From: Diplonema papillatum
Taxonomy: Eukaryota; Euglenozoa; Diplonemea; Diplonemida; Diplonemidae
Reading direction: 5' to 3'
Length of the DNA: 64,000 bases
NCBI GenBank assembly: GCA_030068145.1
Contig: JAPJBO010000205.1
Coordinates: 124,001 to 188,000 of the forward strand
Shown: positions 1 through 64,000 of the stretch, piece after piece
Layout: every line of letters begins with the position of its first letter
Numbering within the stretch: the first letter of the stretch is position 1
Notes under the pieces: model-generated
What the model saw: only the letters and a program-made list of their open reading frames with translations
What the model was told of the DNA's origin: nothing
Database searches by the model: none
Position numbers and translations under genes: made by a program

Positions 1-1315
1 TTATGCCTGCTTACGCACGTGTCCTTGACACCTTTTCGCAGTAGAGAAATTGGTGCACATCGCCCTGGGCACCGGGATACTACGGGTTGGAAGCAACTGA
101 AGGCCGGACCCCGGCATCCTCGCGGTAGAACACGACAGTCATAGCCACCTGGGTCAGAAGCGGCTGGAGACCTGTCCTTCGCCCTCAGCTGGCGGACGGT
201 ACCTCGGAGCATTTTCGTTACTGAACCAACGTGCCCGTAGCCTGGCGTTCGTCGTGGGCCGACGGGTCAAGTGGCTACCGATTTCCCAAACTAAGGCATC
301 AACGCGTGGCGCACCTTGGGGTTTGGCGCTTGCGCTGAACACAAGCTCGTAGAGACGGTCAGCCACAGGGCACAGCGGACGGGGTTGTGGCACTGTGCTG
401 CCTCCGACTCAAAGCTTTGCAAACTGTGGTTGACTGTCACGTGCACGATAAACCACGGTCATCCTGTCGACCGCTTCTCCGGCATAAGAGGTGTTGCTGC
501 TCCTGAGCCCCAGCAGACCCGGTCGGATCCGGCTTTTTTTCGGAAACCGAGGCTATTCGACCCTTAGGCTCGTGGCTCCGCAGCACACCCGGACACGCGA
601 AGCTTGCTCCCGTGAAATAGGGGGCTGGCTACAGGTCACTTCTCACCTACAGGCCCAGCTGCTGAGCCGAGACCAGCAGTCTGCTGCGCCCACAAGGGGT
701 TACGAACAAAAGAAATAACAAATGGTAAACAACTCGATACCTCGCCGACCCTAGCTCGAACGAAGAGCGCGTTTCTTTTTTCTCTCCCCGTTCTGCCGCA
801 TGATCGTGCCCGCGAGGTGTCGTTGCCGCTCGTTCAAGGAGAATACCTCATGCCGAACAGGACCCCTGTGCGAAACTGCTGGACACGACTGTTGTCCACT
901 TCCACGTTAGATGAGACAGGGAATCTTGAGTTTGCTCATCGATTGTTTCGAAGCTTCACCAGCTTCGGCTGACACCATTTGTGCTCTTAACCATGGTTAA
1001 GAAGACGTACGAAACCCAAGGCACACGTGCAGCCCAAAGCACTGCAGAACAACACGAAAAGCCTCCAGGCGAAACCCCGTTTTCACCTTTCTTATATGTT
1101 GTCGACAACAAACAAGTAAAAGAATAAAACAAAACTACGCATTTCTTCCCCCCGACCCTAGCCCCCACCCCCCGTCGCGCAAGAAGAATCCGCCCGTGCT
1201 CTCGTGCTCGAGCCACCGGCACATCGCCTCCTGCGCTTCGACGGCCCGCACAGACTCGGGCTCGACCGCTTTAGCGACCGTAGATAAAGTTCGATTTCTG
1301 CAGAGGTGTGGTGTT
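1..1315. other. Intergenic, no gene recognised
   Basis: No coding region or known RNA could be supported here. The only recognisable piece is a short dispersed repeat near 1055-1140 (gaaaagcctccaggcgaaac and flanks), which recurs near 16706-16745 and 55415-55470. Confidence 0.5.
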
Positions 1316-1502
1316 AGTTTTTTACATAAGCGCCAGCTTGGAAGGAAATGCTCGACGATGCTGCCAGACAAAGAACCGAAGGGATCCCCAAGTGCTGCTG
1401 TAACTACCGAACCACGTGTAGAGCCCTATACGACAAATCACACAAACACAACAGTCAAAGTCCTGAGTGAGAAAACAACACACGGTGGTGCAAGCGAAGA
1501 AC
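1316..1502 (-). repeat. SINE-like repeat family B, copy 1
   Basis: In the plus-strand text it starts with a T-run and TACATAAGCGCCAGCTTG and ends near GAAGAACAAG. Read on the minus strand it ends in GGCGCTTATGTAAAAAA, an A-tail typical of a retroposon. The same unit recurs at 35912, 43804 and 58916, with a head-only copy at 63813. It has no ORF of its own. Confidence 0.75.
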
Positions 1503-1506
1503 AAGC

Positions 1507-1600
1507 TTTTGTGTGTAGTTCTTACTTGATAGGTATAACACGACACGCTGCCGAACGTCTCTTTTTTGAATAATGATAAACGTGTGTGTTGCCATAAGAA
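1507..1600 (-). repeat. Short dispersed repeat N, copy 1
   Basis: On the minus strand this reads as GTTTATCATTATT, then AAAAAAGAGACG, then GGCAGCGTGTCGTG. A clear relative on the plus strand lies at 51405-51500. It directly adjoins repeat B copy 1. The function is unknown. Confidence 0.55.
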
Positions 1601-1894
1601 AAATGAAAATGGGGGAGAAATGGTGGGGCTGGCCGCGAGAGAGAAAAATGCACACCAGAGGGCTGCCTATGAGGCGCCGCGGGGAGCGATCGGGCGAGAT
1701 CCCGGCGAGGTTGAGGGCGGCCTCAGTTCCACAAAGCCATCTCCTCTTACGTGCCGTTCGAGTGGGCAGAGCCAATCAACACCTAGCGTCCCCGGTACCC
1801 CGTGCCTCATGGTCGGTGGTCTTCCCCTTCTGTCCTCTTCTTGCTTGGGTGTCATCCACGAGGTTTCTCGAGCGAACCGCACAAGGAGAATCCA

Positions 1895-2200
1895 GAGTCA
1901 AACACGGTCTCGGTCTATTAGGAGGGGATGGAACCGGCTTATTACGGTACGGGTTTGCGGGTTTGGGGTTTGCGGCGAAGAAGAAGCCGAAGAGCCCGCG
2001 GGTCGTGTCGCCCAGCCCCATCAAGACGACGCAGTTCTCCCGCTCGATGACTGACAGCCGGGGATCGCAGTCGAAGCGAGGAGTGCCGCGCCCCTGAAGC
2101 AACCCCTCAGACTGAACGAGAATAACAACGCCGTTCGTCAAGGCAAAGAGGCCCCAAGGCCAGAAACACAACACGGTGCGAACGAAGAGGTAGTCACCTG
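1895..2200 (+). pseudogene. Broken duplicate of the kinase 5' exon region
   Basis: From 1976 the sequence matches the kinase exon around 2720-2900: the same GCGAAGAAGAAGCCGAAGAG start and the same run encoding the Pro/Ser/Lys-rich segment. It then diverges with indels after about 2100 (CGCGCCCCTGAAG against CGCCGCCCTTGAAG) and has no kinase domain. A second paired block at 1895-1950 and 2313-2365 (GGTCTATYAGGAGG and following) shows that the duplication also took in upstream DNA. It is a local partial duplication, not a gene. Confidence 0.8.
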
Positions 2201-2562
2201 TGTGACACATGCAGAGAATATGTGTGCGATGGTCTGCATTTGTCACTCAGGTGACTCCCTCCTTGTTCGTACCATCGCCACAGATTCTCTGCATTCTCAA
2301 CTTCAAACCGCCATGTATCGCAACCACGGTCTATCAGGAGGAGATGGAACCGGCTTCGTACGATACACACGAGCAGAACCATGTAAGCACCCGCAACTTA
2401 CAGGAGGGAAGAGGGACTGTGGGGTTGCGTGCGCAAAAAAAAGAGAAAAAGGGCGGAACCCCCCCCTCGCCCACCCCCTCCCCCCTCCCCCCGAGAGGCA
2501 GTGCTCTGTCTAAACATTAAACTAAGATTTTCCCCCCGACGAAGCCGCTGTACTCGGAAGGC
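2201..2562. other. Kinase 5' flank with repeat E
   Basis: The flank contains the second copy of the duplicated upstream block, a long C-rich tract at 2459-2492, and repeat E (GCAGTGCTCTGTCTAAAC and ATTAAACTAAG) ending about 20 bases before the kinase ATG. Repeat E recurs at about 30330-30375 and 39850-39885. No promoter motif was recognised. Confidence 0.5.
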
Positions 2563-4050
2563 ATGGTGGAAGAAAAGAAGAAGCCGCGGCGGCGGACCGC
2601 GGGCGACGTCGACGGGCGGGTGCTGAGGAAGCCGCCGCTGCCCCACGCCGCGCTGTCGGCGTCGATGATGGGCGGCAAGGTGCCCCCGGTGCCGATCAGC
2701 CGGCCGACCCCCGGCGCCGCGGCGAAGAAGAAGCCGAAGAGCCCGCGGGTCGTGTCGCCCAGCCCCATCAAGACGACGCAGTTCTCCCGCTCGATGACCG
2801 ACAGCCGGGGATCGCAGTCGAAGCCAGGTGTGCCGCCGCCCTTGAAGCAGCCCCTCAAACGCGACGAGAGAACCGAGTCAGGTGCACCCCGGTCGCCGTT
2901 CGTCAAGGCGGAGCGGCCCAAGTTCAAGAAGCCGAAGAAGCAGTCTTCCCTCCGCAACGCCGAAATGTGCCCAAAGTGCGGGACTATCGTGCCGAAGGGC
3001 ATCATCAAACACGGCGGGGAGCATTCCATCGGCTCGTTCAGCATCGACCCACGGGACCTTGTCGTGAACACCTCAAAGGTCCTCGGAGAAGGTGGATTCG
3101 GCGTCGTTTACCTCGGGGACTTTCAAGCGACGGAGGTTGCGGTGAAGGTGATGCTCACGAAGAAGCGCCCGACGCAGTCGGACATCGACGACTGGAAGAA
3201 AGAAGTGGACATCATGACCCACCTCAGGCACCCTAACATCCTTGCTATCCTCGGCGCGGTGTTCGACGAGGCGAGGCTGGCCATCGTGACGGAGTATTGC
3301 GCAAAGGGCAGCCTGCGGAAGGTCGTTAAGGACATCGCCAGGGGCGCGCGGCTGGAGGTCACGTGGTCGCGCAAGCTCGACTGGCTGCAGCAGATTGCGA
3401 AGGGGATGGCGTTCCTGCACCACAAGCGCATCCACCACCGCGACCTGAAGGCGTCGAACATCTTCGTCTCCGGCGACACCATGAAGATCGCGGACTTCGG
3501 CCTCTCCAACTTCCGCTCCGGCCCTTCCACACCGACACACCACCCCGCCACTCCCGAAAGGCGGGAGTCGGGGCATGTTTCGACGCCTTTGGACCCGCTG
3601 AACAATTCCGCGTCGTTGAACGACACGATCGAGAGTTCGCCCGGAAAAGACGACAACGCGAAGCCCGACGCGTCGGGGACCTTCGCCTTCGTCGCGCCGG
3701 AGGTGTGGAAGAACAGGCCGTTTACGAACGCGAGCGACGTGTACTCGTTCGGCGTGCTGATGATCGAGCTGCTCACGACGAAGATCCCGTTCGACGACGT
3801 GCCGGAGGAGGAAGAAGAGAAGTGCGCGCGTCGCATCCGCCGGGGCACGGCCCGCCCGGCCATGCCGGACAGCCTCGGCGGCGACGCCATCCCCGACTCG
3901 ATCCGCGACGTCATCCACGGGTGCCTGCAGTTCGCCTCCAAGAACCGACCGTCCTTCCGCGAACTCGTCGACTCCCTCCAGCAAGAAATGGAGGAGGCGT
4001 ACGCGTTCTGCACCTGCCCGGTGCCGTACGAATCGGACGACGAAGGAGAG
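2563..4050 (+). CDS. TKL-type protein kinase, large exon
   Basis: This exon encodes an ATP-dependent protein kinase. The first 150 residues are basic and Pro/Ser-rich with little predicted structure. A CPKCG...H...H segment at about residues 140-158 may bind zinc. The kinase domain follows with all hallmarks: glycine loop GEGGFG at about 175, VAVK lysine 195, HRDLKASN with catalytic Asp 294, DFG Asp 311 and APE Glu 380. An insert of about 50 residues rich in Ser/Thr/Pro lies between DFG and APE in the activation segment. The wording of subdomains VIb-XI resembles the tyrosine-kinase-like group. The exon ends in phase 0 at GAAGGAGAG before the donor GTATGC at 4051, so the frame open beyond 4050 is intronic. 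The start is the ATG at 2563; an upstream exon cannot be excluded. The substrate is unknown. Confidence 0.85.
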
Positions 4051-4076
4051 GTATGCCCCCCCCCCCCCCCCCCCCA
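4051..4076 (+). promoter_or_regulatory. 5' splice donor of the kinase exon
   Basis: The donor is GTATGC directly after GGAGAG, followed by a run of C. The same GTATGC donor appears at 25209, 35900 and 49905, which supports this boundary. An antisense copy of repeat A begins only about 27 bases into the intron. Confidence 0.7.
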
Positions 4077-4232
4077 TTTTTTTTGTATAAGCACCTGCTT
4101 GGTTAGGAAATACTTGAGGAGGCTGCCAGCTGCAAAAGATCAAAGGCGGGAAATGTGCTGTAGGTGAATTTGAGTTTAGTGGCGGGCGTAAGCGTGCAAC
4201 AATAAAGACCCATTCTGTAGTTGTATTGTTTC
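4077..4232 (-). repeat. SINE-like repeat family A, copy 1
   Basis: Plus-strand order is a T-run, GTATAAGCACCTGCTTGG, GGCTGCCAGCTGC, then GTAGTTGTATTGTTT. Reversed, it ends in GTGCTTATACAAAA, an A-tailed retroposon 3' end. The 5' head seen in full-length copies such as 19553-19779 is missing here. Confidence 0.8.
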
Positions 4233-4499
4233 GAGGGCACAAACCTTTTCCTTTTCCCCCGTCTCTTTTCCATTCTTGCTGCATGCCCCATCAAAAGCAA
4301 TCGAAAAATAAAATAAAACAAAGGGATAATTAGCTTATAGCCACCAAGAAACTTTTTATTTAGCTTATAGCCAGGAGGGCCTGAAACTTTTTATTTAGCT
4401 TATATCCACAAAAAACTTTTTATTTAGCTTATAGCCACAAAAAACTTTTTTATTAGCTTCGAGCCACATTTTGCAAAATTTTGGTCATTTTTTGGGTTG

Positions 4500-4735
4500 G
4501 CAAAATTTTGGGTCCAAAAATTGGGTCCAAAAATTGGGTCCAAAAATTGGGTCCAAAAATTGGGTCCAAAAATTGGGTCCAAAAATTGGGTCCAAAAATT
4601 GGGTCCAAAAATTGGGTCCAAAAATTGGGTCCAAAAATTAAGTCCATGATTAGGGTCCAGGATTTTGGTCCAGGATTTTGGTCCAGGATTTGGGTCCAAA
4701 AATTGGGTCCAGAATTTGGGTCCAGAATTCGGGTA
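4500..4735. repeat. Simple satellite, about 13-bp unit (ttgggtccaaaaa)
   Basis: About 18 tandem copies of ttgggtccaaaaa lie here, most of them perfect, decaying rightwards to ttttggtccagga forms. The long open frames across it on both strands are by-products of the repeat. A related ttttgggtccaag array lies at 38773-38877. Confidence 0.9.
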
Positions 4736-5397
4736 TATCTTTGGGCTGTTTCAATAAAGGGTCAAAAGGGCCTTCCCTCCCCCAAAACAATAAGACTCCA
4801 GATACGCAAACTCTTTCGAACGCTGCACACGGGTATCCTTCAAGTGACCTCATAACTATCATGTTGCATAAGGCGTATCCGGATCTGAAAGCCGAAGACT
4901 TTGTAACACTTTACCGCAACCGAAGTCGCGAACCGGGTTCGGCTTGCACTGCAAAAGCAGCATAATTGTGTCTTGCGCCCGAGCGCGGAAATCCGCCACC
5001 CGCCATTCGGCTAGATTGCAAGAACACAATTGCGAAGCGTACTACAAACGGATAGTGTTACAAAGGCGAACGAATCATGCGAGAACCTATGGAGGGGCCC
5101 CTCGACAGCTTTCAGAACACGGCATAGTAAGTCAAGAGACGGATAAGCGTGTGCACACTCTACTCCCGTTTGATGCATTTTCCACCTTTCCCCCCTTTCT
5201 TTGATCTGGGTGTATTTGCGGGACTACTGCAAAACGTATCGAATGAAAGCTAGCAAGTACAAACTAAGACCAGTTCCAGTTTGCTCTGGGGGCAGGTTTG
5301 ATGTCATCTGGGGGGTTTTCTAAAGCCAGGTACCTCGACTTAAGTTCGGCTGCATCAGTGTTGGCTTTCGACATACTTCTGTGTGGGTTCGGTGGAC

Positions 5398-5725
5398 CGC
5401 CCAAAACTGTCCAAAAACTCGACCAAATTTTGGACCGAATTTTTGACCAAAATTTTTGACCCAAAATTTTTGACCAAATTTTTGGACCAAATTTTCGGAC
5501 CAAGGACCCAAAATTTTTGACCCAAATTTTTGACCCAAAATTTTTGACCCAAATTTTTTGACCAAATTTTTGGACCAAAAATTTTTGACCAAATTTTTTG
5601 ACCAAATTTTTTGACCCAAAAATTTTGACCCAAAAATTTTGACCCAAATTTTTGACCCAAAATTTTGACCACAATTTTTGACCAAAATTTTTTGACCAAC
5701 TTTTTTGACCAAGTTTTCACCAGGT
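5398..5725. repeat. Simple satellite of gaccaaatttttt type
   Basis: Tandem, variable units of 12-14 bp of the form ttttttgacc(c)aaa fill this stretch. As with the left satellite, several frames stay open only because of the repetition. The unit differs from the 4500 array but has a similar A/T-run plus GGTC/GACC composition. Confidence 0.85.
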
Positions 5726-5799
5726 GGCTATAAGCTAAAAAAAAAGTTTCAGGACCTTCTGGCTATAAGCTAAATAAAAAGTTTTTTTGTGGCTATAAC

Positions 5800-6097
5800 A
5801 CGGATTGGAAACGATCGTTTACGAGAATTCGTGATTTTGGCCTAAAAAAAAAAACGATCGTGAAAAAAAAAACGATCGTTTTTTTTCCATAGGGGTTTGC
5901 TTCGGTGTGTCGAGTGACGAGTAGTTCGAGTAAGGTTTTGTGTATCACATTATTGCCACGACAGCGCTATGGCACTGGAACGAGCAGACAGTCGAGGGTA
6001 GGCATCAGATTCGTCTTTGAAGGAGCCCCGTTCATCGGAGTTCGCCGGAGTCGAAGCATTGCCTTAGGTGAAGGAGTCAAAACTCAAACTCAAGTTA
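5800..6097. other. Palindromic ACGATCGT stretch, no gene
   Basis: Near 5810-5885 AACGATCGTTT recurs three times around A/T runs. A similar ACGATCGTTTT-rich stretch sits at 16289-16372 beside the second foldback-type array. Nothing coding was recognised up to 6097. Confidence 0.45.
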
Positions 6098-6182
6098 CTG
6101 GGGGGGGTTGCAGCGCTCTTGTTAAGGATCAGCCACTTTGGCCGGATGGCCGGATAAACCAGACCCCCCCCCCTCCCCCCCC
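6098..6182. repeat. G-run/C-run bounded short repeat P, copy 1
   Basis: A G-run is followed by CAGCGCTCTTGTTAAGGATC and GGCCGGATGGCCGGATAAAC, and ends in a long C-run. The same unit is at 8383-8468. A looser relative with CTTGTTAAGAACC and a C-run is at 9352-9440. Confidence 0.75.
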
Positions 6183-7928
6183 CCTCTACAGTGCAGTTGC
6201 CTTGGAGGCTGGGTGGTCAAATTCTCTAAGGTGAAATGGTCAAGATTTCCTGACAAAAATGGGCCCACGCTGGGAACTACTGTGTCGCCCAGTTTGGCGG
6301 CGGCAACCCGTTCAGCAGCAATTTGAGACAATCTTGCTGCCCCAAGAACCACGCTGGCGTACGTCACATGTAGCCAGCCGTCGACTACTAACCGGCGTGA
6401 CAGGACATGCCTCCAGCCGGACACGTGTTCCGCGAAGCTGCGTTTCAGGTTCGCAGGTTCGCTGAAAACGCCAGCCCCTTTCCAGCACCATCTTTCTCCC
6501 AACACGGGGGCACCTACCAATTCCCCACGCTGCCGGCAGAGCCTGCAAACGAACCGACCAGGGTCAACTTCCACGTAGCCTGAAGCTGCCGCAGCCCATG
6601 ACGTGTTTTGTGACACGACCGGTTTAACAGGGGCCGTACGAAGGCGAGCAAAGAACGGGTGCAACTCTTTGTTGGTGGGTGCCGGCAAGGCAGTGGACGC
6701 TGCCTGTCTAGGCAAAAACTGCAGCACGAAGAAGTGTCCAACCGCGTCGTAGCTTTCTGCAACGAAAGCGATGCACACTTCGTTCGGGGTGATACCGTGA
6801 ATCCTGGGGACACACGTTTCATGTTGGCCCCGAGAGATGTAGCGCATCTTGTGATGGGAACAGAAAGCGGCCACCTCGTTTGTCGTCAACCCCAGGAAGA
6901 TCTCACTGGTTAGGGCATCCGTCACTGCAGTCTGCAGTCTCGCCTTCGTCATGTGGAGCATGGAAGGGGTGGCAACATCCCTCCAAAACTGCTGCAGCTG
7001 TAGTACAGTCGGCAGGTGGGCTGGCCCGCACTGATTGCGCTGCAGAGCCGAAGCCACGTACAGCGTTACGTACGAGCAACTCATATTGTATTGAGTTGTC
7101 GTCGTTGTCGCGAGGTCGATCGTAAACCCTTGCGACTCTAACGATTCGAGGAACAGGCGCTTCGGGCTTTCCACCAGGGCCCATCCGTGGTCGATGACGC
7201 GGGCCTCAAACCTCGCTTCTTGATCGCCAGAGGGCACATCCCCCGTCGCCTGGGCCAGCCTCGATTCCAGTTCGGCCCGCGTGCCCGTCGTCGCAAGGTT
7301 TTGCGCCCTCAACAGGGCCTGGATATCGGCAACCATTTTCCTTCGCTTCTTAGGCGGCTCAGCAACCGTATCAGCGGTGCTTGTGTCGTCTGTTTCCGCG
7401 TCAACAACTTCTTCGTCGACCTTGGTAGCGCCCTCGTCAATGTGCTCAGCCCCCTCCATAGCCGCGCACTCGTCCACTGATTCGTCTCCGATATCGTCTG
7501 CAACGACAGCCTGCAATCTGGCACGAGCCTCTGCCTCAGCAGCAGCCAGGTCACTGAACTGCTCCTTCCAAATGCTGGTCAGACACGCTGTTACGGCGGT
7601 GGAACTATCCTCGTTCCAGGCGCTACCGAGGCACCGCTTTGCAAATGCCTGCAAGTCGCCGTACTTGCCAGCGTACAGCTCCTTCCCTGGTTCCTTTTTG
7701 CGACAGGGGAAGCTCGTTCGTCATGCGCACTACAGCACTCATGACAGCGGCAGTGTCCGCGAACTTCTCGTGCTTCCAGATGCTGCCCAAGTTGCAATTC
7801 GCAGCATTCCAGTCGGTTGGTGACCAAATCAAGCTCGCCGGAGTCGACTTGATGACAGCCAAAGCCTGCTTATAGAAGTCAGGGTGCCCGACAGGGAACA
7901 GTTGCTTGCAAGTGCGCAGACCGGACAT
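6122..7928 (-). pseudogene. SAP-domain protein with zinc-finger-like motif; frameshifted, tail replaced by a repeat
   Basis: The minus-strand ATG at 7928 opens a frame that breaks at an A5 run near 7700-7712; the continuation runs 7654 to 6122 one frame over. One base less in that run would join them (LSQ then KEPGKELY), so this is a frameshift or a sequencing error. The upstream part and the start of the downstream part share a weak repeat (LGSIW / LTSIW). A SAP-like DNA-binding motif (VADIQALLRAQNL) lies at about residues 107-136 of the downstream part, after an acidic stretch and a PPKKRRK nuclear signal. Later come NMSCSYVTLYVA, GHFFVLQFLP and a CRLC...H...H finger. The last 50 residues lie in a repeat also found at 9130-9215, so the natural end is lost. 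Probably transposon-derived; the family was not identified. Confidence 0.55.
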
Positions 7929-8214
7929 TTTGGAGACGAGAAGAATTTAGGTAAGGTGTTGATTTCGACAAGAAAAATTTGAATAGTCCTGGATTGGTGT
8001 TGTGCTGATGTCTTGCGGTCGTTCGGGTCACTCGATGATACTCAGGGCACTCATCAGTGGTGGTACTCGGGGCCGGCCTCTTTGTGGCAAACGACAAACG
8101 ACAAACGCAAGTGAGAAACCGTCGCACTGTGTCGGGGCTAGTTCTTCTTCTTGGCCAGAAACAAAAAGCGAAAAAACTCCCACCGACTGGGCAGGCAGAT
8201 TCGTACAAGGTGAA
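7929..8214. other. 5' flank of the SAP-domain gene
   Basis: No gene recognised. It contains the upstream side of the minus-strand ATG at 7928 and a CAAACGACAAACGACAAACG triplet near 8088-8108. Confidence 0.4.
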
Positions 8215-8360
8215 AAGGTCAAGGTCAAGATCCCCTGCAAAAATGGGCCCACAAAAATTTTTCCGAAGTGTGGTATTTGGGGTATTTGGGCCCCAAAAAA
8301 AAAAATTTTTTTTTTGACCATTCACCGTGGCGACCACCTTAGAGCGTGACAGGTACGGTC
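8215..8360. mobile_element. MITE-like repeat L, copy with inverted ends
   Basis: The left end AAGGTGAAAAGGTCAA and right end TTGACCATTCACC are imperfect inverted repeats around TGGGCCCACAAAAATTT and an A/T run. Other copies are at 9130-9290 and, cut short, 6180-6262. The outer right part (CCTTAGAGCGTGACAGG, 8337-8353) matches the reverse of 15378-15400, hinting at a larger family. No ORF is present. Confidence 0.55.
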
Positions 8361-8382
8361 CACCTCCACAGTGCCAATACCA

Positions 8383-8468
8383 AGGGGGGGGGGGCAGCGC
8401 TCTTGTTAAGGATCAGCCACTTTGGCCGGATGGCCGGATAAACCAGACCCCCCCCCCCCCCCCCCCCT
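8383..8468. repeat. G-run/C-run bounded short repeat P, copy 2
   Basis: Near-identical to 6098-6182 in its core (CTTGTTAAGGATCAGCCAC and GGCCGGATAAACCAGAC), with longer homopolymer flanks. Confidence 0.75.
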
Positions 8469-8640
8469 GCGGTGCCAGACTCACACCGCAGTCCTGTCTG
8501 CAGACACTCAGGTTCCACGCTGATGATGGTCCGCCTTATGTGTCCGTGGCTTAAAGGACCGAAACACGGCGCAGACGGGACCAGTGCGGTGTTGAGCACA
8601 TACCCATTCCAAGCACGTTCTTGCAATCCCCCCATTCCAG
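8469..8640. repeat. Dispersed repeat Q, copy 1
   Basis: CCAGACTCACACCGCAGTCC through CCAAGCACGTTCTTGCAATC. Almost the same text occurs at 8975-9130 and 30137-30290, each followed by a C-run. Confidence 0.8.
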
Positions 8641-8652
8641 TAGGGTACTTCG

Positions 8653-9130
8653 CGTAACGCGACTTGCTGCCCTCAGCACGCAGGATTACTTCCTCGCACT
8701 CTTTTCCTTTTGGTACTTCAACCATTGGTGCTGCACACGGCAACCCCATGTCCACTGTGCTCTGCGGAGTTTACTTCGCAGATTGCCACCGTAAAAAGAA
8801 GACAAGTCAGTGCTGCCTAGCGAGTCGCAGTCACAATCAGGGCGAGTGCCCTGAGTTTTTTAACTGATTGCTCAGACACGGTTGTAGGGGCCTTCTCCCC
8901 GTGACGGATTCGCCTGTGCTCTAGTAGCACGGGTGGTCCTGGCTGTGACGAGCTACGAACAGCCGCCTGACAAACCAGACTCACACCGCAGTCCTGTCTG
9001 CAGACACTCAGGTTCCACGCTGATGATGGTCCGCCTGATGTGTCCGTGGCTTAAAGGACCGAAACACGGCGCAGACGGGACCAGTGCGGTGTTGAGCACA
9101 TACCCATTCCAAGCACGTTCTCGCAAACCC
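8653..9130. repeat. About 480-bp duplicated segment, copy 1
   Basis: The block from GCGTAACGCGACTTGCTGCC to the end of repeat Q is repeated almost base for base at 29811-30290, 21 kb away. Only a few differences are visible (TTTTCC against TTTTTCC, GACAAACC against GACAACCC). A diverged partial relative is at 19140-19240. No protein was recognised; the high identity implies recent copying. Confidence 0.85.
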
Positions 9131-9290
9131 CCCCCTCTACAGTGCAGTTGCCTTGGAGGCTGGGTGGTCAAATTCTCTAAGGTGAAATGGTCAAAATTCC
9201 CTGCCAAAAGTGGGCCCACAAAAATTTTCCAAAGTGTGGTATTTGGGGTATTTGGGGCAAAAAAAAAATTTTTTTTTTCTGACCAAGGAA
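9131..9290. mobile_element. MITE-like repeat L, copy 2
   Basis: It begins CTCTACAGTGCAGTTGCC and runs through GGTGGTCAAATTC, TGGGCCCACAAAAATTT and an A/T run to CTGACCA. It directly follows repeat Q. The start is shared with 6184-6262. Confidence 0.55.
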
Positions 9291-10162
9291 AAATCCAACC
9301 TTTTTCCAGATTTCCAAAATGCCTCTTCTATTCAAGGTACCTCCTGTATTCAACCCCCCAGGCATCTTGTTAAGAACCATCCATCCATCCATCAGCCGGC
9401 TGACCCCCCCCCCCCCCCCCCCCCCCCACCCCCCCCCCTCCCTGTTCCCCTGGACGGAATGTGAGTGCTTCGTTTGTTGTGTCCTTCTCCCATCAACGAC
9501 AGGGGAACCCGGTTCATTCCGGGGCCTAGGTGGACGGAGCGGCCGTACCCACCCAGTCACCCCAAACGCCGCGGGGTGACCTCTCAAAAAAAGAACCCGC
9601 TCGCTTTCTGAGGGCTCTGACGCGAGGGACGTACAGAGCCCGAAAAAAACCCGCCTTGTGCACACAACCGACGAGAAGGAAGCAACCGGTACAGGTAGGG
9701 AGACGGTCCACCCAAATCGACTTCGCCCCGCTGTACCACCAACCACGGCATCGAGACCGGGCAGAGTTTAGGTGAACTCCATCCTGCCCCCGTACGGTCT
9801 CGTCACTACCAATCGGGACCTGTTCCATTGTACAACCGAAACCCCAGAAAATCGACAAAAGACGCGTCGGGCCCTGAGCCTGGCAAAAAAACCAGTAGCA
9901 GTAGTTTAGAAGCGTGAATTCCCTACCCCCCCGTGTATTGCACCGCCGACCGTCCAGACGAACAAGCCGCCCCATCCGCCCGCCCCTCCCTATCACCCCT
10001 TCCGTTACGTTACGTTACGTCATAGATCTTCCCTCCGACTCGTTGGCCTTCCTCCACGACGACTCACCGTCCCCCCAAAAAAAACCCCCCGACTGTTCCG
10101 CGTGTCCGGTTTTGCGACGACCCGGTCCACAAACGCGCGAGGTCCTACCGGAACGGGTCAAG
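9291..10162. other. 5' flank of the Penelope-like element, with C-run and hairpin
   Basis: It holds a 40-base C-rich tract at 9404-9440 and a perfect 8-bp hairpin, GGGCTCTG at 9612-9619 with CAGAGCCC at 9634-9641, preceded by CTGA and followed by GAAA. The frame of the downstream ORF stays open from 9914, but with only a GTG and no ATG before 10163. The element's left boundary was not found. Confidence 0.45.
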
Positions 10163-13100
10163 ATGCGTGTACCGCCTGCCGACGCGGATATGCGGCGGCG
10201 CCCGGAGTTTGCGAAACCATTCCTCGCACCCTTCTTCCAAACCGACTGCGTTCGTACGAAGACGGAAAAGACGACGCAGATCGACTGGTCGAAATGGAAG
10301 GAGCAAGGCGTGGAATTCACGAGCCGGTTCCTGAGAAGATACGGGAGGAAGCTTGCACACACATACGCGACGCTCAAGCTCCAGCAGCCGGAGAACCCGA
10401 GCAACTACAAGGCTTCGGGTCTCATCTATGGACTCGTGGACTCGCATGCTAACCTGTTATATATCGGCAAGACAGGCAAGACGATGCAGGAAAGGGTCGC
10501 CAAACACTGGTCTGGCAGGAACAGCAAACAGGACCAGTTCAAGCGTCACTTACAGAACCTCCCTTCCCCGCCGTACGCTTTCGTGCTCTACGACATCCCT
10601 GGTGCGTTTTACTCCGACGGGAGTTCGTTCGACAGGGTGTCGGAGCCGATAGAGATGGCGTTCATCGCGATGCTGCAGCCGATGTTCAACACGGTGAGGA
10701 CAGCCAGCGATTTGAACAGACGGAGGAAAAAGCCCCGCACTGCACCATCGTTCACAAAGGCACCGGGCAACGAACGGGACGCCCAAGGAGCTTCACGCGA
10801 GCGTGGGGAGCCGTGGGTTCACGTGGATGGCGAAGAGATACGGATCAACCAGGGACGGGGTAGATTCTTCGGCATCCGTAGGCAGTTGCAGCACCTCTTC
10901 GGACTTGAGGAGGACGCACTGCGGGAGTATGACGTGAACCCGTGGATGAAGAGCCGGGTGTACAGGGTTCGGACGTGGGTTCGGCGGTTCATGATCGAAC
11001 ACCTGCAGCATCCGAAGGTGGGGATCCTGGACGAGCTGCTCACTGCACGGCTTGGTGAGATAAACCACCTCGCGAAAAAGAAGAAAAGTGCGGCACGAAC
11101 CCCGTGGTTCTGCATCCAACAGGTCAGCAAGCTGCTGGACGAGCGCAAACTTGCCGCTATCTTCCGCCATGATGCCCAACTCCGTGCTCTCCTCGCCGAC
11201 CCCACGGAATTCATCAACACGAGAGTCTCTACGTCACTCAACCCCCCTCTCGGGGTCCTCCTTTCCAACTTCACAGAGGTTTCAAGACAGACGACCCCGG
11301 AGCCGGCCCCTCCGCCCGAAGACTGCCCGTGTCAAAAGTATCTGCTGCAAGGATACCACATTCAAGGCCATGCGTGTGGGCAAGCACACCTCCTCGACAC
11401 CTGCAGCGAACTAGTTACGCTCTTCGACAAAGGTCGCAAGTTCCGCCCGGATGGCGGCGACGAAGCTATTTGTACTGAAGTGGATAGGGCGGTGGCTTTG
11501 TTCGTCGAGGGGTACTTTAATGACTCCCCGCCTAGTTTCGCCAGACTGCTGCGGGAGAAGATAATGTCGACCGTCGGCGTGACGCGTATTGGTGCCGAAC
11601 CGGAGGTGACAACCACATCGCGTCGACGCCTGCGAGAACTGCACAAGGACCTCGTAATTCTCCCGGTCGACAAGAGTTCTCACGACTTCGGGTTCGTGTG
11701 TAGAAGATTCTACAACCAGGATCTGTACACGAAGGTTAACCACAGCGTGAACTACGCCCCGAGCGAGAAGACACCGGAAGAAGTCGTAGCAGATCACAAG
11801 ACGTACCTGGAGCAAAAAGGGCTGAGCCCCACGAACACCCTCCCCTACCTTTATGGCACCTTGAAACTACACAAGGAGGTGATAACCATGCGGTACATCG
11901 CCGGGGTCTCCCGCAAAAACACTGTGGGCCCGGGGGAGACTTTTCCTGAACGCGAAACACGCCGCCCCGATGCAACATTTTCATCGACGACGGATGCACA
12001 GCTGGATCTAACGGGTCTGTTGAAATCAGTCATGGAGATCCTACGGAGGGAGGACAACGACCGATTCAACGCGACCGGGTTTAGATTCTTCTGGATCACG
12101 GAGTCCAGTGACGACACCGCCTTCTTTCTGAAGACGCATGTTGACGAGCTCTCGGGCCTGGTCGCGGGTACATGGGATTTCACGACCATGTACGACCAGC
12201 TGGGACTCGAGGAACTGCTGGAGGAAATCGCTGGTACCATCGACGAAGCCTTTGCAGCGGAGGCCGAACGGCTCGGCGTTCGGGTTGATGAACTGGTCCT
12301 AGTACGACCGAAGAGCCAACATGGGCCGCAGAAGAAGAAACGTTGTTTTGCGTTCATGCTGTTGACGGATCTGAGCTCACAGCAGGCAGCATATTCTGCA
12401 CACGACCTCAAGGCCCTCCTCGCTTTCTGCCTGGCGAACACGTACGTACTGGTGAACGGCATCCTCATGCGGCAAATATTGGGCATCCCGATGGGCGCTA
12501 ACGCCTCCCCAGACATTGCCAATCTCTTCTGCTACGCAAAGGAGAAGAGGTACATGATGAGACTCCTGGCTGAAAGGGACATCCGGCGGGCTACACTCCT
12601 CAGCATGACGCGCCGTTTTATAGATGACCTGCTCTGTTTCGGGACGAAACCCCCTCCCGAGTCCATCTACAGCATGGGGTACAAGCAGACGAATGCATGC
12701 GTAGGGGATGCGACTTTCCTTGGCATACGGATACGACATGAGGTCTCCGGCGCGTCTGGAAGGCGATACATGCGACTGTCGGTCTTGGACAAGGCGAAAG
12801 CCTACCCGTACCGCCCCCTCGCGTACACGTCAGTCCTGTCTACGGCCCCGTCAAACTTCGGTTCGAGCATCCTCATTGGGGCCCTCGTTCGCAACGGTAG
12901 GATCGCCAACAACATATATGATTTCAAGACCGAAATGAACAACACGGTCTTGAAACTCATGCGGCGTGGTTACCGGAAAAGCGTTTTGAAGAGTGGATTC
13001 CGCAAATGGCTCCTGGACACATACCCAGAGGCCAAATTTGGCGAGCATTGCGGGAAGGTGCGGAGGCACTTCTTCTGGCTCATTCACGAGGTGGAACGCA

Positions 13101-14662
13101 CTCTATCACTGCCAGAGCCGGCCGCGATGGACCTTGCGATCGAGCGCCTTCTGGCTGAAAGACCCTTCGTGAAATACAATGGCCGCCCCCAACCTGTCCC
13201 GGAAGCTGAAGATGACGCCCCCCGATCACCGCCCACCGAAGCACCGACCCGACAGGCTGACACGACCGCCCCCCGTGAGTCCACGCGGAAAGGCCACAAG
13301 CGAAAGGCTGAAGAGGACGAACAACGGGCTTCAAAGCGACGCCGCTCGAATGTCCACAAACCGGTTCTAACAGTTGCCCCTCCATCCACGTGCTACCGAT
13401 CAGACGTTTGTACACACCCGCCTTCCGTGAGGCATGATCCGACGCTGTTTGGCCCCGCCGGCCTCCCGAATCTGGGGAACACGTGCTTCTTTGGTGCGGT
13501 GCTGCAGCTCCTGCTACGGGTTGGGCCGATCAGAGAGATGTACTGGAGCCTTGCGCAGGACCTCCCCAACTGCCGTGGATTTCTCGGGGACTTCCTGGCT
13601 TACTTTGCCATGCTGTCAAGCTCTCGCGACAGTGGTGACCAGCGTAGCCGGGATTGTCGGAGAATGGGTGTCCAAGCCATCCTGAGCATGTTCGCAAACT
13701 TCTGCGATGCACGGCAGCACGATGCGCACGAAGCTCTGGTAGCGATACTCAGCGCGACTAGTGCGACGCTGGGTCCGGACGAAACGGGGACCCCCTGCCC
13801 GGGCTACCAACTCTTCGTAACATGCTTGGAGAACGGCTGGACCAGCTCAGTACGATGCAGTGCATGTGGACGCACTTCTTCCAGCAGTCAGGTAATGCAA
13901 TGTTTGCAAATTCCTTGCGGAAGGAAGCTGGAAGACTCTCTCCACGTGCACGGGTTTGTGAATCCGGAGAGAGTATGCGACTGCAAGGCTGTAGGTACGG
14001 TGGTTGAAAGCATGGATCTCCGTCTGACAGCTGAATGTGTTCTGATGCAGTTTGGCATCTACACGAGAAACGGTGCCAGGCGCCAGAATGACGTGAAACT
14101 GCCCCCCTTCTTCGGACCGCCGGACCATCTGCTACGCCTCGCGGCCGTCGTGGTGCACATGGGGGAGGATACGGCTAGCGGGCACTACGTCACGTACGTT
14201 GCGCAAGACACGGGGTGGATCCTCTTCGACGACCTGCACGTCACCTCTGTCGACGACATTCCGTGGGGTGACGTTTACCTCGCGGCCTTTGTCCGGATCC
14301 CCCGGAATGCCCACGACATGACTGTCCGTGCCCCGTCACCCTCCATGGTGCTTCCCACTCAGGATCGGCTACCCGACTTGCCTGCACCCCCAGGTTCAGC
14401 CGGTAATTTGATGAGCCGGCAGTCGGAAGGATCACCTGACTCCTTCTGCCCCTTTGGTAATTCGCCACCCTGCCCGCCCTTGCCGGACTCCCAATGTCTG
14501 ACACCGCATGGTCAGTTGTTTGAACAGCAGTTAACAGGTTCCCCGGTGCTGCGATGTCAACACTGCTCCGTCGAATGCACGAAGGATGGCCAGACGTTCC
14601 AAGGTCTGAGGGGACTCCGCGCGCATGAGAGACGTTGCCACCTCGCGGGTGTGAGATTCTGA
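10163..14662 (+). CDS. Penelope-like retroelement polyprotein: GIY-YIG nuclease, reverse transcriptase, ubiquitin-specific protease
   Basis: A single open frame of 1499 codons from the first ATG. Residues about 84-190 form a GIY-YIG endonuclease with GLIY, LYIGKT, a following Arg, Glu in EPIEMAF and Asn in MFN, so the active site looks intact. A CPC...H...H...C cluster lies near 388-406. The RT spans about 490-870 with the PLE-type LKLHK, IPMG and catalytic FIDD (Asp 821/822). Nuclease before RT matches the permuted Penelope-like groups described as Chlamys and Naiad. After a KR-rich nuclear signal near 1045-1065 comes a complete-looking peptidase C19 (USP) domain: Cys box GLPNLGNTCFF (Cys 1108), a CSAC...CDC zinc region, His box SGHYVTYV (His 1341) and WILFDD. 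A C2H2-like finger ends the protein. It probably encodes self-copying plus deubiquitination. The GC-rich frame has no stops. Confidence 0.9.
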   Translation: MRVPPADADMRRRPEFAKPFLAPFFQTDCVRTKTEKTTQIDWSKWKEQGVEFTSRFLRRYGRKLAHTYATLKLQQPENPSNYKASGLIYGLVDSHANLLYIGKTGKTMQERVAKHWSGRNSKQDQFKRHLQNLPSPPYAFVLYDIPGAFYSDGSSFDRVSEPIEMAFIAMLQPMFNTVRTASDLNRRRKKPRTAPSFTKAPGNERDAQGASRERGEPWVHVDGEEIRINQGRGRFFGIRRQLQHLFGLEEDALREYDVNPWMKSRVYRVRTWVRRFMIEHLQHPKVGILDELLTARLGEINHLAKKKKSAARTPWFCIQQVSKLLDERKLAAIFRHDAQLRALLADPTEFINTRVSTSLNPPLGVLLSNFTEVSRQTTPEPAPPPEDCPCQKYLLQGYHIQGHACGQAHLLDTCSELVTLFDKGRKFRPDGGDEAICTEVDRAVALFVEGYFNDSPPSFARLLREKIMSTVGVTRIGAEPEVTTTSRRRLRELHKDLVILPVDKSSHDFGFVCRRFYNQDLYTKVNHSVNYAPSEKTPEEVVADHKTYLEQKGLSPTNTLPYLYGTLKLHKEVITMRYIAGVSRKNTVGPGETFPERETRRPDATFSSTTDAQLDLTGLLKSVMEILRREDNDRFNATGFRFFWITESSDDTAFFLKTHVDELSGLVAGTWDFTTMYDQLGLEELLEEIAGTIDEAFAAEAERLGVRVDELVLVRPKSQHGPQKKKRCFAFMLLTDLSSQQAAYSAHDLKALLAFCLANTYVLVNGILMRQILGIPMGANASPDIANLFCYAKEKRYMMRLLAERDIRRATLLSMTRRFIDDLLCFGTKPPPESIYSMGYKQTNACVGDATFLGIRIRHEVSGASGRRYMRLSVLDKAKAYPYRPLAYTSVLSTAPSNFGSSILIGALVRNGRIANNIYDFKTEMNNTVLKLMRRGYRKSVLKSGFRKWLLDTYPEAKFGEHCGKVRRHFFWLIHEVERTLSLPEPAAMDLAIERLLAERPFVKYNGRPQPVPEAEDDAPRSPPTEAPTRQADTTAPRESTRKGHKRKAEEDEQRASKRRRSNVHKPVLTVAPPSTCYRSDVCTHPPSVRHDPTLFGPAGLPNLGNTCFFGAVLQLLLRVGPIREMYWSLAQDLPNCRGFLGDFLAYFAMLSSSRDSGDQRSRDCRRMGVQAILSMFANFCDARQHDAHEALVAILSATSATLGPDETGTPCPGYQLFVTCLENGWTSSVRCSACGRTSSSSQVMQCLQIPCGRKLEDSLHVHGFVNPERVCDCKAVGTVVESMDLRLTAECVLMQFGIYTRNGARRQNDVKLPPFFGPPDHLLRLAAVVVHMGEDTASGHYVTYVAQDTGWILFDDLHVTSVDDIPWGDVYLAAFVRIPRNAHDMTVRAPSPSMVLPTQDRLPDLPAPPGSAGNLMSRQSEGSPDSFCPFGNSPPCPPLPDSQCLTPHGQLFEQQLTGSPVLRCQHCSVECTKDGQTFQGLRGLRAHERRCHLAGVRF

Positions 14663-15018
14663 TCCGCGTCGTTTGAGCCTCATCGGATTCTTGATTGCTG
14701 GCTGGTCTATATTTCACTCCGCACCCGTTTACCCTGACTAACGGGAAAAACTCGAAGTGTCTGTACGAGTGAACGCACACTAACATGAGAGGATGAAGGC
14801 ACGTATATGCCGCCTGGCCCTGTGCTAGGCGTAGTTTGAGGTTGTACTTATTTCCGAACAACCTACCACGAGCTTATCCACCCACACCCCCATTTTTCCC
14901 CTTTCTTTTTATTTACTTTTTCCCGCCCGATGTCGCTGATGACTAACGGACCGTCGGACCCGTCCCAACGGGGGTGCTTATGGAAGCTGCAATGAAGGCT
15001 TAGACCGGTACGGGCTAC
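14663..15018. other. 3' flank of the Penelope-like element
   Basis: No ORF or poly-A tail was seen. CTGATGACTAACGG at about 14935 is followed by short inverted repeats (CCCGTCCCAACGGG) but lacks a GAAA core. The element's right end is not visible without a second copy. Confidence 0.4.
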
Positions 15019-15318
15019 ATGGCAACCCCTGCTCAACATGTAGAACGTGGGGGGCCCTTGATCACATTCATTACGGGTGTGGTCGTGGTGTCGGTCGCAA
15101 TAGTCGCTTTGCTAGCCAAAGAGAGAGATAGAGAGAAAAAGAGCGCCAGAGAGAAAAGAAAAGATAACGTTATCTTCCGGAAAAGAAGGGTTACGCGAAC
15201 CCCCGAAAAAATAATTACCCCCCAAAAAAAAATATACAGAAAAAAAAATAAAATAAAAACACAAACCGACGGTGACCCCCAAAACCTTTTTCAACCTTTC
15301 CAACACCCTTCAAGCTAA
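15019..15318 (+). CDS. Possible small membrane protein (99 aa)
   Basis: An ATG frame with one hydrophobic segment at residues about 13-33 (LITFITGVVVVSVAIVALL), followed by a highly basic tail that runs into A-rich DNA. It lies 350 bases after the Penelope-like ORF. There is no family match from memory. The Lys-rich end may only reflect A-runs, so it may not be a gene. Confidence 0.25.
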   Translation: MATPAQHVERGGPLITFITGVVVVSVAIVALLAKERDREKKSAREKRKDNVIFRKRRVTRTPEKIITPQKKIYRKKNKIKTQTDGDPQNLFQPFQHPSS

Positions 15319-15344
15319 ACCATTATACAACGACCCCCCCCCCC

Positions 15345-15840
15345 CCAGGCTATTTTCACTGTGGAGGGGGGAGACGCTACCTGTCACACTCTAAGGTGGT
15401 CACCACGGTGGGCGGTCCGCATAACGGACCTTTTCGACGATTTTCTGATCCCGATGCAGAGAACCGTGAAAAATAGACCCGGGGACCAAAAAACATGTGC
15501 GTGGTTCGTGGGTCTTTGCCAGATGCGGGGCACCGGGCGTGGAACCCACAGATTTTCAATGGAAAGGACGGGAATAGACCCACTGGTTGGTGACATTTCT
15601 TTGCTGGCCCATGTAGCAGACCTTTTTCGGCGAATGTGCTCGCGTTCAGCTCCGATGAAGAGAACCGTGCCAAATAGACGGGACCACAAATTACGTGCGT
15701 CTCTTCCAAGAAGAAGGGAGTTCCCGCGGGTTCCGGGTTTGCGGTGCTGTTTTCTATTTCTTTTTTCGGGAAAATTGCAGGATCAGCACGCCGAATACAA
15801 GAGGTACCTCTTGTATTCGACCCCCCCCAGGAATCATGAA
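15345..15840. repeat. Two diverged copies of an about 200-bp unit
   Basis: Blocks around 15425-15505 and 15620-15705 both contain GATG(C/A)AGAGAACCGTG, then AATAGAC, then GGGACCA and ACGTGCGT-like text. The left edge (15378-15410, CTCTAAGGTGGTCACCACGG) matches the reverse of 8325-8352. The right edge (GAGGTACCTCTTGTATTCGA) resembles 9334-9356. It is repetitive, probably a degraded element. Confidence 0.45.
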
Positions 15841-16288
15841 GAAGTACATCAAAACGGACGAGCTGGACAAGAAGCTGGAAATAGCAGAAACTTGTTGGCT
15901 TGGTCAAGAGTTGCCACAAGCCGCCACAGCACAGGAGCGCGGCCGAGGGCATCCGGCGGGAGAAGCCACAGCTGGGAAGCGCAATTGCAGCTAGTGTTCG
16001 AGGATGAGTCCACAAATAAGTAGAAAAAGCACTTCGATGAGCAGCAAACCTTCAGTCTACGCCGCCAGCCTCAGAGTTGAGTTGGAAAGGATACATGTCG
16101 ATAATCCTTGAGTGGGCTAGAAAGCGCACGATTGCGGAAAAGGACGAGAAAAAGAGCATGTTGGCTACCCTTTCCTACATGAAAGGCCATGAAACAGCTG
16201 AATCTGGCCACCAAAGTCAATTTTGCACAAGAAATAGACGCGCCAAAGATTGGTTGGTTCATAATTACAACAGGAAAATTTGAGAAGC
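15841..16288. other. No gene recognised
   Basis: Short open frames exist on both strands, but none has recognisable motifs, splice context or codon bias like the confident genes. Confidence 0.4.
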
Positions 16289-16510
16289 AAAAAACGATCG
16301 TTTTTTGAAAACGATAAAAAACGATGATATTTCACTTTCGAAAATGATCGTTTTATATAACTATCGTTTCCAATCCGTGCTATAAGCTAAATAAAAAGTT
16401 TTTTGTGGCTATAAGCTAAATAAAAAGATTTGAAAGGGCTATACGCTAAATAAAAAGTTTCACTTTAGGTGGCTATAAGCTAAATAAAAAGTTAGCAGGT
16501 GGCTATAAGA
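16289..16510. repeat. ACGATCGT stretch plus GGCTATAAGCTAAATAAAAAG array
   Basis: Five imperfect units of (GG)CTATAAGCTAAATAAAAAG with short spacers follow CGTTTCCAATCCGTG. This is the same pair of modules as at 5731-5885, with the array facing the other way relative to CCAATCCGTG. It may be one end of a second foldback element. Confidence 0.6.
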
Positions 16511-16747
16511 CAAAAAGCCCTAAAACAAAAGAGCGTTTTACTACCTTGCGCGGTGTCACGGGATGTTTGGCAGCCGCTGCTAAACAGTGCATGCTAATCC
16601 ATGTGGTTCATGTACTTAAAAGAACTCAATGCTAAACAAACATAACGTGGTGACACCATTTGAGACGACTGAAAGCATAGACACAAAGATAGCTCAAAGC
16701 ATCTGCAGAATAACACGAAAAGCCTCTAGGCAAAACCCGTTTCACAT

Positions 16748-16802
16748 TTCTCCCCCTCTAGCCTCCTTCGAAGTAAGCACAAGGCAGCCTCGAGTATTTT
16801 TG
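16748..16802 (-). repeat. Head fragment of SINE-like repeat A
   Basis: TCTCCCCCTCTAGCCTCC to CCTCGAGTATTTT, the 5' head of family A in antisense. It is followed immediately by repeat K. Confidence 0.7.
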
Positions 16803-17735
16803 TCTATAAGATCGCAGATCTTCTTAGAAGAATAATATATCCGGCGGATGCCGAACACCTGTACAAGGTTAAATAACCCCGTCACTATCCCGAAAACATC
16901 GTAATTTCACCCCTCCGCTTGCCCACCCACCCTTCCCCTTTTTTCTGAAGCCGTGTCCTGAGGCGTCACGACGATTGTGACATACACACCGAATCACTGC
17001 CTGACCTTTCTATTTCGACTGTTGCATCATCCGCGACGGTAAAGACGAAGCAGCAGACGGAGCCAGTATACGCAGGAGGAGGATGTATAATTGGTAGGAA
17101 ATGAAACTTATTTCTTTGATGACTAACAATACTCCGAACGACAGGTTTTGCCGCTCCATCCGTCCAGTCCCTCCCTTCCCGCTTGCTTCATTTTGTTCGG
17201 AGTTCCCGTGACACCACTTCATGTGGTCAGCAGCAAGATCAGCAGCTTTCTGGCTTCACCTTTTACTCCAACCATACGGCGCGGCAAGCAGGGCAGGAGC
17301 GGTGGACGAGAGTGACAGACACAAGTATAGGAGTGAGGATATTATTAGTCGTATAAGACGCTAGTCTTAGAAGATTCATATTAACCGACTAATGATATAC
17401 TGTGAAACAGGGCCTCTCGCTCCCTCACACAACCGCTCACGCTCTTGCTTGCCCACCATCCCGCCCCCTAGCTTTCCGTGTCCTGAGGCACCACGATGGA
17501 AATGTGGCAAACACACAACGATCATTAACAGTTGGTTCGTTTTCTACTTTACCCTTTTACGCAGCACTGAGACTGGAGCTAATCGCAGCACGAGACGCAC
17601 ACCGAGGAGGAGAATATTATCGTATAAGAGACGCTAGTCTTAGAAAAACAATAGTACGACTAATGATGTACTGTGCGACAGGGCCTCTCGCTCCCACGGT
17701 TAACGCGCCGCACGAGCCCCGGTGTCGGTGTGTTT
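16803..17735. repeat. Cluster of repeat K (about 270 bp), three copies
   Basis: Copies start near 16804, 17346 and 17618 with TATAAGAYCG or TATAAGACGCTAGTCTTAG. They pass through GGGCCTCTCGCTCCC or CGTCACTATCCCGAAAAC text and end in AGGAGGAGRATRTT. More copies are at 19780-19905 and 23894-24050. The first 30 bases form a small hairpin that varies in a paired way between copies. Confidence 0.65.
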
Positions 17736-17793
17736 AAATGCACCTGGGGACCAGGGGTTTCCATTCCATCTAACCCAAACCCTCCGTACACAG

Positions 17794-17889
17794 GACCCCG
17801 CTGTCGAAGAGTTTGACCCTGGCCACTCCGACTCATGTGACGACGACGAAGACGACGACGCAGAGGGCTGGAGCCGTGGAGAGTACTAA
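17794..17889 (+). CDS. Candidate acidic terminal exon (31 aa)
   Basis: After a TACACAG acceptor an open frame of 31 codons ends in TAA. It reads DPAVEEFDPGHSDSC, then a DDDEDDD run and EGWSRGEY. Such an acidic end looks like coding sequence. It starts in phase 0, which fits the kinase exon that ends in phase 0 at 4050 with ESDDEGE, but joining them needs a 13.7-kb intron holding the Penelope-like element. The assignment to the kinase is a guess. Confidence 0.3.
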   Translation, partial: DPAVEEFDPGHSDSCDDDEDDDAEGWSRGEY

Positions 17890-18240
17890 ATCTTCGCTTC
17901 TCCGAATTTTCTCAGCAGATGCCGGGTTCGCGTGCGCGCCTCCATCTACGGTTGGCTGCCCCAGTCTCGGTTCATCCCGCGTCGCCAGTCCTGCTTACCT
18001 GAAGTGACCCACTGAACCAGGATTCTACGTCAGGGTTCAATGAAATAACCCCGAGCTCACGCCCATTTAAAGTTTGAGAATAGGTCGAGGAAGCGATTTC
18101 CCCAATGCCTCCAACCTTTCGCTTTACCTGGCGTAACTCCTGTTTTGGTTCTAGCTATCCTGAGGGAAACTTCGGGGTGATGGACCGATGCCTACAGAAG
18201 TCCACTACTTGCGATTTGGATAACACCAATTGCAATTGTA
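17890..18240. other. No gene recognised
   Basis: No motif, repeat or RNA could be supported in this stretch. Confidence 0.4.
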
Positions 18241-18244
18241 ATGT

Positions 18245-18342
18245 GTTTCTCCCACCAGGTGTGGGGTATGCGGCTTCATCTGACTCAACACGGGAGAATT
18301 CTCTTCAGACGATCCCAAGATTGACAGATTGCGACCCCTGAA
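18245..18342 (+). pseudogene. Diverged SSU rRNA scrap
   Basis: CACCAGGTGTGGGGTATGCG, TGACTCAACACGGGAGAATT and GATTGACAGATTG follow, in order and spacing, the universal SSU segment around helix 28-34. The same region is present, better preserved, at 31870-31970. Many changes make it non-functional. Confidence 0.6.
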
Positions 18343-18374
18343 CTCTGTCAAAACAAGCAGGCACCGGGCAACGA

Positions 18375-18668
18375 GAGTTTTTGTGTCTAACAAATGCAAT
18401 TTGTCAAGAACAAAAACAGATCGATGGCAGCGTACTCTCCTCACTCCCGTTAGATGAACAAAACAGGTTTGAAGGAAGTGCGCACAAACAAAGGAAGCGC
18501 CAGATCCGTTTTTCTTCTTGAAAAGTATGCAAATCCTGCACGGAATAGTTGAGTAAACCACGTTGGGCTTGTGCTGTTCGCCCTTGGGATTGCGGGAGTC
18601 GGAAACGTGAACGTCTTTTTAAGGCAGGACCGATCCCCGTTTCAGAAAAAAAGCGAAGAATACAGCCT
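18375..18668. repeat. Dispersed repeats H and I
   Basis: H (18377-18498, GTGTCTAACAAATGCAATTT to GGAAGTGCGCACAAACAA) recurs at 57797-57918. I (18515-18665, TTGAAAAGTATGCAAATCCT to AAAAGCGAAGAATA) recurs at 44170-44325. Each pair is clearly homologous with scattered changes. No coding role is evident. Confidence 0.65.
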
Positions 18669-19133
18669 CTTTTCTCCATTGGTTTTGGCAGAGCTGCGGC
18701 TCAACTATTCTTCGTAGGGCTTAGATATTCACATACGAAAGACATGACGGAAATGCAAACGAATCGTCCATGTGAGAACAGAAGTCCGGAAAGTTGACGC
18801 CACCGAGTATTTCTTCACGAGAACACGCACAGAAGTAAGTGAAGTTGCTGACAACGAGAAGTAAGCACATAAAACAATAAATACCAAACTGATCGTCCTT
18901 CGGGATCGACGGTAGCACAATACGACGGCAATAATAAGCGTTGGGGCAGTCGTACTGGAGTTCACGTGAAAGGTACTGAAGGAGGGGCGCCACTTCAGCC
19001 TTTGTTCTCACAGGACGCAACATGGAATCGACCGAACACGCTTAGTTGTTGGCACTGCTCTCAGCTCGCTTTGTCGCGTAGCATGATTCCGGGCGTTGCC
19101 CACCCCCCTCCACCCCCTCCCCGAACTAAGATT

Positions 19134-19250
19134 TTCTCCCCGGACACGGTTGCAGATCCCTCTCCCTAGACGGACTTCCCTGTGCTTTCGCAAGCATGAG
19201 GGAGGGTCCTTGGCTGTGACCGAACTACGAACAGCTACCACAAACAAAAG
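19134..19250. repeat. Diverged copy of the 480-bp duplicated segment
   Basis: CGGACACGGTTGCAGATCCC through GAACTACGAACAGC follows the same order as 8877-8962 and 30034-30121, with many substitutions. It is preceded by repeat E text (AACTAAGATTTTCTCCCC). Confidence 0.55.
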
Positions 19251-19552
19251 AGACTCCACATCGCCGCGCTGCTTCTGCAGCAGCTCCGGCTGTCGGTCCT
19301 GGGAATCAGCTGCCGCGACAAGGATTCATTCAGAATTTCCTGTCTCCCTGTCTCATGTACGGCCTAAAGACCTATCGGTCGCTTTTTTTGGTTCAAGCGA
19401 TGAACCGAGAAGCGTCCTCGAAGAGTCTTCCAATTGTGGCCAGACATGAATTATGAGTCCCTGGTCTGGCAGGGGAGGCGAGGTGCGGGAAGCGACAACG
19501 TGTACTGCCGAGGCCGCACAGCCAGGTGTCGCCAAGTCCAGTAGTGACGCCT

Positions 19553-19779
19553 TTTTTTATTTTGTATAAGCACCTGCTTTGTAGGAAATGCTTGAGGAGA
19601 CTGCCAGTTGCGATAGATCAAAGGAGGTAAATGTGCTGTAGCCCACACGAAACACAGGTAACCCTGGGTTTAGTGGTGGGCGTAAGCGTTCAACAAAAAA
19701 GACCCACTTTGTAGTTGTATTGTTTTCTCCCCCTCTAGCCTCCTTCGAAATGAGCACAAGGCAGTCCCTCGAGTATTTT
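19553..19779 (-). repeat. SINE-like repeat family A, full-length copy
   Basis: A complete 227-bp copy: T-run and GTATAAGCACCTGCTTTG at the left, TCGAAATGAGCACAAGGC and CTCGAGTATTTT at the right. It gives the family consensus for both ends. The next base starts repeat K. Confidence 0.85.
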
Positions 19780-19905
19780 GTCGTAGAAGACGCTAGTCTT
19801 AGAAGATTAATATTAACCGATTAATGATATACTGTGAAACAGGGCTTCTCGCTCCTCACACAACCGCTCACGCTCGAGGCGCACACCAAGGAGGAGAATA
19901 TTATG
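19780..19905. repeat. Repeat K copy, shortened
   Basis: GTCGTAGAAGACGCTAGTCTTAG through ACAACCGCTCACGCTC closely matches 17346-17440, then jumps to the AAGGAGGAGAATATTATG end. Confidence 0.7.
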
Positions 19906-21676
19906 CCCACTGCACACAGGGGGGTTTTTTTCCCCTCGAACCTCAAGCTCCAACCTGTGGCAAGCACATGTGGGGGGGAAATAAATCATAAACCACATGT
20001 GGTACCTGTGGATCCACACGGGGGAAAAAGTCCAAAATAAATAAGCGTGCGGAAATAAAAAACACGTTCTACACGTGGAGCGTAAGCCCTGTTGAGCACT
20101 GTTAGAGTACGAACGTTCTTTTCCGAACTGCGGGTCGGCGCGTGGAAGTCGAGCTTTTTGAGTGCACGAGCCCCTCCTGAGAAAGGCCCTTTACACTGTC
20201 TCAGGCTTAGCCCGGAGGCCCATTCGCGTCCGTCTCCTTCTTTTGGTCGCCCAGTCTCACCGAGCTGCGGGTCGGTGCGTGTCACGAGAATCAATCAAAG
20301 TGTTCTTTTTTCCTTGCCACAAAACTCGTGCCCCGTTTTTCAGGCATCCCTTGTTTTTTCTCCTTTTGCGTGCGGCTTGTGGTTTAATTGTCCTCCGTTC
20401 ACCGCCCCTAGAACAATCCTTGCTTCGTTACGTGGCTTCCCTTTCCGCACTAAACTTTCCCCCACCTTCCTTGACGCACGAAGGAAGAGAAAGAGAGAAA
20501 GAAGTATTATGCACCGGCCGAAACAAGATAGGAGTTTCTGCTCTTCGTATTGTCTGACGAGAACTGCCTAGAAGAAAGGGAGAAGTAAGAACACGTCTTT
20601 GTAAACTTGAGTTTTTCTTTGAACCAACCGCACCCTGAAGGCTGTGTGTTTAGTATGTGTATGCCCATACCATCTCGAGGTAGTGATACGTAGTGGCTGT
20701 TGATGTCGCACCACACTCTAGTTTAGAGTGTTTGCCGTCGACTTCCATCGGCATCGTGTCACCGCACCCTTATGTACTGTGAGCACCCCATGCGTACTAT
20801 TCTGAGGTAGTACCACAAGGATGTGGCAGCGATACGTACACCACCAAGTGTACGCGCCATCGTCCTGAACGGTAGCACCTGCCCCAGCATGATGTACGAC
20901 CTGCTGTGTCCTAGGCAGCCGAAAGCTTTGGTAACGATGGTTTCTTGAGAAAGTCTGACAGACAGTGCTTTGTTTCTCTGTAACTTGCTCACCGTAAAGA
21001 CGGCTATTGACACAATACGGCGGAATACGTGAAGCTTGGCTCCCGTGATGCAGGCTTTCCTCGGTACACTCGTGCTCGTTTCAAACGGGCGGGAAGTGTA
21101 GCTGCTCACCTACCAGATCGATCCCGCCTGCATGTGTCTGCTGCCCTGTGCTACCCGAAGTTCCAAGGCACCCCCGGGGTGAAAGACAGCGAGAGAACGG
21201 GTAAGAAACGGAGAGGGGGTGCGGCGCGCAATGCATGCCTTTCCCTCCTGTGAAAACCACCCGCGAGTTTGGCGGCGGGGAGAACCCGCTTCTTGACATA
21301 GATTTTGCCAGCCGTCTGCTTTTACGCGAGCTCTGCTGCACGAATCAAGGAAAATGCAGAAGAAAGAAGGAGAAAAAAAATTAAAAAAAAAAAAAAAACG
21401 AAAACAATCCACTTTTCCGTCTGTCCCTCCTCATTCTCCGTTCCTTTTCGTGCGACGTAGACCTAATATATTCTTTTTTCCTTCTTTTCGGCCCCGGGTT
21501 TGCACCGCACACCACGCGGATATCTTGCTGACTTTCTCGTTTAGGAGGAGCACGCGCTTTGTGGGGAATACTCTCGATGGGCTCCGCCAGGTGCCGACGT
21601 ACGAACACAGGAATGGAGCTTTTTAGGGGCAAGTCGATACGAAAGAACGAGCTGGCGAAGTGGGTGTGGCTGTTCG
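19906..21676. other. No gene recognised
   Basis: Several open frames exist, but none has recognisable motifs. CCACATGTGG-type short palindromes occur near 19965-20003, and an A-run near 21376-21398. Nothing else could be supported. Confidence 0.4.
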
Positions 21677-21884
21677 CTAGGAGTCAAGCTTTCGCCTCTT
21701 CAGCTCGTCTTGATCCTCTTCTCCTTCGTCGTCGATAGCTGCTTCCCTACGGCGCTTCGGCGATGGTCGTGTTGTCTTCTGTGTTACTTCCTTACGGTGC
21801 TTGGGCGATGGCCGTGTTGTCTTCTGTGGAACTGCTGAGGTCGATCGTCGCTTTTTTCGTTCCTTCGCTCTGAGACCGGGACTC
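21677..21884 (-). CDS. Possible last exon of a basic nuclear protein
   Basis: On the minus strand a frame of about 68 codons is open between a TAA near 21886 and a TAG at 21677. It reads in part TTRPSPKHRKEVTQ, again TTRPSPKRRREAA, then DDEGEEDQDELKRRK. The doubled TTRPSPK motif comes from a 42-bp direct repeat, and the basic and acidic clusters resemble a nuclear protein tail. There is no ATG; a CTCAG just inside could be an acceptor. Confidence 0.3.
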
Positions 21885-22428
21885 GGTTACCAGGATAGGA
21901 AGCGGCATCGCCAGGAAGGATGAGTGTCAGCGCTCTTGCGATTCATCGAGTGAATTCCACAAGGCATTACGAACGATCATCAGGTTCCTTCGGGCAGGCT
22001 GGCGGGGAAAATCTTTTGGGTCTGGTGGAGTGACCTCCTGGGATAGCCTATTCTCTCACACATGGTGGCTATCTCGGGGGGCTACCCCATCGTACGTTAG
22101 ACCCTTGTTTTCCTCCTTTTCTGTATTGTGCCAGTGAAACTTGCAGTAGCAGCATTCTCCTAGTGCAGGCGGAGAATTCTCCGGACAACGTCCTTGCTTA
22201 CATTGGCTTGACAGGATCGGTGGACGTCTTCTCTCGCCACCATGACCGGACGACAATACCGACACGACTCCGCAATCATCACCGGGTCAAAAACAAATGA
22301 GAAAAGTGTCTGAAACAATTCGGTTGGCAGGAAGTTTAAAAACGATACACCACACAGCAGCGCACGTATCCCTAACCATCGTTGCATCGTTGCATGCTCG
22401 TTGCTCACTATGGTAGGCATAGGGCAAC
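21885..22428. other. No gene recognised
   Basis: No RNA or repeat family was supported. A minus-strand frame continues out of the neighbouring tandem array, but only because the array has no stops. Confidence 0.4.
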
Positions 22429-22850
22429 CATGCAACGATGCAGTGCAACGATGTAGTGCAACGATGCAGTGCAACGATGTAATGCAACGATGTAGTGCAA
22501 CGATGCAGTGCAACGATGTAATGCAACGATGTAGTGCAACGATGTAATGCAACGATGTAATGCAACGATGTAGTGCAACGATGTGGTGCAACGATGTAGT
22601 GCAACGATGTTGTGCAACGATGTAATGCAACGATGTAGTGCAACGATGTAGTGCAACGATGTAGTGCAACGATGTAGTGCAACGATGTAGTGCAACGATG
22701 TAGTGCAACGATGTAGTGCAACGATGTAGTGCAACGATGTAGTGCAACGATGTAGTGCAACGATGTAGTGCAACGATGTAGTGCAACGATGTAGTGCAAC
22801 GATGTAGTGCAACGATGTAGTGCAACGATGTAGTGAACGATGCGATGTTG
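22429..22850. repeat. 13-bp tandem array (gtgcaacgatgta)
   Basis: About 32 units of GTGCAACGATGTA. The right two thirds is almost perfect; the left third is mixed with gcagt and aatg variants. Because 13 is not a multiple of 3, three minus-strand frames all read a 13-residue His/Cys-rich period; these are artefacts. Confidence 0.95.
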
Positions 22851-22851
22851 T

Positions 22852-23125
22852 GCAACGATAGGAGTAACAAACCATAGTCATACCAAGTTTGAACTGCGTA
22901 TGCAGTAGTGCTACTATAGGACACAATGCAACGATGCAATGATTGGTTGGTTCAGTATGTTGTAGCAACTACCTAAGTGGATGATGATGATGATGTCGTG
23001 CAACGATAGGAGTAACAAACCATAGTCATACCAAGTTTGAACTGCGTATGCAGCAGTAGTGCAACTATAGGACAATGCAACGATGCAATGATTGGTCGGT
23101 TCAGTATGTTGTTGCAACTACCTGT
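22852..23125. repeat. About 140-bp tandem duplication ending in GAT repeats
   Basis: GTGCAACGATAGGAGTAACA through GGTTCAGTATGTTG occurs at 22852-22975 and again at 22997-23120. Each copy ends in AAGTGGATGATGATG. Only the second copy leads into the long microsatellite. Confidence 0.85.
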
Positions 23126-23127
23126 GA

Positions 23128-23560
<433 letters not shown>

Positions 23561-23561
23561 G

Positions 23562-23821
23562 CTGGCGTGTCGGCTGATGAAGCCAGTGACAGCGACGTGA
23601 GAGACTCTTCGGTGGATGACACTTCTTCGGCGGACGACGACGATTCATCTCTTGATGAGAAACCTCTTTCGCAATCGCGTGTTCACGTGCAAATCCGGCC
23701 TCGGCCCTGCACCAGTGAATACAGAGCAGAATCGTTGCTGACCCAGGCATCTGCACCAACCGCAAAGGCAGGAAAAGTGCGAAAGGCCGCTGCTGCTGGT
23801 CTCTCGAGCTTTGGCTTCACG
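23562..23821 (+). CDS. Possible internal exon, Ser/Asp-rich
   Basis: Just after the microsatellite a frame open for 86 codons reads SADEASDSDVRDSS, DDTSSADDDDSSLDE and then a more mixed part. It meets a plausible donor GTAGGT at 23822. A GATGAG at 23556-23561 could be the acceptor. The composition resembles a disordered region of a real protein, but neither neighbour exon was found. Confidence 0.3.
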
Positions 23822-23893
23822 GTAGGTGACTATCCGCCAAGAAGACGTGTACTAGTAATTATTCGTCTTTGGGCACTATGCAGATATTTTTTT

Positions 23894-24052
23894 GTCGTAT
23901 AAGATCGTAGATCTTAGAAGATTAATATATCCGACGAATACCTAACACTCGTTACAAGGTGAAATAGCCCCGTCGCTATCCCGAAAACATCGTAACTTCA
24001 CCCCTCGCAGCAGACGGAGCCAGTATACGCAGTAGGAGGAGGATGTATTATG
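23894..24052. repeat. Repeat K copy, second subfamily
   Basis: GTCGTATAAGATCGTAGATCTTAG, then CCCGAAAACATCGTAACTTC, then GCAGCAGACGGAGCCAGTAT, matching 16804-17090 in order. The hairpin arms AAGATC/GATCTT replace the AAGAC/GTCTT of the other subfamily. Confidence 0.65.
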
Positions 24053-24114
24053 CATCGTTGCAAAAGAGGGTCCCGGCCGCCGAGAGTTAGGGATATGTGC
24101 GACACAGCAGTATA

Positions 24115-24385
24115 GCGAAAATATCTCTAAAAAAACGACACAAAAGTAGGCTGCCGAGTGCGCAGACTCTTGGCGGCGGTGCATGGGACAACGAAGAGCT
24201 CGTGGAGCGTCGCCAGCCCTCCGGCCACAAGAGCCAGGTCCTGCCTGCTGGAGACGGACGTCTTCGACACCTCGCCCGGAGTGGGCCGCGGCAGGCACGT
24301 TCCGAGCGACAACAAGGACGACAACGACAGCAGCAACGACCACACGCACCTGCCCGTGACTTGGAAGTGCCGAGGTTGCTTGTCG
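24115..24385 (+). pseudogene. Partial duplicate of the permease gene 5' end
   Basis: GTAGGCTGCCGAGTGCGCAG through CACCTGCCCGTGACTTGG matches 32438-32712, the 5' leader and first 80 codons of the permease exon, with deletions of 24 bp and more, including the segment that holds the ATG. The frame is broken. It is a non-functional gene fragment 8 kb upstream of its source. Confidence 0.85.
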
Positions 24386-24818
24386 CGTCTTTGTTCGTGT
24401 CGCTGCCGTCTTGTCTCTCAAGACACGACACCACCAGGGCATTATATAGGGGGTACAATCCGGTCAGGCCAGATCCCGGTGGACCCGGTCAGGGGTCTGT
24501 GGTAAAAAAATTGACGTCGGGGCCGGAAAAAATTACTGGATATTCACTGTTGGAATTTTTGACCGCCGCGGGAAGTCTTCCGCAAGTTATACTGGTGGGA
24601 ACTTTTTGACCGCCGCGGGAAATTTCCTTCGAGAAGTTTTTGTTTGAAAGGAGGAAATCAAAAGGTCCAAAAGGAAAACAAAGCAAACAAAGAAACAAAG
24701 TCGCCAGACATCAGAACGACGTATATCGTCGACCGCACAAAAATAATCCCAAACCAGGTTATTATGTTCCTCACTCAAAGTGAGGTTAGCAGGAGCACTG
24801 GGTGCTTCTACAAAAAAA
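24386..24818. promoter_or_regulatory. 5' flank of the esterase-like gene
   Basis: It contains a direct repeat TTTTTGACCGCCGCGGGAA at about 24556-24574 and 24604-24622, and a TATATAGG at 24443. Which, if any, direct transcription is unknown. A GTTAGCAG near 24784-24791 could serve as a leader acceptor before the ATG. Confidence 0.3.
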
Positions 24819-25208
24819 ATGAAGATGAACATGACAAGGTTTTCACTCGCGATTGGCTTGCTTGTTTTCGGAGTCGTTCTCGTGCATCTGTGGATGACAA
24901 CAACTCTGAGTGTGGAACTCGGATTGAGTGTAGAGAGACGGCGTGAGCAGAAGTTGGTGGTAATCAGCAAAGAACGCAAACCACTCTGCGGGGATACAAC
25001 GGCTCGGAAGGGTGAGTGGAAGTTGGGCACAGACAGTTCCGGTGTTGAGCGCCAGATCTATGAACCAGATGAATGCCGTTACCACCAGTTCTCCGGTGTG
25101 GAAGCGGCGAAGTGCCTGGACGGCAAAAAGCTTGCTTTTTCGGGTGACTCGTTGATCCGATATGCTCTCAGGGGCCTCAATCGAATCGTGGACCCAAGTT
25201 TTAACATC
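24819..25208 (+). CDS. SGNH / PC-esterase-type membrane protein, exon 1
   Basis: The protein starts at the first of three clustered ATGs. It has a short basic end, then a signal anchor (LAIGLLVFGVVLVHLW, residues about 10-27), so the catalytic part should face the secretory lumen. A Cys and Trp-rich stretch is followed by CRYHQFSG and the nucleophile block LAFSGDSLIRYAL at about 103-115. GDS followed by Arg is the pattern of the PC-esterase group that includes plant TBL/PMR5 and animal CASD1 O-acetyltransferases; an acyl transferase or esterase acting on glycans is inferred. The exon ends in phase 0 before a GTATGC donor at 25209. Confidence 0.75.
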
Positions 25209-28200
25209 GTATGCCCACTTCATCTTAACGGGAAAGAGACAAAATGTGCTGCGCAAACAGAATAGAAATACAAGTTTCTGTCGACAAGGTTGTGTGACTC
25301 AACTCCATGGTTATGCATGCACCTGAACAAATCGGTACAGTACGTGGTGCGTATCACCACCTACAAACCTGTGCACCGTAAATATTCGAGCGATTCGCTT
25401 GCTTTTGACGAGCACAGCCACAGACTTGTACCACTGCAGACGATCGTCTGAGTCGAGATAGGTTTTGGTGGCTCCATGACGCCGCTTCGAACGATACGGG
25501 TTATGGAACTTCGGAGAGGGAAACTTGTACTTGGGCAACAAGTTCAGCGCCGCTTAAGCAGACCGGGGACGTTCGGACACATCGAGAAGGAACTCTGTAT
25601 GCTGTGAATAGAGTTACCCAGAAACCGAGGTCCGGCGTCATCAAGCTCTTGAGTTTGACTCAGTTCTCCCTGAAGTCTTCTTGCACCCTACACAAGTTGA
25701 GAGTCGGCCACTACTCCGGAGAGAGCGAACATCACTTGGTTGATAGGCTGCACTTATATAGGTTGCACAGGTAGCGATTTGGCGGATCTTCTTCATCTTC
25801 CCGCACATCCCTTCCAAAACAGACGGTCCAAGTGCCAGATTTCGTCACACTTGCTACCTCCTCCTCATCGGGTGGGCACAGACTCGTAGTAGACAGTCAA
25901 TATCTAATACCGTGGAGATGTCGGGTATTAGAACCTCACCCTTCCCCCTGTAGTCACGCGTGCGGGGGACGGGGGGCGATTCGTAGTTCACCTGTTACGG
26001 GAAAGGTGTCAAAAATAAACGCAAAAATGTCCAGACGTTTGACACCTTCAGAAAAACTTGGAAGTATCATGTGTGTCCGTTCTTCGTCGAAAACATTGCC
26101 AGCTGTGGAGATCCTGCGTGTGCACACGCGCGTCGTCTAATACCGCTCGACTTCCAGTTCCATTCCCCATTTTCAGAGCCGTAGAACGAAACCGACGTCA
26201 GCTTCTTGGCGATTCCGCGCTCTATTCTTCGGATCTCGGTTCCCGACAGGCAACTGCGTGAACCACCTGAAGCTGAGCCACCTGTCATCATAGTCGGACA
26301 GCAATGGTCTTGGGGGGCGTCAAACGGGTTGTAGAAAGCGATCTACCCTTTGCACAGCAACCCACCACAACCCGCCGGGATCCCTGGGTGGCGCGGTGTG
26401 TTCACAACAAGCTTCTCGTGCGCGATGAAGAATATCGTCGAAGAAGAGGATGCCGTTGTGGGGAACCGGCGCCAACGACTCCAGCAGGTTGTTGCCCACG
26501 AAGGAGACGCCCGCAGACAAGGCTGAAAATGAGGCCAAATGTTCAGGGGTTTTTTGGTTCAGGAGGGTTTTTGACGTAGTGAAAAACGAGGGCTGCTATA
26601 CCCAGGCACAGCATGGACCAAAATTGCCTCCCTCACGGATCACATGTCTTGTTAACCTGTTAGGCATGTAGCTTGTGTGCGACGTGAACCTCTTTGCGCC
26701 GTTCCGTGGTGAGGTAGGTTTGGGAAGAGAATCCTAAGGCAGTTGTCGGTTATCGGTAGGATAACCTCTGCACGGTGGATGGCCTCCTTCTCCTGGCGGT
26801 TTGCCTTCCACAAAGAAGACATTTCCGGGACCAAGCCGGAGGCTGCGATGCCGTTTTTGAGCGCCGGGACGTTTCTGTTGGTCATCCGGGCCCTGTTCGG
26901 CTTGTTGCCAGTAATGCTTCCCAGCATATCTCGTAACGCATAGCAAACCTGAAGCGATGCAGTGAAGCGCATAGCGAGCAGGCTAGGATCCCTGTACAAA
27001 TAGGTCGTCTTCGCCACATTGCCGGCGCGCCCCATTTTAGGGAGTCGATTCCCAGCGCACGTAATTATCTTATCACAGTGAAGAGACCGGAAACTCCCCG
27101 GAGGATGGCCTTTCAACGTCTCTCTCTCACACACATTTTCACGCTTTCCGGGAATAAGAAGGAACTTTGTTGAAAGCAGCCACAAGAACGGGGCCGAGCT
27201 TCTGTCAAGCGATGGCCTTTCAACGTCTCAATAAGAAGGAACTTTGTTGAAAGCAGCCACAAGAACGGGGCCGAGCTTCTGTCAAGCGATGGCCTTTCAA
27301 CGTCTCAATAAGAAGGAACTTTGTTGAAAGCAGCCACAAGAACGGGGCCGAGCTTCTGTCAAGCGATGGCCTTTCAACGTCTCAATAAGAAGGAACTTTG
27401 TTGAAAGCAGCCACAAGAACGGGGCCGAGCTTCTGTCAAGCAAGTGTGAAGTTAGCCAGGTATCTGCGTCGCACCGCAGATCACCGCGACTCCGGTGCTA
27501 TTCCCTGCTTTGATGATTCTGGTCAGCAGGTCCGCACCTTCTTCCGTTACGGCCTGTTTCGACTTTCTTCCTTGTTGGCCTGGTGCGAATTGCGAGCCGT
27601 ACACCTTCGGACACAGTCGCACAAGCTTCCACGACGGCAACGTTGCCTACTGTGATACCGCGACTGCGATGCTGTGCCACTGCACTCTAGTTCGTAAACG
27701 TGACGAGGTGCACGTGGTTTTTAATTGGCATCACATCGTCTAACGTTACGAGGGCGAGTGCGGCAGGCACGCTTTCGCTTGCGATGAATTTTCGGGTTCT
27801 GGGCCAAATAGTTGCTATGTACGCAAAATGATTTTTTCGTAGTAACAATAAATTGTAAACACGAAAGAGAACGCTGGCAGCGTGTTTGGGAGAAGATTAG
27901 CCTACCGATCATATTCACTCACTATCATTCACTAACAGGCTAATCCTCCCCCGGCACGTACAAACAAACACACGCCTAGTCTTTTTTTTGAGTGGGATAA
28001 ACACGCATTCTTTTTCCCTCCGAAGCTTTATTGTCGCAAAAGAATCCCCGTGTGCAGCGGGCGGTGCCCACGGAACCAATCGGAGCATCAAGCTCGTGTA
28101 ACAGCCAGCGCACACGTATCCGGCTGCCACGCAAATCCACATCATCGCACACACACCCTCTCCGGTAGCTTCGGTCCGCTGACCTTCGCGGCCTTTGAAA

Positions 28201-28715
28201 AGTGCCTAGCCTAGTGTTCCTTCCGCGTGGAGGCACACGGAAGAGGGCCTCCGCAGGGGTGCCCACCCCCGCGAGTAATAAGGTGCCTCTTCCGAACCCT
28301 CACTGTCGGCAGGTTTTATCAAGCAAGGTGGCCGGTGCTTCCTCACGGGCCCCGACGCACACCGCGTTCTCCTCCAAACCCCCACTGTCGTTCTCTCCAC
28401 TCTCATCCTCATCATCATTAGGTTGTGTAACAGCCGCGGTTGAGCGAGTGACGGCCTCTCTTGTTTTGCTGCGAAACACTGGTATAGTATCAGCTTAGTG
28501 TGAGTTTGATCAAAGCAACGCCGCGTGGGTGTGGGCTTTTGATATTAATCATCGTGTTTCAAACCCCCGATTGCGCGTAACCTGGAAGCACCCAGAGGGT
28601 GCCGGTGGTACAAAGGTGCAGTTGCCCGCATCCGACCGGCAATCAGCTCGCATCGGGGAGGTGACGCTACCCACCTGGACGAGGTGTCCTGCTGCCTCCT
28701 ATATAGCGCGAACAG
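25209..28715. other. Intron 1 of the esterase-like gene (about 3.5 kb)
   Basis: Bounded by GTATGC and either GAACAG at 28715 or TATATAG at 28706; both acceptors keep phase 0. It holds a 77-bp tandem array (27153-27441). Unassigned minus-strand frames lie at 26652-27185 and 25311-25541. Neither has motifs I recognise. Confidence 0.6.
27153..27441. repeat. 77-bp tandem repeat, about 3.8 copies
   Basis: Units start at 27153, 27230, 27307 and 27384 with AATAAGAAGGAACTTTGTTG; the last is cut after TTCTGTCAAGC. They appear identical, which points to very recent expansion or an assembly effect. Confidence 0.95.
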
Positions 28716-29495
28716 GACTTCGGCGGTCGAATGAGGTGCAGCATGTTTGCCCCGTACTCTCCGCATGACGTTCTGACTGCAATGACCAAACACTTACCAC
28801 AGGACCCTGCGTACGGGCAGAAGGAGTTTACTGACACTCTGACGCACCATAACTACAGCTACGTGGCGCATTACAAGTGGAACCCTTGCGCAGATCTTCC
28901 ATGGGAAAGTCTCCTCGAAGGCCGGTGGGATACGTACTTGTTTGGGTTCGGCATATGGAAAATGCAGCGGTGTTTTGAAGAGCCAGCAAAGTTCCAGACA
29001 ACAGTGAAGGAGTTTGCAGCGGCGGTTGAAGCTCGGGAGAAGAAATGGGGATGGTTTGCAATGCACACCCTCCCGTGGACTAAATGCAAATCGGAGCTCT
29101 GTGTGAAGTGTTACCCGCCCGTGCGGCAGCAATTGTGGCGGTCGGTTAGCACCACTTCAGTGTATTGCTCGCGCAACAACACGCGTGACTGGCTTGTTGA
29201 CACCCACGAGATGACTGACAACAACTTTAGTTACGAAGCTAGCCACGACGGGGTCCACTTCAACGAAACCATATCTTCCATGCAGGGCCAAATGATCCTC
29301 AACTGGCTCTGCGGAGACTGGCTCCGCACGCAATTCAAACAACCTGAGTTGTCACCAAGCAACACTCCTCCTGGTGACTGCGCCATGCAGTACACCCCTG
29401 GAGACAAAAGCTTGCTTTCAGAAGCAGAGGAAATCGCTTGCCTGAAAAAAAAGAAGAAACACTTACGCTCTAAAAAGAAGAGAAAAAAGCGCTAA
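28716..29495 (+). CDS. SGNH / PC-esterase-type membrane protein, exon 2
   Basis: It continues exon 1 in phase 0 (259 codons; 262 if the acceptor is 28706), giving about 389 residues in total. It contains Cys-rich lumenal sequence and the C-terminal catalytic block VDTHEMT followed by SHDGVHFNE, whose DGVH supplies the Asp and His of the SGNH triad. The last 25 residues are almost only Lys and Arg and end in AAGCGCTAA. The bases around the stop (CGCTAACCCAAAACAA) match repeat D, which follows the A-run at 62914. The basic tail and stop codon therefore seem to come from an inserted A-run plus repeat. Confidence 0.75.
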   Translation, partial: DFGGRMRCSMFAPYSPHDVLTAMTKHLPQDPAYGQKEFTDTLTHHNYSYVAHYKWNPCADLPWESLLEGRWDTYLFGFGIWKMQRCFEEPAKFQTTVKEFAAAVEAREKKWGWFAMHTLPWTKCKSELCVKCYPPVRQQLWRSVSTTSVYCSRNNTRDWLVDTHEMTDNNFSYEASHDGVHFNETISSMQGQMILNWLCGDWLRTQFKQPELSPSNTPPGDCAMQYTPGDKSLLSEAEEIACLKKKKKHLRSKKKRKKR

Positions 29496-29525
29496 CCCAA
29501 AACAAATTTCGCCGGCAGTAAGGGC
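29483..29525. repeat. Repeat D fragment
   Basis: AAAAAAGCGCTAACCC then TTTCGCCGGCAGTA, similar to 62914-62950 and 42808-42835. It supplies the stop codon of the preceding gene. Confidence 0.55.
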
Positions 29526-29547
29526 TGACTATTTTTGTTTGTGCGTA

Positions 29548-29732
29548 ATGAGCCGGTCCATCCCCTCTCGATAGACCGTGATGGACCGAAGAATACAGCA
29601 CCTGGCAATTCGATGCAGCTCTAGGGACTAGAGATGGACCTGATAGACCGTGGTGGACCGTGATTCACTGTGATAAATAGCGGCAGGCAGTTCGATGCAG
29701 TTTCAAGAGACAGGGACGGACCGGCTCAAACG
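29548..29732. mobile_element. MITE-like repeat J, copy 1 (inverted ends)
   Basis: Ends are AGCCGGTCCATCCCCTCTC and GAGACAGGGACGGACCGGCT, imperfect inverted repeats of about 20 bp around internal GATAGACCGTG(A/G)TGGACCG repeats. A second copy is at 40022-40196. There is no ORF, and a clear target duplication was not seen. Confidence 0.65.
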
Positions 29733-29810
29733 GTGCTATCACCTGTTTGGAAATTTCCACAGTCAGTTACTTGAAAGCCCCCCCTCAAGACTTGATGCTA
29801 GCATGCGTTG

Positions 29811-30290
29811 CGTAACGCGACTTGCTGCCCTCAGCACGCAGGATTACTTCCTCGCACTCTTTTTCCTTTTGGTACTTCAACCATTGGTGCTGCACACGGC
29901 AACCCCATGTCCACTGTGCTCTGCGGAGTTTACTTCGCAGATTGCCACCGTAAAAAGAAGACAAGTCAGTGCTGCCTAGCGAGTCGCAGTCACAATCAGG
30001 GCGAGTGCCCTGAGTTTTTTAACTGATTGCTCAGACACGGTTGTAGGGGCCTTCTCCCCGTGACGGATTCGCCTGTGCTCTAGTAGCACGGGTGGTCCTG
30101 GCTGTGACGAGCTACGAACAGCCGCCTGACAACCCAGACTCACACCGCAGTCCTGTCTGCAGACACTCAGGTTCCACGCTGATGATGGTCCGCCTTATGT
30201 GTCCGTGGCTTAAAGGACCGAAACACGGCGCAGACGGGACCAGTGCGGTGTTGAGCACATACCCATTCCAAGCACGTTCTTGCAATCCCC
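29811..30290. repeat. About 480-bp duplicated segment, copy 2
   Basis: Nearly identical partner of 8653-9130; see that entry. It is followed by CCCCCCCCTCAAGACTTGAT, a phrase also just before it at 29779-29798, so the segment may be flanked by a direct repeat (CCCTCAAGACTTGATGCTAG) left by insertion. Confidence 0.8.
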
Positions 30291-30976
30291 CCCCCCTCAA
30301 GACTTGATGCTAGCATCAAACATGCATGCGAGGCAGTGTTCTGCCTAAACATTAAACTAAGTTTTCCCCCCCGACTGTAGTAGTTGAGGAAGGTGCAAAC
30401 TTGGAGACTGCTACAGTAGTCCTGCACGAGACTTGGGCACATGCCTCGCGTAGGGCAGGTGGGCCTGTGACCCGCTTTGAGAACCCTGGAGCCCGGCATG
30501 TGTGCCGTTTACGGGATACATGTCGGCTTCCTACTCACGGGGGACCAAGGTAGGCACTCTTACACCTCAATACCGGACCAACAACAGTACGCTGCCAACC
30601 GTCACTTTTTGACAATGACAACCGTGGTTGTTACCATAAAAAAGTGACGTGGCTCTTATTATTTGCACAGCCGGTCCTCCCCCTCCTTTGTTTCTTAAAC
30701 CGAAGAAGAAAGGGAATAGGTTTCTGAAGAAGCAAAACCCGAGCCAGCGAGCTTTTTGTGTGCCAAACAAAAAAGGGTTTTGCTCTCTCTTTTAGTTTCC
30801 GCTAAAAATGCTTGTCCTGGCCCTGCAAAAGGAGCTGCTGCATCTTCCGGAAAGGACCGCAGAACATCGACCGGGTATGAGCGGTGATGTCAGTTCGTAG
30901 GGTAAGGGCGAGAAGCTATTCTGGTAGACGATATTCTGTCGTCCTCAGCTCCGAAAGAGCTGCGGGGTCCTCTCTC
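30291..30976. other. Repeat E copy and unassigned sequence
   Basis: Repeat E lies near 30328-30375 (GAGGCAGTGTTCTGCCTAAA). An inverted pair around 30602-30650 (CACTTTTTGACAATGACAAC and AAAAAGTG) could form a hairpin. No gene recognised. Confidence 0.4.
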
Positions 30977-31377
30977 TCAGCGAGTGATGCCATGTATCCC
31001 GGTGTCAGACACCCGGGTGAACTCGTCAGCGGGATTATCTTGACTGCAGATGTAGTATAGCTCGATCAAGAGTCCGACCGATTCAGCCAGCCCAAGAGCA
31101 GTGCAAATCATCGCGAGAATCAGGCCATCGGCGCAGTACTTCCGTCGCCACGCGATGACCACTGTACTGTCGAGACCGACTCGCACCCGACAGTTCGTAA
31201 TACCCTCGTCGACGAGATGTCGCACTAGCCTGAGTAAAGCGTACATCTCTCGGGGATGTATCTGACCAGTTGGCAACCCAGGAGGGGTGAAACCCCATCG
31301 CACCCGTCTTGATTCGAGGTTGACAATGAAGCATCACCCGGTCAGACTAGCATCCGTGGACGCATCGACACAACACT
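30977..31377 (-). pseudogene. Retroelement RNase H relic
   Basis: Minus-strand reading gives VDASTDASLTG, a stop, then CFIVNLESR, IHPREMYALL, VGLDSTVVIAW and CSQDNPADEFTR. This is the Asp, Glu, Asp, Asp order of the RNase H domain of LTR-type or DIRS-type retroelements. The stop is TGA where TGG (Trp) is expected after TG. No RT or integrase is adjacent. Confidence 0.65.
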
Positions 31378-31699
31378 GTTAGTACCAGAAATGCTCTACA
31401 AAACACCCAATTGTGCTAGGAGCGGGCAAAAGGCACAGGAGAGCCCTCGTGTACAGTGTTTAACGGTGATTGCCAACGTGTCTCGTGCCCTGCACCGTCC
31501 TCGAAAATGCTTGTGTGTGAAGAACGTGCTCGTGCATCCCCTCGACACAGTAGTCAAACGATTCGCATTATCGCATATTATCGCATTTGGGATTTTGACG
31601 CCAGTTATCGCATTTGCATTCGCGTTATCGCACGCTTAAAACCTAGCACTATGGACTATCGCATATTATCGCTCACCGATTATATGCGATAATATTGTG
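31378..31699. other. TTATCGCAT short repeats, no gene
   Basis: Between 31560 and 31700 TTATCGCAT occurs repeatedly in both orientations, up to ATGCGATAATATTGTGCG directly before the rRNA fragment. No coding evidence. Confidence 0.4.
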
Positions 31700-31702
31700 C
31701 GA

Positions 31703-32268
31703 CCTTCTGGATCAAGAACGAGAGCGTGGGGATCCAAGATGATCAGATACCACTGCTGTAAACGATGCATTCTCAGGATCGAGGGAAGTCATTTTGGCTC
31801 CCACGCCGAACGAGAATTCAAATATTATGGGCTCAGGGGGGAGTACATTCGCAAGGCTGAAACTTAAAGGAATTGCCGGAATGACACCACCAAGCGTGGA
31901 GTATATTAATTTGACTCAACACGGGTAATTTTACCAGGGTCAGAACGATCTCAAGGATTGACAGATTGAGAGCTCTTTCTCGATGAATTGTGTAGTGGTA
32001 CGTGGCCGCTCCTGGTTGGTGGAGTGATTTGTCAGGTTGATTCCGTTAACGAACGAGATCTCGACCCTTAAATAGTTGAGCGTGTCGTTGTAGGGGGTGT
32101 CTTTTGGCATCGGCGGCTTGCTGCTTACCCGAGACGCGCACTACTCCTTAAGGGACTGCGCGCGACTTATAGCACGGAAGGCGGGCCAATAGCAGGTCTG
32201 TGATGCTCCTAAATGATCTTTGGCTGCACGCGCACAACACTGACGCACTACACGAGTTTGAGAGCCTT
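31703..32268 (+). rRNA. SSU (18S) rRNA fragment, central to 3' part
   Basis: Universal segments appear in order: GATCAAGAACGAGAG, GATGATCAGATACCACTG, GGCTGAAACTTAAAGGAATT, TTGACTCAACACGGGTAATT, GGATTGACAGATTGAGAGCT, TTGGTGGAGTGATTTGT, ATTCCGTTAACGAACGAGAT and CAATAGCAGGTCTGTGATGC. It lacks the 5' half and the 3' end. Small changes in constant positions (AATTGCCGG for AATTGACGG) suggest a dead copy. CGGAATG and GGTTGATTCCG are the Euglenozoa-type variants. Confidence 0.9.
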
Positions 32269-32471
32269 TCGGTTAACAACGGTCACACGGAGATCCTAAA
32301 CCTCCGGAATTTCAAGCGAACTTTAACTTTAAAAACTGAAAACCTTAGGTTGGTACGGAAGTCTAAAATTGATACATGACTCCGCAATCCTCACAGGACT
32401 AAAACAGCTTTAAATAACTCTAACAAACGACCCACAAGTAGGCTGCCGAGAGCGCAGACTCTTGGCGGTGC
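32269..32471. other. Permease 5' flank with repeat F
   Basis: ACGGTCACACGGAGATCCTA and GAATTTCAAGCGAAC (32278-32325) recur at 40730-40785 and, diverged, at 50796-50850. The last 45 bases before the ATG (GTAGGCTGCCGAGAGCGCAG onward) are part of the block duplicated at 24115. Confidence 0.55.
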
Positions 32472-33739
32472 ATGGGAAGCCTGGATGAGTCCATGGCAAC
32501 GAAGAGCCCGTGGAGCGTCGCCAGCCCGGAAGGCGTGGCCGGCCACAGGGGCCAGGTCCTGTTGGAGGCGGACGTCCTCGACACCTCGCCCGCAGCGGGC
32601 CGCGGCAGGCACTTCGGCGGGAAGGACGGCTGCGCCGCCACGCTCCTCCCCGTGCTGAGCGACAACAAGGCCGACACCGACAGCAGCAACGACCCGCACC
32701 TGCCGGTGACGAAGAACTCGACGCAGCAGTACACGCCCCCGTCGCCTTGCGCGTTTTCGGACGTGCCGGCCCCGTGCGAAGGGAGGCCGCACTCCCCCGC
32801 GGAGGGAGGCTGCTACACGGCGTTCGAGGACTACATGGAGACCGACGGTGCGCCGAAGGTCACCCCGCCAGGGTCCCGAGACGCGCGGTCTCAGCGCAGC
32901 GGCAAAAAGGTTGCCGCCCCGCTGGCCGAATCGTGGTGCCGGTTCCTGCTCAACTACAAGCGCACGATGGCGGCGGGCTTCGTCGTCGTCTCGATCGCGA
33001 CGTTCATCGGCGCGCTGAGCCTGGTCAGCGCGACGACGCTCGACGTCGAGGCGCCCAGCCACACCGCATCGAGGGTCGCACGGGCTGCTCTGGGCGGCAC
33101 GTTTCCTCTGCTGCGCGAGACGTCCACCTTTGCGCTGATCGCCACCCGCCTCGACGGCGGCAACGTGTCGACGGACGACCGCTTCGAAGCGTTCTGCGAC
33201 GAGTTCCAAACCTCGATTTACGACTGGGTCGAGAACCAGCAGCTGCCTCACGACTTCGTCCTGTCCCTCGGCGACTACTTCAACTACACAGACGAGGGCA
33301 TGCCGGGGCTGGCCTCTCGCTGCGTCTCCGCCGACTGGCAGCGGGCGTTGGTGACGGTGGACGTGAGCTCGGCCGTCAGCTCGCAGGCGACGCGGGACTT
33401 CGCCGCGTTCTTAAACGGGCTTGCGGCCCTGCCCGGGTACGACACGATCCTAACGGGGACGCCCATCTTCGAGCGCGAGGCGCACAAGGCGACGACGGAC
33501 GACCTGAAGCAGCTGGTGGCTTTCGTGCTGCCCATCACGATGCTCGTCATGGCGTTTCTCCTGCGGTCCCTGCGGTTGGTTGTGATAAGCGGGTTGACCC
33601 TGGGATTCTCAACTTGCCTCACGTTCTGCTTCGGATACCTGCTGTCCAACGGCCTCTTCGTGGCGACCTACACGCCTCCATTCGTTTTCGCTCTTCTCAT
33701 TGCCACATCCGGATCGTACTCCTTGGTCCTGCTTCATAG
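32472..33739 (+). CDS. MMPL/RND-type 12-TM permease, exon 1
   Basis: ATG at 32472. About 155 residues of polar cytosolic leader precede TM1 (MAAGFVVVSIATFIGALSL). A lumenal/extracellular domain of some 190 residues follows, then TM2-TM4 (QLVAFVLPITMLVMAFLL onward). The exon ends inside an Arg codon, CATAG, before GTGTGC; joined to exon 2 it gives LLHRYREAL, the TM4/TM5 linker expected of this family (compare SRYREE in MmpL proteins). Total length over three exons is 1037 residues. RND/MMPL proteins move lipids, sterols or drugs with proton flux; the substrate is unknown. A degraded copy of the gene start lies at 24.1 kb. Confidence 0.8.
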
Positions 33740-34272
33740 GTGTGCTTGAAGATCTCGTCGACAGTTCCGCGAAGTTACCGGGGGGGGAATCGGAAACACT
33801 GTTGGAACGGACAAATCTTGGGACTTTTGGCCAACGTTTGGCCACTTCGGACTTTGTTCAGTCCAGCTTCATCTCCCAGTGTATGTGCAGAGGTGGGCAG
33901 CGAAAACCTCCGGAACAACGAGTACGCTCGCTCCGAACAGCACACCCGTGCCTGCGCGTCAAAGCAGGTATACAAAAACCGTACACCGCGAGAGTAGGAG
34001 AAAGTAGAAAGGGAGACTAGAGTTTTCGTTGACCGCACTACCCTGAGCCCAAATCCTCCCCCTGGACGTCAAATGTTTTTGCAAATGATCATGATCAGAA
34101 GGTCCTACTTGGGCGGTTCAGTTTCCTCGCACATTGCATGTGGCTAAAAACAAAAGGCACGTAGGAAGTGGTTGAGGAGGCCGCCAATTAAAAAATCCAA
34201 AGGAAATGTGCCGAAGCCCCCACGGGACTCGCAAAAATAGAATGTGCTGCACACACAAAAACACCTCGACAG
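33740..34272. other. Permease intron 1, with repeats C and degraded A
   Basis: GTGTGC to CTCGACAG. It contains repeat C (34030-34153, ending GCATGTGGCTAAAAA) and directly after it a diverged antisense A copy (34160-34240, GGTTGAGGAGGCCGCCAATT). Confidence 0.75.
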
Positions 34273-35899
34273 ATACCGGGAGGCCCTGACGGACCAGCGG
34301 AGGGCCGGTCTTGGGCTCGACGGGAGCGCCGCCACGAAGCAGGCGATCGTGCACGCGGGTGAGTCGGTGCTCGTGTCCGGGACGACACTCGCGTTCACGT
34401 TCTGGGGGCTCTGCATCTACCCGGCGTCGACGATCCAGGCGTTCGGCGTCATTTGCGGGACGGCCGTCACGACCGTGGTCGCGAGCACCCTCACCGTCAC
34501 GCCGCTCATCCTCCTCGCCCACCAAGGCCTCTGGGAAGGCGCGGTGAAGGAGAACTGGTGGTGGGACGTCTGGGACCGGTTTTGGTCGTACAACTACTGC
34601 AAGAAGCGCGACGAAGCAGAGCGAGACAGGGCGGCGGCCGAGGTGCCGGAGGTGGAATACGACTCCGATTGGAACGACTCCTTCAGGGACGTGGTGCCGC
34701 ATGTCTCGGGTGCCCCGCAGCGGCGCGAAGACGACGACTTTTGGGCGACCGGCGGCCTCTTCAACGACGCTGACGGCGTCGACCGCACGTCGATCTGGTA
34801 CCTCCTCGCAGCTGTCACCACGCGCTTCCCGTGGAGCATCGTCGTGATCGTCCTCGTCGTCGGGGCGCTGATCCCGGTGGATTTGAAGTCCGTCACATTC
34901 GACGTCACCGCCGACGTCTTAGCGCTGGTCCCGTCGGACAGCCAGGTGCTGCGTGGGTACGAAGAGCTCGGGAACTACTTCACGTACGGCGAGGTTTACC
35001 CGTACTACATCCTGTTCAACGCGACCGTGGGCGCCCCCAACATAACCGACCCGCCCGTGTGGGCGCAGACCTTGGGATTCCTCGAGTCGGTGGCGGGCAC
35101 CGCGCCCGGCGGCGCGGCCGCGTTCTTGGACAGCAGCGACGGCGGCTGCACGACGAAGGGGCACCGCGGGGCCCTCAACAACCTCACCGAGATCGGCGCC
35201 TGCCGCGCCGACAACGAGACGTCGCCGGCGTGCCCGCAGCTGCTCAGGGCGTGGGGGTTCGTGTCGGAGGACCAGCGGTCGATGTGGGTCAAGCTCACGC
35301 CGCCGTTCGCGCCGATGACGTCGGAGGGTCGGTCCTGGCTGAAGCGGGCGCGCCTGGTCGCGCCCCCCATGGGGTTCTTCCACGTCTACTTCAGCGGGGA
35401 GTCGGCGGAGGTCATCGACAGCATGGAGGAGATATACAGCTCCTTCGGCGCGATGATCGCGGTCACGACGGTCGCGGTGTTCCTGTTCTGCGTCGTCGCC
35501 TTCAAGTGCGTCCTGATCCCTGCTCGGGCGATCGTGACGCGCGCCCTGAACTTGCTTTTCGTGTACGGGCTCGTGTCCTTCACGTACTGCGACGGGCACT
35601 TTGAGTGGCTTGGACAGAGTTTCGTGTCGAAAACGAAGGAAATCGTGTACACCAACGCCCTCATCGCGCTGCCGATGCTCGTCGGCTTCGGGTTGGGCCC
35701 CGACATCCTGCTCATGACGCGTGTCGTCGAGTGCCGGAAAGACGACTGGAACAACAACCCTGGGCAGCACGATCCGATGCGCCGGGCTACCATCCTCGGC
35801 GTCTACCGCACGGGGCACATCATCTCCGCGGCTGGGACCATCATGTTCGTCTGCTTCGCATGCCTGCTACTCGTTTCGAAGGTTTCCGTCATGAACCAG
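34273..35899 (+). CDS. MMPL/RND-type permease, exon 2
   Basis: It continues exon 1 in the correct phase (one base completes Arg). It encodes TM5-TM6 (LVSGTTLAFTFWGLCIYP), a cytosolic loop rich in acidic residues, TM7 (WSIVVIVLVVGALIPV), the second large extracytoplasmic domain with Cys pairs and N-glycosylation-like sites, and TM8-TM11. GFGLGPDILLMTRVVECR corresponds to the second GxxxD-type motif. It ends in phase 0 at GTCATGAACCAG before GTATGC. The two halves mirror each other, as in all RND proteins. Confidence 0.8.
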
Positions 35900-35911
35900 G
35901 TATGCAGGTTC

Positions 35912-36057
35912 TTTTGTTTTTTACATAAGCGCCAGCTTGAAAGGAAATGCTCGACGATGCTGCCCGACAAAGAACAGAAGGGATCCCAAGTGCTGTAACT
36001 ACCGAACCACGTGTTGAACGGACGTGAGGTCATGCGGGTCTACCCCTACACGACAAA
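35912..36057 (-). repeat. SINE-like repeat B, part 1 (interrupted)
   Basis: GTTTTTTACATAAGCGCC through CTACACGACAAA. It continues at 36659-36715 (ACAACAGGTCAAAAGTCC to GAAGAACAA) after the rRNA insertion; together they make one family B unit. Confidence 0.8.
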
Positions 36058-36347
36058 CACCGTAACTTCGGGAAAAGGATTGGCTCTGGGGACACATGCG
36101 GGATTGTCAGTGCGGGTCAGGTCTGGGCTCAGATTGAAGGTGCTGTGAGTGGCGCTCTCCGCGGCTCCTGATTTCTTCCAGGCCTTCTTGCATGTTGTGC
36201 CCGCAATGAAGTGTCAGCTTGGAACTGTTACGAACAAGAGGAATCCAACTGGTTAATTAAACCACAACATTTCGCTTCATCACAGCGGTGGCGAGTGGAA
36301 TGTGACTTCTGCCCAGTGCCCTGAATGTCAACGCTGAGAGATCAGGT

Positions 36348-36385
<38 letters not shown>

Positions 36386-36658
36386 GAAGGTAGCCAAATG
36401 CCTCGTCTTCTAATTAATGACGCGCATGAATGGATTCCTTCTGTCCCTACCTACTATCTGGCGAAACAGCAGTCAAGGGAACGGACTTGAAACTGTCAGC
36501 GGGGAAAGAAGACCCTGTTGAGTTTGACTCTAGTCTGACTTTGTGCAGTGACACGAGAGGTAGAATAGGTGGGAGGCCGCAACAATGAAATACCACTACT
36601 CTTGTTGTCGCTTTACTTATCCAATGATGGGAAGACGGCAGCTGCTCCCTTGTGGGGT
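36058..36658 (+). rRNA. LSU (28S) rRNA core fragment inserted in repeat B
   Basis: Universal LSU text in order: GTAACTTCGGGAAAAGGATT, GGAACTGTTACGAACAAGAG, CTTCTGCCCAGTGCCCTGAA, CGCGGGTAAACGGCGGGAGT, ACTATGACTCTCTGAAGGTA, GACGCGCATGAATGGATT, CAGCGGGGAAAGAAGACCCT and TAGTCTGACTTTG. Seven bases normally present after ATGGATT (AACGAGA) are missing and several constant bases differ, so it is a non-functional fragment. It contains the region used by R2 elements, without an insertion. Confidence 0.92.
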
Positions 36659-36715
36659 TACAACAGGTCAAAAGTCCTGAGTGAGAAAACAACACATGGT
36701 GGTGTAAGTGAAGAA
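36659..36715 (-). repeat. SINE-like repeat B, part 2
   Basis: Continuation of the copy interrupted by the LSU fragment; it ends GTGAAGAACAA and is followed at once by repeat A. Confidence 0.75.
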
Positions 36716-36931
36716 CAAAAGCACCTGCTTTGTAGGAAATGTACTTGAGGAGACTGCCAGTTGCGATAGATCAAAGGAGGTAAATGTGCTGTAGCCCACG
36801 CGAAACACAGGTAAATCTGGGTTTAGTGGCGGGCGTAAGCGTTCAACAAAAAGACCCACTTTGTAGTTGTATTGCTTTCTCCCCCTCTAGCCTCCTTTGA
36901 AATGAGCACAAGGCAGTCCCTCGAGTATTTT
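36716..36931 (-). repeat. SINE-like repeat A copy
   Basis: AAGCACCTGCTTTGTAGG through CTCGAGTATTTT, without the T-run because it abuts repeat B. Confidence 0.85.
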
Positions 36932-37052
36932 AGCCGCACATGCTACGTGTGAGGAACTGAACCGCCCAAGTAGGACCTTCTCCCCCCTTTTACCCCCTTC
37001 TGATCACCTGACACCACGTCCAGGATTTGGGCTCAGGGGTAGTGCGGTCAAT
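36932..37052 (-). repeat. Repeat C copy
   Basis: AGCCGCACATGCTACGTG, CTGAACCGCCCAAGTAGG and AGGATTTGGGCTCAGGGG, the reverse of 34030-34153. A third copy starts at 63919 and leaves the window. Confidence 0.75.
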
Positions 37053-37271
37053 ATACTACTACAATACTCTCTTGAAAGGATGCAAGATACCACCGCTGGT
37101 GTGACCCGCATCCTTTCATAGAACCCGGCACGGAAGCCCTTGAATCGCCGACAGGGCAACAGCTGACTTTTGACACGCTGCTCACGACTGCGGGAGAGTC
37201 GGAAAACCCCAGCGGATCCTCAAGCAGGATGGACCCCCGCCCCGTGCGTGAACGCGCAGAACTCCGGAATC
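37053..37271. other. No feature recognised
   Basis: About 220 bases of unassigned intron sequence lie between repeat C and the second repeat A. Confidence 0.35.
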
Positions 37272-37423
37272 CTTTTTTGTATAAGCACCTGCTTTGTAGG
37301 AAATACTTGAGGCTGCCAGCTGCAAAAGATCAAAGGAGGTAAATGTGCTGTAGCCCACACGAAACGCAAGGCGGATCTGGGTTCAGTGGCGGGCGTAAGC
37401 GTTCAACAAAAAAGACCCACTTT
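37272..37423 (-). repeat. SINE-like repeat A, interrupted by a transposon
   Basis: TTTTTTGTATAAGCACCTGC to AAAGACCCACTTT. The family continues GTAGTTGTATTGTTTCTC at 38755 after the inserted element. Confidence 0.85.
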
Positions 37424-38751
37424 GGGACGACGTTTTTGGAATACCGACGGACAATGTCCCACCCCGGGGCCGTGGCCGGGGTGGGTGGGTACCCCCCCCC
37501 CTAATACTGGTCCAATTTTGGTCCAATTTTGGTCCAGTTTTGGTCCAATTCTGGTCCCCAAACACTATGCGCAACTATGCGAAACAGCCCAAAGAACTAT
37601 GCGCAACTATGCGCAACTATGCGGAACGACCCGAAAATATGCGGAACAGCCCAAAACAACTATGCACAACTATGCGCAATTAAGCGCAAGTATGCGGAAC
37701 GACCCGAAAGTATGCGGAACAGCCCAAAAAACTATGCGCAACTATGCGGAACGACCCGAAAGTATGCGGAACAGCCCAAAACAACTATGCGCAACTATGC
37801 GCAAGTATGCGGAACGACCCGAAAGTATGCGGAACAGCCCAAAACAACTATGCGCAACTATGCGCAACTATGCGCAACTATGCGGAACGACCCGAAAGTA
37901 TGCGGAACAGCCCAAAACAACTATGCGCAACTATGCGCAAGTATGCGGAACGACCCGAAAGTATGCGGAACAGCCCAAAAACAACTATGCGCAACTATGC
38001 GCAACTATGCGCAAGTATGCGGAACGACCCGAAAGTATGCGGAACGACCCGAAAGTATGCGGAACGACCCGAAAGTATGAGGAACAGCCCAAAACAACTA
38101 TGCGCAACTACAGCTTCCGCATAATTTCGGGTCAGTTGCGCATAGTTGCGCATAGTTGTTTTGGGCTGCTCCTCATACTTTCGGGTCGTTCCGCATACTT
38201 GCGCATAGTTGCGCATAGTTGCGCAGAGTTGTTTTGGGCTGTTCCGCATACCTTCGGGTCGTTCCGCATAGTTGCGCATAGTTTTTTGGGCTGTTCCGCA
38301 TACTTTCGGGTCGTTCCGCATACTTGCGCATAGTTGCGCATAGTTGCGCATAGTTGCGCATAGTTGTTTTGGGCTGTTCCGCATAATTTCGGGTCAGTTG
38401 CGCATAGTTCTTTGGGCTGTTCCGCATACTTTCGGGTCGTTCCGCATAGTTGCGCATAGTTGTTTTGGGCTGTTCCGCATACTTTCGGGTCGTTCCGTAT
38501 ACTTGCGCATAGTTGCGCATAGTTGCGCATGGTTGCGCCCACCACAAAAACCTCAAAAAAAAATATCCGCTGCGCGGGGCCAAGAAAAACTACAGTATAA
38601 AAGCCCCAAAAAAAATCTCCCCCGCTGCGCGGGGAAAAATTGGTAGGTTAGAAAAAAAAAATCTCTGGATTTCTGGGGGGTGGGTGGGTACCCCCCCCCC
38701 TCCCCCATTTTCGACGGACAATGTCCGTCGGTATTCCAAAAACGTCGTCCC
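37424..38751. mobile_element. 1328-bp foldback transposon with 36-bp inverted ends and TTT target duplication
   Basis: The left end GGGACGACGTTTTTGGAATA (37424 on) and right end TATTCCAAAAACGTCGTCCC (to 38751) are inverted repeats of 36 bp with one mismatch. TTT is present on both sides (37421-37423 and 38752-38754); repeat A has it once, so the empty site is known. The interior is one huge palindrome: arrays of ACTATGCGCA, GGAACGACCCGAAAGTATGC and GGAACAGCCCAAAA units at 37565-38112, and their reverse complement at 38120-38530. No transposase is encoded; long frames across it are by-products. Confidence 0.9.
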
Positions 38752-38772
38752 TTTGTAGTTGTATTGTTTCTC

Positions 38773-38877
38773 AAGTTTTGGGTCCAAGTTTTGGGTCCAA
38801 GTTTGGGGTCCAAATTTTGGGTCCAAGTTTTTGAGTCCAAGTTTTGGGTCCAAGTTTTTGAGTCCAAGTTTTGGTTT
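38773..38877. repeat. Satellite of TTTTGGGTCCAAG type
   Basis: About seven imperfect 13-16-bp units (TTTTGGGTCCAAG and TTTTTGAGTCCAAG), related to the 4500-4735 array. It ends 24 bases before the exon 3 acceptor. Confidence 0.8.
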
Positions 38878-38901
38878 CCACCCACGCACACGCACCCACA
38901 G

Positions 38902-39120
38902 CTTGCTTTCTTCATGGCGGCAGGTTTGCTGTTCGAAACGTTCGTGTCGAGGCCGCTCATCGTCCCTGCGGCAACGGTTCTTTGCGGCGAATACACCTGG
39001 TGGCCGCGGGGGTTGACGAACTGGAACGAGCTCCTCAGGCGCTTCTACCGCGTGCGCGCCGACAACAACGACGGCAAGCTTGACCTCAAAGACGGCAGCG
39101 ACACGATTCTGGCGACATGA
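38902..39120 (+). CDS. MMPL/RND-type permease, exon 3 (C-terminus)
   Basis: It begins after CACCCACAG in phase 0, matching exon 2. It encodes LAFFMAAGLLFETFVSRPL, the last TM segment, then IVPAATVLCGEYTWWPRG. WWPR after TM12 is the usual end of MMPL/RND proteins, so this links firmly to the previous exons despite the 3-kb intron. A 30-residue tail and TGA follow. Confidence 0.8.
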   Translation, partial: LAFFMAAGLLFETFVSRPLIVPAATVLCGEYTWWPRGLTNWNELLRRFYRVRADNNDGKLDLKDGSDTILAT

Positions 39121-40021
39121 AAGCTGCTGCTACCACCCACTACCCTGCCCGTCTTCTGAACATTCCTGTGGCTAAAGTGTGTCCATTCTCGAGAGCGTGA
39201 GATACAGCGCAAGAGAACACATCAAAACATGTGCCGAGCGTGCTTGCCGTCAGGTAGGTCCGAGGGCCAAGGCGAGAAAGTGAAGTTAAGGAACGTGTTC
39301 CATGAGCAGCAAGTCCAGGAATCCAGGAACTCCGCAGTGAGCGGCGGCTGGTTCGAAACCACAAGAAGGCACATGCGACTTGTTGCTAGACTAGCAACCA
39401 GGTCGACCGCCCATTGATACTTGGGTTACACGGACAAGGCCCAAGACGCACCTGGGGAGGTACGGGGACAAAGTCGGTCTCAGGCCGTCTCCCACCTGCT
39501 GTGTTCACCTCATACAAGAGAGAGAAGGAGAGCTATACATCCCAGGGGGGAGACGCAGAGCATAAGCGCGCATGTTTCGAGTACCTGCAAACTCCACCTC
39601 TGACCCCATCCCAGCACCCGCCGGTGTCAAGTGAGGTGAAAGAGCGTTGTTCGAGCGTGGCCGCGGCTGTCATATTACTGGCAGTGGTGCGGCGCAACCA
39701 CTCATGCGAAGCATCGGTAGCACAGTAGGCTTTCGTGTAGTGGTGTGTTTGAATTGACGTGATCTTCGATGTTGTGCCGAACACGGAGCTGGCCACACGC
39801 CAACGAGCTGCAAGCGACCAACATTTCTTTGTGTTTTTTGATGCTATGCATAAGAAGAGGCAGTGTTCGGATAACATTAAACTAAGGTACTGCTCAGATT
39901 CCTCCCCCGGATCACCTTCTGTTCTCGGAAACGGCAGTGCAACTTGACCGAACTGTGTGCTGCTGTGTTGCAACGAAAGATACGTTGGAAAGAACTCCCG
40001 CGGGAAGAAACAGCGAAACTT
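39121..40021. other. Intergenic; repeat E fragment
   Basis: AGAGGCAGTGTTCGGATAAC and ATTAAACTAAGG (39857-39886) are repeat E. No gene was recognised in the rest. Confidence 0.4.
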
Positions 40022-40196
40022 AGCCGGTCCATCCCCTCTTGATGGACCGTGATAGACCGAAGAATCAGCACCGGGCAATTCGATGCAGCTCTAGGGACTA
40101 GGGATGGACCTGATAGACCGTGGTGGACCGTGATTCAGTGATAAACAGCGGCAGGCACTTTCATGCAGTTCCAAGAGATAGGGACGGACCGGCTCA
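40022..40196. mobile_element. MITE-like repeat J, copy 2
   Basis: AGCCGGTCCATCCCCTCTTG to AGATAGGGACGGACCGGCT, the same structure as 29548-29732 with about ten differences and small gaps. Confidence 0.65.
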
Positions 40197-40489
40197 GAAA
40201 CGAAAAAGAAAAAAAGCGGACGAACTCGTCGTCGTCCCCTGGCAACGTTTTGCAGGGTATCTCTGCCTCTCAACCAAAGCCAAAAAAAAATGCCGAGTGG
40301 AGTTTGAAGCGGAATCGAATTCGTGGGCGACCGGGTTGTGGGTTGCCCTCTGCGCCTTCAAAGCTCCCTGTGCTAAACTGAGAATAAAATGCGTCTTCTT
40401 TTTTTGTTGAACGCAGGAGCAGCCTCGGGATTGGGCACCGGCCAACCCCTGAACAGAGCCAGCTCTGTTCGGAGCAAGCTTCTTCTTCT

Positions 40490-40820
40490 CCTTTTTAGTA
40501 CTAACAATCTTGTGGTGTTGCCCTTCAATGTATTGTGCAGGCTAAAAAGACGTAGGCAGCGTGTTTTGGTGGTTGATCAGAATTCCTTACCTGAATACAC
40601 ACAGGGTAAATACAAGTGGAAAAACGATCAACCGGCACGCACAAACAGTCCCGGACATGGCTAGCCATAACCCATAACGAAAGCGTGCACTAAATAGCCC
40701 TTTCTTGCTCTAAGAGAACCCATTCATGAACGGTCACACGGAGACCCTAAAACCCCGGAATTTCAAGCGAACGTTAACTCTAAACAAAACGAAGCGCCTG
40801 TCTTTTTCGGAAAAGGAAGC
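40490..40820. repeat. Repeats G and F
   Basis: G (40496-40650: AGTACTAACAATCTTG, TTGTGCAGGCTAAAAAGACG, GGTTGATCAGAATTCC) recurs at 51512-51665. F (40728-40785) recurs at 32278 and 50796. Both G copies are followed, at different distances, by AAAACGAAGCGCYTGTCTTT, which suggests one composite element with an internal deletion in the 51.5-kb copy. Confidence 0.6.
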
Positions 40821-40936
40821 GTTGGCAGACACAGTGAACATGGTAGTTGCTACTGACGATTTTCAAAGAATTGTCTACTCTCGTGAGGTTCACACTTCAA
40901 AGGCAATGGATTGATTTTTGGAAAAACAGGTCGTTC

Positions 40937-41200
40937 GAATGAAACTCTCACCGACCTCAGCTGTTGAAGATCTACGCGCTAAACTTAAGCATATCACTCG
41001 GCGCAGGAAAAGAAAGCAACAGTGATGCTCCTAGTAACGGCGAGTGAACAGGGCAGAGCCCAAGCCTGAACCGGTGTTCTACGGATATCCAGAATGTGGC
41101 GCAAGCTGCTTGGGGACACAACTGGCGTCGAGATAAGTCTCCTGGAATGGGGTATCCACAGAGGGTGAGAGTCCCGTATTTCCTCGACAGGGTGGGCGAA
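40937..41200 (+). rRNA. LSU (28S) rRNA 5' fragment
   Basis: CCGACCTCAGCTG, CTAAACTTAAGCATATCAC, GCAGGAAAAGAAAGCAACAG, CTAGTAACGGCGAGTGAACA, GGGCAGAGCCCAAGCC and ACAGAGGGTGAGAGTCCCGT follow the LSU 5' domain. Homology fades after about 41200. No 5.8S or ITS was seen upstream. ATATCACTC in place of ATATTAATAAG resembles kinetoplastid LSU. It is a fragment, not an rRNA operon. Confidence 0.85.
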
Positions 41201-42905
41201 ATGAAAGCGAGAATGTGGGTAAGCCCTGATTATTCGATTCACGGTTAAACGAAGCTAGCGCACAAGGGTTGCCTGATCTCGCACCTACTTTCCGATACCG
41301 TATAGATGCTCTATTCAAACTCTTCCTCTGCTCGTTGTTGTTGAACGTGTTTATCCTCGAAAACAGAATGCTTCCCCCGAAGAACTGACACCTGTACGTA
41401 GGTTCGTCAAGCCAAGCAGATTCCCCTCGGAAATCCGCGAGACTCTATTAATCCCGCTGGTCCTGCCGTGGAGTATATATGGGGGATATTGAGACGGAAT
41501 TTGGAAAACTGAGGCAAAATGAAGCTAATAGCCTGTCCGGGCGGCTCAAAAATAAAAGAAAAGTGCAAAAAACGACCTTTGATGAAAAAGGTCGTGGGGG
41601 CACGGTGGAGGCGTGGGTTAGGCCAGCTGTGCCAGGAAGCTGGCTGGCGGTCCAGGGCTGCGCTGGCGGTCAGGGGCTGGGCAATGCTGGGCATGGTGGG
41701 CTGGCTGGCAGAAGTTTGGGCTGCCGCGGGTGCTGAGAGTCGAGGCTCAGAAGCAGCCCAGAATTCTTGACAGATTCTTTCCGAGTTGACACAAGTGCCT
41801 TGTTCGTGTGATCTCCGGTCTGCATCTACTCGTGCCAATGATTTACCAGTGCAGTATCTGAGTGGTGGATGAATTTGAAATGGGCTGTTGGCTTCAAGAG
41901 TGTGCACCAGATGGAGCGGGGCGAGGGTCACACAGATGGCAAACAGTGCCACCAGTACGTTGGTCGTATGTTTAACGGGGCAAACAGACTGAGAAGTGCA
42001 AAATCTTTCTCCACCTGAATGTACCGTACCGTTTGCCGGGGGGCGGTGCCCCCTTTTGGAAGGTTCGGGTGGCCCAAACACAGGCTTCTCGATTTTAGAG
42101 CGGGAAAAGCAAATTGGCTATTGAGACGGAATTTGGAAAACTGAGGCAAAATGAAGCTATTAGTCTGCTGCTTATACAAAAAAAAAAAAAAAAAAAAAAA
42201 AAACCGAAAGCGACATTCGTTTCGAAACTGAACGCTTTCACGTTCCCGCTAGACCTGTTTCAGACAGCCTTCGAAAATCTACTCGAAGCGTGCGCAGTCG
42301 AACGGGAAGGCAGGTTGGAGCAAGCCGCGCTACCCGCTTCAGCACATATCTATTCTTGCAACACCCCCTTCCCCGTGAAGGCTTGGGAATAGAATGCAGT
42401 TAGTGTGGCGAGGGTCTGCAGTAGTCACCGAGGTGACCACCTCGTACGTGCCGAACTGTGTTCCAGTTCGGGGACGGCAGCAGTAGGACAGCAGCGGCTG
42501 TGGAGGTGGCGAAACCCACGCTTATGGGGTGGGACCTTTTTCAGCACAAGAAACTTTCTCACGTATATGAGACGATGCCAAAAGGCGGGGAGGGGCTGTG
42601 GGCAGAAGGATTCCGGCAACGTACGATGCCCTGGCGGCCTCGGGGGCCCAGGACCACCCAGAAAACGACCAGTCCTGTGTCCCAGCTATTCTTCACCCTC
42701 AATCAAGGAATAAACACGCCCGCAGCTTTTGAATCCCTCCACTTCGGGTTGTTCGCCTGTGGAAAGCACCAAAAAGAAAACACACAAAAGAGGGGAAAAA
42801 GAAAAGAAAGCAACTTCCGCCGGTGGAGTAAACCTGCTTAAAGAAATCAACTGCCTTCGGGTAGGCTTGTCTGACACTGTCTGACACTAGCGTCGTCGGG
42901 GAAAC
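41201..42905. other. Intergenic with repeat M, A-run and repeat D
   Basis: Repeat M (TTGAGACGGAATTTGGAAAA and CTGAGGCAAAATGAAGCTA) is at 41488-41530 and 42120-42165. The second copy ends GCTGCTTATAC plus 26 A (42178-42203), the same tail type as repeat A. Repeat D is at 42808-42900 (AACTTCCGCCGGTGGAG, AAATCAACTGCCTTCGGGTA). A short frame at 42204-42392 reads FVSKLNAFTFPLDLF without a recognisable family. Confidence 0.5.
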
Positions 42906-43132
42906 AAAATACTCGAGGGACTGCCTTGTGCTCATTTCGAAGGAGGCTAGAGGGGGAGAAAACAATACAACTACAAAGTGGGTCTTTTTTGTTGAACGCT
43001 TACGCCCGCCACTGAACCCAGATTCACCTGTGTTTCGTGTGGGCTACAGCACATTTACCTCCTTTGATCTATCGCAACTGGCAGTCTCCCCAAGCATTTC
43101 CTACAAAGCAGGTGCTTATACAAAAAGAAAAA
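42906..43132 (+). repeat. SINE-like repeat A, sense copy just upstream of the CAP/EGF gene
   Basis: AAAATACTCGAGGGACTGCC to GGTGCTTATACAAAAAGAAAAA. Its A-tail ends 18 bases before the ATG at 43150; the TTTGCGCAG between them resembles a splice acceptor. Confidence 0.85.
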
Positions 43133-43149
43133 GTCAGGGATTTGCGCAG

Positions 43150-43686
43150 ATGCGTGCTTCTTGCATCGGCTCTCGAGCATGGGTGTTTGTTTTGCTGCTG
43201 TGGGTGCGACCCGGCGACGCGCAACCATGCCCTACAGGGGATTCCACGGAATCCGTTTGCGCCACGAAGGTTATCAACCACCAGTCGGGAAACTCGCACT
43301 CGTGTAAAGATAGCTCAGGAGCGTGTTTCAGTGATCTAGCGCAGTGGCAGGAAGACAACATTGTCAGCGTGTTCAATGTGTTGCGTGCACACCACGGGGT
43401 GTGCAACCTCACCTACAGTGGCACCATCGCGCAATGGACCAAAGCGAGCGCCGGCTTCCAGAATTCGTGCAAGAAGTTCTCCCCGCAGCACAACTCGAAT
43501 CGGAGGAACCCCAACGACGGCAACCGCAAGTACGGCGAGACCCTCTACGTCACCTTCGGCCAAAAGCAGCTGCAGGACTGGGACACCGCGCACGCTGCGT
43601 ACACCTGGTACTGCAGAGAGGAAAACTGCTACGACTACAAAACCGGCAAATCTGATGGCAACTCGGTCACCGGACATTTTACGCAG
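43150..43686 (+). CDS. CAP/SCP-domain protein with EGF-like modules, exon 1
   Basis: ATG at 43150 directly after GCGCAG, which could be a spliced-leader or intron acceptor. Residues 1-25 form a signal peptide (WVFVLLLWVRPGDA, cleavage before QP). The CAP (SCP/TAPS) domain follows with the His of LRAHHG, YGETLY and the start of the GHFTQ motif. The exon ends in phase 0 exactly after GHFTQ; exon 2 resumes VVW. The whole protein is 1911 residues: signal peptide, CAP, about 33 EGF-like modules, one TM and a short tail. A role as a large surface adhesin or receptor is inferred. Confidence 0.85.
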
Positions 43687-43803
43687 GTCGTGTCTTTTTT
43701 TTTTTTTGTCGTCCATATTTACGATCGCAGATCTGTAGAAGTACCGCCAGCATCAAAGACACTACCAGTAGTTGATCCCTACTGTTCGGCTACCCGGAGC
43801 CTT

Positions 43804-44085
43804 CTTTTTTTACATAAGCGCCAGCTTGAAAGGAAATGCTCGACGATGCTGCCCGACAAAGAACAGAAGGGATCCCAAGTGCTGTGTACCGACCCACGTG
43901 TTGAACGGACATGCGTCTACCCCTACACGACAAATCACACAAACACAACAGGCCAAAAGTCCTGAGTGAGAAAACAACACACGGTGGTGTAAGCGAAGAA
44001 CAAATCAGATTGTGTTTGTATTGTATTTGCCCCTTGCCTCTATATTTCCCCCCTTCCATTCGGAGTCGAAGCAGTCGAGTATTTT
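43804..44085 (-). repeat. SINE-like repeat B, full-length copy
   Basis: TTTTTTTACATAAGCGCCAG through GTGTAAGCGAAGAACAAATC, TATATTTCCCCCCTTCC and GTCGAGTATTTTTTT. It shows the complete 5' head of family B, which resembles that of family A (AATACTCGA, then TTCGA, then a G-run and CAATACAA when reversed). Confidence 0.85.
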
Positions 44086-44810
44086 TTTAGACAAATCAAA
44101 TCAGGGGTCTTTAAAAGGTTGGGGGTTGGAGCGGAAACCCCGGTGTCAGCCAAAAACCCGGTGTGGGGTCACTTTTTTTTTTTTTGAAAGTATGCCAATA
44201 CTGCAGGGAATAGTTGGCTAGACCTCTTGAGTTTGTGCTGACCACGAATAGGGGAGTCGGGAGAAACCTACAAAGCCAAAAGCAGGACCGACCCCCCCGT
44301 TCGTGAGAAAAAGCGAAGAATAAAACTTGGGCAGCAGGGATGCATTGGGACGAAAATCTACGCTCTTAACCGGGGTTTTGGGGAATCACACGGCATTCAG
44401 CGGTGAGTCACCGCCACCCCTACTGTAGCCCCGACCCGACAGTCGGCTGTGTTGACGCTTCGGGTGGGGAGAGACCTGCCCGCGCAGCGATATATTTTGT
44501 GGTGGTGTGCCACCTTTTGGCTACTGCGTGCGTGTGCCGCCTCTGGTGCACGATTGAACCAGCGTTAAACTCCGGAACACCTACCCAGCAACTCTTCTTG
44601 TGGCGGTTTTGTGTTTCTTAAAGGAGCCCTGCGCCGCAGGCGCGGAAACTTTTAAACGGTCGCACTTACGGATGATTTGCCACTTTTGTGACCCTCGAAT
44701 CGCCGGGGTGCTGTCAGCACTTGTTCCGCGTCGCAAGTACATAGACAACCAGACGCGTGTCGAATAACTGTTATTATCCGGCCCCTTGAAGACTTTCTCC
44801 CCCCTTTGTT

Positions 44811-44952
44811 TGTTGAACGCTTACGCCCGCCACTAAACCCAGATTCACCTGTGTTTCGTGTGGGCTACAGCACATTTACCTCCTTTGATCTTTGCAACTG
44901 GCAGCCTCCTCAAGTATTTTCTACAAAGCAGGTGCTTATACAAAAAAAAAAC
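44811..44952 (+). repeat. SINE-like repeat A, 5'-shortened copy near an acceptor
   Basis: TTTGTTGAACGCTTACGCCC to GGTGCTTATACAAAAAAAAA. Loss of the 5' end with an intact A-tail is typical of incomplete reverse transcription. Confidence 0.85.
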
Positions 44953-44969
44953 AAAACTTTCACGCACAG

Positions 44970-47900
44970 GTTGTGTGGAAGACGAGTGTAGAGGTCGGCT
45001 GCGCGCTGTGCCACCAAAAAGATACCACAGGCAAATGGAACGTGTTCTTGATGTGCAACTACTACATGGAAGGGAACACAGGCGCGTACACCTCGAACGT
45101 TCTTGACCCCGGTACGAAGCCTACTGGATGCACGGCGTCGACCGCTGAAGACGAGTGCAAAGCAAGTCCCTGCGGCACCGGCCAGAAGTGCGCAGATCCC
45201 GATCAGTCGAAGCTGGACGACTACAAATGCACCTGCGACAACGATGCGAGCGCCACCGCAGTCGGCAAACCCGCCACGTGCACAACCGACGAGTGCGACG
45301 CGGATCCATGCGGTGGGAACGATCAAACGTGCACCGACCCCGACACCTCGGCCACGTCGCTCGACGACTACAAGTGCAAGTGCAAAGCAGACACGTCCAT
45401 CACATCCACCGGCAAGCCGGCCACATGCGAGAAAGACGAATGTGCAGCCACCGCGAACCTTTGCGGAAGCGACCAAACCTGCAAGGATCCGGACACCTCC
45501 CTGTCCAAAACGGGCGACTACAAGTGCACGTGTAAGGCCGACACTTCGATCACGGCGACCGGCACGCCGGCCACATGCGAGAAAGACGAATGCGCAGCCA
45601 CCGCGAACCTTTGCGGAAGCGACCAAACCTGCAACGACCCGGACACTTCCAAAACGGGCGACTACACGTGCAAGTGCAAAGACGACGCGTCCATCACATC
45701 CACCGGCAAGCCGGCCACATGCGAGAAAGACGAATGTGCAGCCACCGCGAACCTTTGCGGAAGCGACCAAACCTGCAAGGATCCGGACACTTCCCTGTCC
45801 AAAACGGGCGACTACAAGTGCACGTGCAAGGCCGACACTTCGATCACGGCGACCGGAGGCCCCGCGACGTGCACGCAGGACGAGTGCGCCAAGAAGCCGT
45901 GCGGGGACGGGCAAACGTGCAAGGACGACAAACCGACAAGCACCGGCGACTACGTCTGCAAGTGCACCAACGGCATCGAGGCCACCGGCGCCGCCGCGGT
46001 TTGCGAGGTCAACGAGTGCGACGCCACGCCTTGCGGCTCCGGGCAGACGTGCGACGACCCGAACAAGTCGGCAGCTGTTCAGCATGACTTCAAGTGCAAG
46101 TGCACGTCGGACCCGTCGATCGTTGCCACCGACGGGCCGGCGACGTGCGACAAGGACGAATGCACGGCGACGCCTTGCGGCGCAGGGCAAACGTGCAATG
46201 ACCCGAAGCCGTCACCGAAATCGACGGGCGACTTCGTCTGCAAGTGTGGCAACGGTGTCACGGCCACCGGCGCTCCCGCCACGTGTGAGCTCGACGAGTG
46301 CGCAACCACACCGTGCGGCTCGGGCCAGACTTGCGCTGACGATAACAAGGCGAGCAACTCTCTTCACGACTTCAAATGCACCTGCTCGGGAAACACGGCG
46401 ATTTCCGCTGTTGACGGTCCTGCGACCTGTGAAAAGAACGAGTGCGACAGCAAGCCGTGCGGAGCCCAGACATGTCAGGACCCCGACAACTCGCCTACGT
46501 CGACGGGAGACTACACGTGCACGTGCGCGAACGGAGTCTCCGCGACAGGTGGGCCGGCGGCGTGTGACAATGACGAGTGCACTGCCACCCCGGCGCCGTG
46601 CGGTGCGGGGCAAACGTGTGCTGACGCGAACAAAGCGGCCAACGCATTGAGCGACTTCACGTGCACGTGCAGCAGCGACGCTTCGATCAAGAACACCGGT
46701 GCCCCGGCTACTTGCACCAAGAACGAGTGCGACTCGTCGCCGTGCGGCACCGGGCAGACGTGCAACGACCCGAACCCATCGCCGAACAACCTCAACGACT
46801 TCACTTGCACCTGCAGCAACGGAGTCGTCGCCACCGGAGCGGGTGCAGCCTGCGACGACAACGAGTGCACGACGAACCCGTGCGGCGCCGGGCAATCCTG
46901 CAACGACCCGAAGCCGGCGGCCAACTCCCTGCACGACTTCGTCTGCACGTGCAGCGCGGACGCGAGCATCACGTCCACCGACGGCCCCGCCACGTGCGCC
47001 AAAGACGAGTGCGATCCGAGCCCTTGCGGCGCCGGGCAGACCTGCAACGACCCGGACAAGTCGCCGAAGAAAACCTCCGACTACGTGTGCAGCTGCTCCA
47101 ACGGGGTCACCGCCACGGGAGCCGCGGCCGTGTGCGACACGGACGAGTGCACGACGACCCCGAGCCCGTGCGGCGCTGGCCAGACGTGCAGCGACCCCAA
47201 CAAGGCCGCCAGCTCATTGCATGACTTCGTCTGCACTTGCGCGGGCGACGCCACGCTTAAAAAGGTCAACGGCCCGGCAACGTGCTCGAAGAATGAATGC
47301 GAGCCGAATCCGTGCCCAGCAGGCCAGACTTGCGAAGACACGAACCAATCACCGCAGAGCACAGCTGATTTCGTCTGCTCGTGCCCAAACGGCGTGAAGG
47401 CAACAGGTGGCGGCGCCACATGCGAAGCCAACGAATGCGATGCAACACCGTGTGGCACAGAGGCATCGTGTGCTGACCCAAACCCAGCTGCCGACAGCCA
47501 ACACGACTTCGTATGCACCTGCAACAACGACAACACCATTACGCGGACCGATGGACAGCCTGTGTGTGTAACCAACGAGTGCGACTCGAAGCCTTGCGGC
47601 TCACAGACCTGCGATGACCCCAACACTTCCGCCACGTCGTTGAATGATTTCACGTGCACATGTGCAGGTGGCACGCCGTCAGCCACTGGCAAGGCTGCCG
47701 TGTGTACCGCAGGAACAACCGATGAATGCGCAGCTACTCCGTGCGGGGCTGGTCAGGATTGCGTTGACACGAACCAAGGAGCAACCGCTCTGAATGACTT
47801 CGTGTGCTCGTGCAAGGTTGGTGCAGGATCCGAAACCGGTAAGGCGGCGACGTGCACCCTCGACGAATGCGACGTGCACCCTTGCGGCACCGGACAGGAC

Positions 47901-49904
47901 TGCGAAGACAGCAACACTGCGGCTACGGCACTTGGGGGCTTCACGTGCACGTGCAGACTTCCGAAGGTCGGGTCCAACGTAGGGCAGGAGGCGCAGTGCA
48001 GGCTGAACGAGTGCGACGCAAAGCCCTGCGGCACTCAAACTTGTTTGGACCCGTCTACAGCAGTCGGCAGCTTGCATGACTTTACGTGCACGTGTCCGAA
48101 CGGTGTTTCTGCCACCAACACGATGGCCGTCTGCGAATTGAACGAGTGCGACACAAACCCTTGTGGCAACGGTCAAACGTGCAATGACCCCAACCTTTCG
48201 GCGGCCAGGCAGCACGACTTTGAGTGCAAATGCACATCCGACCCAACGATTGTCCAAGTTGACGGTCCTGCCACATGCACAAAGGACGAGTGCTTGACGA
48301 CTCCGTGTGCTGCAGGACAGACGTGCAACGATGCGAACAAAGCGGCAGGCAGCCTCAACGACTACGTGTGCAAATGTACAAATGGTGTCGAGGCTGTTGG
48401 TGCCTCCGCGGTTTGTGAAATGGACGAATGCACCGCAACACCGTGTGGGAACGGCCAGTCGTGCGCTGATCCTAACAAAGCTGCCACCAGTCAGCATGAC
48501 TTCGTGTGCAAGTGCAACAACGACGCAACCTTGACCCGTATCAACGGACCCGCAACATGCGAGAGGAACGAGTGTGGCACAGATCCCTGCAAGAAGGCGA
48601 CGACAGGTCAAACATGCCAGGATCCCAACGTGAAGGTGTCGTCACTCACGGACTTCACGTGTACGTGCGCCAACGGTGCGAAGGCGACTGGGGCAGTTGC
48701 AACATGCGAAACGGACGAGTGCGCAAACAGCCCTTGCGGAACAGGGCAGACATGTACCGACCCAGACAAGGCTAGCAACAAACTGCACAACTTCAAGTGT
48801 GCATGCAACAGCGACAACACGATCACGTTAGTCGACGGTCCTGCGACTTGTGAGCGGGACGAGTGCGCGAGTCAACCGTGTGCTGCTGGGCAGACTTGCC
48901 AAGACTCCGACAAGAGCATCACGGCGCTTCACGACTTCACGTGCACTTGCGACAACGGGGTTGTCGCCACGGGTACAGCGGCGACTTGCGTGATTGACGA
49001 GTGCGCCGCCACACCATGCGGGATTGATCAAACGTGCACCGACCCGAACAAGGCCAAGAACAGCCAGCACGATTATGAATGTGTGTGCAACAAGGACAGC
49101 AGCCTCCGACGTGTAGACGGGCCGGCGGCTTGCCAAAAGGACGAGTGCGCATCGGTTCCGTGTGGCGACAAGCAGACTTGCGTTGACCCTGTGCAGGAGT
49201 TCTCGTCGCTGCTGGACTACACGTGCACGTGCGATAACGGTGTCGTTGCGACGGCGGCAGTCGCCATGTGCGAGGTCGACGAGTGTGAAGCCAACCCGTG
49301 TGGCACCAGCGGGGCGCAAACATGCGAGGACCCAAACAAGTCGCAAGCCAGCCACCACGACTTCGTCTGCACGTGTGTTACCGACAGCTCCATCTCAATT
49401 GTTGATGGTCCGGCCACCTGTGAGAAAAATGAGTGCGACGCGAATCCACCACCATGCGGCGACGACCAGATGTGCGAGGATCCTGACTGGTCGATGGCCA
49501 GCCTGCGCGACTTCGTGTGCTCGTGCGAAAAGGGAACCCGCATCGCCACGGGTGGGCGAGTCGGGGACTGTGGTCTCGACGAGTGCCTGGCGTCACCGTG
49601 CTCGGAGGGCCAAGTTTGCGACGACTCGGAACGGTTCTCGCGCGGCGATTACACGTGCTCCTGCCCCCGCGGAACGCGGCGCGTGGTCAACGCGTCCGTT
49701 GCGACCTGCGACGAGTGTGACGGGGCGGCCGCCCAGTCGGGCAAGAACCCTTGCGGCGAGCACGTTAACGCGACGTGCCGCGACCCGAACCCCTCCGCCA
49801 CGTCCGTGGACGATTTCATTTGCTCTTGCCCCGACGGGACGATCAAAGTCGGAGAACCTGCCGACTGCGGCGGCGTCACTGGCCAAGACTCGTCAGACGG
49901 CCTT
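44970..49904 (+). CDS. CAP/EGF protein, giant exon 2 (33 EGF-like modules)
   Basis: It resumes the CAP domain with VVWKTSVEVGCA and LMCNYYMEGNTG (the second CAP signature). Some 33 tandem modules of about 45-50 residues follow, each (D/N)EC..xPCGxGQTCxDP......DF.C.C plus a Gly/Thr-rich link. Six Cys per module and D/N-E-C at the start fit calcium-binding-type EGF repeats. Modules 3, 4 and 5 (about 45.43-45.87 kb) are near-identical at DNA level, so the array has expanded recently. The last module (CDECDGAAAQSG) is atypical. The exon is 4935 bases, phase 0 on both sides, and ends SSDGL before GTATGC. Confidence 0.9.
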
Positions 49905-50902
49905 GTATGCCTTTTCTTCTTCTCCTTTTTTACGTGCACGAGACTCTTGGGTGATAGCTATCCGCTATGCGCGAGGACGTCAGTGGAAATATGTAGCGCG
50001 AGAAACGGAGATGAAAAATACTCGAGGGGCTGCCTTGTGCTTACTTCGAAGGAGGCTAGAGGGGGAGAAACAATACAACTACAAAATGGGTCTTTTTTGT
50101 TGAACGCTTACGCCCGCCACTAAACCCAGATTTACCTGTGTTTCGTGTGGGCTACAGCACATTTGCCTCCTTTGATCTTTTGCAACTGGCAGCCTCCTCA
50201 AGTATTTCCTACAAAGCAGGTGCTTATACAAAAAAAAAAAAAAAATGAACAAACGAAACTGGGCATACCGGGTATTTTGATTGGGAACGTCGAAACTGAG
50301 AACTGCCGGGGGCAGACCCCCGCTCGAGCTGGAAGAGGGGATCCCCGAAGGGCCCTTTAAAGAGATGGCGGATTTCATTCGAGACCGCCTGGGCTGGGAA
50401 CCGGACCCGTTGCTGGCCAACTGGTACGGGAAGGGGATGGGAGTCGCCCCCCACGGACCAGCGGGGTCCGAGGGTCGCAACCCCGGAAGGGGTTGAAAGC
50501 AGTCCGGGATCAAAAAGATTAAATTACGAACAAACTCCGACACCAGCACTCCGGTTCAAACAGCTTCGCGGCATGCGGACCTCTTGTACAAGAAAATGAG
50601 AAACATATGCAAAATACGATGGGGCGGCAGTTCGGGCCGCAGAATCCAAGAATACAGTCCGAACTACCTGGTGAGATCTCACGTGTCGGTCATAAATTGT
50701 TGCGAACCTGGCTTGCGAAAACAAGCAAGTATACACGAAAGAAGCCATGCTTGCCGCCCTATAAATACGTATTTTTGAGTTAAAAGAACCCATTTGACGA
50801 AGGTCACCCGGAGACTCAAAAGTCCCGGATTCTCAAGCGAACGTTGGCTCTTCGAAAAACACTGTGTGGCGGAACCTGAACCCACCATGAACAACATGAC
50901 AG
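49905..50902. other. Intron 2 of the CAP/EGF gene
   Basis: GTATGC to CATGACAG. It contains a full sense repeat A (50014-50245), a GC-rich frame at 50281-50496 of unknown nature, and repeat F (50796-50850). Confidence 0.8.
50014..50245 (+). repeat. SINE-like repeat A, full-length sense copy
   Basis: AAAATACTCGAGGGGCTGCC to GTGCTTATACA plus about 15 A. Confidence 0.85.
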
Positions 50903-51166
50903 AGAGGCGCGGACGAAGAGGAGGAGGAGGCCGGCGACTCGACGCAGTGGCTGCTGCTGGCGGGGCTCGGAATCGTGCTCGCGGCGAGCGCCGGCTACGC
51001 CGCGCGGAAAGCCAAGGCCGGCGCCAACGTGACGCTGCAAGAGTTCGTCGAGTCCGTCACCCAGAACTCTCCGCCCCCGTCGCCCATGTCGCCGTACTCC
51101 AACCAGTCCTCGCACGCCTTCTCGCAGCTTTCCCCCGCGGCGGCAAGGAAAAACGTGGTCGTTTAA
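50903..51166 (+). CDS. CAP/EGF protein, exon 3 (TM and tail)
   Basis: It begins in phase 0 after ACAG with RGADEEEEEAGDST, then a TM helix WLLLAGLGIVLAASAGYAA, basic residues RKAK, and a tail LQEFVESVTQ and PPPSPMSPYSNQSS, ending NVVV and TAA. A paralogous exon of exactly the same length (264 bases) lies at 56884-57147. The Pro/Ser-rich tail could carry phosphorylation or endocytic signals; that is inference. Confidence 0.8.
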   Translation, partial: RGADEEEEEAGDSTQWLLLAGLGIVLAASAGYAARKAKAGANVTLQEFVESVTQNSPPPSPMSPYSNQSSHAFSQLSPAAARKNVVV

Positions 51167-53540
51167 AAAAGGAAACCCGCCACACAAAAAAAGGGTAATC
51201 GCCATATACGCGCACGAAGACGCACCCCATTGCATTGCATTCCGGCAGATTTCGTCGGACTCGAACAAAACAGCAATACACCCACACCGTGCGGGGGGGT
51301 CAGCCTAGGGTCTGCGTGGTTGTTTTCTACGGAAAAATACTCAGGATTGCTAGTTTGTATACGACTTTCCGCGGGGGTGGCGACTGTATCGGCGCTCAGC
51401 GTTTTTTTATGGTAACAAAGGCGTTTGTCATTATTAAAAAGAGACGATTGGCAGCGTATCGTGTTGAACCTATCAAATAGGAACTACACCCGTGCACACA
51501 AACAAACGTCTCTTTATAGTACTAACAATCTTGCGGGTTGCCCTTCAATGTATTGTGCAGGCTAAAAGACGCAGGCAGCGTGTTTTGGTGGTTGATCACA
51601 ATTCCTTACCTGAATATACACAGGTAAATACAAGCGGGAAAAACGATCAACCAGCACGCACAAACAAAACGAAGCGCTTGTCTTTTTGTCAATATCCAAA
51701 AAGCGTCGGATGGCAGCGTGCTGTGCTAATTCACTTAAAACAGGGTTTTACACGTACAAGGAATGTGTCCCCGATCCCTATGCAGTGCTCCGACTGACCA
51801 CCTTCGTACAAGGCACTTCGTCTCGGGCAATCACCCCACTTTCCGACTGCACAGGTGACAAGGCTTTTGGGAAAGGCCTCACTAAATGAAGACGTCAAAC
51901 ATGACTACTGTGATGCAGGTTCAGGTATTATTGTGGCATAACCGTGATGAATATGCAGAAAGCAGTTCAAAGGCGGTCTGTGGACGAAGTGTTCATATCG
52001 GGCCTAATACCGGGCTTCGAAACGATAATAGGCGATACTGCATTATCGTTTCCGACAGTAGGCCGAAAATGTCCAATAAAACGGTACGAAATCTAGTAAT
52101 TTGGCTCAGGGGCAAAGTCCTATAATGCCATTACGGGCTCGATACTGTCGCCATCTCTAGTTTTTGCAGGAAAGTAAACGTACTAACCACGCGCCCAGGC
52201 GTCGGCCCATCCGCCGCCCCTGGAGTCCGAGGCCCGTGCGAGAGCTCGTCGGAGCAGAAATCTGCGCGGATTTCTTCGGAAATGCATTGTATGGCACTTC
52301 GTAAAAGACGCTGGTCTTCGGTAGCATACTGTTGGTGTGATCCGCCCCGAGTTTTCCGTAGTTCCCCCGTAGTCTTACCGTACGAAGGGGCGTCCAAAAT
52401 TCCTTTTTTACCCACCTCGCGCAGGGCTGTCCGTTTGGTCACCGCATGCCTGGAGTGGGGACTGCGGTCGAGACCTGGGACTGCGCACCACGATGTTGCC
52501 TTTCTGCAATCAAAAGAAAATAATGAGACGGACAACCGACTGCTGCCCATTTTTGAAATCAAGCCTATGTATGCTGCCAGTTAGACTGTAGTGGTTATGC
52601 CACAATATCTGCATCGCTGTCTCAAAGTGTCCATCTTTAATATCAGCCTCCGACAGAGACTCGTTACCATCATCGGCAGGTCAATATCAGCCTCCGACAG
52701 AGACTCGTTACCATCATCGGCAGGTCAATATCAGCCTCCGACAGAGACTCGTTACCATCATCGGCAGGTAACATGGTGCCTCTCACCGACGACGGCTGCA
52801 GCAAGTTGTCATCGTTCTCTTGCCGTATTTTAGCAGGGTGGGTGGGTGTTGTGCTCGAACGACTAACTCTACCGATGTCGCGCTTCTATGTCAAAGGAAG
52901 AAGCGCCGCGTTCGTACTTCCTGCATCCCCTCAGGCCCCGGATGATGCAGTCGTCTCTTTTTGAAGGAAGGGTTGACCCTTGAAACGCTTCACGCGAGGA
53001 CAGGGTTAACTATCCTGAAAGCTGCACTTTCTTCGTGTAGTAGGGTGCATGGAAAAAAACAGGGGAGATCTCATTCTCTTGCATTGATCCCGTTCTTGAG
53101 TGCGGCAGACCAAGTCTTTTTCGATCAATTTCTGTGATGTGGTGAGGCGGCGAGTATCATCTTGCTCGAGGAGGAGCTTCTCGGCCAGTTTGTCTCGTAA
53201 ACGAACTGCACTTCTACGTTCCGGCGGTGTTGCTTTCACCTGCGAGCTTTGCTGGCCATCTTTCTTGAGGTAGCCCAGTTTCCGCCCCCAGGCGTGCTTT
53301 TTTAAGTGACAGTTTACCGTGGGCGGAAAGGTGGCGCTCGGCTTCGCGCTACAGCAAATGCCCCGAATCCGCTGGTTTCCCTACACCCACCCGAAATACT
53401 TCCCCCTACGACGGGTTCCTGGAAGAAATCCCAGAGCGCCAGATTTTTTTTTTGGGGTACCCCCTTTGGAATTTCCGTAGTTCTTCGTTCTACCATGGTT
53501 CCACCCTGCTTAATGGATCACACCAAACTATATGCTACGG
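51167..53540. other. Intergenic: repeats N and G, 44-bp triplication
   Basis: Repeat N is at 51405-51500, repeat G at 51512-51665 and a TTATCG-type patch at 52020-52050. Three perfect copies of a 44-bp unit (AATATCAGCCTCCGACAGAG) lie at 52638-52768. No gene was recognised; CAP-like or further EGF-like exons that the next pseudogene would need are absent. Confidence 0.5.
52638..52768. repeat. 44-bp tandem repeat, 3 copies
   Basis: AATATCAGCCTCCGACAGAG to CATCGGCAGGT, three times without visible difference. Confidence 0.95.
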
Positions 53541-53810
53541 AGAGAGGAAGACTAGTGCACATCGGTTCCCTGTGTTGACTGGCAGATCTGCAACGATCCC
53601 GCGCATTCGTTTTCATCGCAGTTGTGGACTACGTGCACTGAGCGAATTTTTGCTGCGGTAAGAAAGCTGTGTGTGACGGTGACGCCGATGAAGCCGTGTG
53701 GGATTCAAGACTGCAGGAATCGCAACGGTTCGACTTCGAATCAACGCGACTTCATCTGCAGTTGTCCCAACGGCACTCAACGTGTAGGAGCAGCGGCGGA
53801 CTGCGATCTG
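53541..53810 (+). pseudogene. Decayed EGF-like exon of a CAP/EGF paralogue
   Basis: It reads D, stop, CTSVPCVDWQICNDPAHSFSS, close to module 29 of the intact gene (DECASVPCGDKQTC). The stop is TAG where GAG (Glu of DEC) is expected. The middle is scrambled: CDGDAD, resembling the start of the last module (CDECDG), appears in another frame. The end, NQRDFICSCPNGTQRVG then ADCDL, matches DFICSCPDGTIKVG and is followed by GTATGT. One nonsense change and at least one frameshift make it a pseudogene. Confidence 0.7.
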
Positions 53811-56800
53811 GTATGTCCATCTCTGTCCGGGACCAACGCTTCAAGGTGCACGCACGCCCACCTGGTTTAGAGGCGGGACACCCCTTGCTGGTCCGTCTCT
53901 CTTCGTGTGTAAACCAGCTTGCCTGTTCGTTCTGGTGGAGTGTGGCTGGTGTCCCGGTGACAGTGGATAAGAGGAATCACCGCAAACCGTGGGGGTTCCA
54001 CTTGCTAGTCTGACACTTGCTGTCGTTGGGGGAAAAAAGAGCTGACAAAGCGCCGGAGGAATTCCTCCGGCCTGAGGCCCAGTCACTCAGCCCGGGTGAA
54101 GTGGGAGTAGACCCGCTCGAGGTGCTACTCCCACATTAGAGCGGGGCCAACTTGGTTTGCTCTATGAAGTGTAGGTCTACACTCGGCGAAGTCTGCGACC
54201 TGAACCCAATTAAACTGGGGGTCGATCCACACTTGGCGAAACTACACCTGGCGCTGTCTAGACCTGAGACTTTACCCTCGATTGTCCGTCGGAGTCCGGG
54301 AAGGGCTCGACAGCCGAGGACCCGCTCAGGTCCGCGAGGGGGCCCGATCCACAGCCGATGTTGAGTAGTCCAGGTAGTCGTTCGGGGGATTTTTGTTCCC
54401 GCATCGACCCATCATTTCTCCGAGTCTTCGGCCGGTCTATGCACCCTTCGAACGCACCAGAGGTCCAGCTACCTGCGCGTAGTAGGACTCCTACGTCCGG
54501 GGTCGCGTCGTTTACGTCGCCTACGAAAGTTGTGTGTCCCATCCAATGACAGTCATCTATGGTTGCGGTCCACATGCCTGCAAACCAGTCCTCGACAGAG
54601 AGGAAGCGCTTCGTCCGGAGGAGGAAGACGTGGGATAGCACTGCGTGGGATCACCTAGTCCATCATCTCAGCGCCCGCAGACGTGCACCCGACTTGAGGT
54701 CTTTGTATTGTCGTGATCGAAGAGGCTAATGCCCCGGCCGATCGAACCGCTCATACTCTGTTGAATAAGTCCTAAGTGTCCCATCAACTTTGCGGCCTGC
54801 GACGGGAGACTTATCCTCGTCGAGGACCTTGCTCTCTGTTTCTGTTATTGAAAGGGAGAAGACGGAGTTCGAAACGTCAACGAACACGCCTAGACACGGA
54901 AGTACTTGACCCGTACGCTTTTTCGTGTCGTTGAGTATCGGCCCGTTGGTATTCGGAAAAAGGACTGGAAGTCCTCGGCAATCCCTACGATGCCATCAGC
55001 ACGCGCTAGCGTGAACGTCGTCGAAGTAGCGGGGATGCCCATACATGCGGCCGCGGACCTGTGACGTTAGTACCGTTGGCAACCTTATGTAGAAACCCTT
55101 CATGCATGCGAGCGGGTCTGCTACCAAGAGCCCAGCGGAAAAAGGTAGCAGAGTCGTAGTTCAAGTCTAGCTCGGTGCAGTAAAGCTACCTATTCTAGCC
55201 CCCCCGCCCACCACATGTCGCTGAACCTCACGAAACAAACAAAAGATCGAAAGACACCATTCTGTACGTCCCACGGGATCGTCGGAAACGCAAAACGCTT
55301 CTTCTTTATGAAGAAGTTCCGAAGCGGTCGTAGACGCTGACAAAACATGCCTCGCCCCTGTAGAAAGTGACACCATTCGCGCACTTGACCATGGGTAAGA
55401 AGACGACTGGAAGCATGCACCTCGGGGCAAAACCCCGTTTTCACGTTTCTTCAACAAAACTACGCACTTCTTTTTTAACCCGCATTAGCGGCTAACTCGC
55501 ATCTCCCAGGCCGGCAACGGGAAGACTTTGGACAAACTGCAAGCCTGGTGAGTAAGTGATACACTACTATAAAAATTCCCAGCAGCAGGAAAAATTATTG
55601 TTTTAAATTTGACCCGTAGCGGCAGTCGGTGGAGAGAGGATCTTCCGGGCGGCTCAGGCAGCATGTACTGGTCAACCGCAGGTGAGGTCTCAACGGCGGA
55701 GCTGTCGATAGACTTCGAGGGCTTCACCGGCGTGGACCTGCCGGGCCCCCCGATCGCGACCTTGAAAGTCTCGCTCCTCACGCGAACGAAGAAGAGGGTG
55801 ACGATGTGTTGGCGATCCTGAGCAGAGGGCACCATGGAGCACGGCCAGCGGTGAAGCGAGGGCCTGTCGGCGAAGGTGTGAGCGCGTGTGTCTCGAGGAT
55901 GCCGGAGCCGAAGCTGCAGCCACAGGGCCCTCAAACAACCGGATCGGACGCGTGTTGGGACAAGCGGGTCGACCGCGGGACCACCGAACGGTGAACCTGC
56001 ATTAGGGACGGACGGCGCCTACCCTCCGCGAAAGCGCGGACGCGACGACGAGCAAGCAGGTGGCACCGCCCGCAGCAGCCGCCTGCGAACGAGGAGCGCA
56101 CACCTAAGGTGGACAGCCCACGAACCCAACCGAAGCGGAGCCGCGAAGGCGAGCAGAGTAGAGGAGTCGAGATCTCGACTGCGGGGACAACCCGCGAGGG
56201 AGAAAAGGAAGTGCGCCGAATCATCTGGTGGTTCCTCGGCTCGTCAGACTCCACAGCGGACGTGAGGCACGCCCGGAGACAAGCAGCACGCGGGGCAGAA
56301 GCAACCACAGCGCGTGCAAAGAGGTAGTCTGTAGTGTCACAGACTGTTGCTGCATATCAAGTCAAACTACTACTACAACCGCCATTTAAGCTTCCTCCGG
56401 CATGTTGGAGGTAAGCGGGGGTGCACTGGCGGGGGGGGGGCTGCGTTCAACGAAGTACACATAATAAACACCTGCTTTGTATGTATGAAGCACGAGTATT
56501 TCCCCCCTGCCGAAAATCTGGCCCCAGCGGGATTTGATGGGAGCTGCTGCTCTGTTGATGTACGGAGCACATTTGCGTACCCCTGTCACAAAAAGGGTAC
56601 ATCAAGTGCGCTTTGTCCCGGACACCCTCCAAAGTTGACGGGTTAATTTTTCATTGCTCTTATGAAACTTCGTCCCGAGCCGTTAAACGTGTTCTCGACT
56701 CAGATGGTCTCAAAGTAGTGTGTCCGCTCGAGACTGCCCTCACGCAGGGTATCTGCAACCCAAACGTAAGGAAGAGGCGATTGCGACGATTCGAAAAAGG

Positions 56801-56883
56801 AATTCCCAGCGTTTGTTTGCCTTCGTGGAATTCCCACGATGGATCGCAAGACGTACCCTTCACCGTGCCAACACAAACGACAG
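53811..56883. other. Intron-like stretch of the paralogue (about 3 kb)
   Basis: GTATGT to AACGACAG. Minus-strand frames at 54258-54641 and 54720-54960 (FAGMWTATIDDCHWMGH and VDVSNSVFSLSITETE) look protein-like but were not identified. A short repeat O copy lies at 55415-55470. A plus frame at 55609-55821 has no recognised motif. Confidence 0.5.
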
Positions 56884-57147
56884 GGAGTGCACGGCGGCGC
56901 CTCGGAAGAAGACAGCGACGGCGACAATGTGTGGTGGGTGATCCTTGCGGTTGGCGGCGGCGTGGTCGCGTGCCTAGGCCTCGGGCTGATCGCTGCGCGG
57001 GGTCGCTACAATTCCCGGCACATGCCCATCAACGAGTTCTTCGAAGCCGTCGACGTCGAAGAGCGACCGCCGTCTTCCCCTTACTCGAAGTCGTCCCCGA
57101 CGGCGCTCTCGCCAGCGTCGCCGGACCGGGCGTGCTTCTCACTCTGA
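56884..57147 (+). pseudogene. TM-and-tail exon of the CAP/EGF paralogue
   Basis: 264 bases, phase 0, after AACGACAG, the same length and plan as exon 3 of the intact gene: acidic start GASEEDSDGDN, TM helix VWWVILAVGGGVVACLGLGL, basic RGRYNSRH, then PINEFFEAV and PPSSPYSKSS. The exon itself is open, but the upstream exon is broken. If expressed it would lack CAP and most EGF modules. A near-repeat of its last 35 bases occurs at 57412-57450. Confidence 0.65.
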
Positions 57148-57156
57148 GGCCTCTTG

Positions 57157-57376
57157 TTTATTTGTATAAGCACCTGCTTTGTAGGAAATACTTGAGGAGG
57201 CTGCCAGTTGCAAAGATCAAAGGAGGTAAATGTGCTGTAGCCCACACGAAACACAGGTGAATCTGGGTTTAGTGGCGGGCGTAAGCGTTCAACAAAAAAG
57301 ACCCATTTTGTAGTTGTATTGTTTCTCCCCCTCTAGCCTCCTTCGAAGTAAGCACAAGGCAGTCCCTCGAGTATTT
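57157..57376 (-). repeat. SINE-like repeat A, right after the paralogue stop codon
   Basis: TTATTTGTATAAGCACCTGC to CTCGAGTATTTT. It starts about 10 bases after the TGA. Confidence 0.85.
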
Positions 57377-58915
57377 TCTGACCTGGGCACTGGCTCTCGG
57401 CCCCTGCCCCAGAGTCGCCGGACGGGGACTTTGCTTTTCACTCTGAGGCCTCTGGTTCTGATCCTGAACTGGGGGGCTGGCTCTCGGCAAGCGCTCCAGA
57501 AGTTCGACGCGCGAAGTTCGTGGAAATGAGCCCCAGTCCAGGGTCTTGGTGAAGACCTTCCGCCACCGTGCAAAAGCCGCGTTCTCCCACCGACTCAGCT
57601 CGGCCCTTCGCGACCGCCGATTTTCAGCGGAAACGAGGATTCTAGTTCCGGTTCTGAATCCACGGGAGGTTCAAAGCGAGAAGGAAGGTGCAGCTGACGT
57701 TCGTTTGTCCGGATCCGGACTTGTTCGTCACGCCGGAGCTTGCAGCCGTCGCGAAGTCCCGCCTCGATCCAAACTCCTGGAGTCGGTTCGGGGCAATGTT
57801 GTTGTGTCTGACAAATGCAATTTGTCAAGAACAAAAACAGATCGATGGCAGCGTACTATCCTCACTCCCGTTACATGAACAAAACAGGTTTGAAGGAAGT
57901 GCGCACAAACAACGCTCAGGCTGCCGCATTGATGGCAGTGTGTCATGCTTGAAAACCCGATCCTCGGCTGACAGTCGATGCAAGGCAGCAACTCCATCCT
58001 GAAGTGCACAAGCTGCCGCGACGCGTCACTGCTGGAGGTTGCGCTTAGATGGGCGCACCCTATGAAAGGTGGTATACCCACACACATCTACGCAGGACCA
58101 CGTAGTAGTCCCTATAAAGGCCTACACGGGAATCACAGCACCGGAACGAGCGTTGGGTCGACCAACCATCCATCTCAGGACTCGTTTGTTTAAAGAAAAG
58201 GAGCTGAAAAAAGAACCACCACAAATAACGTAAGAACCCGTGTACAGAAGGCCTCTGCGAGCACTTTTTAAGTCCCTGGCGAACCTTCACTCTAGAACAG
58301 AAACGCATTTCTTTCCCCGAACTGGTTTGTGGAATTGTATCTAGCTGAAACGATCCACCCGCCTCGGAGACTCAACTATGGCCGGTCTCCACGAAACAGT
58401 TCATAGTGGCATCCGTGCCATCCCCACCCCGTACCGGCTTATGTCGCCAACCAAAATCAACGTGAACAGAAAATTGTCCGCGCATTCTTTCCGGAGTCAA
58501 ACACTCTGAGAGCGAATTGCGGCAGGGTGCGACGCTACTGGCCTTGTGCAAACCTTTTACTTACACCGGTCTATTACGAACTGCACGGCACCTGAAAAGA
58601 AAACAAGAGGCGATAGCTGTTTCCAGCACACATCGCCCGGATCTATCAGGTGCCGTGGCACCTCCCTGTGACCGTCAGATCTTCGGTTTCACGCCCAGGA
58701 CTCGAGTATTGGATCTGCTAGCGCGGGAAGATGACTATTGACTTGTCATGAGATGTTCGGAGGACATGGGAAGCCCGTCACCGCAAACCGTGGCGTCGCA
58801 CTACGCGTCCTGAATCCAGCTCAACGTCAATCCGACTGGATAAAGCGTTCAACGGAAAATTATCATTCTGTAACTAACTGCCGCGGTTGTGCGGAGGGCG
58901 AGCTCACATTTCTCT
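57377..58915. other. Intergenic: duplicated exon end, repeat H
   Basis: 57412-57450 (GTCGCCGGACGGGGACTTTG, TTCACTCTGAGGCCTCT) repeats the end of the preceding exon (57119-57155). Repeat H is at 57797-57918. No gene was recognised between 57.9 and 58.9 kb. Confidence 0.5.
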
Positions 58916-59126
58916 GTTTTTTTTACATAAGCGCCAGCTTGAAAGGAAATGCTCGACGATGCTGCCCGACAAAGAACAGAAGGGATCCCAAGTGCTGTAA
59001 CTACCGAACCACGTTGAACGGACGTGAGGTCATGCGGGTCTACCCCTACACGACAAATCACACAAACACAACAGGTCAAAGTCCTGAGTGAGAAAGCAAC
59101 ACACGGTGGTGTAAGCGAAGAACAAC
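58916..59126 (-). repeat. SINE-like repeat B copy
   Basis: TTTTTTTTACATAAGCGCCA through GTGTAAGCGAAGAACAA; the outer head is missing. Confidence 0.85.
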
Positions 59127-59429
59127 CCTCCTTCACTTGGACACCCAGCGCGTTTCTTGCTTCACGGCAGCGCAGTGATTTATATATGGGTCTGGGGCTC
59201 GGGGCCACCCCGAGCGCGAAAAAAAAAAATTGAATTAATTTTGGGCTGGGGGTTGGGGTAGGGCCGGGCACTACCAACCGGGATCAGCGGGGGTGAGCCA
59301 CAGGGGAGGGACGAAGCCATGGCGAAAGCCATGACGGAGCCATGGCGAAGCCATGGGGGCAGGAAGAGTAAAAAGGAGGCGGGGAAAGAGGAGGCAGGAG
59401 GGGAGGGCCAAAGGGGGTGGTGGGAGGCG

Positions 59430-60115
59430 AGACGTTGACTACCAAGTCTAACTAAATTTGGATCCAAAATTGAACGTTGACTACCAATTCTAATTAAACT
59501 TGGATTCAAAATTGGTGACTACCAATTCTAGTCAAATTTGGATTCAAAATTGGACGTTGACTACCAATTCTATTTAAATCTGGATCCAAAATTGAACGTT
59601 GACTACCAATTCTAATTAAATTAGATTCAAAATTGACCGTTGACTACCAATTCTAAATTAAATTTGGATTCAAAATTGGACGTTGACTACCAATTCTAAT
59701 TAAATTTGGGATCGGAAATTGGACGTTGACTACCAATTCTAATTAAATCTGGATCCAAAATTGAACGTTGACTACCTATTCTAATTAAATCTGGATCCAA
59801 AATTGAACGTTGACTACCTATTCTAATTAAATTTGGAATTCGAAATTGGACGTTGACTACCAGTTCTTAATTAGATTTTGGGTTTGGCATCAGACGTTGA
59901 CTACCGGTTCTAATTGAATTTGGAATCAATACTGGTGCGGAAATTCTTCGCTGTATCGTACCGTGCGCTGGGGGGCGCTGCCCCCCAGACCCCCCCTCTC
60001 TTACAAATTAGCTTAACCATTTTGTCTGATTCTTATTACCAACACTGAGGTTGAGTTGTGTTGGGCTGGGCTGGCATGGTAGTGCTTGACTACCAATTCT
60101 AATTAATTTTGGATC
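59430..60115. repeat. 41-bp satellite (gttgactaccaattctaatt)
   Basis: At least 12 units of GTTGACTACCAATTCTAATT plus AAATTTGGATTCAAAATTG lie at 59430-59940, and an isolated unit at 60085-60113. Between them are unrelated bases with a C-run (59960-59995). The truncated LINE begins inside the last unit. Confidence 0.9.
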
Positions 60116-62741
60116 CCACACAGGACCCCGAGGGCGAAAAGGACTTTTCTACAGAGGAGGAAAAGCTATATAAACCCCTGCGGCAGCGCCTTCAAAAAAA
60201 AAAAAAAAAAGTGGCGAGGCTGCAGGATGCCCTATATCGTCGAATTATACTCCGAAGCAGCGCCGGCGCACAACTGAAGTCGACCCTAAATGCAGAGATT
60301 CGGTCGATCCGAAAGAAATTGGACGCGGCCGGGCAACACCACAAGTCTCCAAACCTGTCATCACCTTATCAGCCACCGAGGCTGGAGAATCCCGCCGTCT
60401 TTACGGCGTTCCTCCGGAACAAATACCAATCTGACGCCCTACACCCACCGATAATCCTGCCCCGCGACGCCGTACCGATTGCGTTGTCGGCCGAAGACGT
60501 CAGCGCGGCGATAGCTGTCATCCGGTCCACTGCTCGAACAGCTGACTTCTCACCGAAGTTTTTAAAAACAATGTCAGAGAGAACTCTTGAGTCAACGACA
60601 GCTGAGCTCAACAGATGGACTCGTGAGGGCGTACCGGCGCGACAGCGAGTGTCTTGGATTTTCTTATTCTGGAAGGGGAAGGCGATGCGAACGTCGGATC
60701 CGAGGGGGTACCGGCCAATTGCAATAATGCCTCTCTTTGCAAAACTGCAGCACTCGGCATTGTATCTGAAAATGAAACCGTTGGTACAGTCATTGGTCCT
60801 GATGCACGAGTTCCAGTTCGGATGCGGTAGGCAAAGCGGGGCGGCGCAGGTGGTCCTCCATGCACGGGAGTGGCTGGAATCAGAGATGGGTTCTGAGGAA
60901 GACGACGAGCGCTTGCTGCTCCTGGTAGACGTCCGGGCCGCCTTCGACTCGATTCCGCACGGAAGGCTGATACAGACAGTAGAGAGGCTGCTTGGCCCCG
61001 AATGGGCGAAGACAGTAGCAAGGGTAATCGAGGGCCAGGAGGTGACGATTGTTCACTACGACGGGTTTACCCCGCCGGTCGGCTTGGGGCGAGGCGTACT
61101 CCAAGGCTCACCCCTCAGCGTACTCCTCTTCGTACTGTACACCTGCGAGCCCCCCCCGAGGGAAGAGACCCGGGCGTACGTCGATGATCTGGTGGCCCGA
61201 ACAACAAGGTCACGCCTCCCAGCTACTTTTGGGGCGCTCCAATCGTGGTCGGCGTCGAAAGGGTTGGAGCTGGCTGAAGACAAGATCCTTGTAGTGGCGA
61301 AGACTCCCTTCGTGTGGAGCACTGAACCTCACCGCGAGACCGTGAACCGCGCAAAACTGCTGGGTGCCTGCCTGCACGCGGACAGACGAACGAGTGGGTG
61401 CGAGAATGACGCGAAGAACTTGGAAAGGCTGGCACGCCTGGTAGACTTCACCAACTCCCACGTCTACCGCTCGACAAGACGTAAGTGTGCCTTCTTCCGC
61501 AGCCACGTACTGCCCACCCTGTCCATGCACTGCCTATCCTCCTGCTTCGACCCAAGAGCACCCAAGCTGGTAGCTTCTCACGCAAGTCTCTTCCCGAAGC
61601 ATCGCCACAGTAGAGGGATTAAGGAATTTGCATGGTGCAAGGACGGCTTCGCGTGCCCGAACGTGGAACATTACGCGGCACTTCAACGAACGCGGGCGTA
61701 CCTGGCTCACCGACCCAACGAAGAAAGGGACGCCCTCCCTGTAGCAGGCTTCCGTCGAAGGCCCCCCCGACAAACAGCCGTGGGAGAGGACATACTCTCG
61801 CAGATCGACGTGATGCTGGGCCGGGAATTCTTGTTGACGCATGATGTTGTGGTGGCGAGCGATGGGGGTTTTCTCGAGGACGAATCGCGCGGGTCCGCCG
61901 GAGTCAATTTCGGAACGATGTCCTTCGGCTGCCTGCTAAGCGGAACCGTGACCTCGAGCACAGAGACCGAACTGGCGGCAATGATGCTGTTGGCAACCGT
62001 GCTGAGACGGTGGGATGTCGCCCCCGAGAGGGTTTCGTGGTACAGCGACAGCGAAGCGGCCATCCTGCGAATCCGCCGAAAGGAGCCCGGTGACCCCGTG
62101 GCAGGCGTGGTCGGCGAGTATGTGCAGTGCCTCCGATGGGGTAAGGGACACGCCGACAACACCGACATCAACGGCGCAGATGAGGCGGCGACGCGGGCCC
62201 TCCAGGAGAGACTTCCGGTTCTGGACGTTGAGCTCCTGTATCGGAAGAACGGGGTAGGAGCTGTTTGCTGTTACGCCGCAGAGGACTTCCCGCAGCTGGA
62301 GAGCCCCATTCGGTACGTGAAGCGCGTGTGGCAGTACAGCCGGACAAAGACGGCGACGAGGAGCATACGGGAACTTGCGTCGGCGGAGACAACGAAGGGG
62401 AGTACGCTCCGCTCCCTCGAAGCACTGCCCGGCGCCGTGGACCTCTTGCAAGCGATTATCCGGCGAGCGGTGATGCCGCGAGCCACCCGGATCGCCTGCA
62501 AGCGGTGCGCGGCGCTGGCCAACGCGCAACACGTCCTGCTCGCAGATGATGCGACGCACAACGAAGTGTCCGACATCCGTCACGCATACCCCACCGACCC
62601 GCCACAACTGAAGGGACTGCTCGCGGACTTTGCAAAGAAACGAAGAGACACGATCCGGCACGTGGCGAAACGCGTGAAGGTCCTGTGCGACGACCCGTTA
62701 GCGGCACGGTGGTCCTCGCTAGTTTTGAGATATCTCGAGTA
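60116..62741 (+). mobile_element. 5'-truncated LINE: reverse transcriptase and RNase H
   Basis: The frame is open from the satellite junction (no convincing ATG; the 5' end is lost) to TAA at 62740-62742. RT blocks in order: RGYRPIAIMP, FQFG..SGAAQVVLH, LLLVDVRAAFDSIPHG, GRGVLQGSPLS and catalytic AYVDDL. A type I RNase H follows with ASDGG, STETELAAM, YSDSEAAI and GHADNTDINGADEA, all four acidic positions present. An upstream endonuclease is missing. RT plus RNase H in this order fits the Jockey/I/R1-like side of LINEs. The RT frame is intact. An A-tail follows at 62856. Confidence 0.85.
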
Positions 62742-62855
62742 AATCAGCACTGCGTCTTGTGTGGGGGGCAACGGAAGAGGAAGAAGTGGAAAGAGAAGGG
62801 ATCGGAGCGGTAGGGAAAAGGGAGAGTGAATGACTAACGATATCAACGGAAGGAG

Positions 62856-62914
<59 letters not shown>
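62856..62914 (+). repeat. 59-nt A-tail of the LINE
   Basis: An uninterrupted A-run beginning 114 bases after the LINE stop codon. No AATAAA signal lies close before it. Its length suggests recent insertion. Confidence 0.85.
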
Positions 62915-62915
<1 letters not shown>

Positions 62916-63029
62916 GCTAACCCAAACAACTTCCGCCGGTAGAGAAACCTCGCCTAAAGAAATCAACTGCCTTCGGGTAGGCTAGTCTGACACTAGTTGT
63001 CGTCGGGAAAAAAAAAAAAAAAAAAAAAA
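62915..63029 (+). repeat. Repeat D with its own A-tail
   Basis: CGCTAACCCAAACAACTTCC through CACTAGTTGTCGTCGGG, then 22 A. Related text is at 42808-42900 and 29489-29520. It may be a very short SINE of about 93 bp. Confidence 0.65.
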
Positions 63030-63033
63030 CAGT

Positions 63034-63812
63034 ATGGCCACTGCTTGGGTTGAAAAGCTGCTGCGGTCTTCCGAACTCGCCGTTTTCCGGGGCGGAGCCG
63101 TTTCTCCCCGGGCGTTCTACAGGCTGTTCGGCGCTCTGGTGTGGTTCGCGTACACAACGCGTTTTCCCTTGGCGTACGCCCGGTGCGCTCTTTCGTTCGT
63201 GCAGAGACTCTCCTCACGACTGTCGGTGGGAGGTCTGCAGGCATGGGACGTGCCGGTGAACGTTCCGGCGTCGACAGCCCGCGAAGTTGAAAGCCTCACG
63301 GCGACCATCGGGGAGAACCGGTGGGTCACGCGAGTGGGCACGCGCGGGGGGCAGTCGATCCGACTATGGTCCGACGCCTCCTCAAAAGAATGGGCGGCGC
63401 TGCTCGAGGGTGAGCCCGATCGGGTGTCACAGGGCATTTTCTTTGGTCACTTCGCGGAAAAGCACATTTTTTTGAAAGAGCTTTTCGCAGTGTTGAAAGG
63501 CCTCGAGCTGGCCGTTAGAACGCACCGTGGAGTGTCCGTAGAGCTGATGGTAGACAATCTACCGGCGGTTCATTGCCTGAACAAGGGCCACTCGAAGAAT
63601 TACGCGGCGAACATAATACTGTCGCGCATTTTCGATCTGGCCCGAGAGTACGGACTTGAGCTCACGGCTGCGTGGGTGCCGACCCACGAACAGAGGGCGG
63701 ACGAGTACGAACGCGACGCCTGGAGGGTGGTTACCGAAGGAGGAAGATCTCTCGCCTCCTCCGGATCTGACTACTTGAAAGGCCACTGCGTGGTCCCTGG
63801 GGGTCCTGGATG
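63034..63812 (+). pseudogene. DIRS-like retroelement fragment (RNase H)
   Basis: Opens with ATG directly after an A-run. It contains the end of an RT-like region (SFVQRLSSRLSVGG) and an RNase H domain with WSDASSKEWAALL, FLKELFAVLKGLE, VDNLPAVHCLN and a terminal THEQRADEYERDA. The short SDAS and VDN motifs with AD at the end are typical of DIRS/Ngaro-type RNase H. There is no RT core and no recombinase. The frame runs on into a repeat B head at 63813, so the natural 3' part is missing. Confidence 0.65.
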
Positions 63813-63918
63813 GTGTAAGCGAAGAACAAATCAGATTGCGTTTGTATTGTATCTGCCCCTTACCTCTATATTTCCCCCCTTCCATTCGGAGTCGAAGCAG
63901 CTACGTCGAGTATTTTTT
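63813..63918 (-). repeat. Repeat B head fragment
   Basis: GTGTAAGCGAAGAACAAATC through CGGAGTCGAAGC and GTCGAGTATTTT. Only the 5' head of the family is present. Confidence 0.75.
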
Positions 63919-64000
63919 TTTTTAGCCACATGCAATGTGTGAGGAAACTGAACCGCCCAAGTAGCCTTCTGATCATGATCATTTGCCAAATTTGCCACCT
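63919..64000 (-). repeat. Repeat C, cut by the window edge
   Basis: TTTTTTTAGCCACATGCAAT, GAACCGCCCAAGTAG and TGATCATGATCATTTGC, the reverse of 34078-34153. Confidence 0.75.

Follow-up and report, generated by a model that had tools for sequence, protein, structure and literature searches.

An N-terminal-endonuclease Penelope-like element with an added putative deubiquitinase in Diplonema papillatum

When a reverse transcriptase and a ubiquitin-specific protease (USP) are found in one reading frame, it must be asked whether the two belong to one mobile element and, if so, what the protease does for it. Such a frame lies in the window analysed here, a stretch of 64,000 nucleotides from Diplonema papillatum (assembly GCA_030068145.1, contig JAPJBO010000205.1, positions 124,001 to 188,000 of the forward strand). 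A single open reading frame (ORF) of 1499 amino acids, starting with the ATG at 10163 and ending at 14662 on the plus strand, on which all features described below lie, encodes a GIY-YIG endonuclease at the N-terminus, then a CxC linker and reverse transcriptase (RT) motifs of the Penelope type; a basic stretch resembling a nuclear signal leads on to a peptidase C19 (USP) domain, and a C2HC finger closes the protein. On the strength of its sequence we file it as an N-terminal-endonuclease Penelope-like element (PLE) with an added deubiquitinase. The window copy is probably a recently active, autonomous Penelope-like retroelement whose protein gained a catalytic deubiquitinase that would act at the insertion complex.

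The frame is open from 9914 to 14662 and intact over the 1499 codons from the ATG, which bears out the claim of a preliminary description of this locus that one uninterrupted frame joins nuclease, RT, nuclear signal, peptidase C19, and finger. The window copy belongs to a subfamily (A) to which two older subfamilies, B and C, are approximately 86% and 68% identical; the start methionine is common to subfamily B and shifted by one residue in C (MVRLPP vs MRVPP). Given base composition alone, the chance of the 489-codon stretch comprising linker, USP, and tail remaining open is approximately 2e-7.

The endonuclease (residues 85-185; 10415 to 10717) keeps Y89, Y100, R111, H115, E161, and N176 invariant in subfamilies A, B, and C. 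It matches the Pfam GIY-YIG family (PF01541) over residues 86-129 with an E-value of 1.4e-4, exactly at the cut-off, when the whole ORF is searched, and with 3e-5 when the N-terminal piece is searched alone. The linker motif that follows (CPCQ...GYHIQGHACG, residues 388-406; 11324 to 11380) is conserved in all three subfamilies, with both the CPC at 388-390 and the subsequent HIQGHACG identical; we take this CxC linker, named in the Naiad/Chlamys literature, to be a mark of PLEs with an N-terminal endonuclease. The RT core and thumb (11660 to 13042) contain motif A (D672), motif B (GIPMG at 774), and motif C (FIDD, 819-822), and the conserved sequence GIPMGANASPDIAN (GIPMGANASP at 774) together with FIDD corresponds to GxPMGxxxSPxxAN plus FIDD, presumably the motifs that mark PLEs. 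Between RT motif 2 and motif A lie approximately 90 well-conserved residues assigned by no profile; an insertion in the fingers domain is a feature of the N-terminal-endonuclease PLE group. No Pfam RVT family match was found for the window protein, and RVT_1 was reached weakly (E 0.091) by one of seven aligned copies. Further profile matches were weak (PADLOC RT, E 0.023; NCBIfam group II RT, E 0.19), profile searches for RT relatives in PDB and PHROGs gave no significant match, and hhalign of the element RT against the other RT of the window gave no signal. Profile searches of the ORF matched the GIY-YIG and peptidase C19 domains named in the preliminary description but not its RT, the predicted identity of which rests on motifs and context, not on a significant profile match.

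Downstream of the RT, a putative bipartite-type nuclear localization signal, KGHKRKAEEDEQRASKRRR (13289 to 13345), was read by eye within a fast-evolving linker; its basic clusters persist in all three subfamilies, although this linker is no more than 24-27% identical when A or B is compared with C. The USP domain (residues 1089-1385; 13427 to 14317) is supported by Pfam and PDB profile matches and by dN/dS. Its match to UCH/USP (PF00443; E 1.3e-20, residues 1100-1365, profile positions 2-240 of 254) spans the whole catalytic domain. The catalytic Cys1108 (NLGNTC; 13484 to 13486), the two cysteine pairs of the USP finger (C1232, C1235, C1272, C1274; 13856 to 13984), the catalytic His1341 (SGH; 14183 to 14185), the region of the third catalytic residue, Asp1356-Asp1357 (LFDD; 14228 to 14233), and the QHDAHE box are invariant in all six aligned copies. 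With the profile match and this Cys-His-Asp triad, the peptidase C19 domain that had been described as complete-looking is indeed so. Among solved structures, USP36, USP12, and USP46 come first for the window copy, and these cellular enzymes likewise possess the complete catalytic domain, including the Cys, His, and Asp boxes and the cysteines of the finger. The element USP differs from them in being distant (a profile of six copies gives USP12 as best PDB match, E 8.6e-14), in having approximately 36 residues fewer than USP12 where the two align, and in lying covalently within a retroelement protein. The C-terminal finger (14555 to 14638), previously called C2H2-like, is present and conserved in A, B, and C, but is better written C2HC (C1465, C1468, H1488, C1492); no Pfam family above cut-off was found for it.

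Whether the USP is an integral part of the element can be judged from other copies. The genome (271 Mb in 2910 contigs) gave at least 34 matches to the whole protein (31 of 1300 candidates scored), including at least 18 full-length, stop-free copies at approximately 100% identity and at least 6 further copies at 86% identity over nearly the whole length. Searched alone, the RT gave at least 86 matches at identities of 72% and above (84 of 650 candidates scored), and the USP at least 135 (135 of 665 scored) ranging from 100% down to 60%. The 3' flanks could be read at 17 of 20 subfamily A loci (L001-L020). Three pairs are alike over their first 12-16 nt, namely L009/L011, both of which continue into the start of a next copy, L003/L016, which lie in the same target repeat and whose 5' sides also agree, and L001/L020; the remaining 11 are all different, which indicates that most copies arose by insertions of their own rather than by duplication in the assembly. 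To judge from these copies, the element is mobile and multi-copy. The preliminary description would have been refuted had the USP been attached in no second copy, a condition that these copies clearly contradict. No relatives were confirmed in viral and prokaryote collections.

The USP is also tied to one RT lineage. The GxPMG motif-B pattern occurs at 234 places in the genome vs 1 in a reversed control (a motif count without scoring), the GIPMGANA form of the USP lineage at 129 vs 0, and the USP Cys box at 173 vs 0. Boxes were matched to motifs using 100 of the 173 Cys boxes, and the first count below covers the portion of the genome for which motifs and boxes were both completely listed. Among the matches listed, 60 of 68 lineage motifs are followed by a Cys box within 1.5 kb and 8 are not; the distance is 981, 987, or 990 nt, each a multiple of 3, in 51 of the 60. 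Among the 89 motif-B places for which letters were listed, a Cys box follows 40 of 46 GIPMGANA motifs and none of 39 sister-type GIPMGGNA motifs (one GIPMGGTA), in a test that sees the Cys box only and that a diverged USP would escape; the remaining 4 appear to be chance matches and have no box. In the USP lineage, the GIY-YIG domain precedes motif B by 2061-2064 nt, in frame. Where it is present before a sister-type motif (assessed with 37 of 150 listed GIY-YIG places, those on contigs with a listed motif), it lies 2010-2019 nt upstream, with two exceptions (1831 and 1857). Since these sister families have GIY-YIG before the RT motif and no box, the genome contains several N-terminal-nuclease families, of which the USP marks one lineage. 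Within subfamily B, a copy on contig C4 has lost 350 codons in frame, so that the USP behind the Cys box is gone and the finger end is kept, as read directly; for C1875 the same loss is deduced from the length of its frame and from its not being among the listed USP matches. The persistence of USP-deleted B copies suggests that mobility without a USP in cis is possible, perhaps with one supplied in trans.

Comparison by blastn with 20 genome copies, their flanks, and a tandem unit places the window copy at 9442 to approximately 15346. On the 5' side it adjoins a C-rich tract (9404 to 9441), the insertion junction in a target microsatellite. The ORF is followed by a 3' UTR (14663 to 15333), of which approximately 360 nt are 75% identical to subfamily C and in which a G+C-rich hairpin block is nearly invariant between A and C, with no compensatory changes in these two sequences. 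The 3' end (...ACAACGA, then poly-C; 15334 to 15346) agrees with all 17 A loci read, in which ...ACAACG runs into 5-29 C, a run that may partly belong to the element; L012 and L018 meet the contig end, and the match at L019 stops earlier. Longer copies extend approximately 2.0 kb upstream of the window copy and start approximately 2.7 kb before the ATG, as set by a junction of two copies on contig C230. The preliminary description needs correction in that the window copy, though intact in its ORF, is 5'-truncated. Approximately 1500 nt upstream of the ATG are common to 10 of 20 A loci; nine are 5'-truncated and L009 meets a contig end. Two candidates near the 5' side were set aside: direct repeats of 159 nt (8475-8633 and 8975-9133), considered as a pseudo-LTR, are assigned to another small element because the copy comparison sets the element start at 9442, and an ORF1 upstream of the equivalent position in longer copies has no supported protein.

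Truncation points and junctions bear on how the element inserts. Among the nine truncated 5' ends, a C-run of at least 8 lies within 40 nt in six, a G-run in one, and neither in two; the background rates outside the element in the window are 0.65% of positions for C-runs and 0.24% for G-runs. Copies also abut one another, in a head-to-tail tandem unit of 7901 bp on contig C230 and on contig C253, where a truncated A copy begins immediately after the poly-C with which a C copy ends. Ends of this kind would be expected from target-primed reverse transcription at poly-C tracts, among them the tails left by earlier copies. A search for hammerhead ribozymes in positions 7500-17500 of the window and in L005, L053, L009, and L051 found none at E-values up to 5.

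Selection on the USP was assessed in pairwise comparisons of the window copy (A), L050 (B), and L051 (C). Its dN/dS is 0.222 for A-B (bootstrap interval 0.157-0.332), 0.131 for A-C, and 0.167 for B-C, with no indels in 297 codons; values against C are rough, here and in the other parts, as dS to C mostly exceeds 1 and in some parts is not computable. Corresponding values are 0.057-0.070 for the RT, 0.078-0.131 for the endonuclease, 0.33-0.64 for the linker where computable, and 0.345 for the C-terminal tail (A-B). On these comparisons (dN/dS 0.13-0.22, triad invariant), which the preliminary description had proposed as a check, the USP is under purifying selection, and a neutral passenger is rejected by its dN/dS and lack of indels. 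Its dN/dS is 2-4 times that of the RT within the same protein; the USP may therefore be less essential or under different pressure. Among the 18 full-length A copies compared, only 10 codons vary, 8 of them non-synonymously, which points to a very recent burst, too young for selection to be visible, and is expected of unselected new copies. The proposal of a PLE with an integral USP is thus supported by its copies, its subfamilies, near-fixed in-frame spacing, and purifying selection.

Elements with an N-terminal GIY-YIG domain were reportedly described by Craig et al. in 2021, with Chlamys said to occur in green algae, spike mosses, and slime molds, and Naiad in invertebrates. These elements resemble the present one in several ways: GIY-YIG precedes the RT within a single ORF, a CxC linker is present, copies occur in tandem or nested and may be truncated at the 5' end, insertion sites are microsatellites, and no hammerhead ribozyme is known. 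A nuclease domain that lacks cysteines, as in the window copy, is also described for Chlamys. The present element differs in the nuclear-signal linker, USP, and C2HC finger added after the RT, and we know of no C-terminal protease in the Chlamys or Naiad clades. Canonical Penelope/Poseidon PLEs, in the parts of the source used here, also combine GIY-YIG and a telomerase-like RT in one ORF, form tandem repeats that give rise to pseudo-LTRs, and insert in a manner consistent with target-primed reverse transcription, as in our element; unlike it, they have a C-terminal nuclease and a hammerhead ribozyme, and those parts mention no protease (PMC11167929).

Ubiquitin or SUMO proteases have been noted in DNA transposons. 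The portions of two sources used here list OTU or Ulp1 in Ginger1, where the protease is C-terminal on the transposase as the USP is here on the retroelement protein, Ulp1 in Mutator, and OTU in some Helitrons/Helentrons, with a role in transposition proposed rather than tested (PMC2836005, PMC4067079). The enzymes of those DNA transposons are of DDE/IS5-like or Rep/helicase type, whereas here a retroelement with GIY-YIG and RT carries a USP. A Trichomonas transposase_11 protein with peptidase C19 also appears in one of these excerpts (PMC2836005), and novelty is therefore limited to a USP in a retroelement. To that extent the earlier remark that a USP in a Penelope-like element was unknown still stands: among the papers listed by searches of an open-access collection that leaves out most subscription papers, none was seen to describe a USP in a Penelope-like element or in any other retroelement.

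A second association of this kind may exist in the same genome. OTU domains are common in long repeated frames (at least 150 places, from 656 candidates) and Ulp1 proteases are rare (5 places). When 150 listed GIY-YIG places (of 225 candidates) were compared with 150 listed OTU places (of 656 candidates), 8 same-strand pairs were found within 8 kb, all of one family. Among these matches, seven have a spacing of 2928 nt that keeps the frame, and of their frames six have 1544 codons and one has 1426; the eighth, on contig C336, is 4283 nt apart and out of frame. The spacing is near the 3042-3045 nt between GIY-YIG and USP in the USP lineage. It is conceivable, and we propose it tentatively, that GIY-YIG-first retroelements took up deubiquitinases of unrelated fold (USP, and OTU in the 1544-codon family, a putative retroelement read from GIY-YIG and OTU alone) at least twice, in frame and at nearly the same place downstream of the nuclease.

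From its domains, the protein would enter the nucleus via the basic signal, the GIY-YIG domain would nick poly-C/poly-G tracts, and the RT would begin target-primed reverse transcription at the ...CGACCC(C)n 3' end of the RNA. The USP, which sits on the same chain flanked by the RT and a finger of DNA-binding type, would strip ubiquitin at the insertion complex. Its likeliest substrates would be the element's own RT/endonuclease particle, which would so evade proteasomal removal, or chromatin or repair proteins that carry ubiquitin around the nick, two options that the data do not separate. The preliminary description had suggested, as a conjectural role, the removal of ubiquitin from the element's own proteins or from chromatin during integration. 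We consider catalytic deubiquitination for the benefit of the element likely, because the USP is integral and selected, its triad is intact, and the OTU family offers a parallel.

Other roles for the USP must be weighed. Given that USPs often stabilise partners, and that this one is in cis to endonuclease and RT, it could act in the cytoplasm or on host defence generally, stabilising the protein/RNA particle with no role at the target site. The basic clusters kept through a fast-evolving linker argue for nuclear work, if not exclusively; we regard this role as unlikely. Were the domain instead a reader of ubiquitin that guides the complex to ubiquitinated chromatin, with catalysis unimportant, its place beside a nuclear-type signal and a finger would fit, and binding alone would also produce purifying selection. 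A pure reader could however lose its catalytic residues, while Cys1108, His1341, Asp1356/1357, and the QHDAHE box show no change even across subfamilies (A or B vs C) whose synonymous sites are near saturation; this invariance counts against the reader, which we think rather improbable. Retroviral and many viral polyproteins are processed by proteases, and the USP might in the same way release the endonuclease, the RT, and itself. USPs cut after the Gly-Gly end of ubiquitin. In the ORF, GG occurs once (residue 431, RPDGGDE) and LRGG-like sites are absent, on which ground polyprotein processing is rejected as very improbable. Moreover, a canonical PLE protein is reported, in the part of the source used here, to be active in vitro as a purified full-length chain (PMC11167929). 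Finally, that the USP is a host gene placed in frame after the RT by chance insertion or assembly error, for which its codon usage might speak (correlation of 0.815 with the PLE part vs 0.906 between the two PLE halves, as is also expected of a once-acquired domain), is refuted to near certainty by its presence in all 18 full-length copies listed, with mostly differing 3' flanks, and in subfamilies A, B, and C with near-fixed in-frame spacing.

With catalytic deubiquitination at the insertion complex as the preferred reading, the element suggests that mobile elements may bring their own tool for undoing a cellular protein tag. Should the OTU parallel prove true, ubiquitin removal would be a repeated solution to a general step of the insertion cycle, for instance the clearance of chromatin marked with ubiquitin or the protection of the particle bound at the nick, and not an oddity of one element. 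The finding would widen the known make-up of Penelope-like elements, the class of retroelements most closely tied to telomerase. A young, multi-copy retroelement in which a USP is fixed in cis and selected, with natural USP-deleted copies beside it, may further make it possible to test cleanly whether insertion requires a mobile element to counter ubiquitin.

Two copies of the Penelope-like retroelement (PLE) that belong to subfamily B, L049 on contig C4 of the host assembly and a copy on contig C1875, carry the same in-frame deletion of 350 codons, which removes most of the ubiquitin-specific protease (USP) domain. The deletion was read directly in L049, where the junction lies at a short microhomology, and we infer the shared deletion in C1875; both copies are natural USP-less derivatives. 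Comparison of subfamilies A (the window copy) and C revealed a conserved 3' UTR block with a long G+C-rich hairpin (window 14810-15172, forward strand; 4889-5252 in the subfamily-C locus L051), for which a role as recognition RNA for the reverse transcriptase (RT) is possible.

Upstream of the PLE, a small element (window 8475-9133) contains 159-nt direct repeats 500 nt apart, with a second copy at 29810-30297 (98.8%). Its start resembles the PLE 5' start (86% over 57 nt, 8628-8684), and it is perhaps a non-autonomous relative. A 510-codon frame with a SAP domain lies on the reverse strand (6122-7654); a repeat in its 3' part (6100-6268) recurs at 8384-8468 and 9128-9219. Further downstream, an 877-codon RVT_1 frame (60109-62742, forward strand; E 5.1e-14), followed 3' by a 59-nt A-tract (62856-62914), is probably a non-LTR retroelement. 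Low-scoring Rfam matches to SSU and LSU rRNA pieces are scattered among the protein-coding frames of the window (17892-18174, reverse; 31838-32357, 36049-36490, 36527-36675, and 40882-41249, forward).

Among the domain places listed for the assembly (150 of 225 GIY-YIG and 150 of 656 OTU candidates), GIY-YIG and an OTU deubiquitinase domain are joined in one family of 1544-codon frames (contigs C45, C364, C670, C734, C758, C839, and C1599), with an in-frame spacing of 2928 nt at seven of eight places. A repeated 2210-codon frame among these matches also carries GIY-YIG (e.g. C42, C168, C679, C1, and C39); the RT motif-B pattern GxPMG was not found nearby among the motif-B matches listed. OTU domains likewise occur, among the matches listed, in long repeated frames of 1876, 1938, 1966, 1972, and 2130 codons (e.g. 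C957, C1760, C2450, and C99), part of them tandemly arranged in units of approximately 6.1 or 7.55 kb. These OTU-bearing frames are abundant mobile elements of the genome.
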